64,000 nucleotides of DNA from Flavobacteriales bacterium (lineage in GTDB: Bacteria > Bacteroidota > Bacteroidia > Flavobacteriales_F > PHOS-HE28), in contig JAHDVX010000008.1 of assembly GCA_023382455.1 (NCBI GenBank), positions 62,001 through 126,000 of the forward strand. The letters are read 5' to 3'. Shown here in pieces: positions 1 through 64,000 of the stretch. Position 1 is the stretch's first letter. Every line of letters begins with the position of its first letter. A model generated the notes under the pieces. It saw nothing but the letters and a program-made list of their open reading frames with translations. It was not told the origin of the DNA and searched no databases. The translations under genes and the position numbers were made by a program.

Positions 1-2550
1 TCCGGTCTATTTCCTGCTGTGGCCATGGCCCAGTTCACCGATGACCTCTCCGACGGCGACTTCACCAACAACCCCGCATGGAGCGGCGATGACGCGCTCT
101 TCACCGTGGACAACGGGCAGCTACGCTCCAATACCGGAACCATTTCCAGCGCCACCACCTATTACTTGAGCACACCCTCTTCCCTGGCCTCGGGCGCACA
201 GTGGGAGTTTTTCATCAACCTGAAGTTCGCCACTTCCGGCGCCAATTACGTGGACGTGTACCTGATGAGCGACGTGCAGGACCTCGCCCTGCCGGGCAAC
301 GGCTACTTCGTGCGCATCGGTGAAACCACGGACCATGTGGTGCTGAACAAGATGGCGGGGGGCACGGCCAGCGCGCTGGTGGCCAGCCCGGACGGCATCG
401 TGAACAGCAGTACCGACAACCCTTTCCGCATCAAGGTGACGCGCGATGCCGCCGACCTCTGGACCTTGTACTACGATGACGGCGCCACGGGGACCTACAC
501 CACGGCCGGTACGGTAACGGACGCGAGCATCACCTCCAGCGGATGGTTCGGCGTGCGCATCACCCAAAGCACCGCGGCCTCGGCCGTGAACAACCACTTC
601 TTCGACGACTTCTATGCCGGGCCCATTGTGCAGGACACCACGCCACCAACCGTGGTGAGCATTACGGCCACCAGTGCCACCAACGTGGATGTGCTGTGGA
701 GCGAGCCCTTGAACCCGTCCGCCATCGGGAGCTATGACATCCTTCCGTTCATTGGGGTGAACTCCGCCGTGCAGGACGGCACCAACCCCGCCTTGGTGCA
801 CCTTACACCCACCACGGAACTCGTGGCGAACGTGCCGTACAGCGTGTTCGTTTCCGTGGCGGAGGATGTGGCGGGCAATGTGGCACCTTCCGCCAACATC
901 GGCTTCACCTGGTTCGTCACCGTGCCGGCGCAACCCGGCGATGTGGTGATCAACGAGCTGATGCCCGACCCCGACCCGCCCGTGGGCTTGCCCAACGCGG
1001 AGTTCGTGGAACTGTTCAACACCACCACCGACCAGACCTTCGACCTTACCGGCTGGAAGATCACCGACGGAAGCTCCACGGGAACCTTGCCCGCCGTACA
1101 GCTGCCGCCAGGCGGCTTCGTCATCCTGGCCAGCACGGCCAACGCACCCTTGTTCTCCGGATTTGGCACCGCCATCGGCGTACCCTCGTTCCCCTCGCTG
1201 AACAATGACGGCGATCCCATGGAGCTGTGGGATGCCTCCAACACGGTGATCGATGCGGTCACGTATTCCTCGGCGTGGTACACCGACCCGGCCAAGGCTT
1301 CCGGGGGCTGGTCGCTGGAGCGCAGGGATCCATTCACGCCGTGCTCAGGTGCGAACAATTGGGCGGCCTCCACCAACGGCGCGGGCGGAACGCCCGGTGC
1401 ACAGAACAGCATCTTCGCCATTCTCGCGGACACGCTACCTCCCGCACTGCTTCAGGCCTTTGTGGTGGACAGCGTGACGCTGGACCTTCAGTTCAACGAG
1501 ATCATGGACCCGGCCACGTTGCTGTCGGGTTCCTACGCCATCGATCCCGCGGTCCCCATTGCGAACGTGGCGGTGATCGCACCGGACCGCGTGCGGCTCA
1601 ACCTGGATGCACCGCTGGAGGCCGGGGCGCTCCACACCGTGACGGTCACCGGGGTGAACGATTGCCCGGGGAACGCCATCGCCGCGGGGAATACGGCCAC
1701 CTTCGCGCTGCCGGAACCCATCGCGGCCGGTGATGTGGTGATCAATGAGGTGCTGTACGACCCGCGCGGAAGCGGCAGCGATTTCGTGGAGCTGTACAAC
1801 CGTTCGCAGAAGGTGGTGAGCCTGGCCGGGCTGCAACTGGCCAACGGATCGGGCAGCAATGCGCTGATCACCGCCGATGCGTGGCTGCTGCTGCCCGGCG
1901 AATACGTGGCCATCGCCTCCAACACGGCCAACGTGCTGATGAACTACCCGCTGGGCAACGCGAACCGCATGCTGCAGTCCGCGTTGCCCAGCTATAACAA
2001 CGGCAGCGGCACCGTGGTGTTCAAGGGCGTGGCGGGCGACACGCTCGACCTGTTCAACTACAGCGACGACCTGCATTTCGCCCTGCTCGAAAGCGTGGAC
2101 GGCGTGAGCCTGGAGCGCGTGGACCCCGACCGGCCCACCAGCGACAACAGCAACTGGCACAGCGCCGCCGCGGACGTGAACTTCGCCACGCCCGGCTATC
2201 AGAACTCACAGTACGCCCCCGCCCCGGCGGCACGCGGCAGCATCACCATCGACCCGGCCATCTTCTCCCCGGACAACGACGGCTTCCAGGACCTGCTCAC
2301 CATCACCTATGAATTTGATGAGCCGGGATTCGTGGCTACCATGAAGGTGTTCGACCTGGCCGGCCGCGAAGTGAGGACCTTGATGAACAATGTGCTGCTG
2401 GGCACCAGCGGCGCTGTCTCCTGGGACGGCCTGATGGACGGCAACGAGCTGGCCCGCATCGGCCCGTACGTGATCTACATGGAAGCCTACGACCTGAACG
2501 GCAACGTGGAGAAGTTCCGCAAATCCGTGGTGCTGGCGCACAGGTTGTGA
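1..2550 (+). CDS. Secreted lamin-tail-domain protein, 5'-truncated by window edge
   Basis: The reading frame is open from base 1, and the first residues (SGLFPAVAMA then QFTDD) look like the end of a signal peptide cleaved after AMA. The true start therefore lies outside the window, and the GTG at 19 is not the start. In order, the visible 849 residues hold a jelly-roll-like region (about 1-205), a Big_5-type Ig-like domain (about 206-305), a lamin-tail domain opening with VVINELMPDP (about 310-440), a second Ig-like domain (about 475-565) and a second lamin-tail domain opening with VVINEVLYDP (about 580-720). A C-terminal FlgD/CHU_C-like domain follows, with SPDNDGFQD and VFDLAGREV. Such proteins are usually T9SS-exported surface or extracellular proteins. 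The specific role is unknown. The gene faces nuoF convergently across a repeat array. Confidence 0.85.
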   Translation, partial: SGLFPAVAMAQFTDDLSDGDFTNNPAWSGDDALFTVDNGQLRSNTGTISSATTYYLSTPSSLASGAQWEFFINLKFATSGANYVDVYLMSDVQDLALPGNGYFVRIGETTDHVVLNKMAGGTASALVASPDGIVNSSTDNPFRIKVTRDAADLWTLYYDDGATGTYTTAGTVTDASITSSGWFGVRITQSTAASAVNNHFFDDFYAGPIVQDTTPPTVVSITATSATNVDVLWSEPLNPSAIGSYDILPFIGVNSAVQDGTNPALVHLTPTTELVANVPYSVFVSVAEDVAGNVAPSANIGFTWFVTVPAQPGDVVINELMPDPDPPVGLPNAEFVELFNTTTDQTFDLTGWKITDGSSTGTLPAVQLPPGGFVILASTANAPLFSGFGTAIGVPSFPSLNNDGDPMELWDASNTVIDAVTYSSAWYTDPAKASGGWSLERRDPFTPCSGANNWAASTNGAGGTPGAQNSIFAILADTLPPALLQAFVVDSVTLDLQFNEIMDPATLLSGSYAIDPAVPIANVAVIAPDRVRLNLDAPLEAGALHTVTVTGVNDCPGNAIAAGNTATFALPEPIAAGDVVINEVLYDPRGSGSDFVELYNRSQKVVSLAGLQLANGSGSNALITADAWLLLPGEYVAIASNTANVLMNYPLGNANRMLQSALPSYNNGSGTVVFKGVAGDTLDLFNYSDDLHFALLESVDGVSLERVDPDRPTSDNSNWHSAAADVNFATPGYQNSQYAPAPAARGSITIDPAIFSPDNDGFQDLLTITYEFDEPGFVATMKVFDLAGREVRTLMNNVLLGTSGAVSWDGLMDGNELARIGPYVIYMEAYDLNGNVEKFRKSVVLAHRL

Positions 2551-2551
2551 G

Positions 2552-2621
2552 GTTGCCAGTTGCCAGTTGATAGTTGATAGTTGATAGGGGGAGTACCCCC
2601 TGACAACGGACAACGGACAAC
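2552..2621. repeat. Head-to-head heptamer array with GC hairpin
   Basis: On the plus strand five 7-base units run without gaps from 2552 to 2586: GTTGCCA twice, then GTTGATA three times. They are followed by GGGGG-AGTA-CCCCC (2587-2600), a small hairpin. Units of the same period then continue on the opposite strand (2601-2621: GTTGTCC twice and GTTGTCA once, read on minus). The array fills most of the gap between the convergent ends of the lamin-tail gene and nuoF. It may act as a bidirectional terminator, although neither side has a clear U tract. Confidence 0.75.
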
Positions 2622-2626
2622 CAACA

Positions 2627-3985
2627 CTATCCTGCATACGACCGCTCCACGCGCGGGAAGGGTTCCTTCTCGAAGTGCTTGGGGTCCTTCACCTTGGTGG
2701 GGTGGGTGGCGTGGTACTCGAACTCGTCGCGGAAGTGGCGGATGGCGGCAGCCACGGGCCAGCTGGCGGCATCGCCGAAGGGGCAGATGGTGTTGCCTTC
2801 AATACGGCGCTGGATGTCCCACAGCAAATCGATGTCGTCCATGCGGGCGAGGCCGTGCTCCAGGCGGTAGAGCACCTTCTCCATCCAGCCGGTGCCTTCG
2901 CGGCAGGGGCTGCACTGCCCGCAGCTTTCGTGGTGGTAGAAGCGGCTGTGGTTCCAGGTGGCGCGCACCATGCAGGCCGAGTCGTTGAAGACGTAGAAGC
3001 CGCCGGAGCCCAGCATGCTGCCCGTCTGGAAGCCGCCGTCGCTGAGGCTTTCGTAGGTCATCAGGCGGGTCTCGAACTTGGCCGTGCGGTAGATCAGCTC
3101 CACGGGCAGCACCGGCACGGAGCTTCCGCCGGGAATGCAGGCCTTCAAGGGCCGCCCTCCGCTGACACCGCCGCAGTACTCATCGCTGTTGATGAACTCC
3201 TCCACCGGCACGCCCAGCTCGATCTCGTACACGCCGGGCTTGTTGATGTGGCCGCTGGCGCTGATCAGCTTGGTGCCGGTGCTCTTGCCGATGCCGATCT
3301 TGGCGTATTCCTCGCCACCGTCGTTGATGATGGGCACCACCGCGCAGATGGTCTCCACATTGTTCACCACCGTGGGGCGCTGCCAAAGGCCCTTCACGGC
3401 GGGGAAGGGCGGCTTGATGCGCGGGTTTCCGCGCTTGCCCTCCAGGCTTTCCAGCAGGGCGGTCTCCTCGCCGCAGATGTAGGCACCGGCACCCACGTGC
3501 ACGTAGATCTCCAGGTCGTAGCCGGTGCCCAGGATGTTCTTGCCCAGCCAGCCGGCAGCGCGCGCCTCCGCAAGGGCCCGCTCCAGGATCCGGGCGACAT
3601 AGAAGTACTCGCCGCGGATGTAGATGTACGAGGTATTGGCACCCAGGGCGAAGGAGCTGGTGATCATCCCTTCCACCAGCATGTGGGGGATGCGCTCCAT
3701 CAGGTAGCGGTCCTTGAAGGTGCCGGGTTCGCTTTCATCGGCGTTCACCACCAGGTAGCGGGGCACGCCCTCGGGCTTGGCCAGGAAGCTCCACTTCATG
3801 CCCGTGGGGAAACCCGCACCGCCGCGGCCGCGCAGTCCGCTCTTCTTCACCTCCTCCAGCACCGCCTCCGGGCTCATGGTGCGCAGGGCTTTCTCCACGC
3901 TGCGGTAGCCGCCGTTGGCGCGGTAGCCCTCCAGGCCCTGGATGCCGGGGGTGTTGATGTGCTCAAGCAGAAGCTTTCGTCCCAT
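2627..3985 (-). CDS. nuoF: NADH-quinone oxidoreductase subunit F (NADH/FMN-binding)
   Basis: This is the peripheral-arm subunit of respiratory complex I that oxidises NADH and carries FMN and the N3 4Fe-4S cluster. The 452-residue length is normal. The glycine-rich nucleotide-binding motif GRGGAGFPTG lies near residue 55, and the cluster ligands SCGQCSPCREG and NTICPFGDA lie near residues 345-400. It is the last gene of the nuoABCDEF run, 9 bases after nuoE. Downstream there is no nuoG, only the repeat array and a convergent unrelated gene. Identity is certain from motifs and operon context. Confidence 0.97.
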   Translation of the reverse strand: MGRKLLLEHINTPGIQGLEGYRANGGYRSVEKALRTMSPEAVLEEVKKSGLRGRGGAGFPTGMKWSFLAKPEGVPRYLVVNADESEPGTFKDRYLMERIPHMLVEGMITSSFALGANTSYIYIRGEYFYVARILERALAEARAAGWLGKNILGTGYDLEIYVHVGAGAYICGEETALLESLEGKRGNPRIKPPFPAVKGLWQRPTVVNNVETICAVVPIINDGGEEYAKIGIGKSTGTKLISASGHINKPGVYEIELGVPVEEFINSDEYCGGVSGGRPLKACIPGGSSVPVLPVELIYRTAKFETRLMTYESLSDGGFQTGSMLGSGGFYVFNDSACMVRATWNHSRFYHHESCGQCSPCREGTGWMEKVLYRLEHGLARMDDIDLLWDIQRRIEGNTICPFGDAASWPVAAAIRHFRDEFEYHATHPTKVKDPKHFEKEPFPRVERSYAG

Positions 3986-3994
3986 GGCTGGAGG

Positions 3995-4555
3995 TCAACG
4001 GTCGGTGAAGTTGGATCGTTTGGGCTCGGCGCGAAGTTTATCGATCAGCTCGTCCACCTTCTCGATGGTGAGGTGCTCGTGGTACTTCGCCCCGCATTGC
4101 AGCATGGGCGCCGTGCCGCAGCTGCCGAGGCACTGCACGGCCTGCAGGGTGAACACGCCGTCCGGTGTGGTCTGCCCCTCCTTGATGCCGAGCCGCTTCT
4201 CGATGTGTGCGATCACGTCGTCCGCGCCGCGCAGCATGCAGGGGGCGGTGAAGCAAACCTGGAGTACATGCTTGCCCACGGGCTGCAGGTGGAACATGCT
4301 GTAGAAGGTGGCCACCTCGTACACCTCGATGTACTGGATGCCCAGCAGTTCCGCCACCGCGTTCATGGCCGGCACGCTCAGCCAGCCGTCATTGTCGGTC
4401 TGGGCGATGTGCAGGATGGGGATCAGTGCGCTCTTGCTGAACTCGGCCGGGTAATGGGTCATCACTTCCCTGCACTCGGCCAATGCAGCTTCGCTGAACG
4501 TGAAGGGCACGATGTTGTCGCCGTGCGGATGTCCGTGGTCTGGTTTCTTCATCAC
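3995..4555 (-). CDS. nuoE: NADH-quinone oxidoreductase subunit E (2Fe-2S)
   Basis: This thioredoxin-fold subunit of complex I carries the N1a 2Fe-2S cluster and partners NuoF. The four cysteine ligands are visible as VCFTAPCMLRG and CLGSCGTAP. The family motif EVYEVATFYSMF precedes them. The protein is 186 residues with a short His-rich N-terminus (HGHPHGD). The start codon overlaps the nuoD stop by four bases (ATGA), which implies translational coupling. Confidence 0.97.
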   Translation of the reverse strand: MMKKPDHGHPHGDNIVPFTFSEAALAECREVMTHYPAEFSKSALIPILHIAQTDNDGWLSVPAMNAVAELLGIQYIEVYEVATFYSMFHLQPVGKHVLQVCFTAPCMLRGADDVIAHIEKRLGIKEGQTTPDGVFTLQAVQCLGSCGTAPMLQCGAKYHEHLTIEKVDELIDKLRAEPKRSNFTDR

Positions 4556-5790
4556 GCGTCCAGTTCGCCGGCGATCACGTTCATGCTGCTCATGGTGAGG
4601 ATGGCGTCGCTGAGCAGTCCTCCCTTGATGATCTCCGGGAATGCTTGGTAATAAATGAAGCAGGGGCGGCGGAAGTGCACGCGGAAGGGCGTACGGCCGC
4701 CGTCGCTGACGATGTAGAAGCCGAGTTCACCGTTGCCGCCCTCCACGCAATGGTAGATCTCGCCCACCGGCACCTCCACTTCGCCCATGACGATCTTGAA
4801 GTGGTAGATCAGGGCCTCCATGTCGTTGTACACCTCCTGCTTGGGGGGCAGCACCCATTCGGGCACGTCGGCGCGGAAGGTGGCCTTGTCATGGATCTTG
4901 TCCAGCTTTTCCAAGGCCTGGCGGATGATGGAGAGGCTTTGGCGCATTTCCTCCTGCCGGACGGTGAATCGGTCGTAGACGTCGCCGCTGCGGCCCACGG
5001 GGATCTGGAAGTCGAAGTCCTCGTAGGAGCTGTACGGGTCGGCCACGCGGACGTCGTAGTCCACGCCACAGGCGCGCAGGTTGGGCCCGGTGAATCCGTA
5101 CTGCAGCGCGCGGTCCGCCGGGAATGGGCCGCAGTTGATGGTGCGGTCCATGAAGATGCGGTTTCGCACCAGCAGGGCGTCGAACTCATCCAGCACGGCG
5201 GGCAGCTCCTTCAAGATGTTGCGGATGCGCTGCCAGGCCACATCGTTGAAGTTGCGCTCGAAGCCGCCGATGCGGCCGATGTTGGTGGTGAGGCGGCCGC
5301 CGCAGATCTCCTCGTACACCTCGTAGATCTTCTCGCGCCACTGGTACACGTAGAGGAAGGGCGTGGTGGCGCCGGCGTCCTGGCCGATGATGGTGTTGCA
5401 GATGATGTGGTCGCTGATGCGCGAGAGCTCCATGATGATCACCCGCATGTATTCAACACGTTTGGGCAGCTCGATGCCCAGGAGCTTCTCCACGGCCATG
5501 TGCCAGCCCATGTTGTTGAGCGCGGCACTGCAATAGTTCATGCGGTCCGTGAGGGTGGTGATCTGGTAGAATGGGCGGCGCTCGCAGATCTTCTCGAAGG
5601 CGCGGTGGATGTAGCCGATGGTCTGCTCGGTCTCCAGCACGATCTCGCCGTCCATGGTGAGCACGTTCTGGAAGATGCCGTGTGTGGCCGGGTGCGTGGG
5701 GCCGAGGTTCAGGGTGGTGAGCTCGTGCAGGGGGCGGCCATCCACGTGGTCCTCCTTCCAATGATCGGCTCGTCGGGTGATCTGGCTCAT
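4552..5790 (-). CDS. nuoD: NADH-quinone oxidoreductase subunit D
   Basis: This 49-kDa-type subunit of complex I lines the quinone-binding pocket together with NuoB. Signature segments are GPTHPATHGIF near residue 30, GYIHRAFEKICE near residue 80 and TDRMNYCSA near residue 100. The C-terminus ends in the usual GELD-type sequence. The 412 residues match the separate NuoD form, not the NuoCD fusion. It overlaps both nuoC and nuoE by four bases, so the three are almost certainly co-translated. Confidence 0.97.
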   Translation of the reverse strand: MSQITRRADHWKEDHVDGRPLHELTTLNLGPTHPATHGIFQNVLTMDGEIVLETEQTIGYIHRAFEKICERRPFYQITTLTDRMNYCSAALNNMGWHMAVEKLLGIELPKRVEYMRVIIMELSRISDHIICNTIIGQDAGATTPFLYVYQWREKIYEVYEEICGGRLTTNIGRIGGFERNFNDVAWQRIRNILKELPAVLDEFDALLVRNRIFMDRTINCGPFPADRALQYGFTGPNLRACGVDYDVRVADPYSSYEDFDFQIPVGRSGDVYDRFTVRQEEMRQSLSIIRQALEKLDKIHDKATFRADVPEWVLPPKQEVYNDMEALIYHFKIVMGEVEVPVGEIYHCVEGGNGELGFYIVSDGGRTPFRVHFRRPCFIYYQAFPEIIKGGLLSDAILTMSSMNVIAGELDA

Positions 5791-6299
5791 CGTCCGAAGA
5801 AGGTGTTGTCCTTGTCCTCGCGGGTGGGGTCCTCCAGCGGGTAATCCTTGCGCAAGGGGAAGGCGGGGAAGTCCTCCATGTTGAGGATGCGCTTCAGGTT
5901 GGGGTGGCCGGTGAATTGGATGCCGAAGAAGTCCCAGGTCTCGCGCTCCATCCAGTTGGCCGTGGGCCAGAGGTCGGTGACGGTGGGCAGCTTGGGTTCC
6001 TTGATGGGGATGCGCGTCTTCACGCGGATGCGGTGGCCCAGGCGCATGTTGTGCAGGAAGTACACCGTGCCCAGCTCCAACTCCTCCCCGGGGAAGTGCA
6101 TGCCGCAGAGCGAGGTGAGGAAGTGGAAGTCGAGCTCGTCCCGCAGGAAGGCGAGCACGTCATGGACCTTCTCCCTGGGCACCGTGAAGCAGAGGGTGTC
6201 GTAAAGGCGCTCGTGGGTGAGGCTGTCGGCGCCGAATCGTTCGGCGAGCCGGTCCACCGTGAGCTGGTCACGTTCGGTATTGATCTTGAATGCTGGCAC
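5787..6299 (-). CDS. nuoC: NADH-quinone oxidoreductase subunit C
   Basis: This is the 30-kDa-type subunit of complex I, 170 residues, which joins NuoB and NuoD in the connecting region. It is recognised by RVKTRIPIKEPKLPTVTDLW and the following ERETWDFFGIQFTGHPNLKR, which is the family signature, and by the C-terminal LRKDYPLE. It is a free-standing NuoC. The start MPAFKINTE lies 3 bases after the nuoB stop, and the stop overlaps the nuoD start. Confidence 0.96.
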   Translation of the reverse strand: MPAFKINTERDQLTVDRLAERFGADSLTHERLYDTLCFTVPREKVHDVLAFLRDELDFHFLTSLCGMHFPGEELELGTVYFLHNMRLGHRIRVKTRIPIKEPKLPTVTDLWPTANWMERETWDFFGIQFTGHPNLKRILNMEDFPAFPLRKDYPLEDPTREDKDNTFFGR

Positions 6300-6302
6300 G
6301 GC

Positions 6303-6923
6303 TCAATCGATCTTGTACTTGGTGAGCAGGTCTTCGTACTCCTTGCTGTAGCGGCGGCGCAGGCTTTCGTTCTGGGTCAGCTCCTGGATCTTGAGGATGC
6401 CGTTGATCACCTGCTCGGGCCGGGGCGGGCAACCGGGCACGTACACGTCCACGGGGATCACCCGGTCGATGCCCTGCAGTACGCTGTAGGTATCGAAAAT
6501 GCCGCCGCTGCTGGCGCAGGCGCCCATGCTGAGCACCCACTTGGGCTCGGCCATCTGCATGTAGACCTCGCGGAGCACGGGGGCCATCTTCTTGGCGATG
6601 GTGCCCATCACCATCAGCAGGTCGCTTTGGCGGGGGCTGAAGCTCAGGCGCTCCATGCCGAAACGGGCCAGGTCGTAGTGCGAGCTCATGAGCGACATGA
6701 ACTCGATGCCGCAGCAACTGGTGGCGAAGGGCAACGGCCAAAGGCTGTTCTTGCGCGCCAGGCCGATGGCCTGGTCCACGCTGGTGGTGAAGAAGCCTTG
6801 GCCCATGTGGCCCGGGGGCGGTTCCACCACGGTGAACCCGCGCTCGGCGGAGGCTTGGGCTACCGGTTTGTTCTTGTCGTTCATGGTTCGGTGCGAAAGG
6901 TCGGCCGCCGGCCTAGGGGCCAT
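6303..6923 (-). CDS. nuoB: NADH-quinone oxidoreductase subunit B (N2 4Fe-4S)
   Basis: This subunit holds the terminal N2 cluster that passes electrons to quinone. The ligands are visible: the adjacent cysteines in TSCCGIEFM, the cysteine in GACASSGG and the one in PGCPPRPE. Two starts are possible. The ATG at 6923 lies 4 bases after the nuoA stop behind a purine-rich GGGAGTGAGG, giving 206 residues. The ATG at 6884 (MNDKNKPVA) gives 193 residues. I list the first because of its spacing, but the extra MAPRPAADLSHRT is not a family feature. Confidence 0.93.
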   Translation of the reverse strand: MAPRPAADLSHRTMNDKNKPVAQASAERGFTVVEPPPGHMGQGFFTTSVDQAIGLARKNSLWPLPFATSCCGIEFMSLMSSHYDLARFGMERLSFSPRQSDLLMVMGTIAKKMAPVLREVYMQMAEPKWVLSMGACASSGGIFDTYSVLQGIDRVIPVDVYVPGCPPRPEQVINGILKIQELTQNESLRRRYSKEYEDLLTKYKID

Positions 6924-6927
6924 GGCC

Positions 6928-7290
6928 TCACTCCCATTTCAGTGCGCCTTTCTTGATCACATAGATGAAACCTGCCAGCACGAAGCCCAGGAAGACGAGC
7001 ATCTCCACGAAGCCGAACCAGCCCAGTGCCTTGAAGTTGGCGGCCCACGGGTACATGAAGATGACCTCCACGTCGAAGAGCACGAAGAGGATGGCGACCA
7101 GGAAGTACTTCACCGAGAAGGGCGTGCGGGCGTTGCCGTGCTTCTCGATGCCGCACTCGAAGTTCTCGTCCTTGCGCTTGCCGTTTCGCCGGGGCCCCAG
7201 CCATGCGGCCGCGCCCAGCGCCACGAGTACGAAGCCCGCGGCGATGACCACTTGGATGATCAGCGGGAGGAAGTCCTGCGGGGTGCTCAT
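6928..7290 (-). CDS. nuoA: NADH-quinone oxidoreductase subunit A
   Basis: This small membrane subunit of complex I has 120 residues and three transmembrane helices (about 10-32, 65-87 and 92-113). The loop motif ENFECGIE with its cysteine and the acidic LFDVEVIFMYPW are typical of NuoA/ND3. A longer frame exists, but its extra 25 residues are not conserved-looking and begin within 20 bases of the promoter -7 box. The start MSTPQDFLP at 7290 is therefore preferred. It is the first gene of the nuo run. Confidence 0.95.
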   Translation of the reverse strand: MSTPQDFLPLIIQVVIAAGFVLVALGAAAWLGPRRNGKRKDENFECGIEKHGNARTPFSVKYFLVAILFVLFDVEVIFMYPWAANFKALGWFGFVEMLVFLGFVLAGFIYVIKKGALKWE

Positions 7291-7339
7291 GCTTGCTTGA
7301 AAAATTCCGTGCGAACCTACGGGAGTTCCGTGGTTGTTG

Positions 7340-7367
7340 CAAAGGTAACGGTCAGCTACCGCCACAA
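7340..7367 (-). promoter_or_regulatory. Promoter for nuoABCDEF
   Basis: Read on minus, TACCTTTG (7347-7340) is an exact match to the Bacteroidota -7 consensus TAnnTTTG, and a TTG (7367-7365) lies 17 bases upstream. The implied leader to nuoA is about 45 bases. Confidence 0.7.
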
Positions 7368-7429
7368 TGGTCCCATGAAGGGTGTACCGCCCCCGTCGGT
7401 CCGCCTCCTGTGCAGGACTTCACCGGCAG

Positions 7430-9226
7430 TCAGGGAGCCCTTCTCTCCCACACCTCCACCCGCAGGTCATCCACCCGCCAAGGTCCGCCATGCTCGTTCC
7501 AGAGGTACACCTTCAGATTGTCCTGTGGCGAGCGGACCTCGGGCGTCAGGTAGTCCATGGCCACGGGGAGCCAGGTGTGGTGCACGCCGGGCGGCACGGC
7601 CCAATTCGCGGTGCGGTACTGATAGGTCTCCCCCTTGTGGTGGAAGGTGGCCACCAGCACGGGCGGAGGCTGCTCCGGCACACTGTCTCCCACCCAAAGC
7701 CGGGCCGATATGCGGAGCCAGGCGTGGTCCTTGCCGGTGAGGGTGGAGAAGGGCACGTCCGGGCCGGGGCTCCAGGGTGCATCGGGGGTAAAGGCGAAAG
7801 TGCTGTCGGGCTGTTCGTCGAATGCGAAGTGGTACGCCTCGCGCAGGGCATAGTGGAGCGTGTCGGTGAACCGTTCCTCCGCGCTGGTGTTGCGTTCCAC
7901 CATCAGCAGGCTGTCCGCCCCCGGCGGTTTGGCCAGGCGCCCGAAGATGGCCCGGTAGTAGGCCCCGGTCACGCGGTCGCGCGGCAGGATTCCGTGGCGC
8001 CATTGCCAGGTCTGGAACAGGTTCAGCAGCACCAATGCGGCAACCGCCACCATGGCCGGCCCGCGCAAGCACTTCCGCTGCCACAGGGCCTGCATGCAAG
8101 TGCCGAGGGGCAGCGCCAGCACCGTGTAGACCGGCACCATGGACCGCGAACTGAAGGAGCCGCCGGCATACCACCAGGTGGTCCATGCCGATGCCACCCA
8201 CAGGTCGGCCAGCAGGAAGAGCACCACGGCCCAAAAGGCTTCGCGCCGCCGTTTCCACAGCAACGGCAGGCCTGCCAAGGCCAAGGCCATCAGCGGGGTG
8301 TAGAGCAGCCAGCCCTTGCGGAAGCTGAAAAGGAAATCGATGATGTGCGGCGGCAGGAAGTCGAAGCCTTCACCGGGGTTCACGTAGGAGTAGAAGATCC
8401 ATTGGCCGGTGACGGCATGCCAGTAGATCAGTTGCGGGGAGGCCGCCACCACAAAAGCCGCGGCAGCCGCCGCCACCTGCCCGGGGTGCGCCCTCAGCAG
8501 GGCCCATTTGCCCCGCCAGCCCCGCCCCCCGCCGGGAAGCCAGAACAGGGGCAGCAGCAGGCACACGCCCTCCGAAGGCCGCACCAGTGTGATCAACCCG
8601 GCCGTGGCGCCCAGCAGCAGCGCCGTGCGCATGCGGGGCACGGCATGCCAGCGGATGGTGGCCCACAGCAGCAGGGCGTAGAGCAGGAAGAGCGGCGTGT
8701 GGGTGAGCAGGGTCCCGTCCCAGGCGGCCAGCTGTAGGAAGTTGGTGCCGAACACGGTGAGCAGGATCACCACGGCCGACCACGCGTCGCTGAAGAAGTG
8801 CAGGAGCACCCGGCGGAACACGAGCAGGCCGAGCAGGGCATAGAGCAGGCAGCCGAATGCCAGGATGTACTGGTAGGGCGGCGAAAGCCCGTCCGCCGGG
8901 AAGCCCAGCAGTGGTGCGGCGGTATGCGCCACCAGGAAGAACGGGGCATACAGCACGGCCATGCCCGCGCTGTACTTGATCACGCGCTTGCCATCGGGGC
9001 CGTCCACCAGCTGGTACAGCGTGGCCGAGGGCTCGTACTGGGCCATCAGCGAGTCCAGCCACGCATGTTCCTCCAACGCGATGTCGTGGTGGATAAAAGT
9101 GGCCGGTAGGTAGAGGTAGTAGCCGAACACATCCCAGCCCAGCACCTGGCGGGGCGGTGCGGAGGTGCGCAACAGCAGCAGGGCGACGCATCCGGCCAGT
9201 ACGGCGAGGAGCGACCGGCGTTGCAT
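7430..9226 (-). CDS. Polytopic membrane protein, GT-C glycosyltransferase-like
   Basis: I do not recognise the exact family. The 598 residues start with a hydrophobic helix, followed by an extracytoplasmic-looking loop with GWDVFGYYLYLPATF. An acidic residue followed by YY in the first loop is the layout of GT-C enzymes (PMT/ArnT-like) that use lipid-linked sugars. About ten further transmembrane segments run to residue 420. The last 160 residues are a soluble beta-rich domain. It stands alone with its own promoter box, between nuoA and a small conserved membrane protein. A role in glycosylating surface or secreted proteins is plausible but is inference only. Confidence 0.6.
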   Translation of the reverse strand: MQRRSLLAVLAGCVALLLLRTSAPPRQVLGWDVFGYYLYLPATFIHHDIALEEHAWLDSLMAQYEPSATLYQLVDGPDGKRVIKYSAGMAVLYAPFFLVAHTAAPLLGFPADGLSPPYQYILAFGCLLYALLGLLVFRRVLLHFFSDAWSAVVILLTVFGTNFLQLAAWDGTLLTHTPLFLLYALLLWATIRWHAVPRMRTALLLGATAGLITLVRPSEGVCLLLPLFWLPGGGRGWRGKWALLRAHPGQVAAAAAAFVVAASPQLIYWHAVTGQWIFYSYVNPGEGFDFLPPHIIDFLFSFRKGWLLYTPLMALALAGLPLLWKRRREAFWAVVLFLLADLWVASAWTTWWYAGGSFSSRSMVPVYTVLALPLGTCMQALWQRKCLRGPAMVAVAALVLLNLFQTWQWRHGILPRDRVTGAYYRAIFGRLAKPPGADSLLMVERNTSAEERFTDTLHYALREAYHFAFDEQPDSTFAFTPDAPWSPGPDVPFSTLTGKDHAWLRISARLWVGDSVPEQPPPVLVATFHHKGETYQYRTANWAVPPGVHHTWLPVAMDYLTPEVRSPQDNLKVYLWNEHGGPWRVDDLRVEVWERRAP

Positions 9227-9230
9227 GCGG

Positions 9231-9237
9231 CAAGATA
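9231..9237 (-). promoter_or_regulatory. -7 box, 4 bases before start of the GT-C-like gene
   Basis: Read on minus, TATCTTG followed by CCGC and the ATG at 9226. This is a TAnnTT(T)G-type element placed so close that the transcript would have almost no leader. Confidence 0.45.
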
Positions 9238-9256
9238 CGTGCGACCGCCGGGGTCG

Positions 9257-9628
9257 TCAGTGTTCCACCTTCTCGGCGGAGATGATGCTGTCCACCACGT
9301 ACCGGGTGTGCCCGCGCCAAGGCAGCGCACCGAGGTACTCCTTGTAATGCAGGGTGAACTGGTCACCGCTGCGGGCCATCATCTCTTCCGCGATCCGCTT
9401 GTCCGCCACGGAGAACTCGAACTCGTAGGAGTTCAGCGAGGCGCCCTGCGCCCGGATGCCGCTCTGGATCAGCTTCCCCTCGTACGTCTTGAAGAGGATG
9501 CCCTTGTAGACCACGTAATTAAGCTGGCCGGATTTGGCTCCTTCACCGAACACCCAGTAGTAGCGCACCCATCCGGCTATCAGCAGCAGGAGGAAAAGCA
9601 CGATCAGGATGTTGCGCAGGATCTTCAT
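9257..9628 (-). CDS. Conserved small membrane-anchored protein of Bacteroidota
   Basis: This 123-residue protein has one N-terminal transmembrane segment (ILIVLFLLLLIAGW) and a soluble remainder with YVVYKGILFKTYEGKL, EFEFSV and LHYKEYLGALPWRGHT. These segments match a family found across Bacteroidota that is often mislabelled 6-phosphogluconate dehydrogenase. No dehydrogenase motif is present. The start MKILRN at 9628 is chosen because the helix follows it directly. The function is unknown. It lies 30 bases after accC and may be read through from the accBC transcript. Confidence 0.75.
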   Translation of the reverse strand: MKILRNILIVLFLLLLIAGWVRYYWVFGEGAKSGQLNYVVYKGILFKTYEGKLIQSGIRAQGASLNSYEFEFSVADKRIAEEMMARSGDQFTLHYKEYLGALPWRGHTRYVVDSIISAEKVEH

Positions 9629-9658
9629 GGGCCAGTGGCACACCCGGGCGTGGACCGG

Positions 9659-11002
9659 TCAGGGTTTTTCCGGTTGGAAGTCCTCCAGGAACTTGGTGGT
9701 GAAATCGCCCGCCCGGAACTTCTCGTTCTGCAGCAGTTGCAGGTGGAAGGGGATGGTGGTGTGCACACCCTCGATCACGTACTCGCTCAGGGCGCGTTCC
9801 ATCTTGGCCAAGGCCTCCTCACGGGTCTGCGCGCTCACGATCAGCTTGCCGATCATGCTGTCGTAGTTGGGCGGTATGGTGTAGCCGGCATAGGCATGGG
9901 TATCAATGCGCACGCCGTGCCCGCCGGGGCTGTGGTAGCTGGTGATCCTGCCCGGGTTGGGCCGGAACTCGTGGAAGGGGTCCTCGGCATTGATCCGGCA
10001 CTGTATGCTGTGCCGCACCGGCTCGTAGTTAAGCCCGCTGATGGGGATGCCCGCCGCGATCTTGATCTGCTCGCGCACCAGGTCGAAGTCGATCACCTCC
10101 TCGGTGATGGTGTGCTCCACCTGGATCCGGGTGTTCATCTCCATGAAGTAGAAGTTCCGGTCCTTGTCCACCAGGAACTCCACGGTGCCCACGCCTTCGT
10201 AATTCACGCTGGCCGCGGCCTTGATCGCGGCCTCGCCCATCTTCTTGCGCAGCGCCTTGGTCATGAAGGGGCTGGGGGTCTCCTCCAGCAGCTTCTGGTG
10301 GCGGCGCTGGATGCTGCAGTCGCGCTCGCTCATGTGGCAGAAGGTGCCGTACTGGTCACCGGCGATCTGGATCTCGATGTGGCGGGGCTCCAGCACGTAC
10401 TTCTCCATGTACATGCCCGGGTTGCCGAAGGCGGCGCCCGCTTCCTGGCTCGCGGTCTCGAAGGCATGGTCGAACTCCTCCTCCTTCCACACCAGGCGCA
10501 TGCCTTTGCCACCCCCGCCGGCCGTGGCCTTCAAGATCACGGGGTAGCCGATACGCTTGGCCTCCTTCTTGGCCAGGGCCACATCGGTGATCAGGCCTTC
10601 GGAGCCGGGCACCACGGGCACGCCTGCGGCGATCATGGTGGCCTTGGCCGTGGCCTTGTCGCCCATGGCCTCGATCTGCTCGGGCAGGGCGCCGATGAAC
10701 TTGATGTTGTGCTCCTGGCAGATGCGGCTGAACTTGGCGTTCTCGCTCAGGAAGCCGTAGCCGGGATGGATGGCGTCCGCGTTGGTGATCTCCGCCGCCG
10801 CGATGATGCGGCTCATGTTCAGGTAGCTCTCCTTGCTGGGGGGCGGCCCGATGCAGACGGCCTCGTCGGCGAAGCGCACAGGCAGGCTGTCGCGATCGGC
10901 CGTGCTGTACACGGCCACCGTCTTGATGCCCATTTCGCGGGCGGTGCGGATCACGCGCAGGGCGATCTCGCCGCGGTTGGCTATGAGGATCTTCTTGAAC
11001 AT
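9659..11002 (-). CDS. accC: Biotin carboxylase subunit of acetyl-CoA carboxylase
   Basis: This enzyme carboxylates the biotin on AccB using ATP and bicarbonate, in the first committed step of fatty-acid synthesis. The 447-residue ATP-grasp protein shows [20 protein letters not shown] at the N-terminus, the ATP-binding loop [10 protein letters not shown] near residue 165, and [15 protein letters not shown] near residue 290. It is the last gene of the yceD-rpmF-plsX-fabH-accB-accC block. The 109-base gap from accB contains a 14-base inverted repeat. Confidence 0.97.
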
Positions 11003-11016
11003 GTGGGGAAGGGATT

Positions 11017-11104
11017 AACCGCAACGGCGCCACGGGCAACACGAGGGGAACTGAGCACGGATCGTGACCTGCATTTCCGTTGCGGCCATTGCGCCGTTGC
11101 GGTT
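11017..11104. promoter_or_regulatory. 14-base perfect inverted repeat between accB and accC
   Basis: AACCGCAACGGCGC at 11017-11030 is matched exactly by its reverse complement at 11091-11104, with 60 bases between. The right arm also carries a direct repeat of CCGTTGCGG (11077-11085 and 11094-11102), so two alternative hairpins can form with the left arm. The position in the accB-accC leader suggests an attenuator or an RNA-processing site that sets the AccB:AccC ratio. That role is inference. Confidence 0.6.
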
Positions 11105-11111
11105 CAAAGAA

Positions 11112-11606
11112 CTACGAAGGATCGACCAGGAACAACGGCTGGTCGTATTCCACCGGCTTGGCATCGTCCACCAGCACCTTCACGATCTTTCCGCTCACCT
11201 CGCTCTCGATCTCGTTGAAGAGCTTCATGGCCTCGATGATGCAGATGGTCTTTCCCGGCTTGATCTCGTCGCCCACGTTCACGAACACCGGTTTGCCCGG
11301 GCCTGCAGCGCGGTAGAAAGTGCCGATCATCGGGGATTTGATGGTGACATACTTGGCATCGGCGGCGGGGGCCGGAGCGGGTGCCGAAGGGGCGGCAGGT
11401 GCCGGGGCGGCGGCGGGCAGGGCTGCTGCCGGTGCCGGCGGTGGGGGTGCGTAGGCGGGTTGCGCGATCACGTGCACGGCCTGCTCCTTCTCCTTCTTCG
11501 CCGCCGTCTTTATGGTGATCTTGAAGTCCTTCTGCTCGATCTCCACCTCGCTCACGCCGCTCTTGGCGACGAACTTGATCAGGTCCTGGATCTGGTTGAT
11601 GTTCAT
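11112..11606 (-). CDS. accB: Biotin carboxyl carrier protein of acetyl-CoA carboxylase
   Basis: This protein carries the biotin that shuttles carboxyl groups between AccC and the carboxyltransferase. The N-terminal recognition region MNINQIQDLIKFVAKSG is followed by an Ala/Pro-rich flexible linker (about residues 55-90). The biotinyl domain ends with IIEAMKLFNEIES, in which the lysine of AMK is biotinylated. There are 164 residues from this start. An ATG nine bases upstream (11615) is equally possible. Confidence 0.95.
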   Translation of the reverse strand: MNINQIQDLIKFVAKSGVSEVEIEQKDFKITIKTAAKKEKEQAVHVIAQPAYAPPPPAPAAALPAAAPAPAAPSAPAPAPAADAKYVTIKSPMIGTFYRAAGPGKPVFVNVGDEIKPGKTICIIEAMKLFNEIESEVSGKIVKVLVDDAKPVEYDQPLFLVDPS

Positions 11607-11664
11607 GGCTTCCATGGGATAGGTTGGGGCCCGCGGGGAGGGCCAAGGTAGAAAAGACGGCGGT

Positions 11665-12657
11665 TCACGAACCGTACGCCCACTTCAAATAGATGGCCCC
11701 CCAGGTGAACCCGCCGCCGAAGGCGGAGAGGATCAGGTTGTCCCCCTTCTTCAGGCGGCTTTCCCATTCCCACAGGCACAGGGGCAATGTTCCGGAGGTG
11801 GTGTTGCCGTATTTGTGGATGTTGAGCATCACCTTGCTGTCGTCCAGGCCCATGCGGTGGGCGGTGGCATCGATGATGCGCTTGTTGGCCTGGTGCGGCA
11901 CCAGCCAGGCCACGTCATCGCTGGTGAGGTGGTTGCGCTCCATGATCTCGGCGCTCACGTCGGCCATGTTGGTCACGGCGAACTTGAACACGGCCTTGCC
12001 CTCCTGGTACACGAAGTGCTCACGGGCCTCCACGGTCTCCTTGGTGGCCGGCCGGCGCGAACCGCCCGCCTTCTGGTGCAGGTACTGGCAGCCGCTGCCA
12101 TCCGAACGCAGGATGCTGTCAACCACGCCCAGGCCCTCGTTGTTGGGTTCCAGCAGCACGGCCCCGGCCCCGTCGCCGAAGATGATGCAGGTGGCGCGGT
12201 CGGTGTAGTCGATGATGCTGCTCATCTTGTCGCAGCCCACCACCACCACCTTCTTGCAGCGGCCGGTCTCGATGAACTGTGAGCCGGTGGTCAGCCCGTA
12301 CAGGAAGCCCGAGCAGGCGGCGTTGATGTCGAAGCCCCAGGCGTTGCGGGCCCCCACCTTGTCACACACGATGTTGGCCGTTGCCGGGAACTGCATGTCG
12401 GGGGTCACCGTGCAGCAGATCAGCAGGTCGATCTCCATGGGGTCGATGCCCCGCTTGGCGCAAAGGCCCTTGACGGCCTCCGCGGCCATCACGCTCACGC
12501 CCTGATCCTTGCCCTTGAGGATGCGCCGCTCCTTGATGCCGGTACGCTCGGTGATCCAGGCATCGTTGGTGTCCACCATCGTCTCCAGGATGGCGTTGGT
12601 GAGCACGAATTCCGGCAAATGGCCCTGCACGGCGGTGATGGCGGCTGTGGTCTTCAT
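11665..12657 (-). CDS. fabH: Beta-ketoacyl-ACP synthase III
   Basis: This enzyme condenses acetyl-CoA with malonyl-ACP to start fatty-acid chains. The catalytic triad is visible: the cysteine in [11 protein letters not shown], the histidine in VPHQANKRI and the asparagine in KYGNTTSGT. The start [10 protein letters not shown] at 12657 gives 330 residues, the usual length. A longer frame to 12732 runs into the end of plsX and is not needed. Gene order with plsX upstream and accBC downstream is the usual Bacteroidota arrangement. Confidence 0.97.
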
Positions 12658-12703
12658 GTATCGTGGGCCTTGGTGGCCCGGCTTGGAAGGGGGTGCAAGT
12701 TGA

Positions 12704-13642
12704 TCACTGGAACGCTTCGTGGATACGTGCATGCAACTTGCTTTCCACCACCTTGCGGGTGAAAAGCAGCATGTTCTTCACGGTATTCACGTTGCTGATG
12801 CCGTGGCCGATGATCACGGAGCCGTCCACGCCGAGCACCGGGGTGCCGCCATAGTTCTCGTAGTCGAACCGGTCCAGGAAGGCATCGTTCACGCCGCGCG
12901 CCTTCACCAGGCTGTGGAAGCCCTCGAGGGCCTTGAGCACCACGTTGCCGGTGAACCCGTCGCAGACCACCACGTCGGCCTTGTCCTGGAACAGGTCCCG
13001 GCCTTCCACGTTGCCGATGAAGTGGAACCGGTCCGTGCCCTTCATCAGGCCATGTGCGGCCAGGGTGAGGGCGTTCCCTTTCTTCTCCTCCTCGCCGATG
13101 CTCAACAGGGCCACCTTGGGCTTGGCGATATTGTACACGTGCTGGGCGAAGAGCGAGCCCAGCAGGCCGAACTGGAAGAGCATCTCGGGCTTGCAGTCGG
13201 CGTTGGCGCCCACATCCACCATCAGGCCGAAGCTGCCGTCCGCTTTCGGCAGGATGCTGGTGATGCACGGCCGCAGCACGCCCGGCGAGGGCTTCATCAC
13301 CATCACGCTGCCCACCAGCATGGCCCCGGTGTTGCCGGTGCTGGCGAAGGCATCGATCTGGCCCGCCTTCAGCAACTTGAAGCCCAGGGCGATGCTGCTT
13401 TCCGGTTTGGAGACCAGCGCCTTGGAGGCATGGTCGCCCATGGTGATATCGTCCTTGCTGGGCACGATATCAAACCGGGACAGGTCGGCCCGCTCCTGCT
13501 GGAGGGCCTCCACGATGGTGGGCTCGTGGCCGATCAAGACCAAGCGTACCGCCTCCGGCAGCTCCTTGGCTGCCAGGACGCTAGCACGGGCGGGCACCAG
13601 CGGACCGTGGTCGCTGCCCATGATGTCCACTCCTATCCTCAT
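12704..13642 (-). CDS. plsX: Phosphate acyltransferase PlsX
   Basis: This enzyme converts acyl-ACP to acyl-phosphate, the donor for glycerol-3-phosphate acylation in phospholipid synthesis. The family opening [13 protein letters not shown] is present, as are [12 protein letters not shown] and [12 protein letters not shown]. Its 312 residues are within the normal range. It lies between rpmF (30-base gap) and fabH (46-base gap) in the lipid-synthesis block. Confidence 0.96.
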
Positions 13643-13672
13643 GCGAGGTTGCGGGGACGCCAGGGTGCGATG

Positions 13673-13864
13673 TTATTCCTGGGTGGCCTTGGTGCTCAGC
13701 ACCTTGCCGCGGTACATCAGGTCGTCGCCCACTTTGTAGGCCCGGTGGCGCTGGTGGAGCTCACCGGTGGTGCTGCACGTGCTCAGCGTGGCGGTGCCGG
13801 CGGCTTGGTGCGTGCGGCGCTTGGCCGTACGGGTCTTCGAGAATCGACGTTTTGGATTTGGCAT
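13673..13864 (-). CDS. rpmF: Ribosomal protein L32, zinc-free (C-minus) form
   Basis: The basic N-terminus MPNPKRRFSKTRTAKRRTH is typical of L32, and the gene sits between yceD and plsX as usual. The protein has 63 residues. The zinc ribbon is degenerate: where two CxxC pairs are normally found, this protein has a single cysteine (TLSTCSTTGE) and then HRAYKVGDDLMYRGK. It therefore probably does not bind zinc. A zinc-binding paralogue may exist elsewhere, or this may be the only L32. Confidence 0.93.
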   Translation of the reverse strand: MPNPKRRFSKTRTAKRRTHQAAGTATLSTCSTTGELHQRHRAYKVGDDLMYRGKVLSTKATQE

Positions 13865-13885
13865 GGTTCACGGAATGGAAGCGGC

Positions 13886-14395
13886 TCAAGCGCTCTTGTT
13901 CTTCAGGTTTTCAAGTGCCGCCCAGCGCGGGTCGGGCTGATGGTGCACCGCCACCTTCTCCAGCGCCTCGGTCACGGCCGGGTCGCATTGCCCGGCGGGG
14001 TGCACGTGGCGGATGGGCAGGTGCAGGCTGATGCACTCGAAGATGTAATGCGTCAGGTTGATCTCGTTCGTGCTCGGGTCCAGGCTCACCAGTTCATCCT
14101 CGTCGCTCTCGTCCTCGCCCGTCAGCTTGAAGATCTGGCGCTGGTCCCCATTGATCGCCTGCTGCATGGGGGCGTTGCAATGGTCGCACAGCATGTCGAC
14201 ATGGCCCTCCACATGGATCAGCGCCACGATCAGGTGGTTGGTCTTCTCCAGGGTAACGTCCACCTCGGCCTCGCCCCCCAGGAACTCCTCCACCCCGCAG
14301 CGCCCGAAAAACGCCGGGCCCAGCGGGAACTGGTAACGGTGTGAACCGTCCTTTAGGCCGCCGATGGCGATGGTATGTTCAGGCAGGGCTTCCAT
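13886..14395 (-). CDS. yceD: DUF177 / YceD family protein
   Basis: This is a conserved bacterial protein of the YceD (DUF177) family that is linked to rpmF and to 23S rRNA metabolism. The 169 residues contain the family core with LCDHCNAPMQQAI near residue 70 and an acidic stretch, GEDESDEDELVSLDP, near residue 95. The start MEALPEHTI at 14395 is preferred over an upstream in-frame ATG because the promoter -7 box lies between the two. It is the first gene of the fatty-acid/phospholipid block and overlaps no other gene. Confidence 0.9.
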   Translation of the reverse strand: MEALPEHTIAIGGLKDGSHRYQFPLGPAFFGRCGVEEFLGGEAEVDVTLEKTNHLIVALIHVEGHVDMLCDHCNAPMQQAINGDQRQIFKLTGEDESDEDELVSLDPSTNEINLTHYIFECISLHLPIRHVHPAGQCDPAVTEALEKVAVHHQPDPRWAALENLKNKSA

Positions 14396-14404
14396 TGAGG
14401 AAGG

Positions 14405-14425
14405 GGTCCTTTTCCGGAAAGGACC
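14405..14425. promoter_or_regulatory. Palindrome at the yceD transcription start
   Basis: GGTCCTTT (14405-14412) and AAAGGACC (14418-14425) form a perfect 8-base inverted repeat around TCCGG, with the 10-base palindrome TTTCCGGAAA nested in it. It starts about where transcription from the adjacent -7 box should begin. It is a good candidate operator for a lipid-synthesis regulator, or a 5' hairpin in the mRNA. Confidence 0.6.
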
Positions 14426-14427
14426 GG

Positions 14428-14460
14428 CAAATGTAAGGAGATCGGGGGTTCGCCCGGCAA
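14428..14460 (-). promoter_or_regulatory. Promoter for yceD-rpmF-plsX-fabH-accBC
   Basis: On minus, TACATTTG (14435-14428) matches TAnnTTTG exactly, with TTG (14460-14458) 22 bases upstream. The leader to yceD is about 25-30 bases and contains the palindrome. Confidence 0.7.
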
Positions 14461-14549
14461 CAACACGATGCACAGGTTCCTCGGGGACCTTAGACCAAGC
14501 GGCCTGGCAGGCCCGCCCTCAACCACAGCCTTGGATTATTGACTTAACT

Positions 14550-14576
14550 ACAACGTATTGATGATCAACGCGTTGT
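14550..14576. other. 27-base imperfect palindrome in an AT-rich island
   Basis: The outer arms ACAACG and CGTTGT and inner arms TTGAT and ATCAA are symmetric around a central base, with only a two-base step (TA versus CG) breaking each arm. It sits in an AT-rich patch (14530-14595) inside GC-rich DNA, followed on plus by TATCTTTTTT. It lies 90 bases past the pdxA stop and 115 bases upstream of the yceD promoter. It could be a terminator or a protein-binding site. Apart from this, the 14436-14665 interval shows nothing gene-like. Confidence 0.5.
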
Positions 14577-14665
14577 TATCTTTTTTCCATGACCCGAGCC
14601 ACTGCCGAGCTGCACGCCACAACCGGTGATCCATCCGCTTCCGCCAACGGAGCCGGTAACCGGGT

Positions 14666-15754
14666 TCACTTCTCCTTCCCCTCCTTCCTCTCCTTCCCCT
14701 CCTTCTCCCGCTTCTGCGGCTGGAGGGGGTTGGCCGTCATCTCCTTGTAGGCCTCGCGGTGCTTCAGGATGTCGCAGGCGAGCCATACGGCGTGGCGGAA
14801 GCTGCCCTCGTCGGCTACACCCTTGCCGGCGATGTCATATGCCGTACCGTGGTCCGGGCTGGTGCGCACCACGGGCAGGCCGGCCGTATAGTTCACGCCA
14901 TGGCCGAAGTTGAGGGCCTTGAAGGGGGCCAGGCCTTGGTCGTGGTACATGGCCAGCACCCCGTCGAAATGCTTGTAGATGCCGTTGCCGAAGAAGCCGT
15001 CGGCCGGGTAAGGCCCCAGGGCGATGATCCCCTCGTCGTTCAGTTTGCGCACGGCAGGCAGGATGCGTTCCTTGTCCTCGGTACCCAAAGTGCCCCCGTC
15101 GCCGGCGTGGGGGTTGAGCCCGAGGATGGCGATCTTGGGGCCTTCGAGGCCGAAGTCGCGCTCCAGGCTCTGGCGCAGGATACGGGCCTTGGCCACGATG
15201 CGTTCGGTGGTGATGGCGGCCGCCACGTCCTTCAGGGGTATGTGGCCGGTGACGGTGCCCACGCGCAGGCCGTCGCCCACCAGCAGCATCAGCACCTCGG
15301 TATCACCACCGGCCATATGGGCCAGGAATTCCGTGTGGCCGGGAAAGGCGAAACCCGCCTGCTCCATGCTGTGCTTGTCGATGGGGGCGGTGACCAGCAC
15401 GTCCACCTTTCCGGTGGCGAGGTCGGCGGCGGCGGCCTCCAGGCTGCGGATGGCGAAGCTTGCGGCCGGGCCCGACGGTGTGCCGGGCGTGATGGGGGCA
15501 TCATCGGTCCAGGTGTGCACCACGTTCAGCTTCCTGGGCAGGGCCTCCGAGGCATCGGCAATGCCGTTGATCGGCATCTGCTCCGCGCCGGGCACGAACT
15601 TCCGGTGGAAGCTCACGGCCTTCGCCCCGCAATAGAGCACCGGGGTGAGGTCCTGCAACATGCGCGGGTCCTCGAAGGTCTTCAGCACCACTTCCAGGCC
15701 GATGCCATTGAGGTCGCCGCAACTGATGCCCACGCGGGGTGGTCCTTCTTTCAT
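14666..15754 (-). CDS. pdxA: 4-hydroxythreonine-4-phosphate dehydrogenase
   Basis: This enzyme acts in the DXP-dependent pyridoxal-phosphate pathway, oxidising 4-phosphohydroxy-threonine. Family signatures are GISCGDLNGIGLEV at the N-terminus, GHTEFLA near residue 135 and SPDHGTAYDIAGKG near residue 310 (metal-binding histidines). The 362 residues include an unusual C-terminal tail of about 13 residues, almost all Lys, Glu, Arg and Gly, encoded by an internally repeated polypurine tract. It follows the aminopeptidase gene by 6 bases and is probably co-transcribed with it. Confidence 0.96.
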   Translation of the reverse strand: MKEGPPRVGISCGDLNGIGLEVVLKTFEDPRMLQDLTPVLYCGAKAVSFHRKFVPGAEQMPINGIADASEALPRKLNVVHTWTDDAPITPGTPSGPAASFAIRSLEAAAADLATGKVDVLVTAPIDKHSMEQAGFAFPGHTEFLAHMAGGDTEVLMLLVGDGLRVGTVTGHIPLKDVAAAITTERIVAKARILRQSLERDFGLEGPKIAILGLNPHAGDGGTLGTEDKERILPAVRKLNDEGIIALGPYPADGFFGNGIYKHFDGVLAMYHDQGLAPFKALNFGHGVNYTAGLPVVRTSPDHGTAYDIAGKGVADEGSFRHAVWLACDILKHREAYKEMTANPLQPQKREKEGKERKEGKEK

Positions 15755-15760
15755 TCGGGT

Positions 15761-17209
15761 TCAATTGGCCGCTGCACGGCGCTTCAGGAATTGGAAGAGC
15801 AGGCGCACGCCCACGCCGGTCCCGCCCTTGGGCCGGTAGTGGTCGCGCCGGTCCAGGAAGGCGGTGCCCGCTATGTCGATGTGGATGTACGGCCGGGTGG
15901 TGAACCGGGCCAGGAACTTCCCGGCGGTGATCTGCCCGGCCAAGGCCCCGCCGATGTTCTTCAGGTCGGCGATGTCGCTCTTGAGCTCATCGGCGTATTC
16001 TTCCCAGAAGGGCATGGGGGCGAGGCGCTCAAAAGTCTCGGCGGCCGCTTCCTGCAGCATGGCGAAGCGTTCCTCCGGGGCGGTGCCCATCACCACGGAG
16101 CCCTGGGTGCCGATGGCGCGTGCCGCGGCACCGGTGAGCGTGGCCGCGGTGATGATGGTCTCCGCACCGTAGCGTTCGCCGTAGCTCAGGGCGTCCGCCA
16201 AGATCAGGCGTCCCTCCGCGTCGGAGTTCAGGTTTTCCACGGTGAGGCCGCTGTGCATCTTCAGCACGTCGCCGGGGGCGAAGGCGCGTCCGCCGGGCCG
16301 ATTGTCCGTGGAAGGTACCAGGGCCACCACGTGCACCGGCAACTTGCGCTTGGCCACGGCGGCGATGGTGCCGATCATGGCGGCGGCGCCGGCCATGTCG
16401 CACTTCATGGAGTCCATGCTGTTGGGCGTGGGCTTCAGGCTGAGCCCTCCGGTATCGTAGGTGACCCCCTTGCCGACCAGCACCACGGGCTGCTTGTTCA
16501 CCGCGCCCTTGGGCTTCCATTCCATGATGATCAACACCGGCGGGTCCAGGCTGCCGCGGTTCACCGCCAGCAGGCCGCCCATGCCCTCGGCCTCGATCTG
16601 CTTCTTGTTGAGCACCTTCACGCTGAACCCAGCGGCCTTGCCCAGTTCCTGTGCGGCCTCGCCCAGCTGCACCGCGCTCAGGTGGGAGGCGGGCTCGTTC
16701 ACCAGGTCGCGGGCGGTGTACACGCATTCGCACACGTCCACCAGTTCCTGCAAGGCCTCGGCCTTCACCTCCGGGGCCACCACGCTGAGCTTCTTCAGGG
16801 CGGTGGGTTGCTTTTCCGTCTTGTGCCGGTTGAAGGTGTATGCCCCCAAGGCCGCACCTTCCACCAGGGCCAAGGTCAGGGCGGCGTCATCCTGCAGGCT
16901 CACCACCTGGGCTTCCTCACGCTTGGCCTCCTGCAGCTTCAAGGCCATGGTATTGCCCGCACGACGCACCAGTTCCAGTTGGCGGGAGCGGTCGCCCTTC
17001 GCCACCTGGTGGACCATCACCAGGCGCCCGCTGATGTCGCAGACCGCCACCTGTTTCTCCTCCTTCAACTGCTCCAGCAGGTACTGCCGGTCGTTGCGGG
17101 CCAGGTCGAGGTTGCGCAGGAGGGAAGGGTCGGAAAGGATCACCAGCAGGTCCTTGGCACCTGCCGTCCGGCTGGTCTTGCCGATCTGTAGCATCATGGA
17201 AGTGGACAT
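15761..17209 (-). CDS. M17-family leucyl aminopeptidase
   Basis: This is a cytosolic two-metal aminopeptidase that trims N-terminal residues from peptides. The M17 signatures are visible: VGKGVTYDTGGLSLKP near residue 260 with the metal-binding Lys and Asp, and ENLNSDAEGRLILADAL near residue 340, the diagnostic NTDAEGRL-like motif with Asp and Glu ligands. The start MSTSMMLQIG at 17209 gives 482 residues, normal for the family. A 70-residue N-terminal extension in frame is non-conserved sequence overlapping the upstream regulatory region. It is divergent from the next gene. Confidence 0.94.
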   Translation of the reverse strand: MSTSMMLQIGKTSRTAGAKDLLVILSDPSLLRNLDLARNDRQYLLEQLKEEKQVAVCDISGRLVMVHQVAKGDRSRQLELVRRAGNTMALKLQEAKREEAQVVSLQDDAALTLALVEGAALGAYTFNRHKTEKQPTALKKLSVVAPEVKAEALQELVDVCECVYTARDLVNEPASHLSAVQLGEAAQELGKAAGFSVKVLNKKQIEAEGMGGLLAVNRGSLDPPVLIIMEWKPKGAVNKQPVVLVGKGVTYDTGGLSLKPTPNSMDSMKCDMAGAAAMIGTIAAVAKRKLPVHVVALVPSTDNRPGGRAFAPGDVLKMHSGLTVENLNSDAEGRLILADALSYGERYGAETIITAATLTGAAARAIGTQGSVVMGTAPEERFAMLQEAAAETFERLAPMPFWEEYADELKSDIADLKNIGGALAGQITAGKFLARFTTRPYIHIDIAGTAFLDRRDHYRPKGGTGVGVRLLFQFLKRRAAAN

Positions 17210-17221
17210 GAAAATGGAGGC

Positions 17222-17229
17222 CGAAGATA
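17222..17229 (-). promoter_or_regulatory. -7 box for the aminopeptidase-pdxA unit
   Basis: On minus, TATCTTCG, a one-base variant of TAnnTTTG, lies 12 bases before the ATG at 17209. No convincing -33 TTG is visible. Confidence 0.45.
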
Positions 17230-17329
17230 GCGGTGCCCTTCCGGGCGGTGCATGGCCGGAGGAACGGCCAACGGCGCTCCCGGGTACACGAACGGTACGG
17301 CACGGCCGCCCGGCAACCCCGGAAAACAC

Positions 17330-17337
17330 GAACTTTG
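17330..17337 (+). promoter_or_regulatory. -7-like box 5 bases before the 17343 gene
   Basis: GAACTTTG followed by CCACT and ATG. The first base departs from TAnnTTTG. The same octamer occurs at 34600-34607 upstream of yraN. Confidence 0.35.
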
Positions 17338-17342
17338 CCACT

Positions 17343-20000
17343 ATGACCCGTTGGTTCCTGCGCAGCCTGATGGCCGTCCTGCTCCTGGTATGGGGCCATG
17401 TGGCATGGGCCACCCACAACGAGGCGGGCGAGATCCTGGTTTGCCATGTGGGCGGCCCGGGCAGCCTTACCTACGAGGTCACCATCATCACCTACACCAA
17501 TCCGAACTCCCCGGCGGACCGCCCGGAATTCATCATGGATTGGGGAGACGGCACGCCCTTGGACACCATTTCGCGCGATGCGGCGGACGTGGTGGTGGTG
17601 GGCGGCATCAGCACCCAGCGCAACCTGTACATCAACCAGCACGTGTACCCCGGGCCGGGCGTGTACCTGCTGCAGTACATCGACCCCAACCGCGTGGCCG
17701 ACGTGGTGAACATCCCCGGTTCGGTGAACGTGCCCATGTGCGTGCAGACCCAGCTGGTGATCAGCGTGGCGGGCAACAACTGCAGCCCCACCTTCCTGAA
17801 CCCGCCCATCCAGAACGCGTGCCTGGGCCAGCCGTGGTCGCATAACCCCGGGGCTTGGGACATCGATGGCGACAGCCTCTCCTTCGAACCGATGGTGTGC
17901 CTGGGCGGCGACCTCACCAACGACGGCCTGGGCGATCCCATCCCGGGCTACCTCTACCCCGACCAAGTGGCACCGGGTGCCAACAACCAGTATACCATCG
18001 ACCCGGTCTCGGGCACCATCACTTGGGAATCGCCGCAGCAGACGGGCATCTACAACATTGCCTTCATCGTGCGGGAATGGCGCCTGATCAACGGGCAGTG
18101 GGTGAGCATCGGCTGGGTGGAACGCGACATGCAGGTGATCGTGGGCCCGTGCAACAACCAGCCCCCGGAACTTGCCGCCGTGCAGGACACGTGCGTGGAG
18201 GCCGGCACCACGCTGGTGGTGCAGGTGCAGGCCACCGACCCCAACGCGGGCCAGACCATCACCCTGGACGCCTTCGGCGGTCCGTTCGAGGTGCCGTCCT
18301 CCCCGGCCGTGTTCAACTCCTCCCCGGCCCAGAACGTGGTGAACGGCACCTTCGCCTGGAACACCGGGTGCAGCCACGTGCGGCAACAGCCCTACCTGGT
18401 GGTGTTCAACGCCCGCGACAACTACAATCCGGTGCAGTTGCAGGACAACGAGGCCCTGTTCATCACCGTGGTGGCGCCGGCCCCGCTGAACCCGGCGGCC
18501 ACGGCGGACGCCGGTGTGATGCAACTCTCCTGGGACCCCAGCATCTGCAGCAACGCCACCGGCTACCGCATCTACCGCAGGCAAGGCCCCTCCGGCTGGA
18601 CCCACGACCACTGCGAGACCGGCGTGCCGGCCTACACCGGCTACGCCTTCATCGGCAGCACACAGGGCGTTAACAGCACCCAGTACACCGATGCCGGCCT
18701 GGCCTTCGGCATCACCTACTGCTACCGCGTGGTGGCCACCTTCGCGGACGGGGCCGAGAGCTATGCCAGCGTGGAGTTCTGCAACATGCTGGAGCGTGAT
18801 GTGCCCATCATGACCCATGTGAGCGTGGGTGCCACGGACGTGGTGACCGGCGTGGATACCGTGCGTTGGAGCAATGCCTTCGACCTGGACACCGTCCAGT
18901 ACCCCGGCCCCTATTTGTTCAAGCTCTACCGCGGCACCGGCCTGACCACCGCCAACGACCTGGTGTACACCAGCCCGGCATCGGCATTCCTCGCCAGCCC
19001 GGACACGCAGTACGTGGACTCCGGCCTGGACACGCGCACCACCGGCCATGCCTATCGGGTGGAATTGTACGCCGACAACGGCGGCACGCTCGTCGGTTCG
19101 GGCAATACCGCATCCTCCGTCTTCCTTTCGGCCGCGCCCGATGATGAGCAGGTAACACTGCTCTTCAACCACCAGACCCCGTGGATCAACACGCAGTACG
19201 AGGTTTACCGGTGGAACGGCACCGCCTGGGACCTGGCGGGCACCAGCACGGAGGAGAGCTTCACCGACACGGGCCTGGTGAATGGCACGGAGTACTGCTA
19301 CTACGCGAAAGCCTTCGGGGCCTATGACGACCCGGGCATCACCGCCCCGCTGATCAACTTCAGCCAGGAGGTCTGCGCCACGCCCGTGGACCTCACACCG
19401 CCGTGCCCGCCCACGCTGGCCATCGTGAATGATTGCGAGCTGCCGCTGAATACGCTCACCTGGAACAACCCGAATAACAGCTGTTCGGGCGACACGTGGC
19501 GGTACCACATCTACTTCACCGACAGTTTGGGCGGCCCGCCCGTGCTCATCCACACCATCACCGGTGCAGGTGATACGGTGTTCACGCATGTGGACGGCAC
19601 CTCGGTGGCGGGCTGCTACCAAGTGACGGCCATTGATTCCGTGGGCAACGAAAGCGCGTTCAGCAACCAGGTGTGCGGCGACAATTGCCCGGACTACACG
19701 CTACCCAACGTCTTTACGCCCAACGGCGACCGGGTGAACGACCGGTTCATCCCCTTCCCCTATCGCGGGGTGAAGGTGATCGACCTGCAAGTGTTCAACC
19801 GCTGGGGCCAGCTGGTGTTCACCACCACCGATCCGGACATCCTGTGGAACGGAACGATGAACAACACGGGCGAGCCCGTGCCGGACGGCGTGTACTTCTA
19901 CCTCTGCCACGTATTCTTCAAGCGCCTGCACGGCTCCGTGCCCGAAGTGCTGAAAGGCACGGTGCAAGTGATCGGCAGCAACCACGCCCAGCGCAACTGA
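17343..20000 (+). CDS. T9SS type B secreted protein (gliding-motility C-terminal domain)
   Basis: This 885-residue secreted protein begins with a clear signal peptide (MTRWFLRSLMAVLLLVWGHVAWA, cleaved before THNEA). The N-terminal 270 residues form a cysteine-containing beta-rich region found in Bacteroidota surface proteins (EFIMDWGDGTPLDT, GNNCSPTFLNPP, DIDGDSLSF). Several fibronectin-III/Ig-like modules with CYRVVA and CYYAKAF follow. The last 90 residues are the CHU_C/type B sorting domain: LPNVFTPNGDRVNDRFIP, VFNRWGQLVF and PVPDGVYFY. It is probably exported by the T9SS and displayed or shed. The TGA stop overlaps the ribE start (TGATG). Confidence 0.9.
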   Translation: MTRWFLRSLMAVLLLVWGHVAWATHNEAGEILVCHVGGPGSLTYEVTIITYTNPNSPADRPEFIMDWGDGTPLDTISRDAADVVVVGGISTQRNLYINQHVYPGPGVYLLQYIDPNRVADVVNIPGSVNVPMCVQTQLVISVAGNNCSPTFLNPPIQNACLGQPWSHNPGAWDIDGDSLSFEPMVCLGGDLTNDGLGDPIPGYLYPDQVAPGANNQYTIDPVSGTITWESPQQTGIYNIAFIVREWRLINGQWVSIGWVERDMQVIVGPCNNQPPELAAVQDTCVEAGTTLVVQVQATDPNAGQTITLDAFGGPFEVPSSPAVFNSSPAQNVVNGTFAWNTGCSHVRQQPYLVVFNARDNYNPVQLQDNEALFITVVAPAPLNPAATADAGVMQLSWDPSICSNATGYRIYRRQGPSGWTHDHCETGVPAYTGYAFIGSTQGVNSTQYTDAGLAFGITYCYRVVATFADGAESYASVEFCNMLERDVPIMTHVSVGATDVVTGVDTVRWSNAFDLDTVQYPGPYLFKLYRGTGLTTANDLVYTSPASAFLASPDTQYVDSGLDTRTTGHAYRVELYADNGGTLVGSGNTASSVFLSAAPDDEQVTLLFNHQTPWINTQYEVYRWNGTAWDLAGTSTEESFTDTGLVNGTEYCYYAKAFGAYDDPGITAPLINFSQEVCATPVDLTPPCPPTLAIVNDCELPLNTLTWNNPNNSCSGDTWRYHIYFTDSLGGPPVLIHTITGAGDTVFTHVDGTSVAGCYQVTAIDSVGNESAFSNQVCGDNCPDYTLPNVFTPNGDRVNDRFIPFPYRGVKVIDLQVFNRWGQLVFTTTDPDILWNGTMNNTGEPVPDGVYFYLCHVFFKRLHGSVPEVLKGTVQVIGSNHAQRN

Positions 20001-20614
20001 TGTTCACCGGGATCGTGCAGGAAACGGGCGAAGTGGTGGAGGTGGCGGAGCACGGCACGAACCGGGACCTGGTGGTGCGTGCGGCCATGGCCCCTCAATT
20101 GCGTGTGGACCAGAGCGTTGCGCACAATGGGGTTTGCCTCACCGTGGTGGCGGTTCCGCCTGCGGGCGGCCTATCGGCGGGCTGCTTCCGCGTGACGGCC
20201 GTGGAGGAAACGCTGCAGCGCAGCAACCTCGGCCTGCTCAGGGCCGGCTCGGTGGTGAACCTGGAACGCAGCATGCGCCTGGGCGACCCGGTGGACGGCC
20301 ATTTGGTGCAGGGCCATGTGGACACGCAGGTGCGATGCCTCGGTGTGGAGGAACGCGGTGGGAGCTGGTGGTTCACCTTCACACTACCCGCACAGGTGGA
20401 GCTCCTGGTGGAGAAGGGATCGATCTGCCTGAACGGCGTCAGCCTCACCATCGCCACCCTGGGTGCGGACTCGTTCGGCGTGGCGGTGATCCCGTACACG
20501 TTTGATCACACCACCTTCCGCACCATGCGGCCCGGCGATGCGGTGAACGTGGAGTTCGACGTGCTGGGCAAGTACGTGGCCCGCATGCTGGCCACACGCA
20601 CCCCTACTCCTTGA
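20000..20614 (+). CDS. ribE: Riboflavin synthase, alpha chain
   Basis: This enzyme dismutates two 6,7-dimethyl-8-ribityllumazine molecules to riboflavin. The protein starts with the invariant MFTGIVQETG, carries NGVCLTV and GHLVQGHVDT, and has the second lumazine-synthase-like repeat with CLNGVSLTI. The length of 204 residues is typical. The ATG overlaps the stop of the upstream T9SS gene by one base (TGATG), so it may be translated by termination-reinitiation. Its last 11 bases overlap the convergent M1 peptidase gene. Confidence 0.96.
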   Translation: MFTGIVQETGEVVEVAEHGTNRDLVVRAAMAPQLRVDQSVAHNGVCLTVVAVPPAGGLSAGCFRVTAVEETLQRSNLGLLRAGSVVNLERSMRLGDPVDGHLVQGHVDTQVRCLGVEERGGSWWFTFTLPAQVELLVEKGSICLNGVSLTIATLGADSFGVAVIPYTFDHTTFRTMRPGDAVNVEFDVLGKYVARMLATRTPTP

Positions 20615-22523
20615 TGAAGCGGGAGCGGTAGCGCCCTTCGTCCGTGTGCAGTTCCAGCAGATAGCCGCCCGGCGCCAAGGACCCCAGGCTGAGGCTGCGG
20701 CTGCGGGCATCCCCTTCCAGCACTTGGCGGCCCATGGCGTCGAACACGCGCACGGCACGCACTTGCCCCTGTCCCGGAAGGGTCCAGCTGATGCGGTCGC
20801 CGGCCGGATTGGGGTGCAGCAGGACCCCCGGGGCCGCCGCATCCGCCTCGTCCACACGCGTCACGAAGTTCTGCGCACTCACCAACCAGATGTCGGGATC
20901 GAACTGAACTGAATCAATGGCGAAGGGCAGTTGCACGGAGAAGACCTCGTCATTCACCAGGTTGTTCAGCACCACCGTGGTGTCCGCACCGCCGCCGAAG
21001 AATCGCAGGGGCACCGGCATCTCGAAGAAATCCACGGAGGGGTGGGAAGTGGTCTGGGACAGGGTGATGGTGGCCAGGTTGTTCACGTCCTGCGACCAAA
21101 CTGTGGTGTAGGAGGGATAGCCCTCACCCGTGTACCAGTCTGCGAAGAAGCCGTCCAGGTCAAGCCCGGATGCCGCCTCCAGATGGGCCTGCAGGTCGGC
21201 CGTGGTGGCGGTGCCGTAGGCCAAGGTCGGGTCGTCGAGGTAGTTTCGCATCCCCGCGTAGAAGGCGCTGTCACCGCACACCCAGCGCAGCATGTGCACC
21301 ACCATCGCACCCTTGTTGTAGGTGAGCCTGCTGCTGAAGAGGCGGTTCTGGTCCACGGTGTCCGTGCAGAACACGCTGCCGTCCGGTTCGCTGGTGATGG
21401 AATACACCTTTTGTCGCTTCCAGATCGGCCAATACATGGGGCTCAGGTGCTCGTAGGACAGGCCGGAGAGGTAGGTGGCGAAGCCTTCGTTCAACCAAAG
21501 GTCTGCCCAACTGTGGCAGGTCACCTTATCGCCGAACCATTGGTGGGCCAGCTCGTGCGCCATGATCTCCGGGTGGAAGCTGCCCATGAAGCTCATGGTC
21601 TGGTGCTCCATGGCACCGCCCCAGGCGAACTGTGCATGGCCGTACTTCTCGTTGGCGAACGGGTAGGTGCCGAAGAGCTGGTCGTACAAGGTGATCACCG
21701 GGAGCAGGCTGGTGGCGGCGGCAAAGACGGCCGTGGCATCCTCCGGGTAGGCATAGGACAACATCAGCAGGCTGTCGTTCTGCAGTTGGGCGTACTGCTC
21801 ATCCACCGCGTAGTTGGTCACGGCCGTGGCCACCAGGTAGTAATCGATGGGGTACCGGTGGCGCCAGTGCCAGGTGGTCTCGTTGCCGTTCACCTCGGAG
21901 CCCACCAGCAGGCCATGGCCGGCGGCACGGTAGATGCTCGGGGTGGTCACGTACTGGTCCAGCGAATCGATCTTGTCGTTCAAGTCCTGTTTGCAGGGCC
22001 ACCAATCCATGGCACCGTAGGGTTCGCTCAGCGTCCAGATCACGGGCACGCCCTCATGTGTGTCGGTGATAAAGCTACCGAAGCCTGTGTTGGGCGGCAC
22101 GCCGTGGTAGGTCACAGTCAGCGAATCCAGTTGGCCGGAAGCCAGGGTGGCGGGCAGGTCGATCGTCAACAGGTGGTCCGTGCCGTGGGTGAAGCTGAGG
22201 TTGTTGCCGTGGTGGGAGACCTGGTCCACGGTGAGCTCGTGCCGGAGGTCGAACACCACCTGTTGCAGGTCGTCCATGGCGGTGAACCAGGAGGTGACCG
22301 AACCGCTGATGAAATGGTCGTCCGGGTCCAGGTCCCATTCGCAGCGCATGTACTTCAGGTCATAGCTGCGGGTGGGCGGCGCCCCGCTGCGCAAGGTGCC
22401 CACCACAGGGCTGTGCCGTTCGCCTTGCACGATGGCGTTCAACGGGTCCAGTGCGGGACCGGGCTGTGCGGCAGCGGGCAATGCCGCAGCCGCGAAAAGC
22501 AGCATGGGGATCAGGGTGCGCAT
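20604..22523 (-). CDS. Secreted M1-family aminopeptidase with T9SS type A tail
   Basis: This 639-residue protein has a signal peptide (MRTLIPMLLFAAAALPAAAQ). The gluzincin catalytic core carries the substrate motif GGAMEHQTMSF near residue 290 and the zinc motif HELAHQWFGD, with the third ligand in LNEGFATY about 18 residues on. The last 80 residues are a type A sorting domain, LLHPNPAGDRISW, VRVFDAMGRQVL, APGGYLLEL. It probably degrades extracellular peptides for nutrition. The start at 22523 is fixed by the signal peptide and a promoter box just upstream. Confidence 0.93.
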   Translation of the reverse strand: MRTLIPMLLFAAAALPAAAQPGPALDPLNAIVQGERHSPVVGTLRSGAPPTRSYDLKYMRCEWDLDPDDHFISGSVTSWFTAMDDLQQVVFDLRHELTVDQVSHHGNNLSFTHGTDHLLTIDLPATLASGQLDSLTVTYHGVPPNTGFGSFITDTHEGVPVIWTLSEPYGAMDWWPCKQDLNDKIDSLDQYVTTPSIYRAAGHGLLVGSEVNGNETTWHWRHRYPIDYYLVATAVTNYAVDEQYAQLQNDSLLMLSYAYPEDATAVFAAATSLLPVITLYDQLFGTYPFANEKYGHAQFAWGGAMEHQTMSFMGSFHPEIMAHELAHQWFGDKVTCHSWADLWLNEGFATYLSGLSYEHLSPMYWPIWKRQKVYSITSEPDGSVFCTDTVDQNRLFSSRLTYNKGAMVVHMLRWVCGDSAFYAGMRNYLDDPTLAYGTATTADLQAHLEAASGLDLDGFFADWYTGEGYPSYTTVWSQDVNNLATITLSQTTSHPSVDFFEMPVPLRFFGGGADTTVVLNNLVNDEVFSVQLPFAIDSVQFDPDIWLVSAQNFVTRVDEADAAAPGVLLHPNPAGDRISWTLPGQGQVRAVRVFDAMGRQVLEGDARSRSLSLGSLAPGGYLLELHTDEGRYRSRFIKE

Positions 22524-22529
22524 GGTTCG

Positions 22530-22536
22530 CAAGGTA
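22530..22536 (-). promoter_or_regulatory. -7-like box 6 bases before the M1 peptidase gene
   Basis: On minus, TACCTTG then CGAACC and ATG, one T shorter than TAnnTTTG. It is close to the start, like many others in this window. Confidence 0.4.
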
Positions 22537-22552
22537 GGGAAGGAGATCAGGG

Positions 22553-23506
22553 TCAGAACAGTTTGGAGGCGATGGCCTTCACCGCCTCGGACCGGCCCAT
22601 GGTGTAGAAATGCAGGCTGGGCACCTTCCGGACCTGCAGCTCCTTGGCCTGGTGGGTGGTCCATTCAACCCCCAACTGCTTCACGGCTTCATCGGTGCGG
22701 CACTTTAGCAATTCGCGGGCGTAGGCGTCGGGCAGGTCCACGTGGAAGGTCTTGGGGATGAAGGCCACGTGCCGCAGATTGGTCAGCGGCTTCAGCCCCG
22801 GGATGATGGGCACGTTGATGCCCTCCAGGCGGCAGCGCTCCACGAAGTCGAAGTAGCGCTGGTTGTCGAAGAACATCTGGGTCACCAGATACTCCGCACC
22901 GGCCTCCACCTTGCGCTTCAGGTAGGCGATGTCGGTGCTTGGGTTGAGGGCCTCGGCGTGTTTCTCCGGATAGCAGGCGGCACCGATGCACAGGTCGGTG
23001 GGCGAGGCTTCCTGCTCCTCCTCGTAGAGGTACTTGCCCCGGTTCAGGTTGCCGATCTGGCGCACCAGCTCCTCGGCATGGGCGTGTCCGTCGCGCTCGG
23101 GGATGAAGTGGGGCTCGCTCTTCACCGGGTCGCCGCGCAAGGCCAGCACGTTGTCGATGCCCAGGAAGTTGATCTCGATCAGCGCATCCTCGGTATCCTC
23201 CCGGCTGAAGCCGCCGCAGATCAGGTGCGGCACGGTGTCCACATCGTACTTGGCCTTGATCATGGCGCAGATGCCCACCGTACCGGGGCGCTTGCGCAGG
23301 CGGATCTTCTGGAGCAGGCCCTGTCCGCGGTCCTTGTAGATCACCTCCTCGCGGTGGTAGGTCACGTTGATGAAGCTCGGCTTGAACTCCATCAAGGGGT
23401 CGATGCCCGCGTAGATCGAACGGATGTCCTTGCCCTTGAGCGGCGGCAGGATCTCGAAGGAGAAGAGCGTTTTATCGCTGGAATGCAGATGGTCGATGAC
23501 CTTCAT
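22553..23506 (-). CDS. metF: Methylenetetrahydrofolate reductase
   Basis: This FAD enzyme makes 5-methyl-THF for methionine synthesis. The TIM-barrel protein of 317 residues shows FSFEILPPLKGK at the N-terminus, NVTYHREE, the FAD-contacting LRGDP near residue 120, and GAAVYP-like IGAACYPEKH followed by KVEAGAEYLVTQMFFDN. It stands 29 bases upstream of the M1 peptidase, in the same direction, but both have promoter-like boxes. Confidence 0.96.
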   Translation of the reverse strand: MKVIDHLHSSDKTLFSFEILPPLKGKDIRSIYAGIDPLMEFKPSFINVTYHREEVIYKDRGQGLLQKIRLRKRPGTVGICAMIKAKYDVDTVPHLICGGFSREDTEDALIEINFLGIDNVLALRGDPVKSEPHFIPERDGHAHAEELVRQIGNLNRGKYLYEEEQEASPTDLCIGAACYPEKHAEALNPSTDIAYLKRKVEAGAEYLVTQMFFDNQRYFDFVERCRLEGINVPIIPGLKPLTNLRHVAFIPKTFHVDLPDAYARELLKCRTDEAVKQLGVEWTTHQAKELQVRKVPSLHFYTMGRSEAVKAIASKLF

Positions 23507-23513
23507 GATGGGC

Positions 23514-23521
23514 CAAAGTAA
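23514..23521 (-). promoter_or_regulatory. -7-like box 7 bases before metF
   Basis: On minus, TTACTTTG followed by GCCCATC and ATG. The second base differs from TAnnTTTG. Confidence 0.35.
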
Positions 23522-23555
23522 ACGCGGCCCCGCGATCTGCCGATCCGCAGGCCGG

Positions 23556-25721
23556 TCAACGCAATAGCGTCACATGGCCGGTGAACTCCCGGCCGTCCGC
23601 CAGTCTCAGAATGAAGAAGTAGGTGCCTTCCGGCAGTTCCTTGCCCGGGCTCCAGGTGTTCTTGTAGTTGCCGCTCGCAAAGACCGCCTGGCCCCAACGG
23701 TTGTACACCTTCAACGAGGTGTTCGGGAAGTACTGTCCGCCCTCGAAGACCAAGGCATCGTTCTCTCCGTCGCCGTTGGGGCTGAACACGTTGGGGACGA
23801 CAATCTCCGTGGGGATCACCACCTGAACGTAGGTATAGGTGGAACTGCAACCGTCAGCACTGGTGACCGTGAGCATGACCGGGTAATGGCCCGGCACGGT
23901 GAACACCGGGGCGATGGAGCCGCCGCTGCCCGAGCCCAGGCTGCCCAAGTCCCAGGACCACGAGGTGATCACTCCGCCGTTGCCGTTGGACTGGTCAGTG
24001 TATTCCACGGTGGTACCCGCATACACCTCACCCGCCGGTTGCGCGGTGAAAAAGGCTATCGGGTCCGGGGCTCCCAACACCGTCACCGGATCCGCCGAGC
24101 CGGGGCAGCCCGCGGCATTCGTCACCGTTACCGTGTAGCTGCCCGTATCCACGCTCACCGAAGGCGTGGCTTCCCCATTGCTCCAGAAGTAATTGGCATA
24201 CGGCTCCGTGATGGATAGCACGGCCGGCTCGTTGCCGCAGGCAACCAGGCCCCCGGTGATCACCGGTGCAGGAGCAGGTATACCATGGACCACCAAGGTG
24301 TCCGAGACCAGGCCGCAACCGTTGGCACCCGCTTCCACGAAGTAGGTACCGGGCCCGGCCTGGATCTCCTGCCCTGTGGCACCGTTGGACCAATGATACT
24401 CCGCGTAACCGCCCGAGGCCGTGAGCGGTGTGGTTTGTCCATCGCAAACCAGGGTGTCGGCGGTGATCAACGGCTGTACGGTGGGCCGGACGGCCACTTG
24501 CAAAACGACGGAGACCTCGGTGGTCAACGGAGGCGTGCCGTTGTCCGTGGCCGAGTAGGTGATCACATGCAGCCCGGTGTCCGCATCGGTGGGGGTGAAC
24601 TGCAATTGCAGGCTGGATGGATTGCCCGCACCGCTGTTCTGCGCCGCTACCGGGGCCACCAAGGGCGGAGTGATCGCGAAAGAGGCCGTGGTCGTTTGCC
24701 CGGCTTCCGGAGCCAGGAAGTCGACATCCAAGTGCACTGGTTCATCCACACAGATCTTCACCGTGTCGCACAGCGAACTCCCGCTGGCCACCGGTGCGAT
24801 GTTTGCTGAGCTCGTGGCCGTGGTGAACACGAAATTCTTGTAGCTCAACCACCCCACCTCGTCCGGTTGTCCGAAGGGACCGTCATAAGCCGTGCCCGGC
24901 ATGTTGAACCGGCCGAACTGGGCGAAATCCACCGCATTGCCGCGGTTGGCGCCCACGGTGGCCGGCGTGCCACAGAACCCCAGCTCCAGCCCGTCTCCCG
25001 GGGAGCAGGAATAGGACCCCAGTGCATTGCTGCACGTATAGCCGCTGGCCGGGTCCCAAACGCACGACGCCGAACCGGTGGTCCATTCCATCTGCTTGTA
25101 GCAGAAGGAGACCGTCTGGCCGATACCCACATCGGTGTTCGTGCCGTCGCTGATGATCAGCTGGAAGGTGTTGCGCTTGTCGGTCTGCTCGGAGAAGTAG
25201 CCCACATCGGTCCAATTCACGTACAGCGCATTGCCGGTGAGCTTGTACCTCACCGTTCCTCCCCCGTTCCGGGTGTCCACATCACCCCAAAAGGCGGCCA
25301 CCATGCGGAAGGACGGCACGGGAAAGCTGAACGCGGAATAGGTCGGGTGCGGCAGGAGGAATGAGACGTTGCCGTTGTTGTTCACAAAGCAGGTGCTGTA
25401 CAAGTCGCCGTACAGGTTGAACTGGAAGGGCAAGGTGATCTCCGGCGAACTGAAATCATCGTTGGGCAACATCGCCAGGGAGTAGGTGCTGTCGGGTTCG
25501 ATCCAGCAATCGCAGCCTCCCCCTTCGCGCAAGGCGCCACCGGTTGCGGCATGCTGCACCATCGGTGGCGGAAGGGTCGGATGATTCACATGGAATTCGG
25601 CAGGCAGGGCGCCGGCAAGCTTGAGTTGCTGGTACTGCTCCACGGAGAGTTCCACACCTTGCCCCATAACGGCGCAAGTGAACAGGCAGGCCACGGCCGC
25701 CGAAGTATGAAAATGCATCAT
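23556..25721 (-). CDS. NIDO-domain T9SS type B protein, copy 1
   Basis: This 721-residue exported protein has a signal peptide (MMHFHTSAAVACLFTCAVMG) followed by GVELSVEQYQQLKLAGALP. A nidogen-like (NIDO) domain follows (about residues 70-300), seen as CDCWIEPDSTY, NNNGNVSFLLP, FWGDVDTRNGG and YVNWTDVGYF. A cadherin-like region (about 310-405), two short Ig-like repeats containing YHWSNGATG and YFWSNGEATPS, a PKD domain (EYTDQSNGNGG) and the type B sorting domain (VVPNVFSPNGDGENDALVF) complete it. It is a close paralogue of the next gene. NIDO domains are adhesive extracellular modules, so a role in adhesion is likely but unproven. Confidence 0.88.
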   Translation of the reverse strand: MMHFHTSAAVACLFTCAVMGQGVELSVEQYQQLKLAGALPAEFHVNHPTLPPPMVQHAATGGALREGGGCDCWIEPDSTYSLAMLPNDDFSSPEITLPFQFNLYGDLYSTCFVNNNGNVSFLLPHPTYSAFSFPVPSFRMVAAFWGDVDTRNGGGTVRYKLTGNALYVNWTDVGYFSEQTDKRNTFQLIISDGTNTDVGIGQTVSFCYKQMEWTTGSASCVWDPASGYTCSNALGSYSCSPGDGLELGFCGTPATVGANRGNAVDFAQFGRFNMPGTAYDGPFGQPDEVGWLSYKNFVFTTATSSANIAPVASGSSLCDTVKICVDEPVHLDVDFLAPEAGQTTTASFAITPPLVAPVAAQNSGAGNPSSLQLQFTPTDADTGLHVITYSATDNGTPPLTTEVSVVLQVAVRPTVQPLITADTLVCDGQTTPLTASGGYAEYHWSNGATGQEIQAGPGTYFVEAGANGCGLVSDTLVVHGIPAPAPVITGGLVACGNEPAVLSITEPYANYFWSNGEATPSVSVDTGSYTVTVTNAAGCPGSADPVTVLGAPDPIAFFTAQPAGEVYAGTTVEYTDQSNGNGGVITSWSWDLGSLGSGSGGSIAPVFTVPGHYPVMLTVTSADGCSSTYTYVQVVIPTEIVVPNVFSPNGDGENDALVFEGGQYFPNTSLKVYNRWGQAVFASGNYKNTWSPGKELPEGTYFFILRLADGREFTGHVTLLR

Positions 25722-25773
25722 GATGGACCTGGTTGGAGAGACCAGTACAACGGTCGCTTGGAGAGCGGGAGGG

Positions 25774-25780
25774 CAAGATA
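25774..25780 (-). promoter_or_regulatory. -7-like box for NIDO copy 1
   Basis: On minus, TATCTTG with a leader of about 50 bases to the gene. The same element precedes NIDO copy 2. Confidence 0.4.
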
Positions 25781-25810
25781 CTGAGGCGTCATAAAAGAAA
25801 CGGACGGATC

Positions 25811-25866
25811 AAAGGTTCGAGAGTGCGAGAGGAACGGCCCTCGCACACTCGCACTCTCGAACCTTT
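25811..25866. repeat. Inverted octamer repeat forming a 19-base-pair hairpin
   Basis: The 19 bases 25811-25829 are exactly complementary to 25848-25866, with 18 bases between. Both arms are built from 8-base units: GTTCGAGA then GTGCGAGA on plus; GTTCGAGA, GTGCGAGT and GTGCGAGG on minus. A second pairing with CTCGCAC at 25840-25846 is possible. It lies between two minus-strand NIDO genes. The rest of this 325-base gap holds the copy 1 leader and promoter, a terminator, and unremarkable sequence (25867-25994). Confidence 0.8.
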
Positions 25867-25994
25867 GCATGACATCGTTCTTCCACTGGATGGAAAAGGA
25901 GAACGGATCTTCCTCACCGGCTCAGTAAAACCATACGGAACGGTTCCATGTTCCGCACAGGGCAATGGCAGGCACACTTGGTTCCGGCCCAAGA

Positions 25995-26025
25995 CCAAGA
26001 AGCCCCGGAGACCGGGGCTTCTTGG
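25995..26025 (-). terminator. Terminator-like hairpin after NIDO copy 2
   Basis: CCAAGAAGCCCCGG (25995-26008) and its exact complement (26012-26025) enclose a three-base loop, a 14-base-pair stem. It begins 21 bases past the stop of the gene ending at 26047. There is no U run, so it may act as an mRNA 3' stabiliser or a Bacteroidota-type terminator. Confidence 0.75.
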
Positions 26026-26046
26026 GGCAACAATGAATGATCGGGC

Positions 26047-28140
26047 TTAACGCACCAGCGTCACACTGCCGGTGTACTCCTTGCCGGTAACCAGTTTCAG
26101 CACATAGAAGTAGGTGCCATCCGGCACTTCCTTCCCGGGCCGCCAGGTGTTCTTGTAGTTGCTGCTCGAGAACACCTGCTGTCCCCATCGGTTCAGCACT
26201 TGCAGTGAGGTGTTCGGGTAGTATTGCACGCCCTCGAAGGTCAGCAGGTCGTTCGTCCCGTCGTTGTTCGGGCTGAACACATTGGGTACCACGATCTCCG
26301 TGGGGATGACCACCTGCTCGTACGTGTACGTGTCGGTGCATCCGTCGGCGGTGGTCACCGTCAAGGTGATGGTGTAGTTGCCCGGGTTCTCGAACAATTG
26401 GCTCATGGTGGTCCCATTGCCCACCACCACGGAATCGACCATCCAGGTCCATCCCACGATGGGGCTGCCATTGCCATTGGACTGGTCGGTGTATTCCACC
26501 GTGGTCCCGGGGAAGACCTCCGAGCCCGGGTTGGGCACGAACATGGCATCGGGTGAGTTGGCGGAAAGCACGTTCACCGAAGCCGAACTGCCGGGGCACC
26601 CGAACGTATTGGTCACCGACACGCTGTAGGTGCCCGTTCCCACGCTCACCGTGGGGCTGGTGCTTCCGTTGCTCCAGGCATAGGTGGCATAGGGTTCCGT
26701 GGTGGAGAGCACGGCAGGCTCCCCGCCGCAGTTGAAGAGCACCCCATCGATCACCGGCGTGGGTGCGGGCGCCTCGGTCACGGTGATGGAATTGGATACC
26801 ATGATGCACGCGCCGGTGCTGGCCTCCACGTAATAGGTGCCCGGCCCCACCAGCACGGTCTGCCCGTTGAAGCCGTTGGACCATTCATAGTTCTCGAACC
26901 CGCCGGTAGCGGTGATCAAGGCGCCTTCCCCGGCACAGGCAATGCTGTCCCCGGTGATCACGGGGGGTGGCGCGGCCACATAGAACACGCGGATCACCAC
27001 GGACACCGTGGCGGTGAGCGGCGGTACGCCATCATCAGCGGCCGTGTACGTGATCACGTGCAAGCCGGTATCCTGCACCACGGGAATGAATTGAAGATGG
27101 AGGTTCGCCGTGTTGCCCGGCGTGTTGGTCTCGGTGATGGTGGCGTTCAGGGGCGGCGTGATGGTATAGCTCGCGGTGGTGGTCTGGCCCGGCTCCGGGG
27201 CCAGGAAATTCACGTCCAGGTCCACCAGTTCATTCACGCAGATATCGATCGTGTCGCAAAGCGAGGTACTGCTGGCGATGGGCGGTATGTTCTGGGTGCT
27301 CACGGCCGTGGTGAACACGAAGTTCTTGTTGTCCAGCCAGCTGATGCCGTCGCTTGCACCGAAGGGCCCATCGTAGTCGGTACCCGGGTGGTCAAAGCGG
27401 CCGAACTGGATGTAGTCGATGCCGTTGCCCCGGTTGGCGCCCACGGTGGCCGGTGTGCCCCCGAAGCCGTTCACCCCTTGTGAGGCCGAACCGGTGGTCC
27501 ATTGCATGTCCTTGTAGCAGAACGAAACCGTGCTGCCGATGCCCACATCCGTGTTGGTGCCGTCGCTGATGATCAGCTGGAAGGTGTTGAGCTTGTCTGT
27601 CTGTACGTTGAAATAACCGACATCGGTCCAGTTCACATACAGCGCGTTCTGCGTCAGCTTGTACATCACCGTGCCGCCGTTGTTGCGCGTGTCCACATCC
27701 GCCCAGAACGGGGCCACCATTTTGAAACTGGCATTGGGGAACCCTTGGGAGGAGTAGGTGGAGAAGGGCTGCAGGAACGACACGTTCCCGTTGTTGTTCA
27801 CGTAGCACGTGTTGTACAGGTCGCCGTAGAGGTTGAACTGGAACGGCAAGGTGATCATCGAGGAGCTGCCGTCATCATTCGGGGCCAAGGCCAGGGTGTA
27901 GGTGTTGTCCGGCTCGATCCAGCAGTTGCAGTTGCCTCCGGTTCCGCCTCCGCCCTTCTCCTGGTTGACGGGCTGCACGGCCGGCGGGGGCAGCGTTGAG
28001 AAGTTCACATGGAACTCAGGGGGCAGGGTGCCGGCAAGTTTCATCTGCTGGTACTCCTCCACGGTAAGTGCCACTCCTTGGGCGGAAGCCGTGGCGCCGA
28101 GGGAAAGCGCCAGGAGCAGCAGTGAAAGGTGCTTCATCAT
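26047..28140 (-). CDS. NIDO-domain T9SS type B protein, copy 2
   Basis: This 697-residue exported protein has a signal peptide MMKHLSLLLLALSLGATASA and then QGVALTVEEYQQMKLAGTLP. Its layout is the same as copy 1: NIDO domain with NCNCWIEPDNTY, NNNGNVSFLQP, FWADVDTRNNGG and YVNWTDVGYFN (about 65-290), cadherin-like region, two short repeats with YEWSNGFNGQ and YAWSNGSTSP, PKD-like EYTDQSNGNGS, and type B sorting domain VVPNVFSPNNDGTNDLLTF. Copies 1 and 2 share long near-identical stretches, pointing to a fairly recent tandem duplication. The start is fixed by the signal peptide. The in-frame upstream ATG overlaps the promoter. Confidence 0.88.
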   Translation of the reverse strand: MMKHLSLLLLALSLGATASAQGVALTVEEYQQMKLAGTLPPEFHVNFSTLPPPAVQPVNQEKGGGGTGGNCNCWIEPDNTYTLALAPNDDGSSSMITLPFQFNLYGDLYNTCYVNNNGNVSFLQPFSTYSSQGFPNASFKMVAPFWADVDTRNNGGTVMYKLTQNALYVNWTDVGYFNVQTDKLNTFQLIISDGTNTDVGIGSTVSFCYKDMQWTTGSASQGVNGFGGTPATVGANRGNGIDYIQFGRFDHPGTDYDGPFGASDGISWLDNKNFVFTTAVSTQNIPPIASSTSLCDTIDICVNELVDLDVNFLAPEPGQTTTASYTITPPLNATITETNTPGNTANLHLQFIPVVQDTGLHVITYTAADDGVPPLTATVSVVIRVFYVAAPPPVITGDSIACAGEGALITATGGFENYEWSNGFNGQTVLVGPGTYYVEASTGACIMVSNSITVTEAPAPTPVIDGVLFNCGGEPAVLSTTEPYATYAWSNGSTSPTVSVGTGTYSVSVTNTFGCPGSSASVNVLSANSPDAMFVPNPGSEVFPGTTVEYTDQSNGNGSPIVGWTWMVDSVVVGNGTTMSQLFENPGNYTITLTVTTADGCTDTYTYEQVVIPTEIVVPNVFSPNNDGTNDLLTFEGVQYYPNTSLQVLNRWGQQVFSSSNYKNTWRPGKEVPDGTYFYVLKLVTGKEYTGSVTLVR

Positions 28141-28177
28141 CGTCCGAACGGGTTGGGGGTCAAGGGTGAAGATCGGC

Positions 28178-28184
28178 CAAGATA
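28178..28184 (-). promoter_or_regulatory. -7-like box for NIDO copy 2
   Basis: On minus, TATCTTG followed by a leader of about 37 bases. It suggests that copy 2 can be transcribed independently of the upstream sigma-factor unit. Confidence 0.4.
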
Positions 28185-28232
28185 ATTCCGGGGCCGGTCC
28201 GGGCCAAAATTTCGAGGAGGGGTATTGCATGG

Positions 28233-31190
28233 TCAATGGTTCAGTGTTACGGTCCCGAAACGTTCGGCGAGGTCCGCTGAGGCCACCGGGCGGTAGATGA
28301 TGCGCCAGACGTACACGCCCGTGGAGGCGGGCATTCCGCCGTTGACCAAGCCGTCCCAGCCTTCGTCAGGGTCGGTGCTTTCAAAGACGATGCCGCCCCA
28401 GCGGTCGAAGATGTACAGGTGGTAATCCGCCGCGACCATGTCCAGCATCACGGGCCTGAACACGTCGTTCACCCCATTGCCGTCGGGGGTGAACGCATTG
28501 GGCAGCCACAGGTTGGGCACCAGCACGGCCAAGGAGGTGTCGCAGAAGCTGTCCCGGCAACCGTAGCGGTCCGCCACATCCAGGCACACGGTGAACGTGT
28601 CGGCGATCGCGTCGGGGAATGTGTAGGCCACCTGCCTTCGGTCGGGCTGGCCAAGATCGGGCATGGTCCAGAGGAATTGGACGGCATGCTTGTCCGTGGC
28701 GGTGAAGACCACGCGGTTGTTCCCGGCGGTGATGGGATTGGGCGTGTACACGAAGGAAGCCACGGGAGGCGGGTCCACCAGCACGGCCCCCGGGGCGATC
28801 AGTTGGTCCGTGCAGCCTTCGGGCGTGGTCACGCGCAGTTTCAGGTGGTACCAGCCGGAGTCCGTGTAGGTGTGTGCAATGCTGCCGCAGGCATCCACCG
28901 GGTCGCTGCCGTCACCGAAGTCCCACACGCAGCTTCCGCCCACGTAGATCGGGTCCGTGGTGTTGGTGAAGGTCACGTCCAGCGGTGCGCAGCCACTGTC
29001 CACGTCGGCCGTGAAGGTGATCACGGGCAGCGGGTCGATGTGCACGGCGATGGCGGCGGTGTCGGAGAGGTGTGCACAGGTGCCCGGCCCGATGGCCACG
29101 TACCGGTAGGTGCCGGAAAGTTCCAGCGCGGGGTCCAAAAGGCCGTCCGGCAAGGTGGTGCCGTCGGGGGCAAGCCAGTGCCCGCCCTGGTCCGGGTTTC
29201 CGCCCAGCAAGGGGAACAGCGGGGTGTATCCTCCGTTGGCACAGATCACCAGGGCGCTGTCCACGCCTGCTTGCGGGATGGCATCCAAATTGATCGTGAG
29301 CACGGCGGTCTGGTCCGGGCATGGAAGCACCGCAGGCACGGTGTAGGTGTACACGCCGATGGTCCCGGTGGCCGGGTCGAACAGGTCCGGCACGGGGTTC
29401 CCGCCCACGTCCGTCCACGTGCCCGTGGGATCCGGGGTGCCCAGCAGGCGGCCGCGCATGCTGAAGGGGGCCTCATCGCGGCACAGGGTGATCGAGTTGT
29501 CATCCCCGGCATCCACGGCCTGGGGCACGGCGATGTTCAGGAAGGCCGTGTCGTTGGGGCAGGGCGCCACGCCCGGCAACAAGTAGCTGTACGTACCCGA
29601 TGCGGCCGAGGCCGGGTCCAAGGTGCCGTTGAACACCGTCCCGGCCGGGTCGGTCCAAGTACCACCGGACTGGGGGGTGCCGGGGATCAGCGGAAACAGG
29701 GGTGTGGCAAGGTCCCAGGAGCAGAACGCCAAGGTGGTGTCCCCGCCGGCGTTCACCGTGGTCTGGACGGTCATGTACGCAGTGCCTGTCGCGGAGCATT
29801 GGCCTCCCGTGGAGACCGTGTACGCATACGCACCGACCGGATCGGTGAGCGGATCGAAGAATCCGCCATGGGCATTGCCCGCCGGGTCGTTCCAAGTGCC
29901 GCCCGGTGGCGGGGCCCCGCCCAGCACGGTCAGCATGTCCACCGGGCCGTTGTCACTGCACACCGCCAGGGTGTCCGAGCTCAGTTGCGGCGAGGGCAGC
30001 ACGTGGATCACGATATGCAGTGTGCCGGTCTGCACGGGTGTACCGTTGTCGGTTCCCTCAAAGTACACGTCGTGGAAGCCTACCTCGGCCAGGGAGGCCG
30101 TGAAGCCCGAGGTGATCGTGGCCGTATTGCCCGAGGTGGAATCCACGATGGTGTAGTTGCCCAAGGTGTTGCACCAGGAGGTGGCCGAGGTTAATTGCGT
30201 AGGCTCCGGCGAGAGGAAGTCCACCGTAAGCAGGGAGGGCACCCCCGAGCACACCGTGAGCGTGTCACAGACCGATTGGCCGGAAACCACCGGGGTGAGG
30301 TTGCCCGTGGTGATGTCCGTGGCGAAGGTGAAGCTCTTGTGCGAGAGCCAGCCGATACCGCCCGGCGCACCGAAGGGTCCGTTGTAGTCCGTTCCCGGAT
30401 GGTCGAAGCGGCCGAACTGGATGTAGTTCACCCCGTCGCCTTTGTTGGCCCCCACGGTGGCCGGGGTGCCGCCGAACCCATTGATCCCATTGGAGGCACT
30501 GCCCGTTGTCCACTCCATTTCACCATAGCAGAAGGACACGTTGGCGTTCCCGTTGATCACCGGGTCGCTTCCGTTGGAGATGATCACCTGGAAGGAGTTC
30601 AGCTTGTCCGTCTGCTGGTTGTAGTAGCCCACGTTGGTCCAGTTCACATAGAGCGCGGTGGGGGTCACCTTGTACTGCACTTTGTTCAGGTTGGAGCCCG
30701 GCACGCGCAGGTCCACGTCCGCCCAGAAGGGGGCCACCAGCGAGGCCAGTGTATTGGGGAAGCCCGAGGAATTGTAGCCGGTCACGAATGTGCCGAAGGA
30801 GAGGTTGCCGTTGATGTTGATGTAGACCTGGTTGTAGTTCTGGCCATAGAGGTAGAAGCTGAAGGGCAGGTTAACCGGGCCGTATGAGCCGTCGTCGCCA
30901 TTGCCCCAGCCGGAGGCATTCCACTCCGTGCTGTTGTTGATGGTGGTGTAGGAGGCGTCGGGCGTGATCCAGCAATCGCAGGTGATCACGCTGTCCCGCT
31001 CGGTGCCCGCGCCGTAATCCGGGTCTTCGGTGGGGTGTGGCGGCACCTCCGGCGCGGGCGTGGTGAACTGGGCCTTCCAGGCATCGTACTCCTCCGCGCT
31101 GTCTACCCAGGAAGGCGGGGTCTGCGCCGAAACGGCACTTGTAAGGGCCGACACGGCCAACAGGAAGATGGCCCGGGATACGCTTTTCAT
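28233..31190 (-). CDS. Large NIDO-domain T9SS type B protein with four tandem repeats
   Basis: This 985-residue exported protein has a signal peptide MKSVSRAIFLLAVSALTSAVSA. The NIDO domain (about 65-295) has CDCWITPDASY, NINGNLSFGTF and YVNWTNVGYYNQQTDK. After a cadherin-like region there are four tandem modules of about 78 residues (roughly 401-478, 479-555, 556-635 and 636-718), each with GGTWNDPAG- or GTWTDVGGN-like and GTYSYLLPG-like cores. PKD domains (CVWDFGDGSDP) and the type B sorting domain (LPNAFTPDGNGVNDVFRP, FDRWGGIVF) follow. It is a more distant and larger relative of the two downstream genes. It follows the anti-sigma-like gene by only 3 bases and is probably in its operon. 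Confidence 0.88.
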   Translation of the reverse strand: MKSVSRAIFLLAVSALTSAVSAQTPPSWVDSAEEYDAWKAQFTTPAPEVPPHPTEDPDYGAGTERDSVITCDCWITPDASYTTINNSTEWNASGWGNGDDGSYGPVNLPFSFYLYGQNYNQVYININGNLSFGTFVTGYNSSGFPNTLASLVAPFWADVDLRVPGSNLNKVQYKVTPTALYVNWTNVGYYNQQTDKLNSFQVIISNGSDPVINGNANVSFCYGEMEWTTGSASNGINGFGGTPATVGANKGDGVNYIQFGRFDHPGTDYNGPFGAPGGIGWLSHKSFTFATDITTGNLTPVVSGQSVCDTLTVCSGVPSLLTVDFLSPEPTQLTSATSWCNTLGNYTIVDSTSGNTATITSGFTASLAEVGFHDVYFEGTDNGTPVQTGTLHIVIHVLPSPQLSSDTLAVCSDNGPVDMLTVLGGAPPPGGTWNDPAGNAHGGFFDPLTDPVGAYAYTVSTGGQCSATGTAYMTVQTTVNAGGDTTLAFCSWDLATPLFPLIPGTPQSGGTWTDPAGTVFNGTLDPASAASGTYSYLLPGVAPCPNDTAFLNIAVPQAVDAGDDNSITLCRDEAPFSMRGRLLGTPDPTGTWTDVGGNPVPDLFDPATGTIGVYTYTVPAVLPCPDQTAVLTINLDAIPQAGVDSALVICANGGYTPLFPLLGGNPDQGGHWLAPDGTTLPDGLLDPALELSGTYRYVAIGPGTCAHLSDTAAIAVHIDPLPVITFTADVDSGCAPLDVTFTNTTDPIYVGGSCVWDFGDGSDPVDACGSIAHTYTDSGWYHLKLRVTTPEGCTDQLIAPGAVLVDPPPVASFVYTPNPITAGNNRVVFTATDKHAVQFLWTMPDLGQPDRRQVAYTFPDAIADTFTVCLDVADRYGCRDSFCDTSLAVLVPNLWLPNAFTPDGNGVNDVFRPVMLDMVAADYHLYIFDRWGGIVFESTDPDEGWDGLVNGGMPASTGVYVWRIIYRPVASADLAERFGTVTLNH

Positions 31191-31193
31191 GGC

Positions 31194-32267
31194 TTAGCGG
31201 TACAGGCGCACCACCTCGGTCTTCACCCGGGGGCGGCCGTCCGGTCCGGAGATTTGTACCACGCAGCGATAGTATCCCTCCTCGGCGATGTTGCCGTTCG
31301 GGAGGCTTCCATCCCAATGGATGGCCAGGTTGTTGGTGTGGAACACGAGCTCTCCGGTCTTCGCCGAGAAGATACGCACCTCCGCACGCTCATTCCCCTC
31401 AGCCACGATCTTCAGGCGGTCGTTCACCCCGTCGCCTTGCGGGCTGAAGACGTTCGGGATGAAGATGGGGCTCTCCTCGGCGTGTGCAAAGGGGTCCGCA
31501 GCAGGGGCTTGTTCCTGGGTGTTTGCCGTGCCGTTCGGAGCCTCGGGTCCTGGATTGGCGGGTTGCGCCGTGCCGGGGTCTTTGCTTGCGGCGACTTCCA
31601 TCGCCGGTTCCTTGCCGACCGTGGCGGGTATGTCCGCCTTGGTCTCAGATGCCGGGGCCTCAGGACGGATAACAGTGGTGCTGTTGCCGGGTGCTGCCGG
31701 CCGTGGGGTGGTCACGGCTTGCTGCACGCCCGCCTCTTCCGCCTCAGGAACGTCGCCGGATGGCGATGCCTCTTGAGGGGCGTATGGCCGTGCGGCCTTC
31801 GGTGCTGCTGCTGGCCGTGCTGGTTCCTCGAAGGTCCCGGCCGCGGTGGCGGAAGGCGTGGGCTCTTCCACGAGCGCCTCCGCCGGTGTGGTTTCCGGTG
31901 AAGCGGTGATGGCAACCACGGTTTTCGCGGGAGCCGGGGCCGAGGATGGCGGGGTTTCCCGGTTGAACACCACCAGGGCAACGGCGATGCCCGCCACGGC
32001 AGCGACCCCGGCGGCGATCCAACCGGTGGAAACCGTACCGCCCGCCACGCCGGCATGGCCCATCCGGCTGCCGATGTTGGTCCAGGCCGAGGGATCCACC
32101 TGCACCTCATGGCCGCTGAATTTCCGCTGCATGGTTTCCCGCAGCGCATGCTCACCGGCACCGGCCAACTGGCCGCTGATCTGCTCCCAGGCGCCCGCCG
32201 GCACGTCCATCTCGTGATGGGCGAGGCGCTCGCGCAGCAGGTCCGTCAACTTGTCCCCTGTGTTCAT
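31194..32267 (-). CDS. Membrane anti-sigma-like protein fused to a CHU_C/T9SS-type domain
   Basis: The 357 residues have no cleavable signal peptide. Residues 1-75 are a predicted cytosolic region with two related helices, MDVPAGAWEQISGQL (about 20-34) and VQVDPSAWTNIGSRM (about 55-69), the layout of small membrane anti-sigma factors in Bacteroidota. One transmembrane helix follows (about 82-101). A Pro/Ala/Glu-rich linker (about 105-265) comes next, and then a C-terminal domain identical in type to T9SS type B sorting domains (PNVFSPQGDGVNDRLKI, VRIFSAKTGELVF). The start overlaps the sigma gene stop (ATGA). It probably binds the sigma factor inside and senses something outside. That is inference. 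Confidence 0.8.
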   Translation of the reverse strand: MNTGDKLTDLLRERLAHHEMDVPAGAWEQISGQLAGAGEHALRETMQRKFSGHEVQVDPSAWTNIGSRMGHAGVAGGTVSTGWIAAGVAAVAGIAVALVVFNRETPPSSAPAPAKTVVAITASPETTPAEALVEEPTPSATAAGTFEEPARPAAAPKAARPYAPQEASPSGDVPEAEEAGVQQAVTTPRPAAPGNSTTVIRPEAPASETKADIPATVGKEPAMEVAASKDPGTAQPANPGPEAPNGTANTQEQAPAADPFAHAEESPIFIPNVFSPQGDGVNDRLKIVAEGNERAEVRIFSAKTGELVFHTNNLAIHWDGSLPNGNIAEEGYYRCVVQISGPDGRPRVKTEVVRLYR

Positions 32268-32809
32268 CGTCCGTGCATCTCCACGGTTTCCTTTGGAAGC
32301 AGTTTCCGCAGGTAGGCCCGTGCCTTCATGAATTGCGATTTCGACGTGTTCTCCGAGATGCCCAGCATCTCGCCGATCTCCTTGTGCGGGTATCCTTCCA
32401 CGGCAAACAGGTTGAACACGGTGCGGTACCCGGAGGGCAATTGCTGGATCAGGGCCAGGATCTCATCGGCGCTCATGGCCCCGATCGAGCGTTCGTCCAC
32501 TGCGTGCAGGTGTTCGGCTTCCGTCAGGTCCTGGCTGTGCTCGAAAGGCTTGTTGCGCCGCAAATGGTCCAGCGCGGTGTTCACCATGGTGCGTGCGATC
32601 CACCCGCCCAGCGGTCCTTCGCCGCGATAGTGGTCCATTTTCTGGAACACCTTCACAAACCCGTCCTGCAGGATGTCCTGGGCCTGTTCACGGTTCGGGG
32701 CATAGCGCATGCAAATGCTCATCATCTTGCGTGCATAGGCCTGATAGAGCGCCTTTTGGGCGATCCGGTCCCCGCTGAGACAACCGGCAACCATCTGCTC
32801 ATCCGTCAT
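32264..32809 (-). CDS. ECF-type RNA polymerase sigma factor
   Basis: This 181-residue sigma-70-family protein has region 2 with ARKMMSICMRYAPNREQAQDILQDGFVKVF (described here by its ends, residues about 26-55) and the DNA-melting segment GGWIARTMVNTALDHLRR. Region 4 has LPSGYRTVFNLFAVEGYPHKEIGEML and the recognition helix SENTSKSQFMKARAYLRK. There is no region 1 or 3. It is co-translated with the downstream anti-sigma-like gene. Targets probably include its own operon. Confidence 0.93.
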   Translation of the reverse strand: MTDEQMVAGCLSGDRIAQKALYQAYARKMMSICMRYAPNREQAQDILQDGFVKVFQKMDHYRGEGPLGGWIARTMVNTALDHLRRNKPFEHSQDLTEAEHLHAVDERSIGAMSADEILALIQQLPSGYRTVFNLFAVEGYPHKEIGEMLGISENTSKSQFMKARAYLRKLLPKETVEMHGR

Positions 32810-32874
32810 GGCCTTGCATCCGCTATGATGCGATCCAGGCGTGGAAAGTTGCCTGCATGCACCGGCGATACGTA

Positions 32875-32882
32875 CAAAGGTC
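32875..32882 (-). promoter_or_regulatory. Weak -7-like box for the sigma-factor operon
   Basis: On minus, GACCTTTG, about 65 bases before the sigma gene. The first base departs from TAnnTTTG. An ECF-dependent promoter could equally drive this operon, and I cannot define one. The divergent gap also holds a small hairpin TCCAGG-ACA-CCTGGA (32932-32946). Confidence 0.25.
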
Positions 32883-32970
32883 CGGATTTTTCACCGGCCG
32901 CACTTTCTCCCATGGCCCAATATGACCGCATTCCAGGACACCTGGATATCCGGTTGCGCCGGTCTTGGCC

Positions 32971-32978
32971 GACCTTCG
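32971..32978 (+). promoter_or_regulatory. -7-like box 4 bases before the S66 peptidase gene
   Basis: GACCTTCG followed by CGCC and ATG. The same CGCC-ATG ending follows the boxes of pgk and the PLP enzyme at 47942. Confidence 0.35.
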
Positions 32979-32982
32979 CGCC

Positions 32983-33900
32983 ATGATCATTCCACCGCCA
33001 TTGAAGCCTGGTGACACCATCGCCCTGATCCCCACCGCCCGCGCGATCGGGGAGGAGGAACTGCAGGCCGGCCTCAGCCTGGCCCGGGAATGGGGCCTGC
33101 GGGCACGGCTCGGGGCCGGGGTTGGCCGGAAGGATTTCCAGCAGGCAGGCACCATGGAACAACGCGCGGCAGACCTTCAGGCGGCATTGGACGACCCCGA
33201 GGTCAAGGCCGTTTGGTGCGCGCGCGGCGGCTATGGCACGGTTCACCTGCTGGAACGGGTGGACCTTTCCGTGCTGCGGCACCGGCCGAAGTGGATCGTG
33301 GGCTTCAGCGATATTACCGTGCTGCATTCCGCGCTACACCGGTTGGGGGTGGCCTCGCTGCACGCGCAGATGCCGTTCAACATCGCGGCCAAGACCGAGG
33401 CCTGCAAGGCCAGCCTGCGCGAGGCGCTTTTCGGCCAAGCCGGCACCGGATCGCTCACACGGGCTGGCAGCCACCCGCTGGACCGGCCGGGTTCCGCCGA
33501 GGGCGAGCTGGTCGGTGGCAACCTGTCCATCCTGTACTCCTTGCGCGGCACACCCTACGACCTGGACACCTCGGGCAAGATCCTCTTCCTGGAGGACCTG
33601 GACGAACTGCTCTACCACGTGGACCGCATGGTGATGAACCTGAAACTGGGAGGCCTGCTCAGCGGCCTTGCGGGGCTGGTGGTGGGCGGCCTTTCCGACA
33701 TGCGCGACAAGGACCCCTCGGACCCCTTCGGCCCGGATGCCGAACACATCGTGGCCCGGGCCGTGGCCGGCGGCAAGTTCCCCGTCTGCTTCGGCTTCCC
33801 GGCCGGCCATATACCGGACAACCGGGCCCTGGTGCTGGGCAAACGCACGAAGCTCAACGTGGCCCCCGAAGGTGCCTCATTGAGCTTCGTGCAAAGCTGA
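32983..33900 (+). CDS. S66-family LD-carboxypeptidase
   Basis: S66 enzymes (LdcA/MccF) remove the terminal D-alanine from murein tetrapeptides during cell-wall recycling, or inactivate microcin-like peptides. The 305 residues show PPPLKPGDTIALIPTAR at the N-terminus, the conserved WCARGGYGTVHLL, the nucleophile region IVGFSDITVLHSA with its serine in GFSDIT, and the later acidic and histidine region ending GFPAGHIPDN. The start MIIPPP at 32983 is chosen from alignment with family N-termini. The gene is monocistronic and divergent from the sigma operon. Confidence 0.9.
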   Translation: MIIPPPLKPGDTIALIPTARAIGEEELQAGLSLAREWGLRARLGAGVGRKDFQQAGTMEQRAADLQAALDDPEVKAVWCARGGYGTVHLLERVDLSVLRHRPKWIVGFSDITVLHSALHRLGVASLHAQMPFNIAAKTEACKASLREALFGQAGTGSLTRAGSHPLDRPGSAEGELVGGNLSILYSLRGTPYDLDTSGKILFLEDLDELLYHVDRMVMNLKLGGLLSGLAGLVVGGLSDMRDKDPSDPFGPDAEHIVARAVAGGKFPVCFGFPAGHIPDNRALVLGKRTKLNVAPEGASLSFVQS

Positions 33901-33917
33901 GCCGCGCCGCGGCGGCG

Positions 33918-34559
33918 TCAGTTCCGCTCGAACTTGGTGTAACCGGCCGGGATAGCGAAGAGGTCGGCACGCTGGGTTCCACGGCTCACCTTGGTCACTT
34001 CCAGGCGGCTCACCTCGGTACCGTCGTTTTTCTGCTCCAGGCCCACCATGGGGAACACGCCCTTGGCATCACTGATCTTCAGGAAGAACAAGGCCTGCTC
34101 ATCCTTGCGGTTCAGGGTCTCCAGCATGGGGATGAAGAAGTTGAAGGCATCCTGCGCCACCCAGTAGGTGAGCACGCGGTCCTCCGCGGGGCTCTTCACC
34201 ACCCACTTTTCGCACTTGTAGCCGGCCAGGTCCTTCATTTCGCCGGTCTTCTTCACCTCGGCCTTGAAGTCCTTGGGAAGGCGCATGTTGGGCACGTCCA
34301 TGTACAGCTTGCGGTCGGGGCTCAGTGCGGTCACCGTGCGGTCGTGGTTGTCCACCAGCATGATGCCCTGCACGGCGCCTCGGGAGCTGATTTCCTCGAT
34401 GCGCACGTGGTCGCCCTTCACGTAGTACTTGTAATTGGTCACCACCGGACCGGTGGTCTTGGTGAACTCGATGGTCCCTTCGAAGCCCTGGGCCACCGAG
34501 GCGGTCAGGAGGGCGCACAAGCCACCCGTGGTGGCGAGGAAGCGTAGCGTTCGGTTCAT
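33918..34559 (-). CDS. DUF4412-type exported protein
   Basis: This 213-residue protein has a signal peptide (MNRTLRFLATTGGLCALLTASVAQG) and a beta-rich mature part opening FEGTIEFTKTTG. The segments YYVKGDHVRIEE, GIMLVDNHDRTVTALSPD and KCEKWVVKS match the Bacteroidota periplasmic family annotated DUF4412, which may bind a lipid or small ligand. The function is unknown. It converges on the S66 gene across 17 GC-rich bases and diverges from yraN. Confidence 0.8.
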   Translation of the reverse strand: MNRTLRFLATTGGLCALLTASVAQGFEGTIEFTKTTGPVVTNYKYYVKGDHVRIEEISSRGAVQGIMLVDNHDRTVTALSPDRKLYMDVPNMRLPKDFKAEVKKTGEMKDLAGYKCEKWVVKSPAEDRVLTYWVAQDAFNFFIPMLETLNRKDEQALFFLKISDAKGVFPMVGLEQKNDGTEVSRLEVTKVSRGTQRADLFAIPAGYTKFERN

Positions 34560-34561
34560 GT

Positions 34562-34569
34562 GAAAAATA
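34562..34569 (-). promoter_or_regulatory. -7-like box 2 bases before the DUF4412 gene
   Basis: On minus, TATTTTTC followed by AC and ATG, the tightest spacing in the window. Confidence 0.35.
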
Positions 34570-34662
34570 GTCTGGCGGTTACTGAGCGCTAAAGATGCTG
34601 AACTTTGACCTTTCCTACGCGGTGCCCGGAAGGCGGGTTACACGGGGGCCGCAAAAAAGTGG

Positions 34663-35025
34663 ATGGCACATCACAACACGGTGGGGGAAGCGGGTGAGCA
34701 GTTGGCCAGCCAATGGTTGGCGGCCAAGGGTTTCACCATCCTGCACCGCAACTGGCGCGCCGGCCGTGACGAGATCGACATCGTGGCCCGCGACGGCGAT
34801 ATGCTGGTGGTGGTGGAGGTCAAGACCCGGAGCTCCGCCCGCTGGGGCGCCCCCGAATGGGCCGTGGGCCCGGCCAAGCGCCGCAGCCTGATGCGCGCCG
34901 CGGCCGAGCTGGTGCATGCGGTGCCCGGCGATCCCGAGCTGCGCTTCGACGTGGTCAGCATCACCCACACCCCCGCCGGGCCCGAATTCCTCCACATTCC
35001 CGACGCATTCTATCCAACCCTATGA
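34663..35025 (+). CDS. yraN: YraN (UPF0102) nuclease-like protein
   Basis: This 120-residue protein of the YraN family has a restriction-endonuclease-like fold and unproven function. It shows GEAGEQLASQWLAAKGFTIL, RAGRDEIDIVARDGDMLVVVEVKTR (described in parts: the Asp of DEIDIV and the EVK triad are the nuclease-like residues) and AKRRSLMRAA. The stop overlaps the next start (ATGA). A GAACTTTG box lies at 34600-34607. Confidence 0.92.
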   Translation: MAHHNTVGEAGEQLASQWLAAKGFTILHRNWRAGRDEIDIVARDGDMLVVVEVKTRSSARWGAPEWAVGPAKRRSLMRAAAELVHAVPGDPELRFDVVSITHTPAGPEFLHIPDAFYPTL

Positions 35026-36200
35026 GCAAACGCCCAGTACCCCGCGCTTCCCGGCCCGGAAGCCCCGCACGGCCCGCCAAGGGCGGCCCCCGCAAGCCGG
35101 CCCGCGGTCCACGCCGCGAGGCCGATGGATCCACGGGCCAGCCCGGTACCAAGCACAGGCCGGAGGGCGGCAGGCCGCAACGGCCCCAACCATTCAAGCC
35201 ACGGCCCGCGGACGGGGCAGGTGGTGAGCGGCCGGCACGCGGCGGCGGAAAAAGCGGGTTCCAGGGGCGTGGCACACGGTCCCGAACGGATGGGCCATCC
35301 TCGAAGGCCTGGCATGGCGCCCCCAAGGATGACCGCCGCTGGAAGGAAGGCGATCCCGGCGCGCGCAAGCCCTTCCGCAAGGGTGAGCGCAGCAACCGCT
35401 TCAGCCTGCCCAACCCCGCCAACGAGGGCCTGGTCCGCCTGAATAAATACTTGGCACACGCCGGAGTGGGCAGCAGGCGCGAAGCCGATGAGCTCATCGC
35501 CTCTGGGGCCGTGACCGTGAACGGCAAGGTGGTGACCGAACTGGGCACCCTGGTGCGGCCGGAGGACGTGGTGCACTTCGGCGGGCAGAAGCTGCGCATG
35601 GAGCAGAAGCGCTATGTGCTGCTGAACAAGCCCAAGGACACCATCACCACCACGGACGACCCGCAGGAGCGCCACACGGTGATGTCCCTCGTGGCCAAGG
35701 CGTGCAACGAGCGGCTCTACCCCGTGGGACGCCTGGACCGCAACACCACCGGCGTGCTACTGCTCACCAACGACGGCGACCTGGCCAAGAAGCTCACCCA
35801 TCCCAGCCACGGCGCCCCGAAGCTCTACCACGCCACGCTGGACCGCAACCTCAGCGTGGAGGAACTGCACCGCCTGGTGGAAGGCGTGATGCTGGAGGAC
35901 GGCCCGGCACGGGCGGACGAAGTGAGCTTCGTGGGGGGCTCCAAGCGCGAGGTGGGCCTGCTGATCCACATGGGCCGAAACCGCATCGTACGCCGCATGT
36001 TCAGTGCCCTGGGCGCCGAGGTGGTGAAGCTGGACCGCGTCATGTTCGCGGGCCTCACCAAGAAGGACCTGCCGCGCGGACGCTGGCGACACCTGGAGGA
36101 GAAGGAGGTGGTTTGGCTCAAGCAGCTGAAGGCCGGCACGGGCGGCACCAAGGCGGAGCGCGGTGGCCGCAGGACGCGGCTTTCGCAGGGAAGTGAATAA
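35022..36200 (+). CDS. RsuA/RluB-family pseudouridine synthase with long basic N-terminus
   Basis: The enzyme isomerises uridine in rRNA to pseudouridine. Of the 392 residues, the first about 135 are a disordered Arg/Lys/Pro/Gly-rich extension. An S4 domain follows (RLNKYLAHAGVGSRREADEL, about 140-185), then the catalytic domain with RLYPVGRLDRNTTGVLLLTN, whose Asp in GRLDRNT is the catalytic residue, and the C-terminal GRNRIVRRMFSALG. This fits RluB/RluF-type enzymes. The exact target uridine cannot be told from sequence. It is translationally coupled to yraN. Confidence 0.92.
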   Translation: MSKRPVPRASRPGSPARPAKGGPRKPARGPRREADGSTGQPGTKHRPEGGRPQRPQPFKPRPADGAGGERPARGGGKSGFQGRGTRSRTDGPSSKAWHGAPKDDRRWKEGDPGARKPFRKGERSNRFSLPNPANEGLVRLNKYLAHAGVGSRREADELIASGAVTVNGKVVTELGTLVRPEDVVHFGGQKLRMEQKRYVLLNKPKDTITTTDDPQERHTVMSLVAKACNERLYPVGRLDRNTTGVLLLTNDGDLAKKLTHPSHGAPKLYHATLDRNLSVEELHRLVEGVMLEDGPARADEVSFVGGSKREVGLLIHMGRNRIVRRMFSALGAEVVKLDRVMFAGLTKKDLPRGRWRHLEEKEVVWLKQLKAGTGGTKAERGGRRTRLSQGSE

Positions 36201-36283
36201 CATACACGAGACAAGGCCAAGATCCGGTCCCGGCGCGGAAAGCGGTTTGTGAAACCAGCCTTCCTGTGAAAATCCTTGCCCCC

Positions 36284-36291
36284 TACTTTTA
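36284..36291 (+). promoter_or_regulatory. -7-like box 4 bases before the redoxin gene
   Basis: TACTTTTA followed by CCCG and ATG. It matches TAnnTTTG except at the last base. Confidence 0.4.
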
Positions 36292-36295
36292 CCCG

Positions 36296-36880
36296 ATGCC
36301 AAGGCGTGCATGCACAGGGCTGGTGTTGGCGATGTTGCTCCTCGCCGGCTGCGCCCACCCGCCCAGCGTGGCACCGCTGCTCGAACAGGGGTTCACCTCC
36401 GTCCAGGGGGAACACGCGCTGCTGAAGACTTGGGCGGGAACGAAGGCCACGGTATTCCTGACCTTGGACCCCACCTGCCCCATCACGCAGTTGTACACGA
36501 ATGCCTTCAAGGAATTCGCGGAGAAGTATGCCGGGCAAGGCGTGAAGCTGGTCGGCGTGTACGCCGGACCGTTCATGCACCAGTCCGAAGCAGCGGCCTT
36601 CGCCGCGGATGCGGGCCTGCGCTTCCCGCAGGTGGTGGACAGCACCTGCGTGCTATCCCTGGCGTTGCAGGCGCGGGTGACACCGGAGTGCTTCATCGCC
36701 GACCCCACCGGGAATGTGGTGTACCGGGGCGCCTTTGATGACCGGCCCGTGCGCGAAGGGCGCAAGAAGCCGGAAGCCGTGAAGCACTACTTGGCGGACG
36801 CGCTGGATGCCTACTTGGCCACGGGCCAGCCGCAACAGGAAGTGGTGGCCGTCGGTTGCATCGTGGAATGCGGGGAATGA
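36296..36880 (+). CDS. Redoxin-domain lipoprotein
   Basis: The 194-residue protein starts with a lipoprotein signal (ACTGLVLAMLLLAGC, lipobox LAGC), so it is membrane-anchored in the periplasm. The thioredoxin-like fold shows FLTLDPTCPITQLYTNAF with a single peroxidatic-type cysteine in TCPIT, and VTPECFIADPTGNVVYRG. A cysteine pair at the C-terminus (GCIVECGE) is a possible resolving or metal-binding site. It overlaps the next gene by four bases (ATGA), so the two proteins very likely act together. Confidence 0.85.
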   Translation: MPRRACTGLVLAMLLLAGCAHPPSVAPLLEQGFTSVQGEHALLKTWAGTKATVFLTLDPTCPITQLYTNAFKEFAEKYAGQGVKLVGVYAGPFMHQSEAAAFAADAGLRFPQVVDSTCVLSLALQARVTPECFIADPTGNVVYRGAFDDRPVREGRKKPEAVKHYLADALDAYLATGQPQQEVVAVGCIVECGE

Positions 36881-38289
36881 AGAGGCCGGGAAGCGGATGG
36901 ACGGCCCTGGTGGCCCTGGCTTTGGCCGCAGCCTGCGGCGATGCCGGCGGTGGCCGGCCAACCGACGAGGTTCCCGCGGTGAGCGGCCTGCCGGACAAGG
37001 TAACCTTTGCCGACGTGGCGCCCATCTTCCGGGCCAACTGCGTGGAATGCCACCGCCAGGGCGGCGCCGGCCCCTTTCCGTTGGTGGGCTACACCGAGGT
37101 GCTACGCAAGGCCAAGACCGTGCGCAAGATGGTGGTGGGCCGCTGGATGCCGCCGTGGCCGGCCGATACCGCCTACAGCCGGTTCCTCGGGGAGCGGGTG
37201 CTTTCGCCCCGGCAGATCGCACTCATTGCCCGATGGGTGGACCTGGGCGCACCGGCGGGTGATACCTCGGCCTTGCGTCCGGTAAGCCCGGAGGACCTGC
37301 GGGCCAAGAGCGGCGGCCAGGCCTACCTCGGCGAGCCCGATGCCGTGGTATGGATGCCTGATACGTTCCACATCCCCGGCGACAACCGGGACCGTTTCAT
37401 GATCGCCAAGGCGCCCTTCGTGCTGCCGGGCGACACCTTCCTGCGGGGCATCGAGTTCGTGCCCGGAAACCGGCGCGCCGTGCACCACATGAACGGGGCC
37501 ATGGTCTCTTACGCGGAGGGTGCCAAGCAGGACGTGTTCTCCGGTTCGGCCTATGTGGATGCGGACAGCACGAAGAGCCTGGATGCCTACGCCGACCTGC
37601 ACTTGCAGAACGATGACGGCACATGGCCCGTGCTGACGCCCAACCTGGTGAATTACCTGCCCGGGCTTTCCCCGCCGATCTATCCGCCCGGCCTGGGCGG
37701 CTACCGGATAGCGCGCCATGGCGCCTTCCTGGTGAACACCCTGCACTACGGGCCGGCCATGACCGATACCACGGACCGCTCGCACTTCAACCTCTGGTTC
37801 AGCCCGGAGCCTCCCCGACGCCCCGTGAAGGAACTGTTCCTGGGCACCTTGGGCAGCAGCCCCGTGGAACCTCCCCTGCTGATACCGCCCGACACGGTGA
37901 TGACCTTCCGCACCAACCTGCGCGTGCCGGGCGACATCAGTGTGCTCACCATCAATCCGCACCTGCACCTGCTGGGAAAAAGCTTCCTCGCCTATGCCCT
38001 GACGCCCTCGTTGGACACCATCCGGCTGGTGCGCATCCGCGATTGGGATTTCCGCTGGCAGTACGCGTACACCTTCCCCACCCCGCTGCATGTTCCGGGA
38101 GGGTCCACCATCCACGTGGAAGCCGTGCTGGACAACACCCGGAACAATCCGAACCAGCCGTACGACCCGCCCCGGACCGTACGCGCCCCGCAGGGCCGGC
38201 ACATGCGCACCACGGATGAGATGCTGCAGTTCTTCGTGAACTACGTGGACTACCGCCCGGGGGATGAGGAGATCAGCTTGGAGCCGTAG
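36877..38289 (+). CDS. Cytochrome c / copper type II monooxygenase-like protein
   Basis: The 470 residues begin with a short hydrophobic segment and AAACGDAGG, probably a lipobox. A c-type cytochrome region with the single haem motif NCVECHRQGG (about residue 55) follows. The second half resembles peptidylglycine-hydroxylating monooxygenase: paired histidines in RRAVHHMNGAM, a histidine in NTLHYGPA and HxH in INPHLHLLGKSF match the CuH- and CuM-site ligands of that family. The start MKRPGSG overlaps the redoxin stop. A role in oxidative modification of peptides or small molecules at the envelope is likely, but the substrate is unknown. Confidence 0.82.
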   Translation: MKRPGSGWTALVALALAAACGDAGGGRPTDEVPAVSGLPDKVTFADVAPIFRANCVECHRQGGAGPFPLVGYTEVLRKAKTVRKMVVGRWMPPWPADTAYSRFLGERVLSPRQIALIARWVDLGAPAGDTSALRPVSPEDLRAKSGGQAYLGEPDAVVWMPDTFHIPGDNRDRFMIAKAPFVLPGDTFLRGIEFVPGNRRAVHHMNGAMVSYAEGAKQDVFSGSAYVDADSTKSLDAYADLHLQNDDGTWPVLTPNLVNYLPGLSPPIYPPGLGGYRIARHGAFLVNTLHYGPAMTDTTDRSHFNLWFSPEPPRRPVKELFLGTLGSSPVEPPLLIPPDTVMTFRTNLRVPGDISVLTINPHLHLLGKSFLAYALTPSLDTIRLVRIRDWDFRWQYAYTFPTPLHVPGGSTIHVEAVLDNTRNNPNQPYDPPRTVRAPQGRHMRTTDEMLQFFVNYVDYRPGDEEISLEP

Positions 38290-38301
38290 GGGCTGGGGTT
38301 A

Positions 38302-38343
38302 GTTGATGGTTGATAGTTGATAGTTGTTAGTTGTTGGTTGATG
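38302..38343 (+). repeat. Six tandem degenerate heptamers
   Basis: Gapless 7-base units GTTGATG, GTTGATA, GTTGATA, GTTGTTA, GTTGTTG and GTTGATG follow the stop of the monooxygenase gene by 12 bases. The GTTGATA unit is the one seen at 2566-2586. The rest of the 375-base non-coding interval 38290-38664 holds the two repeat sets listed next, and no gene is seen in it. Confidence 0.75.
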
Positions 38344-38403
38344 GTTTCAATTGTGCCGATACTCATGTTCCGGACCTTGAACACTATTGGCGACCCGTTT
38401 GAC

Positions 38404-38477
38404 GGGTGCGAGGGTACAAGAGTGCGAAGGCCGGGATCCTGTCACTCTTTCTCTTACACCCTCGCACTCTTGCACCC
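38404..38477. repeat. Head-to-head octamer array
   Basis: Plus-strand 8-base units GTGCGAGG, GTACAAGA and GTGCGAAG (38406-38429) face minus-strand units GTGCAAGA, GTGCGAGG and GTGTAAGA (38475-38452). GTGCGAGG-type units are shared with the hairpin at 25811-25866. An additional inverted pair CCGGGATCC (38431-38439) and GGATCCCGG (38496-38504) lies just inside and outside. Confidence 0.7.
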
Positions 38478-38526
38478 TTTCCTCTCCTGCCAAGCGGATC
38501 CCGGAAGATCGTCCAATACAATGTTG

Positions 38527-38573
38527 CCGGATCGATAGGTGATAGTTGGCAGCAGGCAGGGGCAGTAGGCAGC
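38527..38573 (-). repeat. Degenerate TGCC-type heptamer run
   Basis: Read on minus, units TGCCTAC, TGCCCC, TGCCTGC, TGCCAAC and TATCACC follow one another with near-constant 7-base spacing. It is weaker than the other arrays but of the same style, and it lies downstream of the EamA gene. Confidence 0.5.
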
Positions 38574-38664
38574 TCACGATCCGCAACCCATAACCCGTGA
38601 ACCTTCTTCAGGACGAGACAGCAGTTTGAGCACCCCCCTTGAGCACCCTGCCAACCCCACCCTG

Positions 38665-39582
38665 CTACCGCACCACTACGGCTTCCGCCTTGGCGTTCAG
38701 TTGGCGCTGGTGCCAGCCGTTAACCGCGATGCAAGCCAGAATGAGCGCGATGCCGAGGTAGGAGCCTGCATGCATACGTTCGCTTTCGGGCCAGAGCAAC
38801 AGGGCGATGAGGATGGTGTACACCGGCTCCAGGTTCACGGTGAGGATAACGGTGAACGGCGAGAGTTGCTTGAGCACATGGACGCCCGCCGTGAAGGCGA
38901 AGGTGGTGCACACCAGCCCCAGCAGCAGGTGGCCCACGATATCGTGCCCGTTCATATGCCAGAGCACAGGCGGCAGGTCGTGCTGCCACGCCAACCAAAG
39001 GCCCATGCCCACCATGGCCGCCAGCAGTTCGTAGAAGCAGATGCGCACCGCCTCACCGCGCTGCACCAGGCGGCTGTTCACCACATTGAACCAGGCGCTG
39101 AGGAAGGCGCTGATCGTTCCCAGGATGATCCCCTCGCGGTACTTCGTCTCCAAACCGAAGATCAGCACCAGGGCTGCCACCACCAGCAGGCCCAGGATCA
39201 ACTCCAGGGGGCTGATGCGCTGCTTGGTCCAAAGCGGGGTGAGCATGGCCGTGAAGAAGGTGCCGGTGCTCAGGCAAGCCGCGGCCACGGAGGCGCTTCC
39301 CCGTTTGATGGCCAGATAGAACGTGGTCCAATGGGCCAGGATGATCAGGCCGGTGAGCAGGTAGCGCCAGATGTCGGGTGTGAAGGGCGACAAGGAGGTG
39401 CGCATCCACCGGGCCACCAGCACCAGGCCCGCGCAGGCGATGGCGCAGCGTACGTACACGATATGGAAGGCGCTCTGGTCGATCCACTTGCCGAAGATGC
39501 CGGTCCAGCCCCAGATGAACACGGTGAGGTGCAGCAGCCACAGGGCATTGCGGCGGAGCGCGGGGTCCGGGGAGGTGATCAT
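38665..39582 (-). CDS. EamA/DMT-superfamily transporter
   Basis: This 305-residue integral membrane protein has ten predicted helices arranged as two EamA repeats. The first opens with ALWLLHLTVFIWGWTGIFGK, and the second has AWFNVVNSRLVQR and TFAFTAGVHVLKQLSPFTVI. The glutamate-containing NLEPVYTILIALLLWPE near the end is typical of the family. The substrate is unknown; DMT proteins export metabolites such as amino acids. It follows the coiled-coil gene by 28 bases and is probably in the same transcript. Confidence 0.9.
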   Translation of the reverse strand: MITSPDPALRRNALWLLHLTVFIWGWTGIFGKWIDQSAFHIVYVRCAIACAGLVLVARWMRTSLSPFTPDIWRYLLTGLIILAHWTTFYLAIKRGSASVAAACLSTGTFFTAMLTPLWTKQRISPLELILGLLVVAALVLIFGLETKYREGIILGTISAFLSAWFNVVNSRLVQRGEAVRICFYELLAAMVGMGLWLAWQHDLPPVLWHMNGHDIVGHLLLGLVCTTFAFTAGVHVLKQLSPFTVILTVNLEPVYTILIALLLWPESERMHAGSYLGIALILACIAVNGWHQRQLNAKAEAVVVR

Positions 39583-39610
39583 GGGGTGCAGGTGGCCGTC
39601 GGCCCCCGGG

Positions 39611-40492
39611 TCAGTTGATCGCGCGGAATTTCTCCTGGAGCCCGTTCACCAGGATGCGCTGCTGCTCCACCTCCGCCTGTTTGGCCTGCTGATCCTCCCC
39701 GTTCTTCTTCAACTCCCAGCGCAGGTCGTCCAACTTCTTCACCGCGTCCTGCAGGGTGTACTCGGCACGCCTGGCCCGGTCCTGCCAGAGGCGGAGCTCC
39801 TTCTGCCTGGCCTTCCCGGCGGCGACCTGTGCCGTGCTGTCCAGGCCTGCCGTGTCCGGCGCCGCATTCAATTCCTGCAAGCGCTTCCGCGCCGCCTCCT
39901 GGTCACTCGCAGCCCGGTCGCGGCGCTGTTCGGTCTTCCGTAGATTGTTCTCCGCGCGCTGTCCCTCGCGCTTCAGCATGTCCAACTGTCGTTCGGCCAA
40001 GGCCAGCTGGCGCTGCCCGCGCTCCCAATCCGTGCGGGCCAGTTCCCGCTTGAGGGCCACCATGCGCTGGCGCACCCATTCGCGACATCCGTCCTGTTCG
40101 CGCGGCGGTGAATCGGGGCCTACGTAGCCCGCCGTGGTGAAGAAGGCGATGTGCGCCGTGACGTTGGAGGTGCCTTTGCCCTTTTCCACGGCCACCAGGA
40201 TGCGCAGGGTGTCCGAAGAGGCGTTGGGGATGCGGGCCGCCTCGCCGATCATCTCCTTCCTGCCGCCCACCTTCATGCTCACGCCCTTGAGCTCATTCTT
40301 CCAAAAAGCGGTCACCTCGCGCTCCGTGGCCTGCTCGAAGCTGGCATCGAACGTGGGGTGCACCCCATTGCTGAACTGGAAGGCACCCTGCACCGGTAAC
40401 GTCTGGGCCCGACCGGCCAGGGGGCAAGCCAGCATGAACGCCAACGCCACCGGGGTGCACCAAGGCAGGATCCGAACAGACGACTTGCTCAT
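39611..40492 (-). CDS. Exported coiled-coil protein, paralogue of the gene at 56977
   Basis: This 293-residue protein has a signal peptide (about residues 1-29, ending PLAGRAQ), a short beta-rich region (about 35-130) containing FWKNELKGVSMKVGGRKEM, and a long charged coiled coil (about 140-290) rich in Arg, Glu and Gln. Domain order and the ELKG..K.GGRK segment resemble the protein at 56977-57876. I do not recognise a named family. The start overlaps the DUF502 stop (ATGA), which sets it at 40492. Confidence 0.75.
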   Translation of the reverse strand: MSKSSVRILPWCTPVALAFMLACPLAGRAQTLPVQGAFQFSNGVHPTFDASFEQATEREVTAFWKNELKGVSMKVGGRKEMIGEAARIPNASSDTLRILVAVEKGKGTSNVTAHIAFFTTAGYVGPDSPPREQDGCREWVRQRMVALKRELARTDWERGQRQLALAERQLDMLKREGQRAENNLRKTEQRRDRAASDQEAARKRLQELNAAPDTAGLDSTAQVAAGKARQKELRLWQDRARRAEYTLQDAVKKLDDLRWELKKNGEDQQAKQAEVEQQRILVNGLQEKFRAIN

Positions 40493-41064
40493 TCCTCGTC
40501 CACGCGGGTCACCCCGCCGCTCAGGATGAATTTCATCACCTCCGCTGCCTTGGCATCCACCGGGTTGACGGCCGATCGGGGCACGATGAAGAGCCGTCCG
40601 CTCCATGCGAAACTGTAGGGCACGTACACGGCCACATGATCAGCGGCCATGCCCAGGTGGGTCAGGTCCTCTTGGGTAAGAAAGCCCAGCTGCCCCAGGC
40701 CCGATCCATCCTGCGGGGTGATCAGCACCGGGCGGTCAAATTTCTTTTTGCTGCCCACCAGGCCTTCCATGAGGTCCTTCAGCGCATCGTACACGGTCTT
40801 CAGGAAGGGCACGCGCCGCAGCAGGTCGTCGCCGATCTCGGCGATGCGCTGGTAGAGGAAGGTGGAGCCGAGCCACCCGATGATCACGATACTGGCCAGG
40901 ACGATGAGGAGGCCGAGGCCGGGGATGTCCACATGGACGATCTGGTCCAACCAGGCGAGCGCCTCGTACGCCACCAGGCCGATCACGGCCACGGGCACGA
41001 TCAGCAACAGGCCGCGGAAGAAATAGCCCAGCAGGATGCGGCCGATGTTCCGTTTCTCGTTCAT
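40489..41064 (-). CDS. DUF502-family membrane protein
   Basis: This 191-residue protein has two transmembrane helices (about 11-36 and 48-70) and the DUF502 core: IPGLGLLIVL, RVPFLKTVYDALKDLM and VLITPQDGSGLGQLGFLT. It ends with an acidic tail. The family is widespread and of unknown function, possibly envelope-related. It is the first gene of a three-gene minus unit with the coiled-coil protein and the EamA transporter. Confidence 0.9.
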   Translation of the reverse strand: MNEKRNIGRILLGYFFRGLLLIVPVAVIGLVAYEALAWLDQIVHVDIPGLGLLIVLASIVIIGWLGSTFLYQRIAEIGDDLLRRVPFLKTVYDALKDLMEGLVGSKKKFDRPVLITPQDGSGLGQLGFLTQEDLTHLGMAADHVAVYVPYSFAWSGRLFIVPRSAVNPVDAKAAEVMKFILSGGVTRVDEE

Positions 41065-41068
41065 GGTG

Positions 41069-41076
41069 CTAAAATA
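41069..41076 (-). promoter_or_regulatory. -7-like box 4 bases before the DUF502 gene
   Basis: On minus, TATTTTAG followed by CACC and ATG. Confidence 0.4.
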
Positions 41077-41151
41077 TCCCCGGGTGGCTTGTCGGTTGCT
41101 GGGCTGGGAAAAGGAGAATGGGTCGCTGCGTGGCGAAGCGTTCGAACCGGT

Positions 41152-41502
41152 TCAGGCATCCAGCAAGGCCTGTACTTTGCGCGGCAGGGAGGCACGCACC
41201 AGGGCGTAGCTGTGTTCCAGCAGTTCCTTGATCAGTGTGTCCTTCACGCTGCCATCGGTGAGTACGGTGTTCCAGTGCTTCTTGTTCATGTGGTGGCCGG
41301 GAATGATGCCCGCATGGGTTTCCCGCAGTTCCACGGCGTGTTCCGGATCGCATTTCAGGTTCACGGAGGCAAATGTTTCCAGGTCCGCAGCCGCAAAGAT
41401 CTTGCCAGCCACCTTGAACACGAGGGTGTCCGGGCCGAAGGGCGTTTCCTCGGTGGCACCCGGCAAGTCGAGGCAGAGCTGCCTGAAGCGCTCGATGTTC
41501 AT
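41152..41502 (-). CDS. MmcQ/YjbR-family protein
   Basis: This 116-residue protein of the YjbR/MmcQ DNA-binding-like fold shows FRQLCLDLPGATEETPFGPD, VFKVAGKIFAAAD, SVNLKCDPE and GYHMNKKHWNTV-like GHHMNKKHWNTV. The family is small, cytosolic and of unknown biochemical role. The start overlaps the cyclase stop by four bases, placing it at the end of the pheS-hemW run. Confidence 0.9.
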   Translation of the reverse strand: MNIERFRQLCLDLPGATEETPFGPDTLVFKVAGKIFAAADLETFASVNLKCDPEHAVELRETHAGIIPGHHMNKKHWNTVLTDGSVKDTLIKELLEHSYALVRASLPRKVQALLDA

Positions 41503-42260
41503 GGCATCGGGGCGTAGAGCACGGGCCTGCTGGGCGCGGCGTCGTTGATGAAGTGCGGCAGCTGCAGCTCGAGGATGTACTCACCGTCGTGCACCTCATC
41601 GGGCACGTAGATCATCTCGGTGATGGTGCGGTGCAGATCAATGGTGCGGGGATGGTCCCAGAAGGCGTGGTGTGCGGCGAGCCTGCCCTCATCGCGCTCG
41701 CGGTCCACACTGGGCAGGTCCAGCAGCAGGTGCTTCACGCCGATGCTGCGCAGCCAGGCGCATGCCTCGGCCTCGATGAAGGGCGGGTCGGTGTCCGTCC
41801 ATACGCGGATCCGCTTCTCCGGGGGGTTGGGCCAGGTGCGGATGACGAAGGCCTCGGGCGCGCGCTCGCCCACGGTATCGCGCAATTGCCCGAGGGTGAT
41901 CACGCGGGCCGTACCCTCGGCGGTGCGCCGTTCCTCGGGCAACACGCTCACCAATTGCGCCGTGAACCAGTACCGCTTCAAAAGCCCCCCCACAGGATGG
42001 ACCACCCGGTCAATGTGGCCCACGCTCTCGGTGTGCGTACCGTTGCCGTGGGGATTGAACACGGCATCGCGGAAATTCACCGGCGCACCTTCCTCCACGG
42101 CGTAGCAGCGCCGGCCGTCGTTCACCGGTGTGAAGCGGGGCGGGCCCACATACCAGGCACGCGGGCCGGGGCTGTCCGCGTCCAGGGGGATCGAGAGGTC
42201 GATCGGTCGGTCGAGCGCGATGCGCCAGGTGCGTCCTTGGTGTGTGATCACGGCGATCAT
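41499..42260 (-). CDS. Cyclase / kynurenine-formamidase-like hydrolase
   Basis: This 253-residue protein is of the cyclase family (PF04199), metal-dependent hydrolases that include bacterial kynurenine formamidase. The metal motif appears as NPHGNGTHTESVGHI (about residues 70-84), close to the canonical HxGTHxDxPxH but with Glu-Ser replacing Asp-x-Pro. The N-terminal IDLSIPLDAD and the later HLLLDLPSVDRERD are also typical. The substrate cannot be assigned. No tryptophan-degradation gene is nearby. It overlaps hemW and yjbR by four bases each. Confidence 0.82.
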   Translation of the reverse strand: MIAVITHQGRTWRIALDRPIDLSIPLDADSPGPRAWYVGPPRFTPVNDGRRCYAVEEGAPVNFRDAVFNPHGNGTHTESVGHIDRVVHPVGGLLKRYWFTAQLVSVLPEERRTAEGTARVITLGQLRDTVGERAPEAFVIRTWPNPPEKRIRVWTDTDPPFIEAEACAWLRSIGVKHLLLDLPSVDRERDEGRLAAHHAFWDHPRTIDLHRTITEMIYVPDEVHDGEYILELQLPHFINDAAPSRPVLYAPMP

Positions 42261-43396
42261 GTGGCGGGCATGAAGAGGTCCGAGGCGATGCGGTCCGCGA
42301 AATGGCGGCCTTTGGCGGTGAGGAGCAGGCGGCCGTCGCGGATCTCCAGTTCGTCCAGCGCAAGGTAACGGTTGAGGGTGGATGCATTCAGGCGGCTGAA
42401 CTCATCGCCCAGCGGGGCCAGCTCCACGCCCCAGATGGTACGCAGGCCGGTCATCAACCGTTCATTGATGCGCTGCGCCGGTGTGAGCGTCTCCTGCTCC
42501 CAATAGCGGTCCCCCCGCTCCACCCCCTGGGCATAGCGCACATTGTTGGCCACGTTCCATCGGCGGTGCAGGCCGTCGTAGGAATGGGCCGAGGGCCCGA
42601 TGCCCAGGTAGGGCACGCCTTGCCAGTAGCTGGTGTTGTGGCGGGCAAAATGGTCTTCCTTGCCGAAGTTGCTGATCTCGTACTGCACCAGTCCGGCGCG
42701 GTGCATGCGCTGCATCAGGTGCTCGAACTGCGCGGCCTGGTCGGCATCCGCGGGCAGTTGCACGCGCCCGTCGGCCACCTGCTTGTGGAGGGCGGTGCGT
42801 GTTTCCACCGTGAGGCAGTATGCGCTGAGGTGCGGCATGCCGTGGTCCAGGGCGATGGTGAGCTGCTCATCCCATTCGGCCAGGTCCATGCCGGGCAGGC
42901 CGTAGATCAGGTCGATGGTCCACGTGGCCAGGCCGGCGCGTGCCAGCCGCGCGATGGCCTCCAGCGATTGCCGCGCACCGTGGGAGCGGTTCATCCAGCG
43001 CAGGCGGTCCTCGCGGAAGCTCTGCACACCGAGGCTCACCCGGTTGATGCCCAAGCCCTGCCAGGCATCCAACGCCCCGGCGTGGATGTCGTCCGGATTG
43101 GCCTCCAGGGTGATCTCCGCATCGGGCGCCACCGGCGCCAAGGAGCGCACATCGCCCAGCAGCATGGCCAGTTCATCAGGCCCCAGCAGGCTGGGCGTGC
43201 CACCACCGAAGTAGATGGAATCCAACGGCTCATCCTTCAGCTCGCCGATGCGTTCGCGCAGCTCCCGCCGCATGGCAGCAAGCACGGGTTCCTTGGTGCG
43301 CAGCGACGTGCTGAAATGGAAATCGCAATAGGTGCACGCCCGGTGGCAGAAGGGGATATGAAAGTAGAGGCCGGCCACGTTCGGGTGGTGCTGCAC
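42257..43396 (-). CDS. hemW: Radical SAM haem chaperone HemW
   Basis: HemW binds haem and a 4Fe-4S cluster and inserts haem into respiratory proteins. It was formerly called oxygen-independent coproporphyrinogen oxidase. The N-terminus LYFHIPFCHRACTYCDFHFS carries the radical SAM CxxxCxxC motif, followed by YFGGGTPSLL and QSFREDRLRWMNRSH. No ATG exists near the family start. A GTG at 43396 (MQHHPNVAGLYF) lies 7 bases after a clear TACATTCG box and gives 379 residues. GTG 43378 is the alternative. It overlaps the cyclase gene by four bases. Confidence 0.92.
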   Translation of the reverse strand: MQHHPNVAGLYFHIPFCHRACTYCDFHFSTSLRTKEPVLAAMRRELRERIGELKDEPLDSIYFGGGTPSLLGPDELAMLLGDVRSLAPVAPDAEITLEANPDDIHAGALDAWQGLGINRVSLGVQSFREDRLRWMNRSHGARQSLEAIARLARAGLATWTIDLIYGLPGMDLAEWDEQLTIALDHGMPHLSAYCLTVETRTALHKQVADGRVQLPADADQAAQFEHLMQRMHRAGLVQYEISNFGKEDHFARHNTSYWQGVPYLGIGPSAHSYDGLHRRWNVANNVRYAQGVERGDRYWEQETLTPAQRINERLMTGLRTIWGVELAPLGDEFSRLNASTLNRYLALDELEIRDGRLLLTAKGRHFADRIASDLFMPAT

Positions 43397-43403
43397 GGAG
43401 GCC

Positions 43404-43411
43404 CGAATGTA
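43404..43411 (-). promoter_or_regulatory. -7-like box 7 bases before the hemW GTG start
   Basis: On minus, TACATTCG then GGCCTCC and GTG. It supports the GTG start and a promoter internal to the minus-strand run. Confidence 0.45.
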
Positions 43412-43428
43412 CCCCACGTCGCCGTGGT

Positions 43429-44685
43429 TCACCCGAAGAGCAGCCGCAGGTAGAAGCCCGGTCTCTTCAGCCGTGCCCGCAGGTCCAGATCGTTGAACAT
43501 GCAGCTGATGGTGTCCGCCAGCACGGGGTTGCGCACGGCCTTGCCCACCACGAAGTTGAACAACCACGGGCGGTTGGCCAGTTGCTGCAGGCGCGCGCTG
43601 GTGGCCAGTTCCTGGCCCATGCGCTTCCAGACGCGGGCATCGTACGCGGCCAGCTTGGCCGCTGGGATCGCTCCGTTGGGGTTGGCCTGCAAGGCATCAG
43701 CCGCCACGTTCGCCGCGTGCACGCCGCTGATCATGGCATGGCTGATGCCTTCGCCGGTGAAGGGATCGATGAGGTGCGCGGCATCGCCCACCAGCAGATA
43801 GCCCGCGCCACTGATGCGCCGCCGCTTGCTGGCCAAGGGCAGGCCCATGCCCTGCACGGGGCCTTCCACATGGGCCGTCGCGAAGCGTTCCCGCAACAAC
43901 GGATGGCTGCCCAGCAATTGCGGCAGCAGCTTCTTCAGGTCGGCGCCGCGCTTGCGCACCATGTCGCTGCGCAGCCCCAGGCCCACGTTGGCGCGGCCAT
44001 CGGGCAACGGAAAGATCCACAGATAGCCCGGCAGCAGCTCCTTCAGAAAGATCAGCTCGATGAAGCCCTGCGGGTCCAAGCCCTTCACGCCGTTGTAATA
44101 GACACGCACGCCGGCGCAGTGGTGGCGCGGCTCCATGGGCAGGCCGGCCACCTGCCGCGAAAAGGACGAATGGGCGCCGGACGCGTCGATGAGCAGGCGG
44201 CAGGTGATGGCAAGTCCGGTCCTGTCCTCGCGCTGCGCCACGATGCGCCAGCCGTCCACCGTGCGTTCAAAGCCCTTGGCGCTCGTGCCTTCCAGCACTT
44301 GTATGCGTCCATCCCGCTTCACGGCATCCAGCAGGAACCGGTCGAACTGTAACCGGGGCAGGATGGCACCGGGGGCCTCGCCCACACCGGTCTCGCGGCT
44401 GAAAGGCACGCGAAGGCTGTTGCCGTCGGGGGCGGTGAAGGTGACGCCCCAGCTCGGGGCCAGGCCGGACTGTGCGCGCAACTCCTCGGCCAGCGCGGGG
44501 TCCAGGCGTTCCAGGGCGCGCATCACCTTGCCGCTGAGCGCATCGCCGCACACCTTGTCGCGGGGAAAGACGGCCTTGTCCAAAAGCAATGTGCGCACAC
44601 CATGCCGTGCCATTTGCAAGGCCGCAGCGCTGCCGCCAGGGCCTGCGCCGATGATGCAGACCTCCGCGTGCAGGGCCTCGTCCAT
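43429..44685 (-). CDS. FAD-dependent geranylgeranyl-reductase-family oxidoreductase
   Basis: This 418-residue flavoprotein has the Rossmann motif EVCIIGAGPGGSAAALQMAR at the N-terminus, followed by the VFPRDKVCGDALSG cysteine motif and the second FAD motif LVGDAAHLIDPFTGEGISHA near residue 290. These are the signatures of the geranylgeranyl reductase / digeranylglycerophospholipid reductase family. The substrate is not evident; Bacteroidota members are often linked to lipids or flexirubin-like pigments. The start at 44685 follows the pheS stop by 7 bases. An upstream in-frame ATG inside pheS is less likely. Confidence 0.87.
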   Translation of the reverse strand: MDEALHAEVCIIGAGPGGSAAALQMARHGVRTLLLDKAVFPRDKVCGDALSGKVMRALERLDPALAEELRAQSGLAPSWGVTFTAPDGNSLRVPFSRETGVGEAPGAILPRLQFDRFLLDAVKRDGRIQVLEGTSAKGFERTVDGWRIVAQREDRTGLAITCRLLIDASGAHSSFSRQVAGLPMEPRHHCAGVRVYYNGVKGLDPQGFIELIFLKELLPGYLWIFPLPDGRANVGLGLRSDMVRKRGADLKKLLPQLLGSHPLLRERFATAHVEGPVQGMGLPLASKRRRISGAGYLLVGDAAHLIDPFTGEGISHAMISGVHAANVAADALQANPNGAIPAAKLAAYDARVWKRMGQELATSARLQQLANRPWLFNFVVGKAVRNPVLADTISCMFNDLDLRARLKRPGFYLRLLFG

Positions 44686-44692
44686 GGCGGGA

Positions 44693-45745
44693 TCAGCCGC
44701 GGAAGGCGCCATCGGTGAACTGTTCCAGGAAACGCACGTCGTTCTCCCAGTACAGGCGCAGGTCGGGCACGCGGTAGAGCAGCTGCGCGATGCGCTCCAC
44801 GCCCATGCCGAACGCGAAGCCGCTGTACACCCCGGGGTCGATGCCGCAGTTGGCCAGCACGGCGGGGTCCACCATGCCGCAGCCCATGATCTCCACCCAG
44901 CCGCTGTGCTTGCACACCGTGCAGCCCTTGCCGCCGCAGATGGTGCAGCTCATGTCCACCTCGGCGCTCGGCTCGGTGAAGGGGAAGTAGCTGGGCCGCA
45001 TGCGGATGGCCACTTCCGGCCCGAACATCGATCTGGTGAAATAGTCCAGGGTGCCCTTCAGCTCGGCGAAGCCCACGCCCTTGTCCACGTAGAGCCCCTC
45101 CACCTGGTGGAACATGCAGTGCGCCCGCGCGCTGATGGCCTCATTGCGGTACACGCGCCCCGGCGAGATGGTGCGGATGGGCGGCTGGCCGGCCTCCATC
45201 ACGCGCACCTGCACGCTGGAGGTATGTGTACGCAAGGCCATGTCCCCGGCTCCGCTCGGACCATGGCCTTGCACGAAGAACGTGTCCTGCATGTCCCGGG
45301 CGGGGTGCTCCGGCGGGAAGTTCAGCGCGCCGAAGTTGTGGCGGTCGTCCTCCACCTCGGGTCCTTGGCTCACGGTGAAGCCGATGTGCCCGAACACGTT
45401 GATGATGCGCTGCCGCACGATGCTGATAGGGTGCAGGCTGCCGGCATGGGCGGTGAGCACGGGCCGGGTGGCGTCCACGGCGTCATCGGCCGAGGCGGGT
45501 CCCGCCTCGGCGGCGGCCTTCAGTTCCTCCCACCGGCTGCGGGCGGCTTGTTTCAGTTGGTTCAAACGCTGGCCCCAAAGGCGTTTCTCCTCCGGCGGCA
45601 CGTTCTTGAAGGCATCGAGCAGGGCGGTGACCTTGCCGTTCTTGCCCAGCATGCCTATGCGGAAGGCCTCCACGGCATCCGGCGTCGGGGCCACGGCGGC
45701 ACCCAGTTCGGCCTCCACGGCCGCTATCTGCTCCTGCATGTTCAT
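44693..45745 (-). CDS. pheS: Phenylalanyl-tRNA synthetase alpha subunit
   Basis: This class II aminoacyl-tRNA synthetase subunit charges tRNA-Phe with PheT, which is not in this window. The 350 residues have an N-terminal coiled coil (MNMQEQIAAVEAEL), then HPISIVRQRIINVFGHIGF, motif 2 around MRPSYFPFTEPSAEVD, and motif 3 GFAFGMGVERIAQLLY. The ATG overlaps the stop of the PPIase gene (ATGA), so the two are coupled. Confidence 0.96.
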   Translation of the reverse strand: MNMQEQIAAVEAELGAAVAPTPDAVEAFRIGMLGKNGKVTALLDAFKNVPPEEKRLWGQRLNQLKQAARSRWEELKAAAEAGPASADDAVDATRPVLTAHAGSLHPISIVRQRIINVFGHIGFTVSQGPEVEDDRHNFGALNFPPEHPARDMQDTFFVQGHGPSGAGDMALRTHTSSVQVRVMEAGQPPIRTISPGRVYRNEAISARAHCMFHQVEGLYVDKGVGFAELKGTLDYFTRSMFGPEVAIRMRPSYFPFTEPSAEVDMSCTICGGKGCTVCKHSGWVEIMGCGMVDPAVLANCGIDPGVYSGFAFGMGVERIAQLLYRVPDLRLYWENDVRFLEQFTDGAFRG

Positions 45746-46449
45746 TGGATCACGCGCATCCACATCCGAATGTCCGCCAAGGGCCGGTCGTTGCCGTCGG
45801 TGGGCTGCTCCGCGATGCGGTCCAGCACATCCATGCCCTCCACCAATTGGCCGAAGACGGTATAGTTCCCGTCCAGGTGGGGGCTGCCGCCCTCTTTCCA
45901 GTACACGTCCTTCTGCGCTGCGGTGTAGTGAAGGTCCAGGCTGTCGGGCTTGCCGGCATTGATCCGCTCCTCCATCCGCAGCAGGTCGGAGGGCAGCCAA
46001 CTGCGGCCCTGCACGATGTAGAACTGGCTGCCGCTGCTGCGCTTTTCGGGGTTGATGGCGTCGCCTGCTCGGGCAGCGGCCAAGGCCCCCTTGCGGTGAA
46101 AAAGCTCCGGCCGGAACTCGGCGGGCAGGGTATAGTCCGGTCCGCCGTTGCCCAGCGGCTTGGTGCGGTCCCCGGCCTGGCGGCTGTCGGGGTCGCCGCC
46201 CTGGATCATGAAACCCTCGATCACCCGGTGGAAGAGTGTGCTGTCGTAATAGTGTTCGCGGACCAGCTTCAGGAAGTTGTCGCGGTGGACGGGCGTTTCA
46301 TTGTACAGCTCCACCACCATGCGGCCGGCCGTGGTGTTGATCTCCACCAAATGTCTTGTGGTGGATTGGCCGTGCACCCGGAGGTGTGCGCCGGCCATGG
46401 CCAGCATGCCCGCCAGGAGCAGTAAACGGACGCTGAATTGCCTGCGCAT
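45742..46449 (-). CDS. Exported cyclophilin-type peptidyl-prolyl isomerase
   Basis: This is a periplasmic or exported proline isomerase assisting protein folding. The 235 residues start with a signal peptide (MRRQFSVRLLLLAGMLAMAGAHLRVHG). The cyclophilin core follows with VVELYNETPVHRDNFLKLV, TLFHRVIEGFMIQGGDPD and SGSQFYIVQG, and ends TVFGQLVEGMDVLDRI. An insertion of about 50 residues after SQFYIVQG is common in Bacteroidota copies. ATG 46476 (MKPKVRIP) is an alternative start. It is the first gene of the pheS-hemW run. Confidence 0.92.
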   Translation of the reverse strand: MRRQFSVRLLLLAGMLAMAGAHLRVHGQSTTRHLVEINTTAGRMVVELYNETPVHRDNFLKLVREHYYDSTLFHRVIEGFMIQGGDPDSRQAGDRTKPLGNGGPDYTLPAEFRPELFHRKGALAAARAGDAINPEKRSSGSQFYIVQGRSWLPSDLLRMEERINAGKPDSLDLHYTAAQKDVYWKEGGSPHLDGNYTVFGQLVEGMDVLDRIAEQPTDGNDRPLADIRMWMRVIQ

Positions 46450-46460
46450 CGTCGGGATCC

Positions 46461-46515
46461 TTACTTTTGGCTTCATTCGCGCCGTGAAATGCGGCAGCGG
46501 GGCCGCCAAAAGTAA
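46461..46515. promoter_or_regulatory. Symmetric divergent promoters for PPIase and lipoprotein genes
   Basis: TTACTTTTGG (46461-46470) and its exact complement (46506-46515) place a TACTTTTG -7 box on each strand (46462-46469 plus, 46514-46507 minus), both exact TAnnTTTG matches. The plus box has a TTG 21 bases upstream (46438-46440). The two transcripts would start within the 35 bases between and run divergently across each other's promoter. Confidence 0.65.
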
Positions 46516-46530
46516 CCAACACGTTCTCCC

Positions 46531-46914
46531 ATGCCCTTGAAGGCCATTCTCGTTGCCGGTCTCCTGTTGATCCTGGGTGCCGGGCTCGGCAGCTGCAACA
46601 AGGAAAAGGACACCAAGGCGGTGATCACCGTGCTGGACACGGCGGGCACACCGCTGTACGGTGTGCTGGTGAAGCTTTACGCCAACCCCACCACGCCCCT
46701 GCAAGCCGATTTCTCCCGGTTGAACAAGGAGGGCACCACCTCATCCGACGGGAAGGTGACCTTCGATTACTCCGAGTTCTACAAGCGGGGGCAGGCCGGA
46801 TTCGCCGTGCTGGACATCCTGGCGGAAAAGGACTCGCTTTCAGGAAAGGGCATCATCCGGATCGAGGAAGAGCAGACCAACGAGGAGACGGTGGTCATCG
46901 CCGCGGGGAACTGA
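46531..46914 (+). CDS. Small lipoprotein with a carboxypeptidase-regulatory-like fold
   Basis: This 127-residue lipoprotein has the signal MPLKAILVAGLLLILGAGLG followed by the lipobox cysteine of GSCNKEKD. The mature part (KAVITVLDTAGTPLYGVLVK and TSSDGKVTFDY) resembles a single transthyretin-like/CarboxypepD_reg or prealbumin-like beta-sandwich domain. The function is unknown. Its 3' end overlaps the convergent gene by 20 bases. Confidence 0.8.
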   Translation: MPLKAILVAGLLLILGAGLGSCNKEKDTKAVITVLDTAGTPLYGVLVKLYANPTTPLQADFSRLNKEGTTSSDGKVTFDYSEFYKRGQAGFAVLDILAEKDSLSGKGIIRIEEEQTNEETVVIAAGN

Positions 46915-47263
46915 CCTCGGGCAAGTGCTCCCCGAAGTAGCGCACCACGGCTTCGCGCATAAACTGTTCCTGCTCCTTGACGGACATTTCGGGCAGCGGC
47001 TTCACGCGTTGGAAGTGCGGCCACCCGTCCTGGTCCCGGCGCTCCTCCCGGTAGTAGCCGTAGGGAGCCAGCAGCGCCGAGACGGCGATGTGCATCAGGT
47101 CGATCTTCTCATTCTTGGAGAACTCCCTCACCCCCTGCCCCAGTTCCTGGATGCCGATCAGGAAGAGGATGCCGTCCAGGTCCATCGGCATGCCGAACTG
47201 GTCCTCCAAGCGCTTGAGCAGGCCGCGCCACTGTGCTTCAAAAACCAGGTCCATTTCCGGCAT
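46895..47263 (-). CDS. Conserved hypothetical protein of Bacteroidota
   Basis: This 122-residue cytosolic protein has AQWRGLLKRLEDQFG, the repeated-looking LDGILFLIGIQELGQG, KNEKIDLMHIAVSALL and YYREERRDQDGWPHF. It resembles a short conserved protein found near cvpA and pheS in related genomes, but I cannot name a function. The start (MPEMDLVF at 47263, or MDLVF at 47254) lies just after a TACCTTCG box. A much longer in-frame extension to 49240 is antisense to real genes and is not used. Confidence 0.75.
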   Translation of the reverse strand: MPEMDLVFEAQWRGLLKRLEDQFGMPMDLDGILFLIGIQELGQGVREFSKNEKIDLMHIAVSALLAPYGYYREERRDQDGWPHFQRVKPLPEMSVKEQEQFMREAVVRYFGEHLPEVSSPRR

Positions 47264-47271
47264 GCGGGGCG

Positions 47272-47279
47272 CGAAGGTA
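47272..47279 (-). promoter_or_regulatory. -7-like box before the 46895-47263 gene
   Basis: On minus, TACCTTCG, 8 bases upstream of the ATG at 47263. Confidence 0.4.
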
Positions 47280-47367
47280 GTGCGGTGGGCCAGGGCCGCC
47301 GGGCGGAGGACACCGGCCGCATCCGGTAAAGGCACCGCCGAACGGGTGGATTTTCCCGGTAGGCCCT

Positions 47368-47375
47368 TAGACTTG
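47368..47375 (+). promoter_or_regulatory. -7-like box 5 bases before cvpA
   Basis: TAGACTTG followed by TCCGC and ATG, with one mismatch to TAnnTTTG. Confidence 0.35.
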
Positions 47376-47380
47376 TCCGC

Positions 47381-47932
47381 ATGAACTGGTTGGATTGGCT
47401 CCTGGTGACGCTGGGCGCCGTGGCGGCGGTGCGTGGTTTCCTGCATGGTTTCGTGGTGGAGGTGGCCTCCTTGGTGGGCGTGGTGGCGGGCATCTGGGTG
47501 GCCAGCCGTTACAATGCCTCGGTGGCGGGTTGGCTGGGACTGGACCTGGAAAACGAAGCCCTCTCCTTCGTGGTGGCCTTCATTGGTGTGCTGTTGCTGG
47601 TGATGCTTGCGGCCAAAGTGATCACCAAGGCGATGGACCTGGCCATGCTCGGCCTGCCGAACAAGGTGGCGGGCGCCTTTTTCGGCGTGGTGCGCACGCT
47701 GTTCATCGTGAGCGTGGTGCTCAACCTCCTGGTCAGCAAGGCCGGTCCCGGTGGTCTGCTGTCCTCGCACACGATCCGTGGATCCGTGCTGTTCCCGCCG
47801 GTGCGCGCAGTAGCGCCCTTGGTGGTACCTGCCTTTGGCGACAGCCATTGGGTACAGCAGGCCGTGGATCGGTTGAAATCGGGTCTGGACAACGCTGACC
47901 CCGCTCAGCCTCCGAGCGGTGCGAAGGAATAG
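47381..47932 (+). CDS. cvpA: CvpA-family membrane protein
   Basis: This 183-residue protein has four transmembrane helices and the family pattern MNWLDWLLVTLGAVAAVRGF, then GFVVEVASLVGVVAGIWVAS and the AFFGVVRTLFIVSVVLNLL segment. CvpA proteins are inner-membrane proteins needed for colicin V production in E. coli and for envelope integrity elsewhere. It precedes the PLP-enzyme gene by 9 bases. Confidence 0.9.
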   Translation: MNWLDWLLVTLGAVAAVRGFLHGFVVEVASLVGVVAGIWVASRYNASVAGWLGLDLENEALSFVVAFIGVLLLVMLAAKVITKAMDLAMLGLPNKVAGAFFGVVRTLFIVSVVLNLLVSKAGPGGLLSSHTIRGSVLFPPVRAVAPLVVPAFGDSHWVQQAVDRLKSGLDNADPAQPPSGAKE

Positions 47933-47937
47933 CTTCG
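47930..47937 (+). promoter_or_regulatory. -7-like box 4 bases before the PLP-enzyme gene
   Basis: TAGCTTCG followed by CGCC and ATG. It overlaps the cvpA stop codon (TAG). Confidence 0.4.
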
Positions 47938-47941
47938 CGCC

Positions 47942-49186
47942 ATGTCCGACCATAAGCACCATCCCGAAAGCTTGATGATGAGTTACGGGTACAAGCCCGA
48001 GCTCAGCCAAGGCGCCGTCAAGTGCCCGATCTTCCAGACCAGCACCTTCGTGTTCCAGAAAGCGGAGGACGGCAAGGCCTTCTTCGAAGTGGCCTATGGC
48101 CTGCGCCAACCGGGCGAGAAGGAGGAGCCGGGCCTGATCTACAGCCGCCTGAACAACCCTGACCTGCAGATCCTGGAGGAAAGGCTGTGCCTGTGGGAGA
48201 ACGCCGAGGAGTGTGCCGTGTTCGAGAGCGGCATGGGCGCCATCACCACCATGCTCCTTGAGTTTCTTTCGCCGGGCGATGTGCTCCTTTTCAGCAATCC
48301 GCTGTACGGCGGCACGGACCATTTCATCAAGCACGTGCTCACGCGCTTCGGCATCGAGGTGATGGGCTTCTACCCGTGGGAACAGGACCGCCTGGAGGAG
48401 ATCGTGCGCAAGAGCGGCAAGGGGGACCGGCTGAAGATGGTCTACGTGGAAACCCCGGCCAACCCCACCAACATCCTGATCGACATTGCCGCGTGCAGCC
48501 GTCTGGCCAAGGCCTGGAGCACCCCCGACAAGCAGGTGCTGCTGGCGGTGGACAACACGTACATGGGCCCCTTGTGGCAGCACCCCATGGAGCAGGGCGC
48601 CGACCTCGTGCTCTACTCGGCCACCAAATACATCGCAGGCCACAGCGACGTGATCGCGGGTGCCTGCCTGGGCAGCAAAGAGCTCATCGGTCGGGTGAAA
48701 GGCCTGCGCAGCTTCCTCGGCTGCATGGCCGGCCCCTGGACCGGCTGGCTGCTGCTGCGCAGCCTGGAGACCCTGAAGGTGCGCATGGAGGCACAGGCCA
48801 AGGGTGCGACCGCCGTGGCCGCCTTCCTGCAAGGCCACCCGAAGGTGAAGAAGGTACACTACCTCGGTTTCCTGGACGACCCCGGACAACAGGCCATCCA
48901 CGCTGTGCAGTGCCTCAGCGCCGGCGCCATGCTTTCCTTCGATGTGCAAGGGGGTGAACCCGAAGCTTTCCGCTTCCTCAATGCCCTGAAGCTGGTGAAG
49001 CTGGCCGTGAGCCTGGGCAGCACCGAATCGCTGGCCGAACACCCCGCCACCATGACCCATGTGGGCGTGGACCCCGCGGAGCGTGAAAAGCTGGGCATCA
49101 CCGGCGGGCTGGTGCGGCTCAGTGTGGGCGTTGAGCATCCGGACGACCTGATCCATGACCTGGCCCAGGCGCTGGAGGCCATCTGA
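47942..49186 (+). CDS. Cys/Met-metabolism PLP enzyme (cystathionine gamma-synthase family)
   Basis: This 414-residue fold-type I PLP enzyme has AVKCPIFQTSTFVF near residue 25, FESGMGAITTMLLEF, YVETPANPTN, VDNTYMGP and the PLP-lysine motif LVLYSATKYIAGHSDV near residue 225. These place it in the cystathionine gamma-synthase / methionine gamma-lyase family. The C-terminal SLGSTESLAEHPATMTH is also typical. The exact reaction cannot be settled from sequence. It sits directly before the suf operon, where a sulfur-amino-acid enzyme makes sense, but it has its own box. Confidence 0.9.
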   Translation: MSDHKHHPESLMMSYGYKPELSQGAVKCPIFQTSTFVFQKAEDGKAFFEVAYGLRQPGEKEEPGLIYSRLNNPDLQILEERLCLWENAEECAVFESGMGAITTMLLEFLSPGDVLLFSNPLYGGTDHFIKHVLTRFGIEVMGFYPWEQDRLEEIVRKSGKGDRLKMVYVETPANPTNILIDIAACSRLAKAWSTPDKQVLLAVDNTYMGPLWQHPMEQGADLVLYSATKYIAGHSDVIAGACLGSKELIGRVKGLRSFLGCMAGPWTGWLLLRSLETLKVRMEAQAKGATAVAAFLQGHPKVKKVHYLGFLDDPGQQAIHAVQCLSAGAMLSFDVQGGEPEAFRFLNALKLVKLAVSLGSTESLAEHPATMTHVGVDPAEREKLGITGGLVRLSVGVEHPDDLIHDLAQALEAI

Positions 49187-49202
49187 GCCGTGCTCCGTTT
49201 CC

Positions 49203-49233
49203 TTGTCCACCATCCGGCCAAGGGCTACCTTTG
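49203..49233 (+). promoter_or_regulatory. Promoter for the sufCDSE-sufT operon
   Basis: TACCTTTG (49226-49233) is an exact TAnnTTTG match, with TTG (49203-49205) 20 bases upstream, the best-formed promoter in the window. Transcription should start near 49238. Confidence 0.75.
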
Positions 49234-49240
49234 CGGCCAC

Positions 49241-49264
49241 GACCGAAAATTAGAATCGGTCTAA
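49241..49264. promoter_or_regulatory. Candidate operator in the suf leader
   Basis: TTAGA-N5-TCTAA (49250-49264) is a perfect inverted repeat just downstream of the predicted start site. It overlaps a second inverted pair, GACCGA (49241-49246) and TCGGTC (49256-49261). The position suits repression by an iron- or Fe-S-sensing regulator. Which regulator is not known from the window. Confidence 0.55.
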
Positions 49265-49295
49265 ATAAGCCGTTCCACGGCTAACCGAGAGCGCG

Positions 49296-50042
<747 letters not shown>

Positions 50043-50046
50043 ACCG

Positions 50047-51354
50047 ATGGTCGCGATGGTTGAAGAACGGATGACCGCAGCACCTTCCAGGGATCCCTTG
50101 TCCACCGTGTTGCCGTTGCTGCAGCAGAGCACTTGGCCCGGGGCCGGTGCGGCACGCCAGGCGTTGGCCGCACTGCCGGTGCCCACCCAGCGGACCGAGG
50201 CATGGAAATACACGCGTGTGGCCAAACTGTTCAACCGCACCTACACGGCACCGGACCGCCATGCCGGGGTGGAGCTGCCCGATCGCCTGCCCTTTCCCGC
50301 CACGCGCCTGGTGTTCGTCAACGGGCATTTCCGTGCCGACCTCAGCGATGACCTGAAGGCCGACAAGGGCGTGGTGGTCGACAGCATTGCGCACCACTTG
50401 GGCCACGGCCCGCTGCAGGCCCATTACGGACGCGTGGCCCCGATCGCAGATCGTTTCTTCACCGCCATGAACATGGCGGCCCCCACGGACGGCCTGATCA
50501 TCCTGGCCACCAAGGGCGCCCGTACCGGGAAGCCCTTGCACATCCTGCGGATCACCTCGCGGGCGGAGGCAGGGGGCACCATGCTCATCCAACCGCGCGA
50601 CCTGTTCATGCTGCACGAAGGCGCCGAGGTGGAAGTGATCGTGGAGCATGTGGCCCAGGGCCAAGTGGCGGATAGCCTGGTGAACACCGTGCGCGAATGC
50701 ATGGTGGGCCAAAGTGCCCGCCTTACCCTGCACCTGCTCCAGAACGAGCCCGACGGCCCGGCGGACATCAGCCTGGACAGCGTGGAAGTGGCTGCCGAGG
50801 GCACCTTCAGCGTGGACACCACCACCCTGCACGGCTCCCTGGTGCGCAACGACCTCCAAGTGGCCCTCGAAGGGCCAAGGGCCCATGCCGAGCTCAACGG
50901 CGTCTACCTGCTGGACGGCCTGTCCCATTGTGACAACCACAGCCTGATCGCCCACAACGTGGCGGACTGCACCAGTGACGAACTCTACAAGGGGGTGGTC
51001 TCCGGAAAGGCCACCGCCGTGTTCAACGGCAAGGTGTACGTGAAGCAGGACGCCCAGCAGACCAACGCCTACCAGCGCAACGCCAACATCCTGCAAGGGG
51101 ACGATGCGCGCGTCTTCTCCAAGCCCGAACTGGAGATCTATGCCAACGACGTGAAATGCAGCCATGGCTGCACCATCGGCCGGCTGGACGAGCAGGCGGT
51201 GTTCTACCTGCGTTCGCGCGGGGTGAGCGAGGCCGAGGCGCGGCGGATGATGGCCCATGCCTTCATCACCGAGGTGATGGAGCGCATCGCCAACCCCGAA
51301 TGGCGCGAGCACCTGACCCGCATGGCGGACGCCAAGCTGGAACGGATGGAATAA
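50047..51354 (+). CDS. sufD: Fe-S cluster assembly protein SufD
   Basis: SufD partners SufB and SufC in the cluster scaffold. The 435-residue beta-helix protein shows RTEAWKYTRVAKLF near residue 45, HGSLVRNDLQVAL, CDNHSLIAHN, DARVFSKPELEIYANDVKCSHG and GCTIGRLDEQAVFYLRSRG near the C-terminus, the SufB/D family signature. The C-terminal sequence matches SufD, not SufB, which is longer. Starts at 50056 or 50071 are also possible. Confidence 0.95.
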   Translation: MVAMVEERMTAAPSRDPLSTVLPLLQQSTWPGAGAARQALAALPVPTQRTEAWKYTRVAKLFNRTYTAPDRHAGVELPDRLPFPATRLVFVNGHFRADLSDDLKADKGVVVDSIAHHLGHGPLQAHYGRVAPIADRFFTAMNMAAPTDGLIILATKGARTGKPLHILRITSRAEAGGTMLIQPRDLFMLHEGAEVEVIVEHVAQGQVADSLVNTVRECMVGQSARLTLHLLQNEPDGPADISLDSVEVAAEGTFSVDTTTLHGSLVRNDLQVALEGPRAHAELNGVYLLDGLSHCDNHSLIAHNVADCTSDELYKGVVSGKATAVFNGKVYVKQDAQQTNAYQRNANILQGDDARVFSKPELEIYANDVKCSHGCTIGRLDEQAVFYLRSRGVSEAEARRMMAHAFITEVMERIANPEWREHLTRMADAKLERME

Positions 51355-51361
51355 GCCCCAT

Positions 51362-51382
51362 GCCGGCCCTGTAACGGCCGGC
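51362..51382. other. Intercistronic hairpin between sufD and sufS
   Basis: GCCGGCC (51362-51368) pairs with GGCCGGC (51376-51382) across a 7-base loop and is followed by GAAAAA. There is no U run, so it is more likely an mRNA-stability or processing element than a terminator. Confidence 0.45.
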
Positions 51383-51401
51383 GAAAAACCCACGTAGATC
51401 C

Positions 51402-52649
51402 ATGGACAGCCGACCGGAAGCCGAAGCAACCACACGGTTCGACGCGGGGGCGGTCCGTGCCGACTTCCCGATCCTGGAGCGCCGCATCCACGGCCGTCCG
51501 CTGGTATACCTGGACAATGCGGCCACCAGCCAGAAACCCCGGCCGGTGGTGGAGGCCATGGCCGCGTACTACGCCACCATCAACGCCAACGTGCACCGCG
51601 GGGTGCACACCCTGAGCATCCTGGCCACCGAAGCCCAGGAGGCGGCGCGCGAGACCGTGCGCGGGCACCTGAATGCGCGGCACGCCCATGAGGTGATCTT
51701 CACGGCGGGCACCACCGCCAGCCTCAACCTGGCCGCCTTCAGCCTGGGCCAACTGCTGCTCCAGCCGGGTGATGAGGTCCTCATCACAGGCATGGAGCAC
51801 CACGCCAACATCGTGCCCTGGCAGCTGGCCTGCGCCCGGCACGGCGCCGTGCTGAAGGTGATCCCCATCACCGATGAAGGCGAACTGGAGGAAAGCGGGG
51901 ATGCCCATTTCACCGAACGCACGCGCATCCTGGCCTTCACCCACGCCAGCAACACGCTGGGCACGGTGAACCCGGCCAAACACTTGGTGTCCCGGGCCCG
52001 GCAACGCGGCATCGTCACCGTGGTGGACGGCGCCCAGGCCGTGCCCCACATGGCCGTGGACGTGCAGGACCTCGGCTGTGACCTTTATGCATTCAGCGGC
52101 CACAAGATGTTCGGCCCCACCGGCATCGGCGTGCTTTACGGCCGCGAAGAGGTGTTGGAGCGCATGCCCCCTTGGCAAAGCGGCGGGGAGATGATCGACC
52201 GGGTCACCTTCCAGCACACCACCTATGCGAAGCTGCCCTTCAAGTTCGAGGCCGGCACCCCGCACATCGCCGGCATCATCGGCCTGGGCGAGGCTGTGCG
52301 CTGGATACACGGCAACGACCCCCGCGCAATGGCCGCGCATGAACAGGCCCTGCTGGAACACGCCACGCGGGAACTGCTCACCATCGACGGCCTGCGCATC
52401 ATCGGCACCGCCCGGGAGAAAGTGGGCGTGGCCAGCTTCACGATCGACGGCGTGCACCACTACGACCTGGGCACCCTGCTGGACCAGCAAGGCATCGCCG
52501 TGCGCACCGGCCACCACTGCACCCAGCCGCTGATGGACCGCTTCGGCATCACCGGCACCACACGGGCCAGCTTCGCCCCGTACAACACCGCGGAAGAGGT
52601 GGACGCCCTGGTGGCCGCCGTGATAAAGGCGGTGAACATGCTGCGATGA
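51402..52649 (+). CDS. sufS: Cysteine desulfurase SufS
   Basis: This PLP enzyme mobilises sulfur from cysteine for Fe-S assembly. The 415 residues show RPLVYLDNAATSQKP at the N-terminus, the PLP-lysine motif LYAFSGHKMFGPTGIGVLYG near residue 230, and the active-site cysteine in RTGHHCTQPLMDRFG near residue 370, the class II (SufS) form. The stop overlaps the sufE start (ATGA). Confidence 0.97.
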   Translation: MDSRPEAEATTRFDAGAVRADFPILERRIHGRPLVYLDNAATSQKPRPVVEAMAAYYATINANVHRGVHTLSILATEAQEAARETVRGHLNARHAHEVIFTAGTTASLNLAAFSLGQLLLQPGDEVLITGMEHHANIVPWQLACARHGAVLKVIPITDEGELEESGDAHFTERTRILAFTHASNTLGTVNPAKHLVSRARQRGIVTVVDGAQAVPHMAVDVQDLGCDLYAFSGHKMFGPTGIGVLYGREEVLERMPPWQSGGEMIDRVTFQHTTYAKLPFKFEAGTPHIAGIIGLGEAVRWIHGNDPRAMAAHEQALLEHATRELLTIDGLRIIGTAREKVGVASFTIDGVHHYDLGTLLDQQGIAVRTGHHCTQPLMDRFGITGTTRASFAPYNTAEEVDALVAAVIKAVNMLR

Positions 52650-53089
52650 AAAGCACCCCGACATTGGAACAAGCCCAGCAGGAGGTCGTGGACGAGTTCG
52701 CCTTGTTCGCCGACTGGCAGGACCGCTACGAGCAGATCATCGAGATGGGGAAGGACCTGCCCTTGATCGCCGCGGACCTGAAGACCGACGACAATCTGGT
52801 GCGCGGGTGCCAAAGCCGCGTGTGGCTGCATGCGCGATTGGCGCCGGACCCGGATGGTGGCCCGGCGGTGATGCAGCTCACGGCGGACAGCGATGCGTTG
52901 ATCACCAAGGGACTGGTGGCCCTGGTGGTCCGCGTGTTGAATAACCGCACCCCGGAGGAGGTCCTGGAGGCAAAGCTCGACTTCATCGACCGGATCGGAC
53001 TGCGCGAACACCTGAGCCCCACCCGCAGCAACGGCCTGGCCAGTATGTTGGACCAAATGAGGCGCTACGCGCTGGCGTTTTCACGATGA
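52646..53089 (+). CDS. sufE: Sulfur acceptor protein SufE
   Basis: SufE takes persulfide sulfur from SufS and passes it to the SufBCD scaffold. The 147 residues contain WQDRYEQIIEMGKDLP and the acceptor cysteine in LVRGCQSRVWLHA, then ITKGLVALVVRVL. It is translationally coupled to sufS by a four-base overlap. Confidence 0.96.
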   Translation: MKSTPTLEQAQQEVVDEFALFADWQDRYEQIIEMGKDLPLIAADLKTDDNLVRGCQSRVWLHARLAPDPDGGPAVMQLTADSDALITKGLVALVVRVLNNRTPEEVLEAKLDFIDRIGLREHLSPTRSNGLASMLDQMRRYALAFSR

Positions 53090-53109
53090 CGTGTGGCGCG
53101 GATAAAGGC

Positions 53110-53163
53110 TTGTCCCATGCCTTATGCCCCCTGTGGCCCATGGGACAGGGGACATAAGACAAC
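53110..53163. repeat. Head-to-head degenerate heptamers forming a hairpin
   Basis: CTTATG-C-CCCCTG (53121-53133) pairs with 53146-53158 at 12 of 13 positions. The loop contains the palindrome CCCATGGG (53137-53144). Both arms can be read in 7-base units (TTGTCCC, ATGCCTT, ATGCCCC on plus; GTTGTCT, TATGTCC, CCTGTCC on minus). It lies between sufE and sufT. Confidence 0.65.
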
Positions 53164-53188
53164 ATGGCCGCACCTGCGGCCCTTGCAC

Positions 53189-53509
53189 ATGACGGACGAC
53201 GAGAAGAAACAGCTGGAGGAGCGGGTGGTGCTGACCCTGAAGTCCATCTACGACCCGGAGATCCCCGTGGACATCTACGAGCTGGGGCTGATCTACGACG
53301 TGGTGATCAACGACGATGCCAGCGTGTACGTGAAGATGACACTCACCAGCCCCGCCTGCCCGGTGGCCGGTTCGCTGCCCGGCGAGGTGGAGGAAAAGGT
53401 GGGCCAGACCATGGGTGCCACCGGCGCCAAGGTGGACCTCACCTTCGAGCCGCCCTGGGACAGGAGCATGATGAGCGAGGCGGCGCAGTTGGAGCTTGGC
53501 TTCATGTAG
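53189..53509 (+). CDS. sufT: DUF59/MIP18-family SufT-like protein
   Basis: This 106-residue protein of the DUF59 family assists Fe-S cluster maturation or transfer. The signature YDPEIPVDIYELGLIYDV is followed by the conserved cysteine in LTSPACPVAGSLP and the C-terminal LTFEPPWDRSMMSEAA. The start MTDDEKKQ at 53189 is used because the longer frame would translate through the hairpin repeat. It is the last gene of the suf operon. Confidence 0.94.
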   Translation: MTDDEKKQLEERVVLTLKSIYDPEIPVDIYELGLIYDVVINDDASVYVKMTLTSPACPVAGSLPGEVEEKVGQTMGATGAKVDLTFEPPWDRSMMSEAAQLELGFM

Positions 53510-53514
53510 AAGTT

Positions 53515-54126
53515 TCAATGCGGGCCAAGGATGATCCGCTCCGCAGTACTGTACGGCATTCCGGTGCATCGAACGAGGTACACGCCGGAAGTCAATCCCG
53601 CTGTGGGGCACATGCCGATCCGCCCCTTCACCGACCGGACTACAGCTCCTGTGGAAGAAAGGATCTCCACTTCACCATCAACCGGCAGTATTTCCGGTGC
53701 CCAAGTGAGTTGATCACCGTACAAGGTGAACACCGGTGATTGCCGAGCGGTATGGTCGGGCAGGCCTGTAACACAAGCAGCCAGGGTCGTGTCCGAGAAC
53801 ACCGCCGACGTATCCACGTAGTTGACACTTTGCAGACGTAGCTCCACGGAGCCTGTGCCCGGGGTAAATGACACGTGGATGGAATCCGTGGTCCAACAAC
53901 CCGCCTGCGCCCACACGCCGCTCACATCGTAGTAAAGGTCGACTGTGGTGTTTGGGCCTTGGTCGGTCACTTCCATCCCGACCAGTTCCGGACAGTTCAA
54001 GCCCACGCCGAACACGAACGAGGTTGTGGCCACAGCACTCATTGAATCACACTCCAGATACAAGATCTGCAAGGCATCCAGATGCTGTGCCATGGTAACC
54101 GGGGCCGCCAGTACAAGAGTCCCCAA
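53515..54126 (-). CDS. Secreted T9SS type A-like protein with apparent start frameshift
   Basis: The mature part is about 190 residues: one beta-rich domain with cysteines (SVATTSFVFGVGLNCPELVG-like segment, DLYYDVSGVWAQAGCW) and a C-terminal type A sorting-like tail (VEILSSTGAVVRSVKG, SGVYLVRC). No ATG starts this frame. The TTG at 54126 cuts off the signal peptide. Translation upstream gives TRTTIRPFAVLGTLVLAAPVTMA, a perfect signal peptide, reaching an ATG at 54160 if one base is removed from ATGAACCCGG. The gene therefore has either a one-base insertion (mutation or sequencing error) at codon 2-3, or an unusual start. The function is unknown. Confidence 0.6.
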   Translation of the reverse strand: MGTLVLAAPVTMAQHLDALQILYLECDSMSAVATTSFVFGVGLNCPELVGMEVTDQGPNTTVDLYYDVSGVWAQAGCWTTDSIHVSFTPGTGSVELRLQSVNYVDTSAVFSDTTLAACVTGLPDHTARQSPVFTLYGDQLTWAPEILPVDGEVEILSSTGAVVRSVKGRIGMCPTAGLTSGVYLVRCTGMPYSTAERIILGPH

Positions 54127-54293
54127 AACAGCAAATGGGCGTATCGTCGTCCGGGTTCATGTTCGATTATCCCATTGACAAGTTAGTGCTTCCTGTTGGA
54201 GCCCCTGCGGTCAACCGCACATGATCGTGCCCCCTTCCCTCCCCCACGTGCCTCAGCCTATGCTTGGCCGCAGGTTCACAGCTGTTCAACCAC

Positions 54294-54301
54294 GATCTTT
54301 G
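54294..54301 (+). promoter_or_regulatory. -7-like box 7 bases before the DUF2480 gene
   Basis: GATCTTTG followed by CAACACC and ATG. The first base departs from TAnnTTTG. Confidence 0.35.
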
Positions 54302-54308
54302 CAACACC

Positions 54309-54824
54309 ATGTCAGAAGCCTCCATCACCAACAAAGTGACCGAAGCGGGCATCATCACCCTCGACCTGGAGGACATGTATCCGGCGGGCGAACGGGTGGT
54401 GTTCGACCTGAAACCCTTGCTGTGGCAGGAGATCGCACTGAAGGAGGATGACCTGCGGGCCTTCTGTAAAATCCATGATTGGACGCAGTACAGCGGGAAG
54501 TTCGTGACGGTGGATTGCTCCGCCGACGCCATCATCCCCACCTGGGCCTTCATGCTGGTGGCCGTGAAGCTTCAGCCGTACGCGGCCTTCATCACCCAGG
54601 GCCATGCCGATCACTTGGAGCGGGCGGTCTTCACCCGTTTCGTGCAAGATCTGGATGTGGAGCCGTACCGGGGCGCCCGTGTGATGGTGAAGGGCTGCAG
54701 CAAGCTGCCCGTGCCATTGAACGCCTACGTGGAATTGGCCGCGAAGCTGCTGCCCTCCGTGAAAAGCCTGATGTTCGGCGAGCCCTGCGGCGCAGTGCCG
54801 CTGTTCAAGGCGCCACGCGGCTGA
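54309..54824 (+). CDS. DUF2480-family protein
   Basis: This 171-residue cytosolic protein of a Bacteroidota-specific family shows NKVTEAGIITLDLEDMYP, VVFDLKPLLWQEIALKEDDL, FVTVDCSADAIIPTWAFML and SVKSLMFGEPCGAVPLFK. No biochemical function is known to me for this family. The start MSEASITNK at 54309 is chosen because it begins the conserved part and follows a -7 box. Confidence 0.85.
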   Translation: MSEASITNKVTEAGIITLDLEDMYPAGERVVFDLKPLLWQEIALKEDDLRAFCKIHDWTQYSGKFVTVDCSADAIIPTWAFMLVAVKLQPYAAFITQGHADHLERAVFTRFVQDLDVEPYRGARVMVKGCSKLPVPLNAYVELAAKLLPSVKSLMFGEPCGAVPLFKAPRG

Positions 54825-54828
54825 CGCC

Positions 54829-54836
54829 TATCTTCG
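54829..54836 (+). promoter_or_regulatory. -7-like box 5 bases before the metalloprotease gene
   Basis: TATCTTCG followed by GCTAC and ATG. It overlaps the end of the preceding gene's short spacer. Confidence 0.4.
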
Positions 54837-54841
54837 GCTAC

Positions 54842-56956
54842 ATGCGCTGGATCCTCCTCCCCTGCTGCCTGCTGGCCGGCTCGGCGATGCTCGCCCAAGG
54901 GACGGCCGATGCGCCGGACACCGTGCGGAGCAGCAACGGCTGGTACCTCAGTCCGCACGGCACCATCCGTGTGCTGGTCATCTTCGCCGAGGTGGAGTAT
55001 GACAAACACCCGGAGCTCGACCCGCAGCCCACCGCGCCGGACCACTGGCCCAAGGGCGGCCTGCCGGTGTGGAAGGACGACCTGTTCGATCCCTTTCCCT
55101 CCACCAAGCCCAAGGGCATGGTCACCCGGTATTACCACGACATGAGCTTGGGCGGCTTCACCGTGCTTGGCGATTACCTGACGGAGCCGGTGGTGGTTCG
55201 CGAGAGCCTCTACCCGGCCTTGCGTGATTGGAGCGGCATGGCGTGGGACGAGGCCAACAAACAGGGCAGCCTGCGCACGGCGCATGGCCTGACCATCGCC
55301 GACCTGGACCTGTGGTCCGATGCGCGCAAGCAGGGACTCCCCAAGATCAACCTGCCGGACGACCCGCACAGCTATGACCATGTAATGGTGATCTACCGCA
55401 ACAGCGCGCGCCTCACCCATGGGCAGGGCAGCACCGATGCCGGAAGTGCCGGGCTCCTGTTCGGTTATCCGAGCGACACCCAAAGCCGTTTCGGGGCGAT
55501 GCACGGCCTGCCTTTCGAGATCCTGAAGCACGAGTTCAACCACCTTTTGCTGGGCGGCAACAACTTCCACAGCGGCGGGGGCAACGCCGCCACCTTCACG
55601 GGCCATTTCATCCCCGTGCAGGGCGGCTGGAGCATGATGGGGGCGGCCAGCAGCTCGCTGCTCACCGCCAGCGCCTGGGACCGCGACCGGCTGGGCTGGC
55701 GGCCCCGCGAAAGCAAATACCGCATCCAGGCGACCGATGCCACGGGTGCGTTGGCCGACGGGGACATCGATCCGCTGGCGGGCGATACGGGGATCTTCGT
55801 GCTGCGCGACTTCATCACCAGCGGCGATGCACTGCGGATCCGCATGCCTTTCCTGCCGGCAGATGAGTACCCGCAATGGCTATGGCTGGAGAACCACCAA
55901 ACGGCCGCCAATAACGGTTGCCCCACGGACGTGTTCCACTACCAGGAGGAGATGCCGTGCGTGAAGCCGGCCGTGCCGGGCATCTACGCGCAGATGCAGG
56001 TGGACAAGGAGGTGCGGGAGGGTCCGGGCACCTTCGGCGGCCATGCGGACTACCTGCGTCCGGTGCTGGCCAATGGCCTTTTCGATTGGCGGTTGCGTGG
56101 CGACACCATCACCTTCAAGTGCCTGTGGGCCGCTCCCACGGAGCCATACCTGGTGAAGGATGCCTGGGCCAATCCGCTATCGGGTACGCAGGAGCAGGAA
56201 TTCCCCCTGTTCGACAAGGACGGCAACGGGAAGCTCACCCGCAAGGAAGGCATCGTGCCGCGGGTGGGCATCTGGAACGGCCGCATGGTGGACGACGGCG
56301 GCTACTTGGGCAGTTCGCGGCACGCCTTCACGCCGCAGGGCAACCGGCGGATCGGCATGGGCACCAACCCGTCCAGCGCCAACATGCTCACCCTGGCGGC
56401 GGACATGGGCCGCGAAGTGAACCGCGCCGGCAAGCCGGACAACCGCACGGTGTACCTGAACGGCATCAGCGTGGAACTCCTTGAGCAGCGCGCCGACGGC
56501 GCCATCGTGCTGCATGTGCGCAGTGGCGACACCCGTCTGGTGAACGATGTGCGTTGGTGTGCCGACAGCATCGTGCTGCCGGCCTTGCGGGGCTACAGGG
56601 GCACGGCACTGACCTTGGCGGAAGGCAAGACCTTGAAGATCGACCGCTCAGGAACACCCACCCGCATGGCGGAGCAGGAGAAGGACCACGGCAAGGCCTG
56701 GTTCAGCCCGCCAACCCGCTTCATCGTTGCCGCCGGAGCACAGGTAGTGCTGGAGCGCAAGGCCAAATTGCAGTTGCTCCATGGTTCGGAACTGCACCTG
56801 TATCCGGGATCCGTGCTGCGCATGGAGAAAAAGGCGAAGCTGGACCTGGCAGCGGGCACGCGCATGGTGCTCCACGGCAATGCCCAAGTGGAGGCGAAAC
56901 CCCATTTACTGAAGAAGCTCCGCCGGAAAGGGCGCCTGGTGAGTGCGACGGATTGA
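54842..56956 (+). CDS. Exported M6-like zinc metalloprotease with EF-hand
   Basis: This 704-residue exported protein has a signal peptide MRWILLPCCLLAGSAMLA. After GTIRVLVIFAEVEYD, a typical M6/immune-inhibitor-A-like opening, the zinc motif HEFNHLLLGGNNFH appears near residue 230 and a Met-turn-like GWSMMGAAS about 30 residues later. The third histidine is spaced further than in canonical HExxHxxGxxH. Near residue 460 an EF-hand loop DKDGNGKLTRKE is complete. The last 90 residues are a beta-helical-looking region (KAKLQLLHGSELHLYPGS). No recognisable T9SS tail is seen. It is probably a secreted protease, with calcium binding likely. Confidence 0.78.
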   Translation: MRWILLPCCLLAGSAMLAQGTADAPDTVRSSNGWYLSPHGTIRVLVIFAEVEYDKHPELDPQPTAPDHWPKGGLPVWKDDLFDPFPSTKPKGMVTRYYHDMSLGGFTVLGDYLTEPVVVRESLYPALRDWSGMAWDEANKQGSLRTAHGLTIADLDLWSDARKQGLPKINLPDDPHSYDHVMVIYRNSARLTHGQGSTDAGSAGLLFGYPSDTQSRFGAMHGLPFEILKHEFNHLLLGGNNFHSGGGNAATFTGHFIPVQGGWSMMGAASSSLLTASAWDRDRLGWRPRESKYRIQATDATGALADGDIDPLAGDTGIFVLRDFITSGDALRIRMPFLPADEYPQWLWLENHQTAANNGCPTDVFHYQEEMPCVKPAVPGIYAQMQVDKEVREGPGTFGGHADYLRPVLANGLFDWRLRGDTITFKCLWAAPTEPYLVKDAWANPLSGTQEQEFPLFDKDGNGKLTRKEGIVPRVGIWNGRMVDDGGYLGSSRHAFTPQGNRRIGMGTNPSSANMLTLAADMGREVNRAGKPDNRTVYLNGISVELLEQRADGAIVLHVRSGDTRLVNDVRWCADSIVLPALRGYRGTALTLAEGKTLKIDRSGTPTRMAEQEKDHGKAWFSPPTRFIVAAGAQVVLERKAKLQLLHGSELHLYPGSVLRMEKKAKLDLAAGTRMVLHGNAQVEAKPHLLKKLRRKGRLVSATD

Positions 56957-56976
56957 GCCCGGCCGGCCCCTGCGTG

Positions 56977-57876
56977 TCAGCGGATGCTTTCCAGCTTGCG
57001 CTTCAGGGCATCAACCGTGCGCTGCACGTCAGCCTGACTGGCCGCCTTCTCCTCTTGTTTCTTTTGGGCGTCGGGCAAGTTGGAGCTGCTCTTGGTCAGC
57101 TCCGTCTGGATCTTGGCCTCCTTGGCCATCACCTTGGCCATCTGACTTTCGTTCTTGGTGATCTTGGACCGGGCCTTGGTCAACTTCTTCAGGTCCTTGG
57201 GGTCCTGGCTCAGGGTCCATTTCTGGTTGTGCAGGTCGATCTCCTTCTGCAGCACGGCATGCTGGTTCTGCAGCTTGCTTTTCTCCTTGGTGATCTTCTC
57301 CAGCTCGGCCTGGGCCTTGTTCACGCGTTCCTGGGCCTTGTCCTTGTCCGCAGCGGCTCCCTCCGCCTTGTTGTCCGCCTTGCCGAGCTGCTTCGTCCAC
57401 TGGTCCAACTGCTGCTGCACCACGGCCTTGTTCAGCTTCACGGCCAGTTCGCGCACGGCGGGTTCCAGTGCGGCATCCGTGGCCGGGTTGGTGGTGCCGG
57501 CCACCAGCGGGGCCAGCACCAAGGTGCTCACCCGTTCCTTCTTGTTCTCCGTCACGGAGGCCAACAGGTCCACCGGCGTGGCCATACCGGTACCGATGCT
57601 TACGCCAGGGGCCTTCATCAGCTTGCCGGACTTTTTGAACTCCGCCCCGGGCAGCTCCTTCTTCAGCAAGGACCACACCTGTGAGCCGTCGGCCTCGTAC
57701 ACCTGGACCGCAAGCGCGGGATACTCCGCACTGTCCGTCTTCAAGGGAACTTGGCCCACGGTGATCTGCCGGTCCCACTGCAATGATGTTCCGTCCTTGA
57801 GCGTGTTCTGTGCCTGGGCGGAGGTGCCGACCACCAGGGCGAGCGAAAGTGCGGATAGGATGCGGTGTGCACGCAT
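56977..57876 (-). CDS. Exported coiled-coil protein, paralogue of the gene at 39611
   Basis: This 299-residue protein has a signal peptide (MRAHRILSALSLALVVGTSAQA), a beta-rich N-terminal region (about 30-130) with VWSLLKKELPGAEFKKSGKL, and a Lys/Glu/Gln-rich coiled coil (about 140-299) with EKEKSKLQNQHAVLQKEIDL-like heptads. It parallels the protein at 39611-40492 in order and in the KKELPG..KKSGK segment. The start at 57876 is preferred over 57903 because the latter falls inside the -7 box. The function is unknown. Confidence 0.75.
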   Translation of the reverse strand: MRAHRILSALSLALVVGTSAQAQNTLKDGTSLQWDRQITVGQVPLKTDSAEYPALAVQVYEADGSQVWSLLKKELPGAEFKKSGKLMKAPGVSIGTGMATPVDLLASVTENKKERVSTLVLAPLVAGTTNPATDAALEPAVRELAVKLNKAVVQQQLDQWTKQLGKADNKAEGAAADKDKAQERVNKAQAELEKITKEKSKLQNQHAVLQKEIDLHNQKWTLSQDPKDLKKLTKARSKITKNESQMAKVMAKEAKIQTELTKSSSNLPDAQKKQEEKAASQADVQRTVDALKRKLESIR

Positions 57877-57900
57877 GGTTTCTGGTCTTGGTGTTTCGGG

Positions 57901-57928
57901 CAAAGTTAGCCTGAGCCTGGTGGCTCAA
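57901..57928 (-). promoter_or_regulatory. Promoter for the 56977 coiled-coil gene
   Basis: On minus, TAACTTTG (57908-57901) is an exact TAnnTTTG, with TTG (57928-57926) 17 bases upstream, overlapping the end of pgk. The leader is about 20 bases. Confidence 0.65.
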
Positions 57929-59118
57929 TGTTCCTGGATGGCGGCCACGCCCGGGAGCACTTTGCCTTCCAGGTATTCGAGCATGGCGCCGCCGCCGGTG
58001 CTCACATAGCTGATCTTGTCGGCCAGGCCGAAGCGGTTCACCGCGGCCACGCTATCGCCGCCGCCAACCAGGGAATAGGCACCTTGCGCAGTGGCCTCCG
58101 CCACGGCCTCGGCGATGCTGCGGGTGCCCCGCTGGAAGTTCGTCATCTCGAACACGCCCATGGGGCCGTTCCACAGGATGGTCCTTGCGCGCTTCACCAC
58201 CGCGCTGAACGCCTTGATGGTCTCCGGGCCGATGTCCAGGCCCATCCACCCGTCGGGGATGGCATCCGCCGGGCAGGCGTCGGTGTTGGCCTGGTCGGCG
58301 AAGGCATCGGCCACCACGGTGTCCACGGGCAGGTGGAACTGCACGCCCCGCTTGGCGGCCTCGTCCAGGATGGCACGGGCGGTATCCAACAGGTCATCCT
58401 CCACGAGCGATGAACCCACTGTACCACCTTGTGCCTTGGCGAAGGTGAAGGCCATGCCGCCGCCCACGATCACCTCATCGCAGCGGCCCAGCAGGTTGCG
58501 CAGCACATCGATCTTGCTGCTCACCTTGGCCCCGCCCACGATGGCGCACAACGGCTTTTCCGGCCGGTGCAGCACCCGGGCCAGGCTGTCCAGCTCACCG
58601 GCCATCAGGTAGCCGAAGAGCTTGGCCTGCGGGAAGAACTTGGCCACGATGGTGGTGCTGGCGTGGGCGCGGTGCGCGGTGCCGAACGCATCGTTCACGT
58701 ACACGTCGCCCAAGGCCGCCAAGGCTTTGCTGAAGGCTTCGTCACCCTTCTCCTCCTCGGGGTGGAAGCGCAGGTTCTCCAGAAGGAGCACCTGCCCGGG
58801 TTGCAGGGCCGCAGCCTTGGCCTGGGCATCAGGTCCGATGCAATCCACGGCGAATTGCACAGGCACACCGAGCAATCCACCCAAGTGAGCGGCCACGGGT
58901 CGCAGGCTCATGTCCGGGTTCACCTTCCCCTTGGGGCGGCCCAGGTGGCTCATCAGGATGACACTTCCGCCGTCCTGGAGGATCTTCTTCACCGTGGGCA
59001 CCACGGCCCGCGTGCGGGTATCGTCCGTCACATTGAACTGCGCGTCCAGCGGCACATTGAGGTCCACCCGCACCAGTGCCTTGCGGCCCTTGAAGTTGAA
59101 GCTGTCCATGGTTTGCAT
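57925..59118 (-). CDS. pgk: Phosphoglycerate kinase
   Basis: This glycolytic enzyme transfers phosphate from 1,3-bisphosphoglycerate to ADP. The 397 residues show [14 protein letters not shown] at the N-terminus, [37 protein letters not shown] and the C-terminal [13 protein letters not shown] and [15 protein letters not shown]. The start MQTMDSFN at 59118 comes 4 bases after a -7 box. It is monocistronic, followed by the coiled-coil gene's promoter. Confidence 0.97.
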
Positions 59119-59122
59119 GGCG

Positions 59123-59130
59123 CGAAAATA
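59123..59130 (-). promoter_or_regulatory. -7-like box 4 bases before pgk
   Basis: On minus, TATTTTCG followed by CGCC and ATG. Confidence 0.45.
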
Positions 59131-59305
59131 CCGGAGCCGGACAATCCGGGGGAAGGACCGCACGGGCTGGGCATTGCCCTGGGGCTATTGCGGAAATGCA
59201 ACCCGGACCCTACACGGCTTTCAGCGCCCCCTCAAGCCCCATCTACGGGGAATCCCGTAAAAACAGACATCACAAAAGGTCCGGTGCAACCCCATGCCGA
59301 TGGCC

Positions 59306-59312
59306 TAAGTTG
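59306..59312 (+). promoter_or_regulatory. -7-like element upstream of the 59342 gene
   Basis: TAAGTTG, a short variant of TAnnTTTG, with a 29-base AC-rich leader to the ATG. This is a weak call. Confidence 0.25.
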
Positions 59313-59341
59313 AAACCACCCGGAAAAACACCAACCAACAC

Positions 59342-60616
59342 ATGATCAGGAACACTACCCCCTGTCTGGCCCTGGTGGCGGCCATGGCCCTGACCGGCGG
59401 TGCCAAGGCCCAATGGAACGACCTCGGTGCCCCCCACTTGGATGCCCCGTCCCAGTACGGCTACAATGTCATCGCCGTATCGCCCGATGGCCGGAATATC
59501 GCGGCCCACAGCACCAAGCTGGTGATGTCGCCCTTTTCCATGGAGGGCCGCTACATCACCTCCACGGACTACGGTGCCACGTGGAGCGAACATCCGGCAA
59601 GCATCTCCGCACCCAACTTCCTTTTCTGGAGCGGTGACGCGCTGTTCGTGAAAGAAGCGACTGAGTCGGCGCTGAAGGTCTCCACCGACCAAGGCGCCAC
59701 CTTTACGGTGCGCAATGCGGACTATCAGCCCAGCTACGTCAGCGGCCACATCCTGCGGGCAAGCATCGACTCCTGGTTCACCATCAAGCAAACCTCCGTA
59801 ATGCCCCCGGAGTTTGATTTGTTCCGATCAACGGACCAAGGGGCGACCTGGAACAGCGTGGGGCCGGTATCCATTGCCGCCAATCCCAATTTCTTCCTGT
59901 ATGATGTGGCAAACAACGGGTACATTGTTTCCACCAGTGTGGTCGGGGCTTCCTATAGCACGGACGCCGGCCTGACCTGGAATGCCGGCTCCTTCCCCAC
60001 CAGCCTCACCGTATCGCACAAGAACAGCCTTTTCAAGGCGGACAATGGTGATTTCATCCTTTTGGAGTGGGCGATGAAAGCGCTGTACAAGTCCACCGAC
60101 AACGGCGTGACGTGGGCCCAAGTGTCCACCAATATCCCATCCAACGTGGACGGTTGCGGCTTCTACCAGAACGACCTGATCTGCACCTGCGCGGACGGCT
60201 CCACGTACAAGAGCACGGATGGCGGGACCACCTTCAACCAGTTGACCGCTCCAGGCCAGATCCTGGCCCCCGGCAGTTACCCCATGACCTGGTCCGAAGA
60301 CAACCTCTTCGTGGCAGGCCTCAACAAGGTATACCGGTACGGAACGCTTTCCGCTGCCTCCGTGGGTGAGGCGGATGGCGGGCCTGCACGGATCGTAGTA
60401 TTCCCGAACCCGTCCAACGGCCGCTTCATGGTGGCCAACGTGCCCGCCCGCTCCCATGTCCGCATCTTGGACATCACCGGGAAGGTGGTGCATGAGGCCG
60501 GGGCCCAAGGCGGCGATGTCCTGATCGATGCCGGCCATTTGAACAACGGCGCGTACGTCGTCCGCGTGGAAAACCAGGGCCATGTGACCAACAAGCGGCT
60601 GGTCATATCCCGGTAA
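59342..60616 (+). CDS. T9SS type A secreted sialidase-like beta-propeller protein
   Basis: This 424-residue protein has a signal peptide (MIRNTTPCLALVAAMALTGGAKA) and repeated Asp-box-type motifs of sialidase/VPS10-like propellers: STDYGATWSEH, STDQGATFTV, STDQGATWNS, STDAGLTWNA, STDNGVTWAQ and STDGGTTFNQ (several with one substitution). The last 80 residues are the type A sorting domain: VVFPNPSNGRFMV, VRILDITGKVVHE, LNNGAYVVRV. Catalytic sialidase residues are not evident, so it may be a binding or structural propeller. A strong hairpin follows the stop. Confidence 0.9.
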   Translation: MIRNTTPCLALVAAMALTGGAKAQWNDLGAPHLDAPSQYGYNVIAVSPDGRNIAAHSTKLVMSPFSMEGRYITSTDYGATWSEHPASISAPNFLFWSGDALFVKEATESALKVSTDQGATFTVRNADYQPSYVSGHILRASIDSWFTIKQTSVMPPEFDLFRSTDQGATWNSVGPVSIAANPNFFLYDVANNGYIVSTSVVGASYSTDAGLTWNAGSFPTSLTVSHKNSLFKADNGDFILLEWAMKALYKSTDNGVTWAQVSTNIPSNVDGCGFYQNDLICTCADGSTYKSTDGGTTFNQLTAPGQILAPGSYPMTWSEDNLFVAGLNKVYRYGTLSAASVGEADGGPARIVVFPNPSNGRFMVANVPARSHVRILDITGKVVHEAGAQGGDVLIDAGHLNNGAYVVRVENQGHVTNKRLVISR

Positions 60617-60641
60617 GCACCAGGCTTGGCAAGGCCCTCCG

Positions 60642-60676
60642 AGGAGGCCGGCCCCGTTACCGTGGGCCGGCCTCCT
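60642..60676 (+). terminator. Terminator hairpin after the propeller gene
   Basis: AGGAGGCCGGCCC (60642-60654) pairs exactly with 60664-60676 across a 9-base loop and is followed by TATTTCC. It lies 25 bases past the stop at 60616. Confidence 0.75.
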
Positions 60677-60704
60677 TATTTCCTGCCCGGTGCCCTGCCC
60701 TCCG

Positions 60705-60712
60705 TAAACTTG
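60705..60712 (+). promoter_or_regulatory. -7-like box 4 bases before the delta-prime GTG start
   Basis: TAAACTTG followed by CACG and GTG. It supports GTG as the true start. Confidence 0.4.
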
Positions 60713-60716
60713 CACG

Positions 60717-61850
60717 GTGCAGTTCAACAAGATCATCGGGCATGCCGCATTGAAGGCGCGGCTGATCGGCAACATGCGTGAGGGCCGGGTGCCGCACGCG
60801 CAATTCTTCCTGGGCCCCCGCGGCAGCGGTGTGCTGCCCCTGGCCTTGGCCTACGCCACCTACCTATTTTGCGAACAGCCCGGGGAAGGCGACAGCTGTG
60901 GGGAGTGCTCCTCCTGCCGGATGATGGCCACGCTGGCCCACCCCGACCTGAACTTAGCCTTCCCCATCTTCTTCGTGGACAAGAAGCCAAAGACCTGTGA
61001 ATACTACACCAAGGATTGGCGGGCTGCCGTGCTAAAGGAGCCGTACCTCGACGCCGACCTGTGGCGGGAGCAACTGAAGGGAGAGAACAAGCAGCTCCGC
61101 ATGGGGGTGGACATCGCCGCGGAGATTCTCCAGAAATTGAGCCTGAAGGCATTTCGGGGCGGTTGGAGGGTGGTGCTGGTGTGGCTGCCCGAAACGATGA
61201 GCCCCGACATGGCCAACAAGGTGTTGAAGGTGCTGGAGGAGCCCGAGCCCCGGACCGTCTTCCTGCTGGCCGGCCATGCGCAGGACCGGATCCTACCCAC
61301 CATCCTCAGCCGCACCCAGTTGGTGAAGGTGGCGGCACCCGACCCCGGGGAGGTGGCGGCGGCGCTGCAGGCTCGGTTCCCGGAGCTGGACGGGCCCAGC
61401 GCACGGGCCATTGCCGCACGCAGTGAAGGCGACCTGCTGGAGGCCTATGCCATGGCCGAGGGGCATGAGGATGAACTCTTTTTCTTCCTACGGGACTGGT
61501 TGCGCTCCTGCTACGCCAATCGCGTGGAGGAAACCATCGCCCATGCCGAGGAGTTCGCCAAGATGGGCCGGGACGAGCAGAAGGCCCTGATAGCCTACGC
61601 GCTGTACCTGATGCGCCAGTGCATGCTGCAGTGGCAGGACCTGCCGCAGCTGGTGGGGGCCTTCGGCGAGGAGCTCGACTTCGTGGGCAAGTTCAGCCGC
61701 CTGCTCAATGCGCGCAACCTGGCCGGCATACGGGAGGAGCTGGAAGAGGCCTACATGCAGTTGGAGCGCAACGCCAACCCCAAGGTCCTTTTCATGGACC
61801 TGAGCTACCGCTTGGGTGCACTCCAACGGCCGGAAAGGGTGCGTGCCTGA
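60717..61850 (+). CDS. holB: DNA polymerase III delta-prime clamp-loader subunit
   Basis: This is an AAA+ clamp-loader subunit. The 377 residues open MQFNKIIGHAALKARL and VPHAQFFLGPRGSG. The P-loop is degenerate, lacking the GKT that follows in DnaX, which fits the non-ATPase delta-prime subunit. A zinc site appears as CEQPGEGDSCGECSSCRMM (four cysteines), and the SRC-like region appears as RTQLVKV after LPTILS. The start codon is GTG. Confidence 0.9.
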   Translation: MQFNKIIGHAALKARLIGNMREGRVPHAQFFLGPRGSGVLPLALAYATYLFCEQPGEGDSCGECSSCRMMATLAHPDLNLAFPIFFVDKKPKTCEYYTKDWRAAVLKEPYLDADLWREQLKGENKQLRMGVDIAAEILQKLSLKAFRGGWRVVLVWLPETMSPDMANKVLKVLEEPEPRTVFLLAGHAQDRILPTILSRTQLVKVAAPDPGEVAAALQARFPELDGPSARAIAARSEGDLLEAYAMAEGHEDELFFFLRDWLRSCYANRVEETIAHAEEFAKMGRDEQKALIAYALYLMRQCMLQWQDLPQLVGAFGEELDFVGKFSRLLNARNLAGIREELEEAYMQLERNANPKVLFMDLSYRLGALQRPERVRA

Positions 61851-61930
61851 TCCCGGTGGGGCGGCATCCATCAGCGGCGGTGCGTTGGAAACCTTCGGGG
61901 CCCGTTCCACCGGTGGGCACGGCCGCCCGT

Positions 61931-61938
61931 TATCTTCG
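61931..61938 (+). promoter_or_regulatory. -7-like box 5 bases before ricT
   Basis: TATCTTCG followed by CGCCT and ATG. Confidence 0.45.
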
Positions 61939-61943
61939 CGCCT

Positions 61944-63281
61944 ATGTCCTGTTCTGGTTGTGCGAGCGGAGCCAAAGGCAAGGCCGGCGGCTGTAGTGGT
62001 GGAGGTGGCTGCAACAAGCTTGAAGTGCATGATTGGCTGGCCGGTGTGCCCTTGCCGGGCGGCCATTCGCCGTTCGATGCCGTGGAGGTGCGGTTCAAGA
62101 ACACACGGAAGGGCTTCTACCGCAATGCGGGCGGCCTTTCCCTGATGATCGGCGACACGGTGACCGTGGAGGCATCATCCGGCCATGACGTGGGCGTGGT
62201 GAGCCTGGTGGGTGAGCTGGTGCGTGCCCAAATGAGGCGCAAGGGCGCCGGCACGGACACGTACGAGCTGCGCAAGGTGCTGCGCAAGTCCACCCAAGCG
62301 GACATCGACATGTGGCAGCAGGCGTGCAAGCGCGAGGACGAGGTGCTCTTCGGCACCCGCCGCATCTGTGCCGATGCCCGCCTGGACATGAAGGTGAGCG
62401 ACGTGGAGTTCCAAGGGGACGGCAAGCGGGCCACCATCTACTACACCGCCGAGCAGCGCGTGGATTTCCGGGACCTGCTGCGCAAGCTCTCCGACCGGTT
62501 CCAGGTGCGAGTGGACATGAAGCAGATCGGTGCCCGCCAAGAAGCGGCCCGGCTCGGTGGCATCGGCCCCTGCGGCCGCGAGCTGTGCTGCAGCACGTGG
62601 CTCACCGACTTCCGCACGGTCTCCACCAGCGCCGCACGTTACCAGCAACTGGCACTCAACCCGCAGAAGCTCACCGGCCTTTGCGGCAAGCTGAAGTGCT
62701 GCCTGAACTACGAGCTGGACATGTACATCGAGGCGGTCAAGAGCTTCCCCTCGCCCAACGCCAAGCTCAAGACCAAGAGCGGCACAGGCACGCATATAAA
62801 GACCGACATCTTCAAGGAGCGCATGTGGTACGTGTTCAAGAAACCCGGAGAACCGGTGACCATGGCCGGATTTCCGGTGGAGACCGTGCGGGAGATCTTG
62901 GCCAGGAACAAGGAAGGCATCGAGCCGGAGGTGGACCTGCACATGGCCGATGAACCGGATACGGCGGGCGCCATGGACGAAACCACGGACTATGGCAACG
63001 TGATCGACGGGGCGGAAGACCTCTCCCGCTTCGACAAGAAGATCAAGACCGGCGGCAAGCGCAGGGACCGGGACCGTAAGAAGCGGAAGGTGGAGCCCGG
63101 AGCCGGCGGCGGACCGCAGCGCCAACCTGAACGCAAGGCCCAGGCCGATGGCACGGAGGGCGCCGCGGGGGCCGGTCAAGGTGGTGCACGGCGCAACCGC
63201 GATGCCCGGGGCAGGAAACGCCGTGGGCCCCGGCCGCAAGGCCCCGGGCCGCAAAGCGGCACAAAGCCGGACAACGCGTGA
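61944..63281 (+). CDS. ricT: PSP1-domain protein (RicT-like)
   Basis: This 445-residue protein of the PSP1 family includes RicT (YaaT), part of an Fe-S-containing complex that affects RNA processing in Bacillus. The N-terminus is Cys/Gly-rich (CSGCASGAKGKAGGCSGGGG, then CNKLEVHDWLAGV). The PSP1 core has RVDFRDLLRKLSDRF, GIGPCGRELCCSTWL and LCGKLKCCLNYE, with conserved cysteines. The last about 95 residues are a basic, low-complexity tail. The stop overlaps the gldH start (GTGA). Confidence 0.88.
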   Translation: MSCSGCASGAKGKAGGCSGGGGCNKLEVHDWLAGVPLPGGHSPFDAVEVRFKNTRKGFYRNAGGLSLMIGDTVTVEASSGHDVGVVSLVGELVRAQMRRKGAGTDTYELRKVLRKSTQADIDMWQQACKREDEVLFGTRRICADARLDMKVSDVEFQGDGKRATIYYTAEQRVDFRDLLRKLSDRFQVRVDMKQIGARQEAARLGGIGPCGRELCCSTWLTDFRTVSTSAARYQQLALNPQKLTGLCGKLKCCLNYELDMYIEAVKSFPSPNAKLKTKSGTGTHIKTDIFKERMWYVFKKPGEPVTMAGFPVETVREILARNKEGIEPEVDLHMADEPDTAGAMDETTDYGNVIDGAEDLSRFDKKIKTGGKRRDRDRKKRKVEPGAGGGPQRQPERKAQADGTEGAAGAGQGGARRNRDARGRKRRGPRPQGPGPQSGTKPDNA

Positions 63282-63763
63282 AACACTTGACCTGGATACT
63301 CGGATGCGCGGGCCTGCTGTGGGCAGGCTGCAACAGCGATGTGCTGTTCCAGGCCGATGCACAGGTGCCCGAGGGCGCATGGGAGCGTAGCTGGAAGCCG
63401 CAATTCGCCTTTGACGTGGCCGACACCACGGCCCCGTGCGACATCTACCTGGACATCCGGCACACGGGCGACTACCCGTTCAGCAACATCTACCTCTTCA
63501 CCACCTTGGCCGGGCCGGAAGGCCGATCCTTCACCGACACGGTGGAATGCACCCTGGCCGATCCAACGGGCCGGTGGTACGGCAAGGGCACGGGCTTCAT
63601 CTTCAGCGACCGCTTTCAGGCCCACGTACTGTACCGCTTGGGCAACAAATTCCCGCGTTCGGGCCGTTATGTCATCACCTTGGAGCAGGCCATGCGCACC
63701 GAGCGCCTACCGGGCGTGATCGACGTGGGCGTGAGCGTGGAACGGTCCCGGGCGGGAAATTGA
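63278..63763 (+). CDS. gldH: Gliding-motility lipoprotein GldH
   Basis: GldH is an outer-envelope lipoprotein needed for gliding and linked to T9SS function. The 161 residues have a lipoprotein signal (LTWILGCAGLLWAGC) and the family features FQADAQVPEGAWERSW near residue 25, YLDIRHTGDYPFSNIYLFTT, and GRYVITLEQAMRTERLPGVIDVGV near the end (given in part). The start is GTG at 63278, overlapping the ricT stop by four bases. Confidence 0.92.
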   Translation: MKHLTWILGCAGLLWAGCNSDVLFQADAQVPEGAWERSWKPQFAFDVADTTAPCDIYLDIRHTGDYPFSNIYLFTTLAGPEGRSFTDTVECTLADPTGRWYGKGTGFIFSDRFQAHVLYRLGNKFPRSGRYVITLEQAMRTERLPGVIDVGVSVERSRAGN

Positions 63764-63772
63764 GAACAGCAC

Positions 63773-64000
63773 ATGGCGGCAACGAACAAGAAGGGAACAG
63801 GGGCCGGGCGCTGGTACGCCTTGTGGTGGGTGGTGGTGCTCGCACCCGTGCTGGGGCTGCTCACCATGCTGCTGCTCGCCGCCGGCAGCAAGGACCTGCC
63901 GGGCACCACCGAGCTGCAGAACCCGCGCAGCGACCTGGCCACGGCCGTGCTTTTCAGCGATGGCAGCATCATGGGCCAGTACTACCGGGAAAACCGCATC
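63773..64000 (+). CDS. Class A penicillin-binding protein, N-terminal part
   Basis: Only the first 76 codons lie in the window, and the frame is open to the end. After a short basic segment, a transmembrane helix (about 14-37) is followed by KDLPGTTELQNPRSDLATAV and LFSDGSIMGQYYREN. This is the typical periplasmic entry of PBP1A-type transglycosylase/transpeptidases, where conserved aromatic and acidic residues precede the GT51 domain. The ricT-gldH-PBP1 order is common in Flavobacteriales. The start is 9 bases past the gldH stop. Confidence 0.85.
   Translation, partial: MAATNKKGTGAGRWYALWWVVVLAPVLGLLTMLLLAAGSKDLPGTTELQNPRSDLATAVLFSDGSIMGQYYRENRI

Follow-up and report, generated by a model that had tools for sequence, protein, structure and literature searches.

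The window (the whole stretch of DNA analysed, 64,000 nucleotides) carries, on its reverse strand, the genes for an ECF sigma factor (SIG), a predicted single-pass anti-sigma factor with a C-terminal type IX secretion system (T9SS) type B domain (ANTI), and three surface proteins (NIDO1, NIDO2 and NIDO3) (Table 1). In the Pfam scan, SIG matched Sigma70_r2 (63 bits) and Sigma70_r4_2 (58 bits), and its 21 genus orthologues were 70-86% identical to it. The SIG stop and the ANTI start overlap as ATGA (32267-32264). The original prediction had described this overlap, the T9SS type B end of the membrane protein, the 985-residue NIDO/T9SS protein 3 bases further on and two more paralogues on the same strand. 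All of these were recovered, each gene at its stated place. NIDO, PKD and CHU_C were above the Pfam cut-offs in each of the three surface proteins, which are the sole NIDO proteins of this 3.43 Mb genome. By synteny, the downstream border of the locus, kept across the genus, is a gene resembling that for methylenetetrahydrofolate reductase (MTHFR).

Table 1 Features of the locus, in window coordinates.
Feature	Position	Strand	Remarks
ECF-type autopromoter, GGCAAC-N15-CGCATCAT	32825..32853	-	15 bases before the SIG start codon
SIG, ECF sigma factor	32264..32809	-	181 aa; Pfam, 21 genus orthologues, tree
ANTI, predicted single-pass anti-sigma, C-terminal T9SS type B domain	31194..32267	-	357 aa; Pfam, 38-row alignment, AlphaFold model
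ANTI residues 1-70, predicted sigma-binding part	32058..32267	-	two motif copies, four helices
ANTI residues 83-101, transmembrane helix	31965..32021	-	hydropathy; model helix 88-101
ANTI residues 102-264, Pro/Ala-rich disordered tether	31476..31964	-	pLDDT about 50
ANTI residues 265-357, CHU_C beta-sandwich	31197..31475	-	pLDDT 91-98 from residue 271
NIDO1, surface protein NIDO-PKD-CHU_C	28233..31190	-	985 aa; 3 bases past ANTI
Sigma-A-like boxes before NIDO2, TTTG-N20-TATCTTGG	28177..28208	-	7/8 to TAnnTTTG; weak
NIDO2, surface protein NIDO-PKD-CHU_C	26047..28140	-	about 697 aa
Strong terminator-like hairpin past NIDO2	25987..26028	-	-30.9 kcal/mol, z -5.4; no long T run
Sigma-A-like -7 box before NIDO3, TATCTTGC	25773..25780	-	read from sequence; weak
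NIDO3, surface protein NIDO-PKD-CHU_C	23556..25721	-	721 aa
MTHFR-like gene	22553..23506	-	name from sequence reading; synteny

The only Pfam match of ANTI was CHU_C (45.3 bits, cut-off 27). Against TIGR04131 the protein scored 25.5 bits, under the cut-off of 35. The Pfam scan returned neither a FecR domain in ANTI nor any anti-sigma family in its N-terminal domain. That domain repeats a helical motif (LFRERFxGHExxVDPGxWxxIxxQL) in tandem; five relatives have three copies of the motif, and most relatives outside the genus have one. The charge ahead of the transmembrane helix is net negative, so the predicted N-in topology draws no support from the positive-inside rule. The tether had no secondary structure in the AlphaFold model, and among 38 genus members its length was held within 137-170 aa (CV 6%), while its sequence was not conserved. 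Seven residues of the CHU_C domain (F274, P276, D279, N282, W318, G331 and Y333) were invariant across the 38 orthologues. The model of this C-terminal domain (CTD) aligned with T9SS substrate CTDs in the translocon complexes 8glk, 8gl8 and 8gl6 (Z 8.2-8.9), and also with PorZ and PorU (VIA-align). Ig-like domains of streptococcal proteases reached equal scores, so the fold alone does not show engagement with the T9SS. Like T9SS type B cargo, ANTI ends in a CHU_C domain above the Pfam cut-off. Cargo also carries a cleavable N-terminal signal peptide; by hydropathy, ANTI begins with its helical repeats instead.

Across the genus, where ANTI reading frames were taken from the sigma stop onward, the order sigma, anti-sigma and large CHU_C protein recurred; a search for the same gene order in relatives was a check put forward in the original prediction. 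One genus member that is 99% complete (G028) was without a close sigma orthologue. All 35 complete genus counterparts of NIDO1 carried CHU_C. The NIDO domain, taken by the original prediction as the constant element, did not hold this role: the first cargo protein was of the NIDO type in 23 of 39 genus loci and of the P_proprotein type in the other 16.

In 37 of 40 genus loci, the ECF-type promoter seen before SIG preceded the sigma gene at the same spacing. Chance, a frame artefact and misassembly were ruled out as sources of the arrangement; the gene order recurs in independent assemblies, and this recurrence, together with the conserved promoter spacing, places it beyond chance. The exact motif occurred once in the genome, before SIG. 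Thirteen more matches had one mismatch, and the 12 with a resolved context all lay in coding sequence. None of the 40 genus gaps between ANTI and NIDO1 held a second ECF promoter. Comparison of upstream sequences thus went against an ECF promoter shared by the three NIDO genes, since the motif stands only before the sigma gene. The broader idea of one locus and one circuit was upheld, in the form of a conserved trio behind one ECF-type promoter.

NIDO2 and NIDO3 are preceded by sigma-A-like boxes. These are weak claims, because the exact Bacteroidota sigma-A consensus (TTTG-N18-21-TAnnTTTG) had no match within the window. A scan for consensus E. coli-type promoters and terminators performed no better than on shuffled sequences. 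NIDO3 lies behind the hairpin that stands between it and NIDO2, and is probably a transcription unit with its own promoter; NIDO2 may perhaps have its own promoter.

Outside the genus, a search with full-length ANTI gave mainly CHU_C ends, and pairs were therefore picked by the N-terminal motif or profile alone. An ECF sigma gene adjoined in all 40 loci read, and CHU_C was present on 33 of 37 anti-sigmas found by the N-terminal motif, in many cases with a PKD domain ahead of it. The promoter takes the form GCAAC-N16-NCATC class-wide, and the GCAAC-N16 motif lay upstream of 29 of 40 out-of-genus sigma genes (0.03 expected). The next same-strand gene after the pair coded for a CHU_C protein in 14 of 26 cases, against a background of only some 44 CHU_C genes in 3.4 Mb. 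Two genomes of another family (L154 and L175) had the same order of sigma, CHU_C-ended anti-sigma and NIDO/CHU_C protein, and in many other families no cargo gene followed the pair. The genome studied here has a second such operon (on C14). In the tree, SIG falls into one clade (100/99) with sigmas whose partner anti-sigmas end in a beta-barrel. Another anti-sigma of the same genome (C17) has a C-terminus that looks barrel-like by eye, in which Pfam found nothing. The genes, their order, the promoter, the domain architecture and its spread are thus supported by sequence. As far as such data reach, the architecture is new, widespread in families of the Bacteroidia and kin to known trans-envelope anti-sigmas.

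A T9SS, as cargo requires, is present in the genome, with SprA at 2562 bits and 12 matches of the PorP/SprF family, 11 of them above the cut-off. Every genome sampled whose anti-sigma ends in CHU_C had SprA, but so had 286 of 295 class genomes, and its co-occurrence therefore has no power as a test of T9SS dependence. The only member of the set lacking SprA (G115) has an anti-sigma that ends in a barrel and not in CHU_C, which is suggestive.

We propose that the locus is a self-regulated, Dma-like sigma/anti-sigma/cargo operon coupled to the T9SS, a reading to which we assign a probability of roughly 0.55. The cytosolic helical repeats of ANTI would hold SIG at the inner membrane, and the disordered tether of fixed length would span the periplasm and display the CHU_C domain, the fold through which the translocon recognises T9SS cargo. 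When the T9SS engages this tethered pseudo-cargo, or fails to, ANTI would be altered or removed and SIG freed. Free SIG would then transcribe its own operon from GGCAAC-N15-CGCATCAT, yielding more SIG, ANTI and NIDO1, and perhaps also NIDO2 through read-through, so that the synthesis of surface proteins would follow the capacity for export or the occupancy of the surface. Within this scheme we infer the binding of sigma by ANTI, the topology, the engagement with the T9SS and the sign of the signal. Likewise we infer, along the lines of the original prediction, that the circuit senses T9SS export or the NIDO adhesins; a gauging of the T9SS by the CHU_C domain is plausible. A tethered CTD could also jam the T9SS instead of reporting on it.

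In a less likely alternative, ANTI would be a Dma-like surface sensor. The T9SS would only bring its CTD as far as the outer membrane or through it, and what is sensed would be something outside the cell, such as a ligand, contact with a surface or the NIDO or P-domain protein itself, rather than T9SS capacity. The barrel-ended partners in the SIG clade, the constant tether length and the PKD domains added before CHU_C outside the genus are consistent with this, but the outer side of the genus ANTI proteins consists of the sorting domain alone, with no separate ligand-binding module. It is more doubtful still that the T9SS plays no part and that CHU_C, as an ordinary Ig-like domain in the periplasm, binds a ligand or chaperone there. 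The fold is common to many non-T9SS domains and the TIGR04131 score was under its cut-off, but the invariance of the seven residues, the retention of CHU_C class-wide and beside CHU_C cargo, and the barrel in its place in G115 argue against this. Quite improbably, SIG would chiefly drive remote genes such as those for T9SS components, with the adjoining cargo incidental. An ECF/anti-sigma pair and T9SS genes do share SM6 promoters in Flavobacterium psychrophilum (PMC9723704), but the genome analysed here has a single exact promoter, the nearest other matches are in coding sequence, and cargo adjoins the pair in several families. Least credible by far is functionless accretion of a CHU_C end onto the anti-sigma gene by recombination with its similarly ended neighbour, since the CTD is conserved while the tether drifts and the same architecture occurs in many families, even without adjoining cargo.

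The proposed operon can be set beside several known systems. Dma1 and Dma2 control adjacent ECF21 sigmas (PMC13088901, citing Pardue et al. 2024 PNAS). Dma proteins and ANTI share an N-terminal sigma-binding part (predicted in ANTI), one transmembrane helix, a long disordered tether, a C-terminal outer-envelope domain, an adjacent ECF sigma and occurrence in Bacteroidota. They differ in the C-terminus (a beta-barrel in Dma, a T9SS type B sorting domain in ANTI), in the adjoining output gene, here a T9SS surface protein, and in the N-terminal motif, which stands here in two or three copies. Compared by architecture, not by sequence, ANTI would work like a Dma, but it is not classed as one because a CHU_C beta-sandwich replaces the beta-barrel. 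In Porphyromonas gingivalis, the CTD protein PorA feeds PorXY-SigP (PMC7712824, PMC4800418), where the activator of the PorY sensor is undetermined (PMC7712824). There, too, an ECF sigma serving the T9SS has a protein with a T9SS CTD acting above it, but PorA is separate, secreted and signals via a two-component system, whereas here the CTD lies within the anti-sigma. FecI/FecR signalling likewise pairs an ECF sigma with a single-pass anti-sigma that reads outer-membrane events; ANTI, however, has no FecR domain, and no TonB-dependent receptor was recognised beside it. The F. psychrophilum pair THC0290_1774/1773 resembles SIG and ANTI in combining an ECF/anti-sigma pair, an ECF promoter and a link to the T9SS, but its SM6 regulon includes T9SS components, whereas the one clear promoter here is the operon's own; the portion consulted gives no domains for its anti-sigma (PMC9723704). 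No description of an anti-sigma bearing CHU_C was found in the literature searched.

In many families, then, a single chain combines a T9SS sorting domain with an inner-membrane anchor and a sigma-binding domain, the latter predicted. This chain sits in one operon with T9SS cargo, which bears on how Bacteroidota match the synthesis of large surface proteins to export, and the promoter motif is clear enough for regulon prediction. More tentatively, ANTI may represent a class of trans-envelope anti-sigmas whose tethered T9SS sorting domain serves them as a probe. The translocon would handle this inner-membrane-anchored pseudo-cargo, and occupancy or pull would set sigma release, so that the cell would measure free T9SS capacity and adjust one cargo operon; the outer ends, T9SS domain or beta-barrel, would have been swapped several times. 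The findings suggest a recurring design by which cells adjust how much surface protein they make to how their export machine is faring. The Dma concept, so far tied to Bacteroides vesicles, would thereby become a design general to Bacteroidota, in which one outer end can replace another.

The gene layout put forward in the original prediction was exact at every position. The ECF sigma gene SIG is followed by ANTI, a predicted anti-sigma with a C-terminal CHU_C domain (CTD; T9SS type B), and by the surface protein genes NIDO1, NIDO2 and NIDO3. NIDO1 starts 3 bases after ANTI, and NIDO2 and NIDO3 come next in the row. Each of the three combines NIDO, PKD and CHU_C by Pfam; they are the sole NIDO proteins of the genome, which has 44 CHU_C matches in total. 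A hairpin was found 3' of NIDO2 (-30.9 kcal/mol, z -5.4). The transcription unit is likely SIG-ANTI-NIDO1, with NIDO2 as a further candidate member and NIDO3 separate. A CHU_C protein of 886 residues is encoded on the plus strand (window 17343-20000); many relatives have it close to the locus too, at 57-60% identity.

Window coordinates of the sigma/anti-sigma pair and its promoter
Feature	Position	Strand	Remarks
ECF-type promoter motif	32825-32853		before SIG; zero mismatches
SIG	32264-32809	minus	ECF sigma by Pfam
ANTI	31194-32267	minus	ATGA overlap with SIG; CHU_C at end

Gene order in relatives had been proposed as a check, and the succession of SIG, ANTI and a large downstream ORF indeed recurred across the genus loci. 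The search covered 44 other genomes of the genus and gave full-length ANTI orthologues in 38; in G023 the gene was split across two contigs. Four of the five genomes without an orthologue are incomplete drafts; the sigmas of the fifth, G028 (99% complete), were all more distant, the best scoring 174 bits. Identity across the genus was 70-86% for SIG and 26-48% for ANTI over its length. The two genes overlap or almost touch at every genus locus, a large ORF follows ANTI at all 38 other loci (junctions range between a short overlap and a gap of 185 bases), and an MTHFR-like gene ends the locus wherever the contig extends far enough.

CHU_C was detected in 35 of 39 first downstream proteins (first cargos), and the four without it match contig-cut or split ones (L039, L045, L060, L040), as far as they can be matched. 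NIDO occurred in 23/39 and P_proprotein in 16/39. The constant partner is therefore a CHU_C surface protein and not NIDO, so that the proposed association with surface proteins stood, while its NIDO part proved variable. In the first cargo, modules are exchanged at one fixed position: its N-terminal module is NIDO or a P-domain, sometimes CUB (e.g. L051, L055, L066), with PKD and CHU_C unchanged. L039, L040, L045, L059, L061 and L065 also have a gene for another NIDO or CHU_C protein immediately upstream of SIG.

The motif GGCAAC-N15-(C/T)GCATCAT precedes SIG in 37 of 40 genus loci, with defining bases and spacing all fixed; the exceptions include L043, whose contig begins within SIG, and L065, which has a variant. 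In the own genome the SIG promoter is the sole exact match, and the placeable one-mismatch sites all fall within genes. At least one exact match was found in 42/44 genus genomes, mostly one to three each. These included the SIG promoter in every genome for which its place was listed and SIG detected; the backwards motif, as control, gave near zero matches. The suggestion of an ECF promoter common to the three NIDO genes did not hold: with up to 3 mismatches allowed, the window has no GGCAAC-N15 site before NIDO1, NIDO2 or NIDO3. The ANTI-NIDO1 gaps of the genus (n = 40) had no such site. A sigma-A-like TAnnTT(T/G)(G/C) box lying just upstream (19/37 loci vs 0.7 expected) could supply basal expression.

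Residues 1-70 of ANTI consist of two copies of one helical motif, which is present three times at L045, L049, L053, L056 and L063 and once in most other families; copy number may tune sigma binding. This N-terminal part has a net negative charge, which lends the predicted topology no support under the positive-inside rule. The transmembrane helix (residues 83-101) is followed by an unstructured Pro/Ala-rich stretch (pLDDT about 50) and a C-terminal CHU_C sandwich (pLDDT 91-98). The stretch has 137-170 residues in 38/38 genus members (CV 6%), with unconserved sequence, and at least 119 in other families, with a single exception of 52 (L170), where the transmembrane segment was probably misplaced. 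Keeping length rather than sequence, it would fit a spacer bridging the periplasm. The CTD aligns with substrate CTDs from T9SS translocon complexes (8glk_D, Z 8.9; 8gl8_D, 8.3; 8gl6_D, 8.2) and with PorZ and PorU. Streptococcal protease domains reached Z values up to 10.0, and the fold by itself is therefore no proof.

The Bacteroides thetaiotaomicron anti-sigmas Dma1 and Dma2 repress adjacent ECF21 sigmas, and ANTI has the same order of parts, but the outer end is a barrel in Dma and a T9SS sorting domain in ANTI (PMC13088901). ANTI lacks the defining barrel and was therefore not classed as Dma; by analogy, it may work like Dma with the sorting domain replacing the barrel. PorA of Porphyromonas gingivalis is a precedent for a T9SS CTD protein that feeds into an ECF sigma pathway (PMC7712824).

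Of 295 Bacteroidia genomes from 155 genera, 80 (in 50 genera) matched a profile built from the N-terminal motif only. An ECF sigma lay immediately upstream of the anti-sigma in all 40 out-of-genus loci fully read. Among 37 anti-sigmas scanned, 33 had CHU_C (E 0.001; L144 slightly below the Pfam cut-off) and 20 PKD; barrel ends were assigned by Pfam at L171, L173 (slightly below cut-off) and L174. GCAAC-N16-(NCA, GCG, ACG or GTA)TC-type sites with constant spacer preceded 29/40 sigmas (0.03 expected from mononucleotide shuffling). The next same-strand gene (n = 26) encoded a CHU_C protein in 14 cases, and two members had NIDO; in 14 loci the next gene was on the opposite strand. In family f15 (L149, L157, L167), another ECF sigma gene directly follows the sigma/anti-sigma (CHU_C) pair.

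The 51 sigmas with such partners formed one clade (100/99), separate from the 12 other ECF sigmas of the own genome; branches among the outside sigmas were long, and we rely on the clade alone. Sigmas whose partner was not CHU_C-ended by the first criterion were dispersed within it. Nearest to the genus sigma were L154 and L175 (fork support 80/69), where the next gene is also NIDO/CHU_C. G115, which is without the T9SS component SprA, has a barrel-ended anti-sigma (L171).

The own genome has a second such row on contig C14 (L262, G000:C14:1-10500, 2620-8077): sigma, anti-sigma (PKD, CHU_C) and a CHU_C surface protein that also has CUB, a P-domain and a weak match to the SprB repeat. Here GGCAACC...GCGTCTAA precedes an internal start codon of the sigma; because the motif falls within the longest frame, the start was probably called too far upstream. 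Sigmas of the SIG clade on C10 (L264) and C17 (L263) have partners that look barrel-ended and Dma-like, by a below-cut-off OMP_b-brl_2 match (17.6 bits) on C10 and by eye only on C17. At the remaining ECF sigma loci read in this genome, no CHU_C gene adjoins.

Gene order, promoter, anatomy and spread are supported at the sequence level, and we consider an autoregulated sigma/anti-sigma/cargo operon highly probable (about 0.9). Coupling of the circuit to the T9SS has slightly better than even odds. In the most likely working, SIG would be held back by ANTI, T9SS parts at the outer membrane would see the tethered CTD of ANTI, and its state would set the release of SIG, which would then drive transcription of its own operon, CHU_C cargo included.
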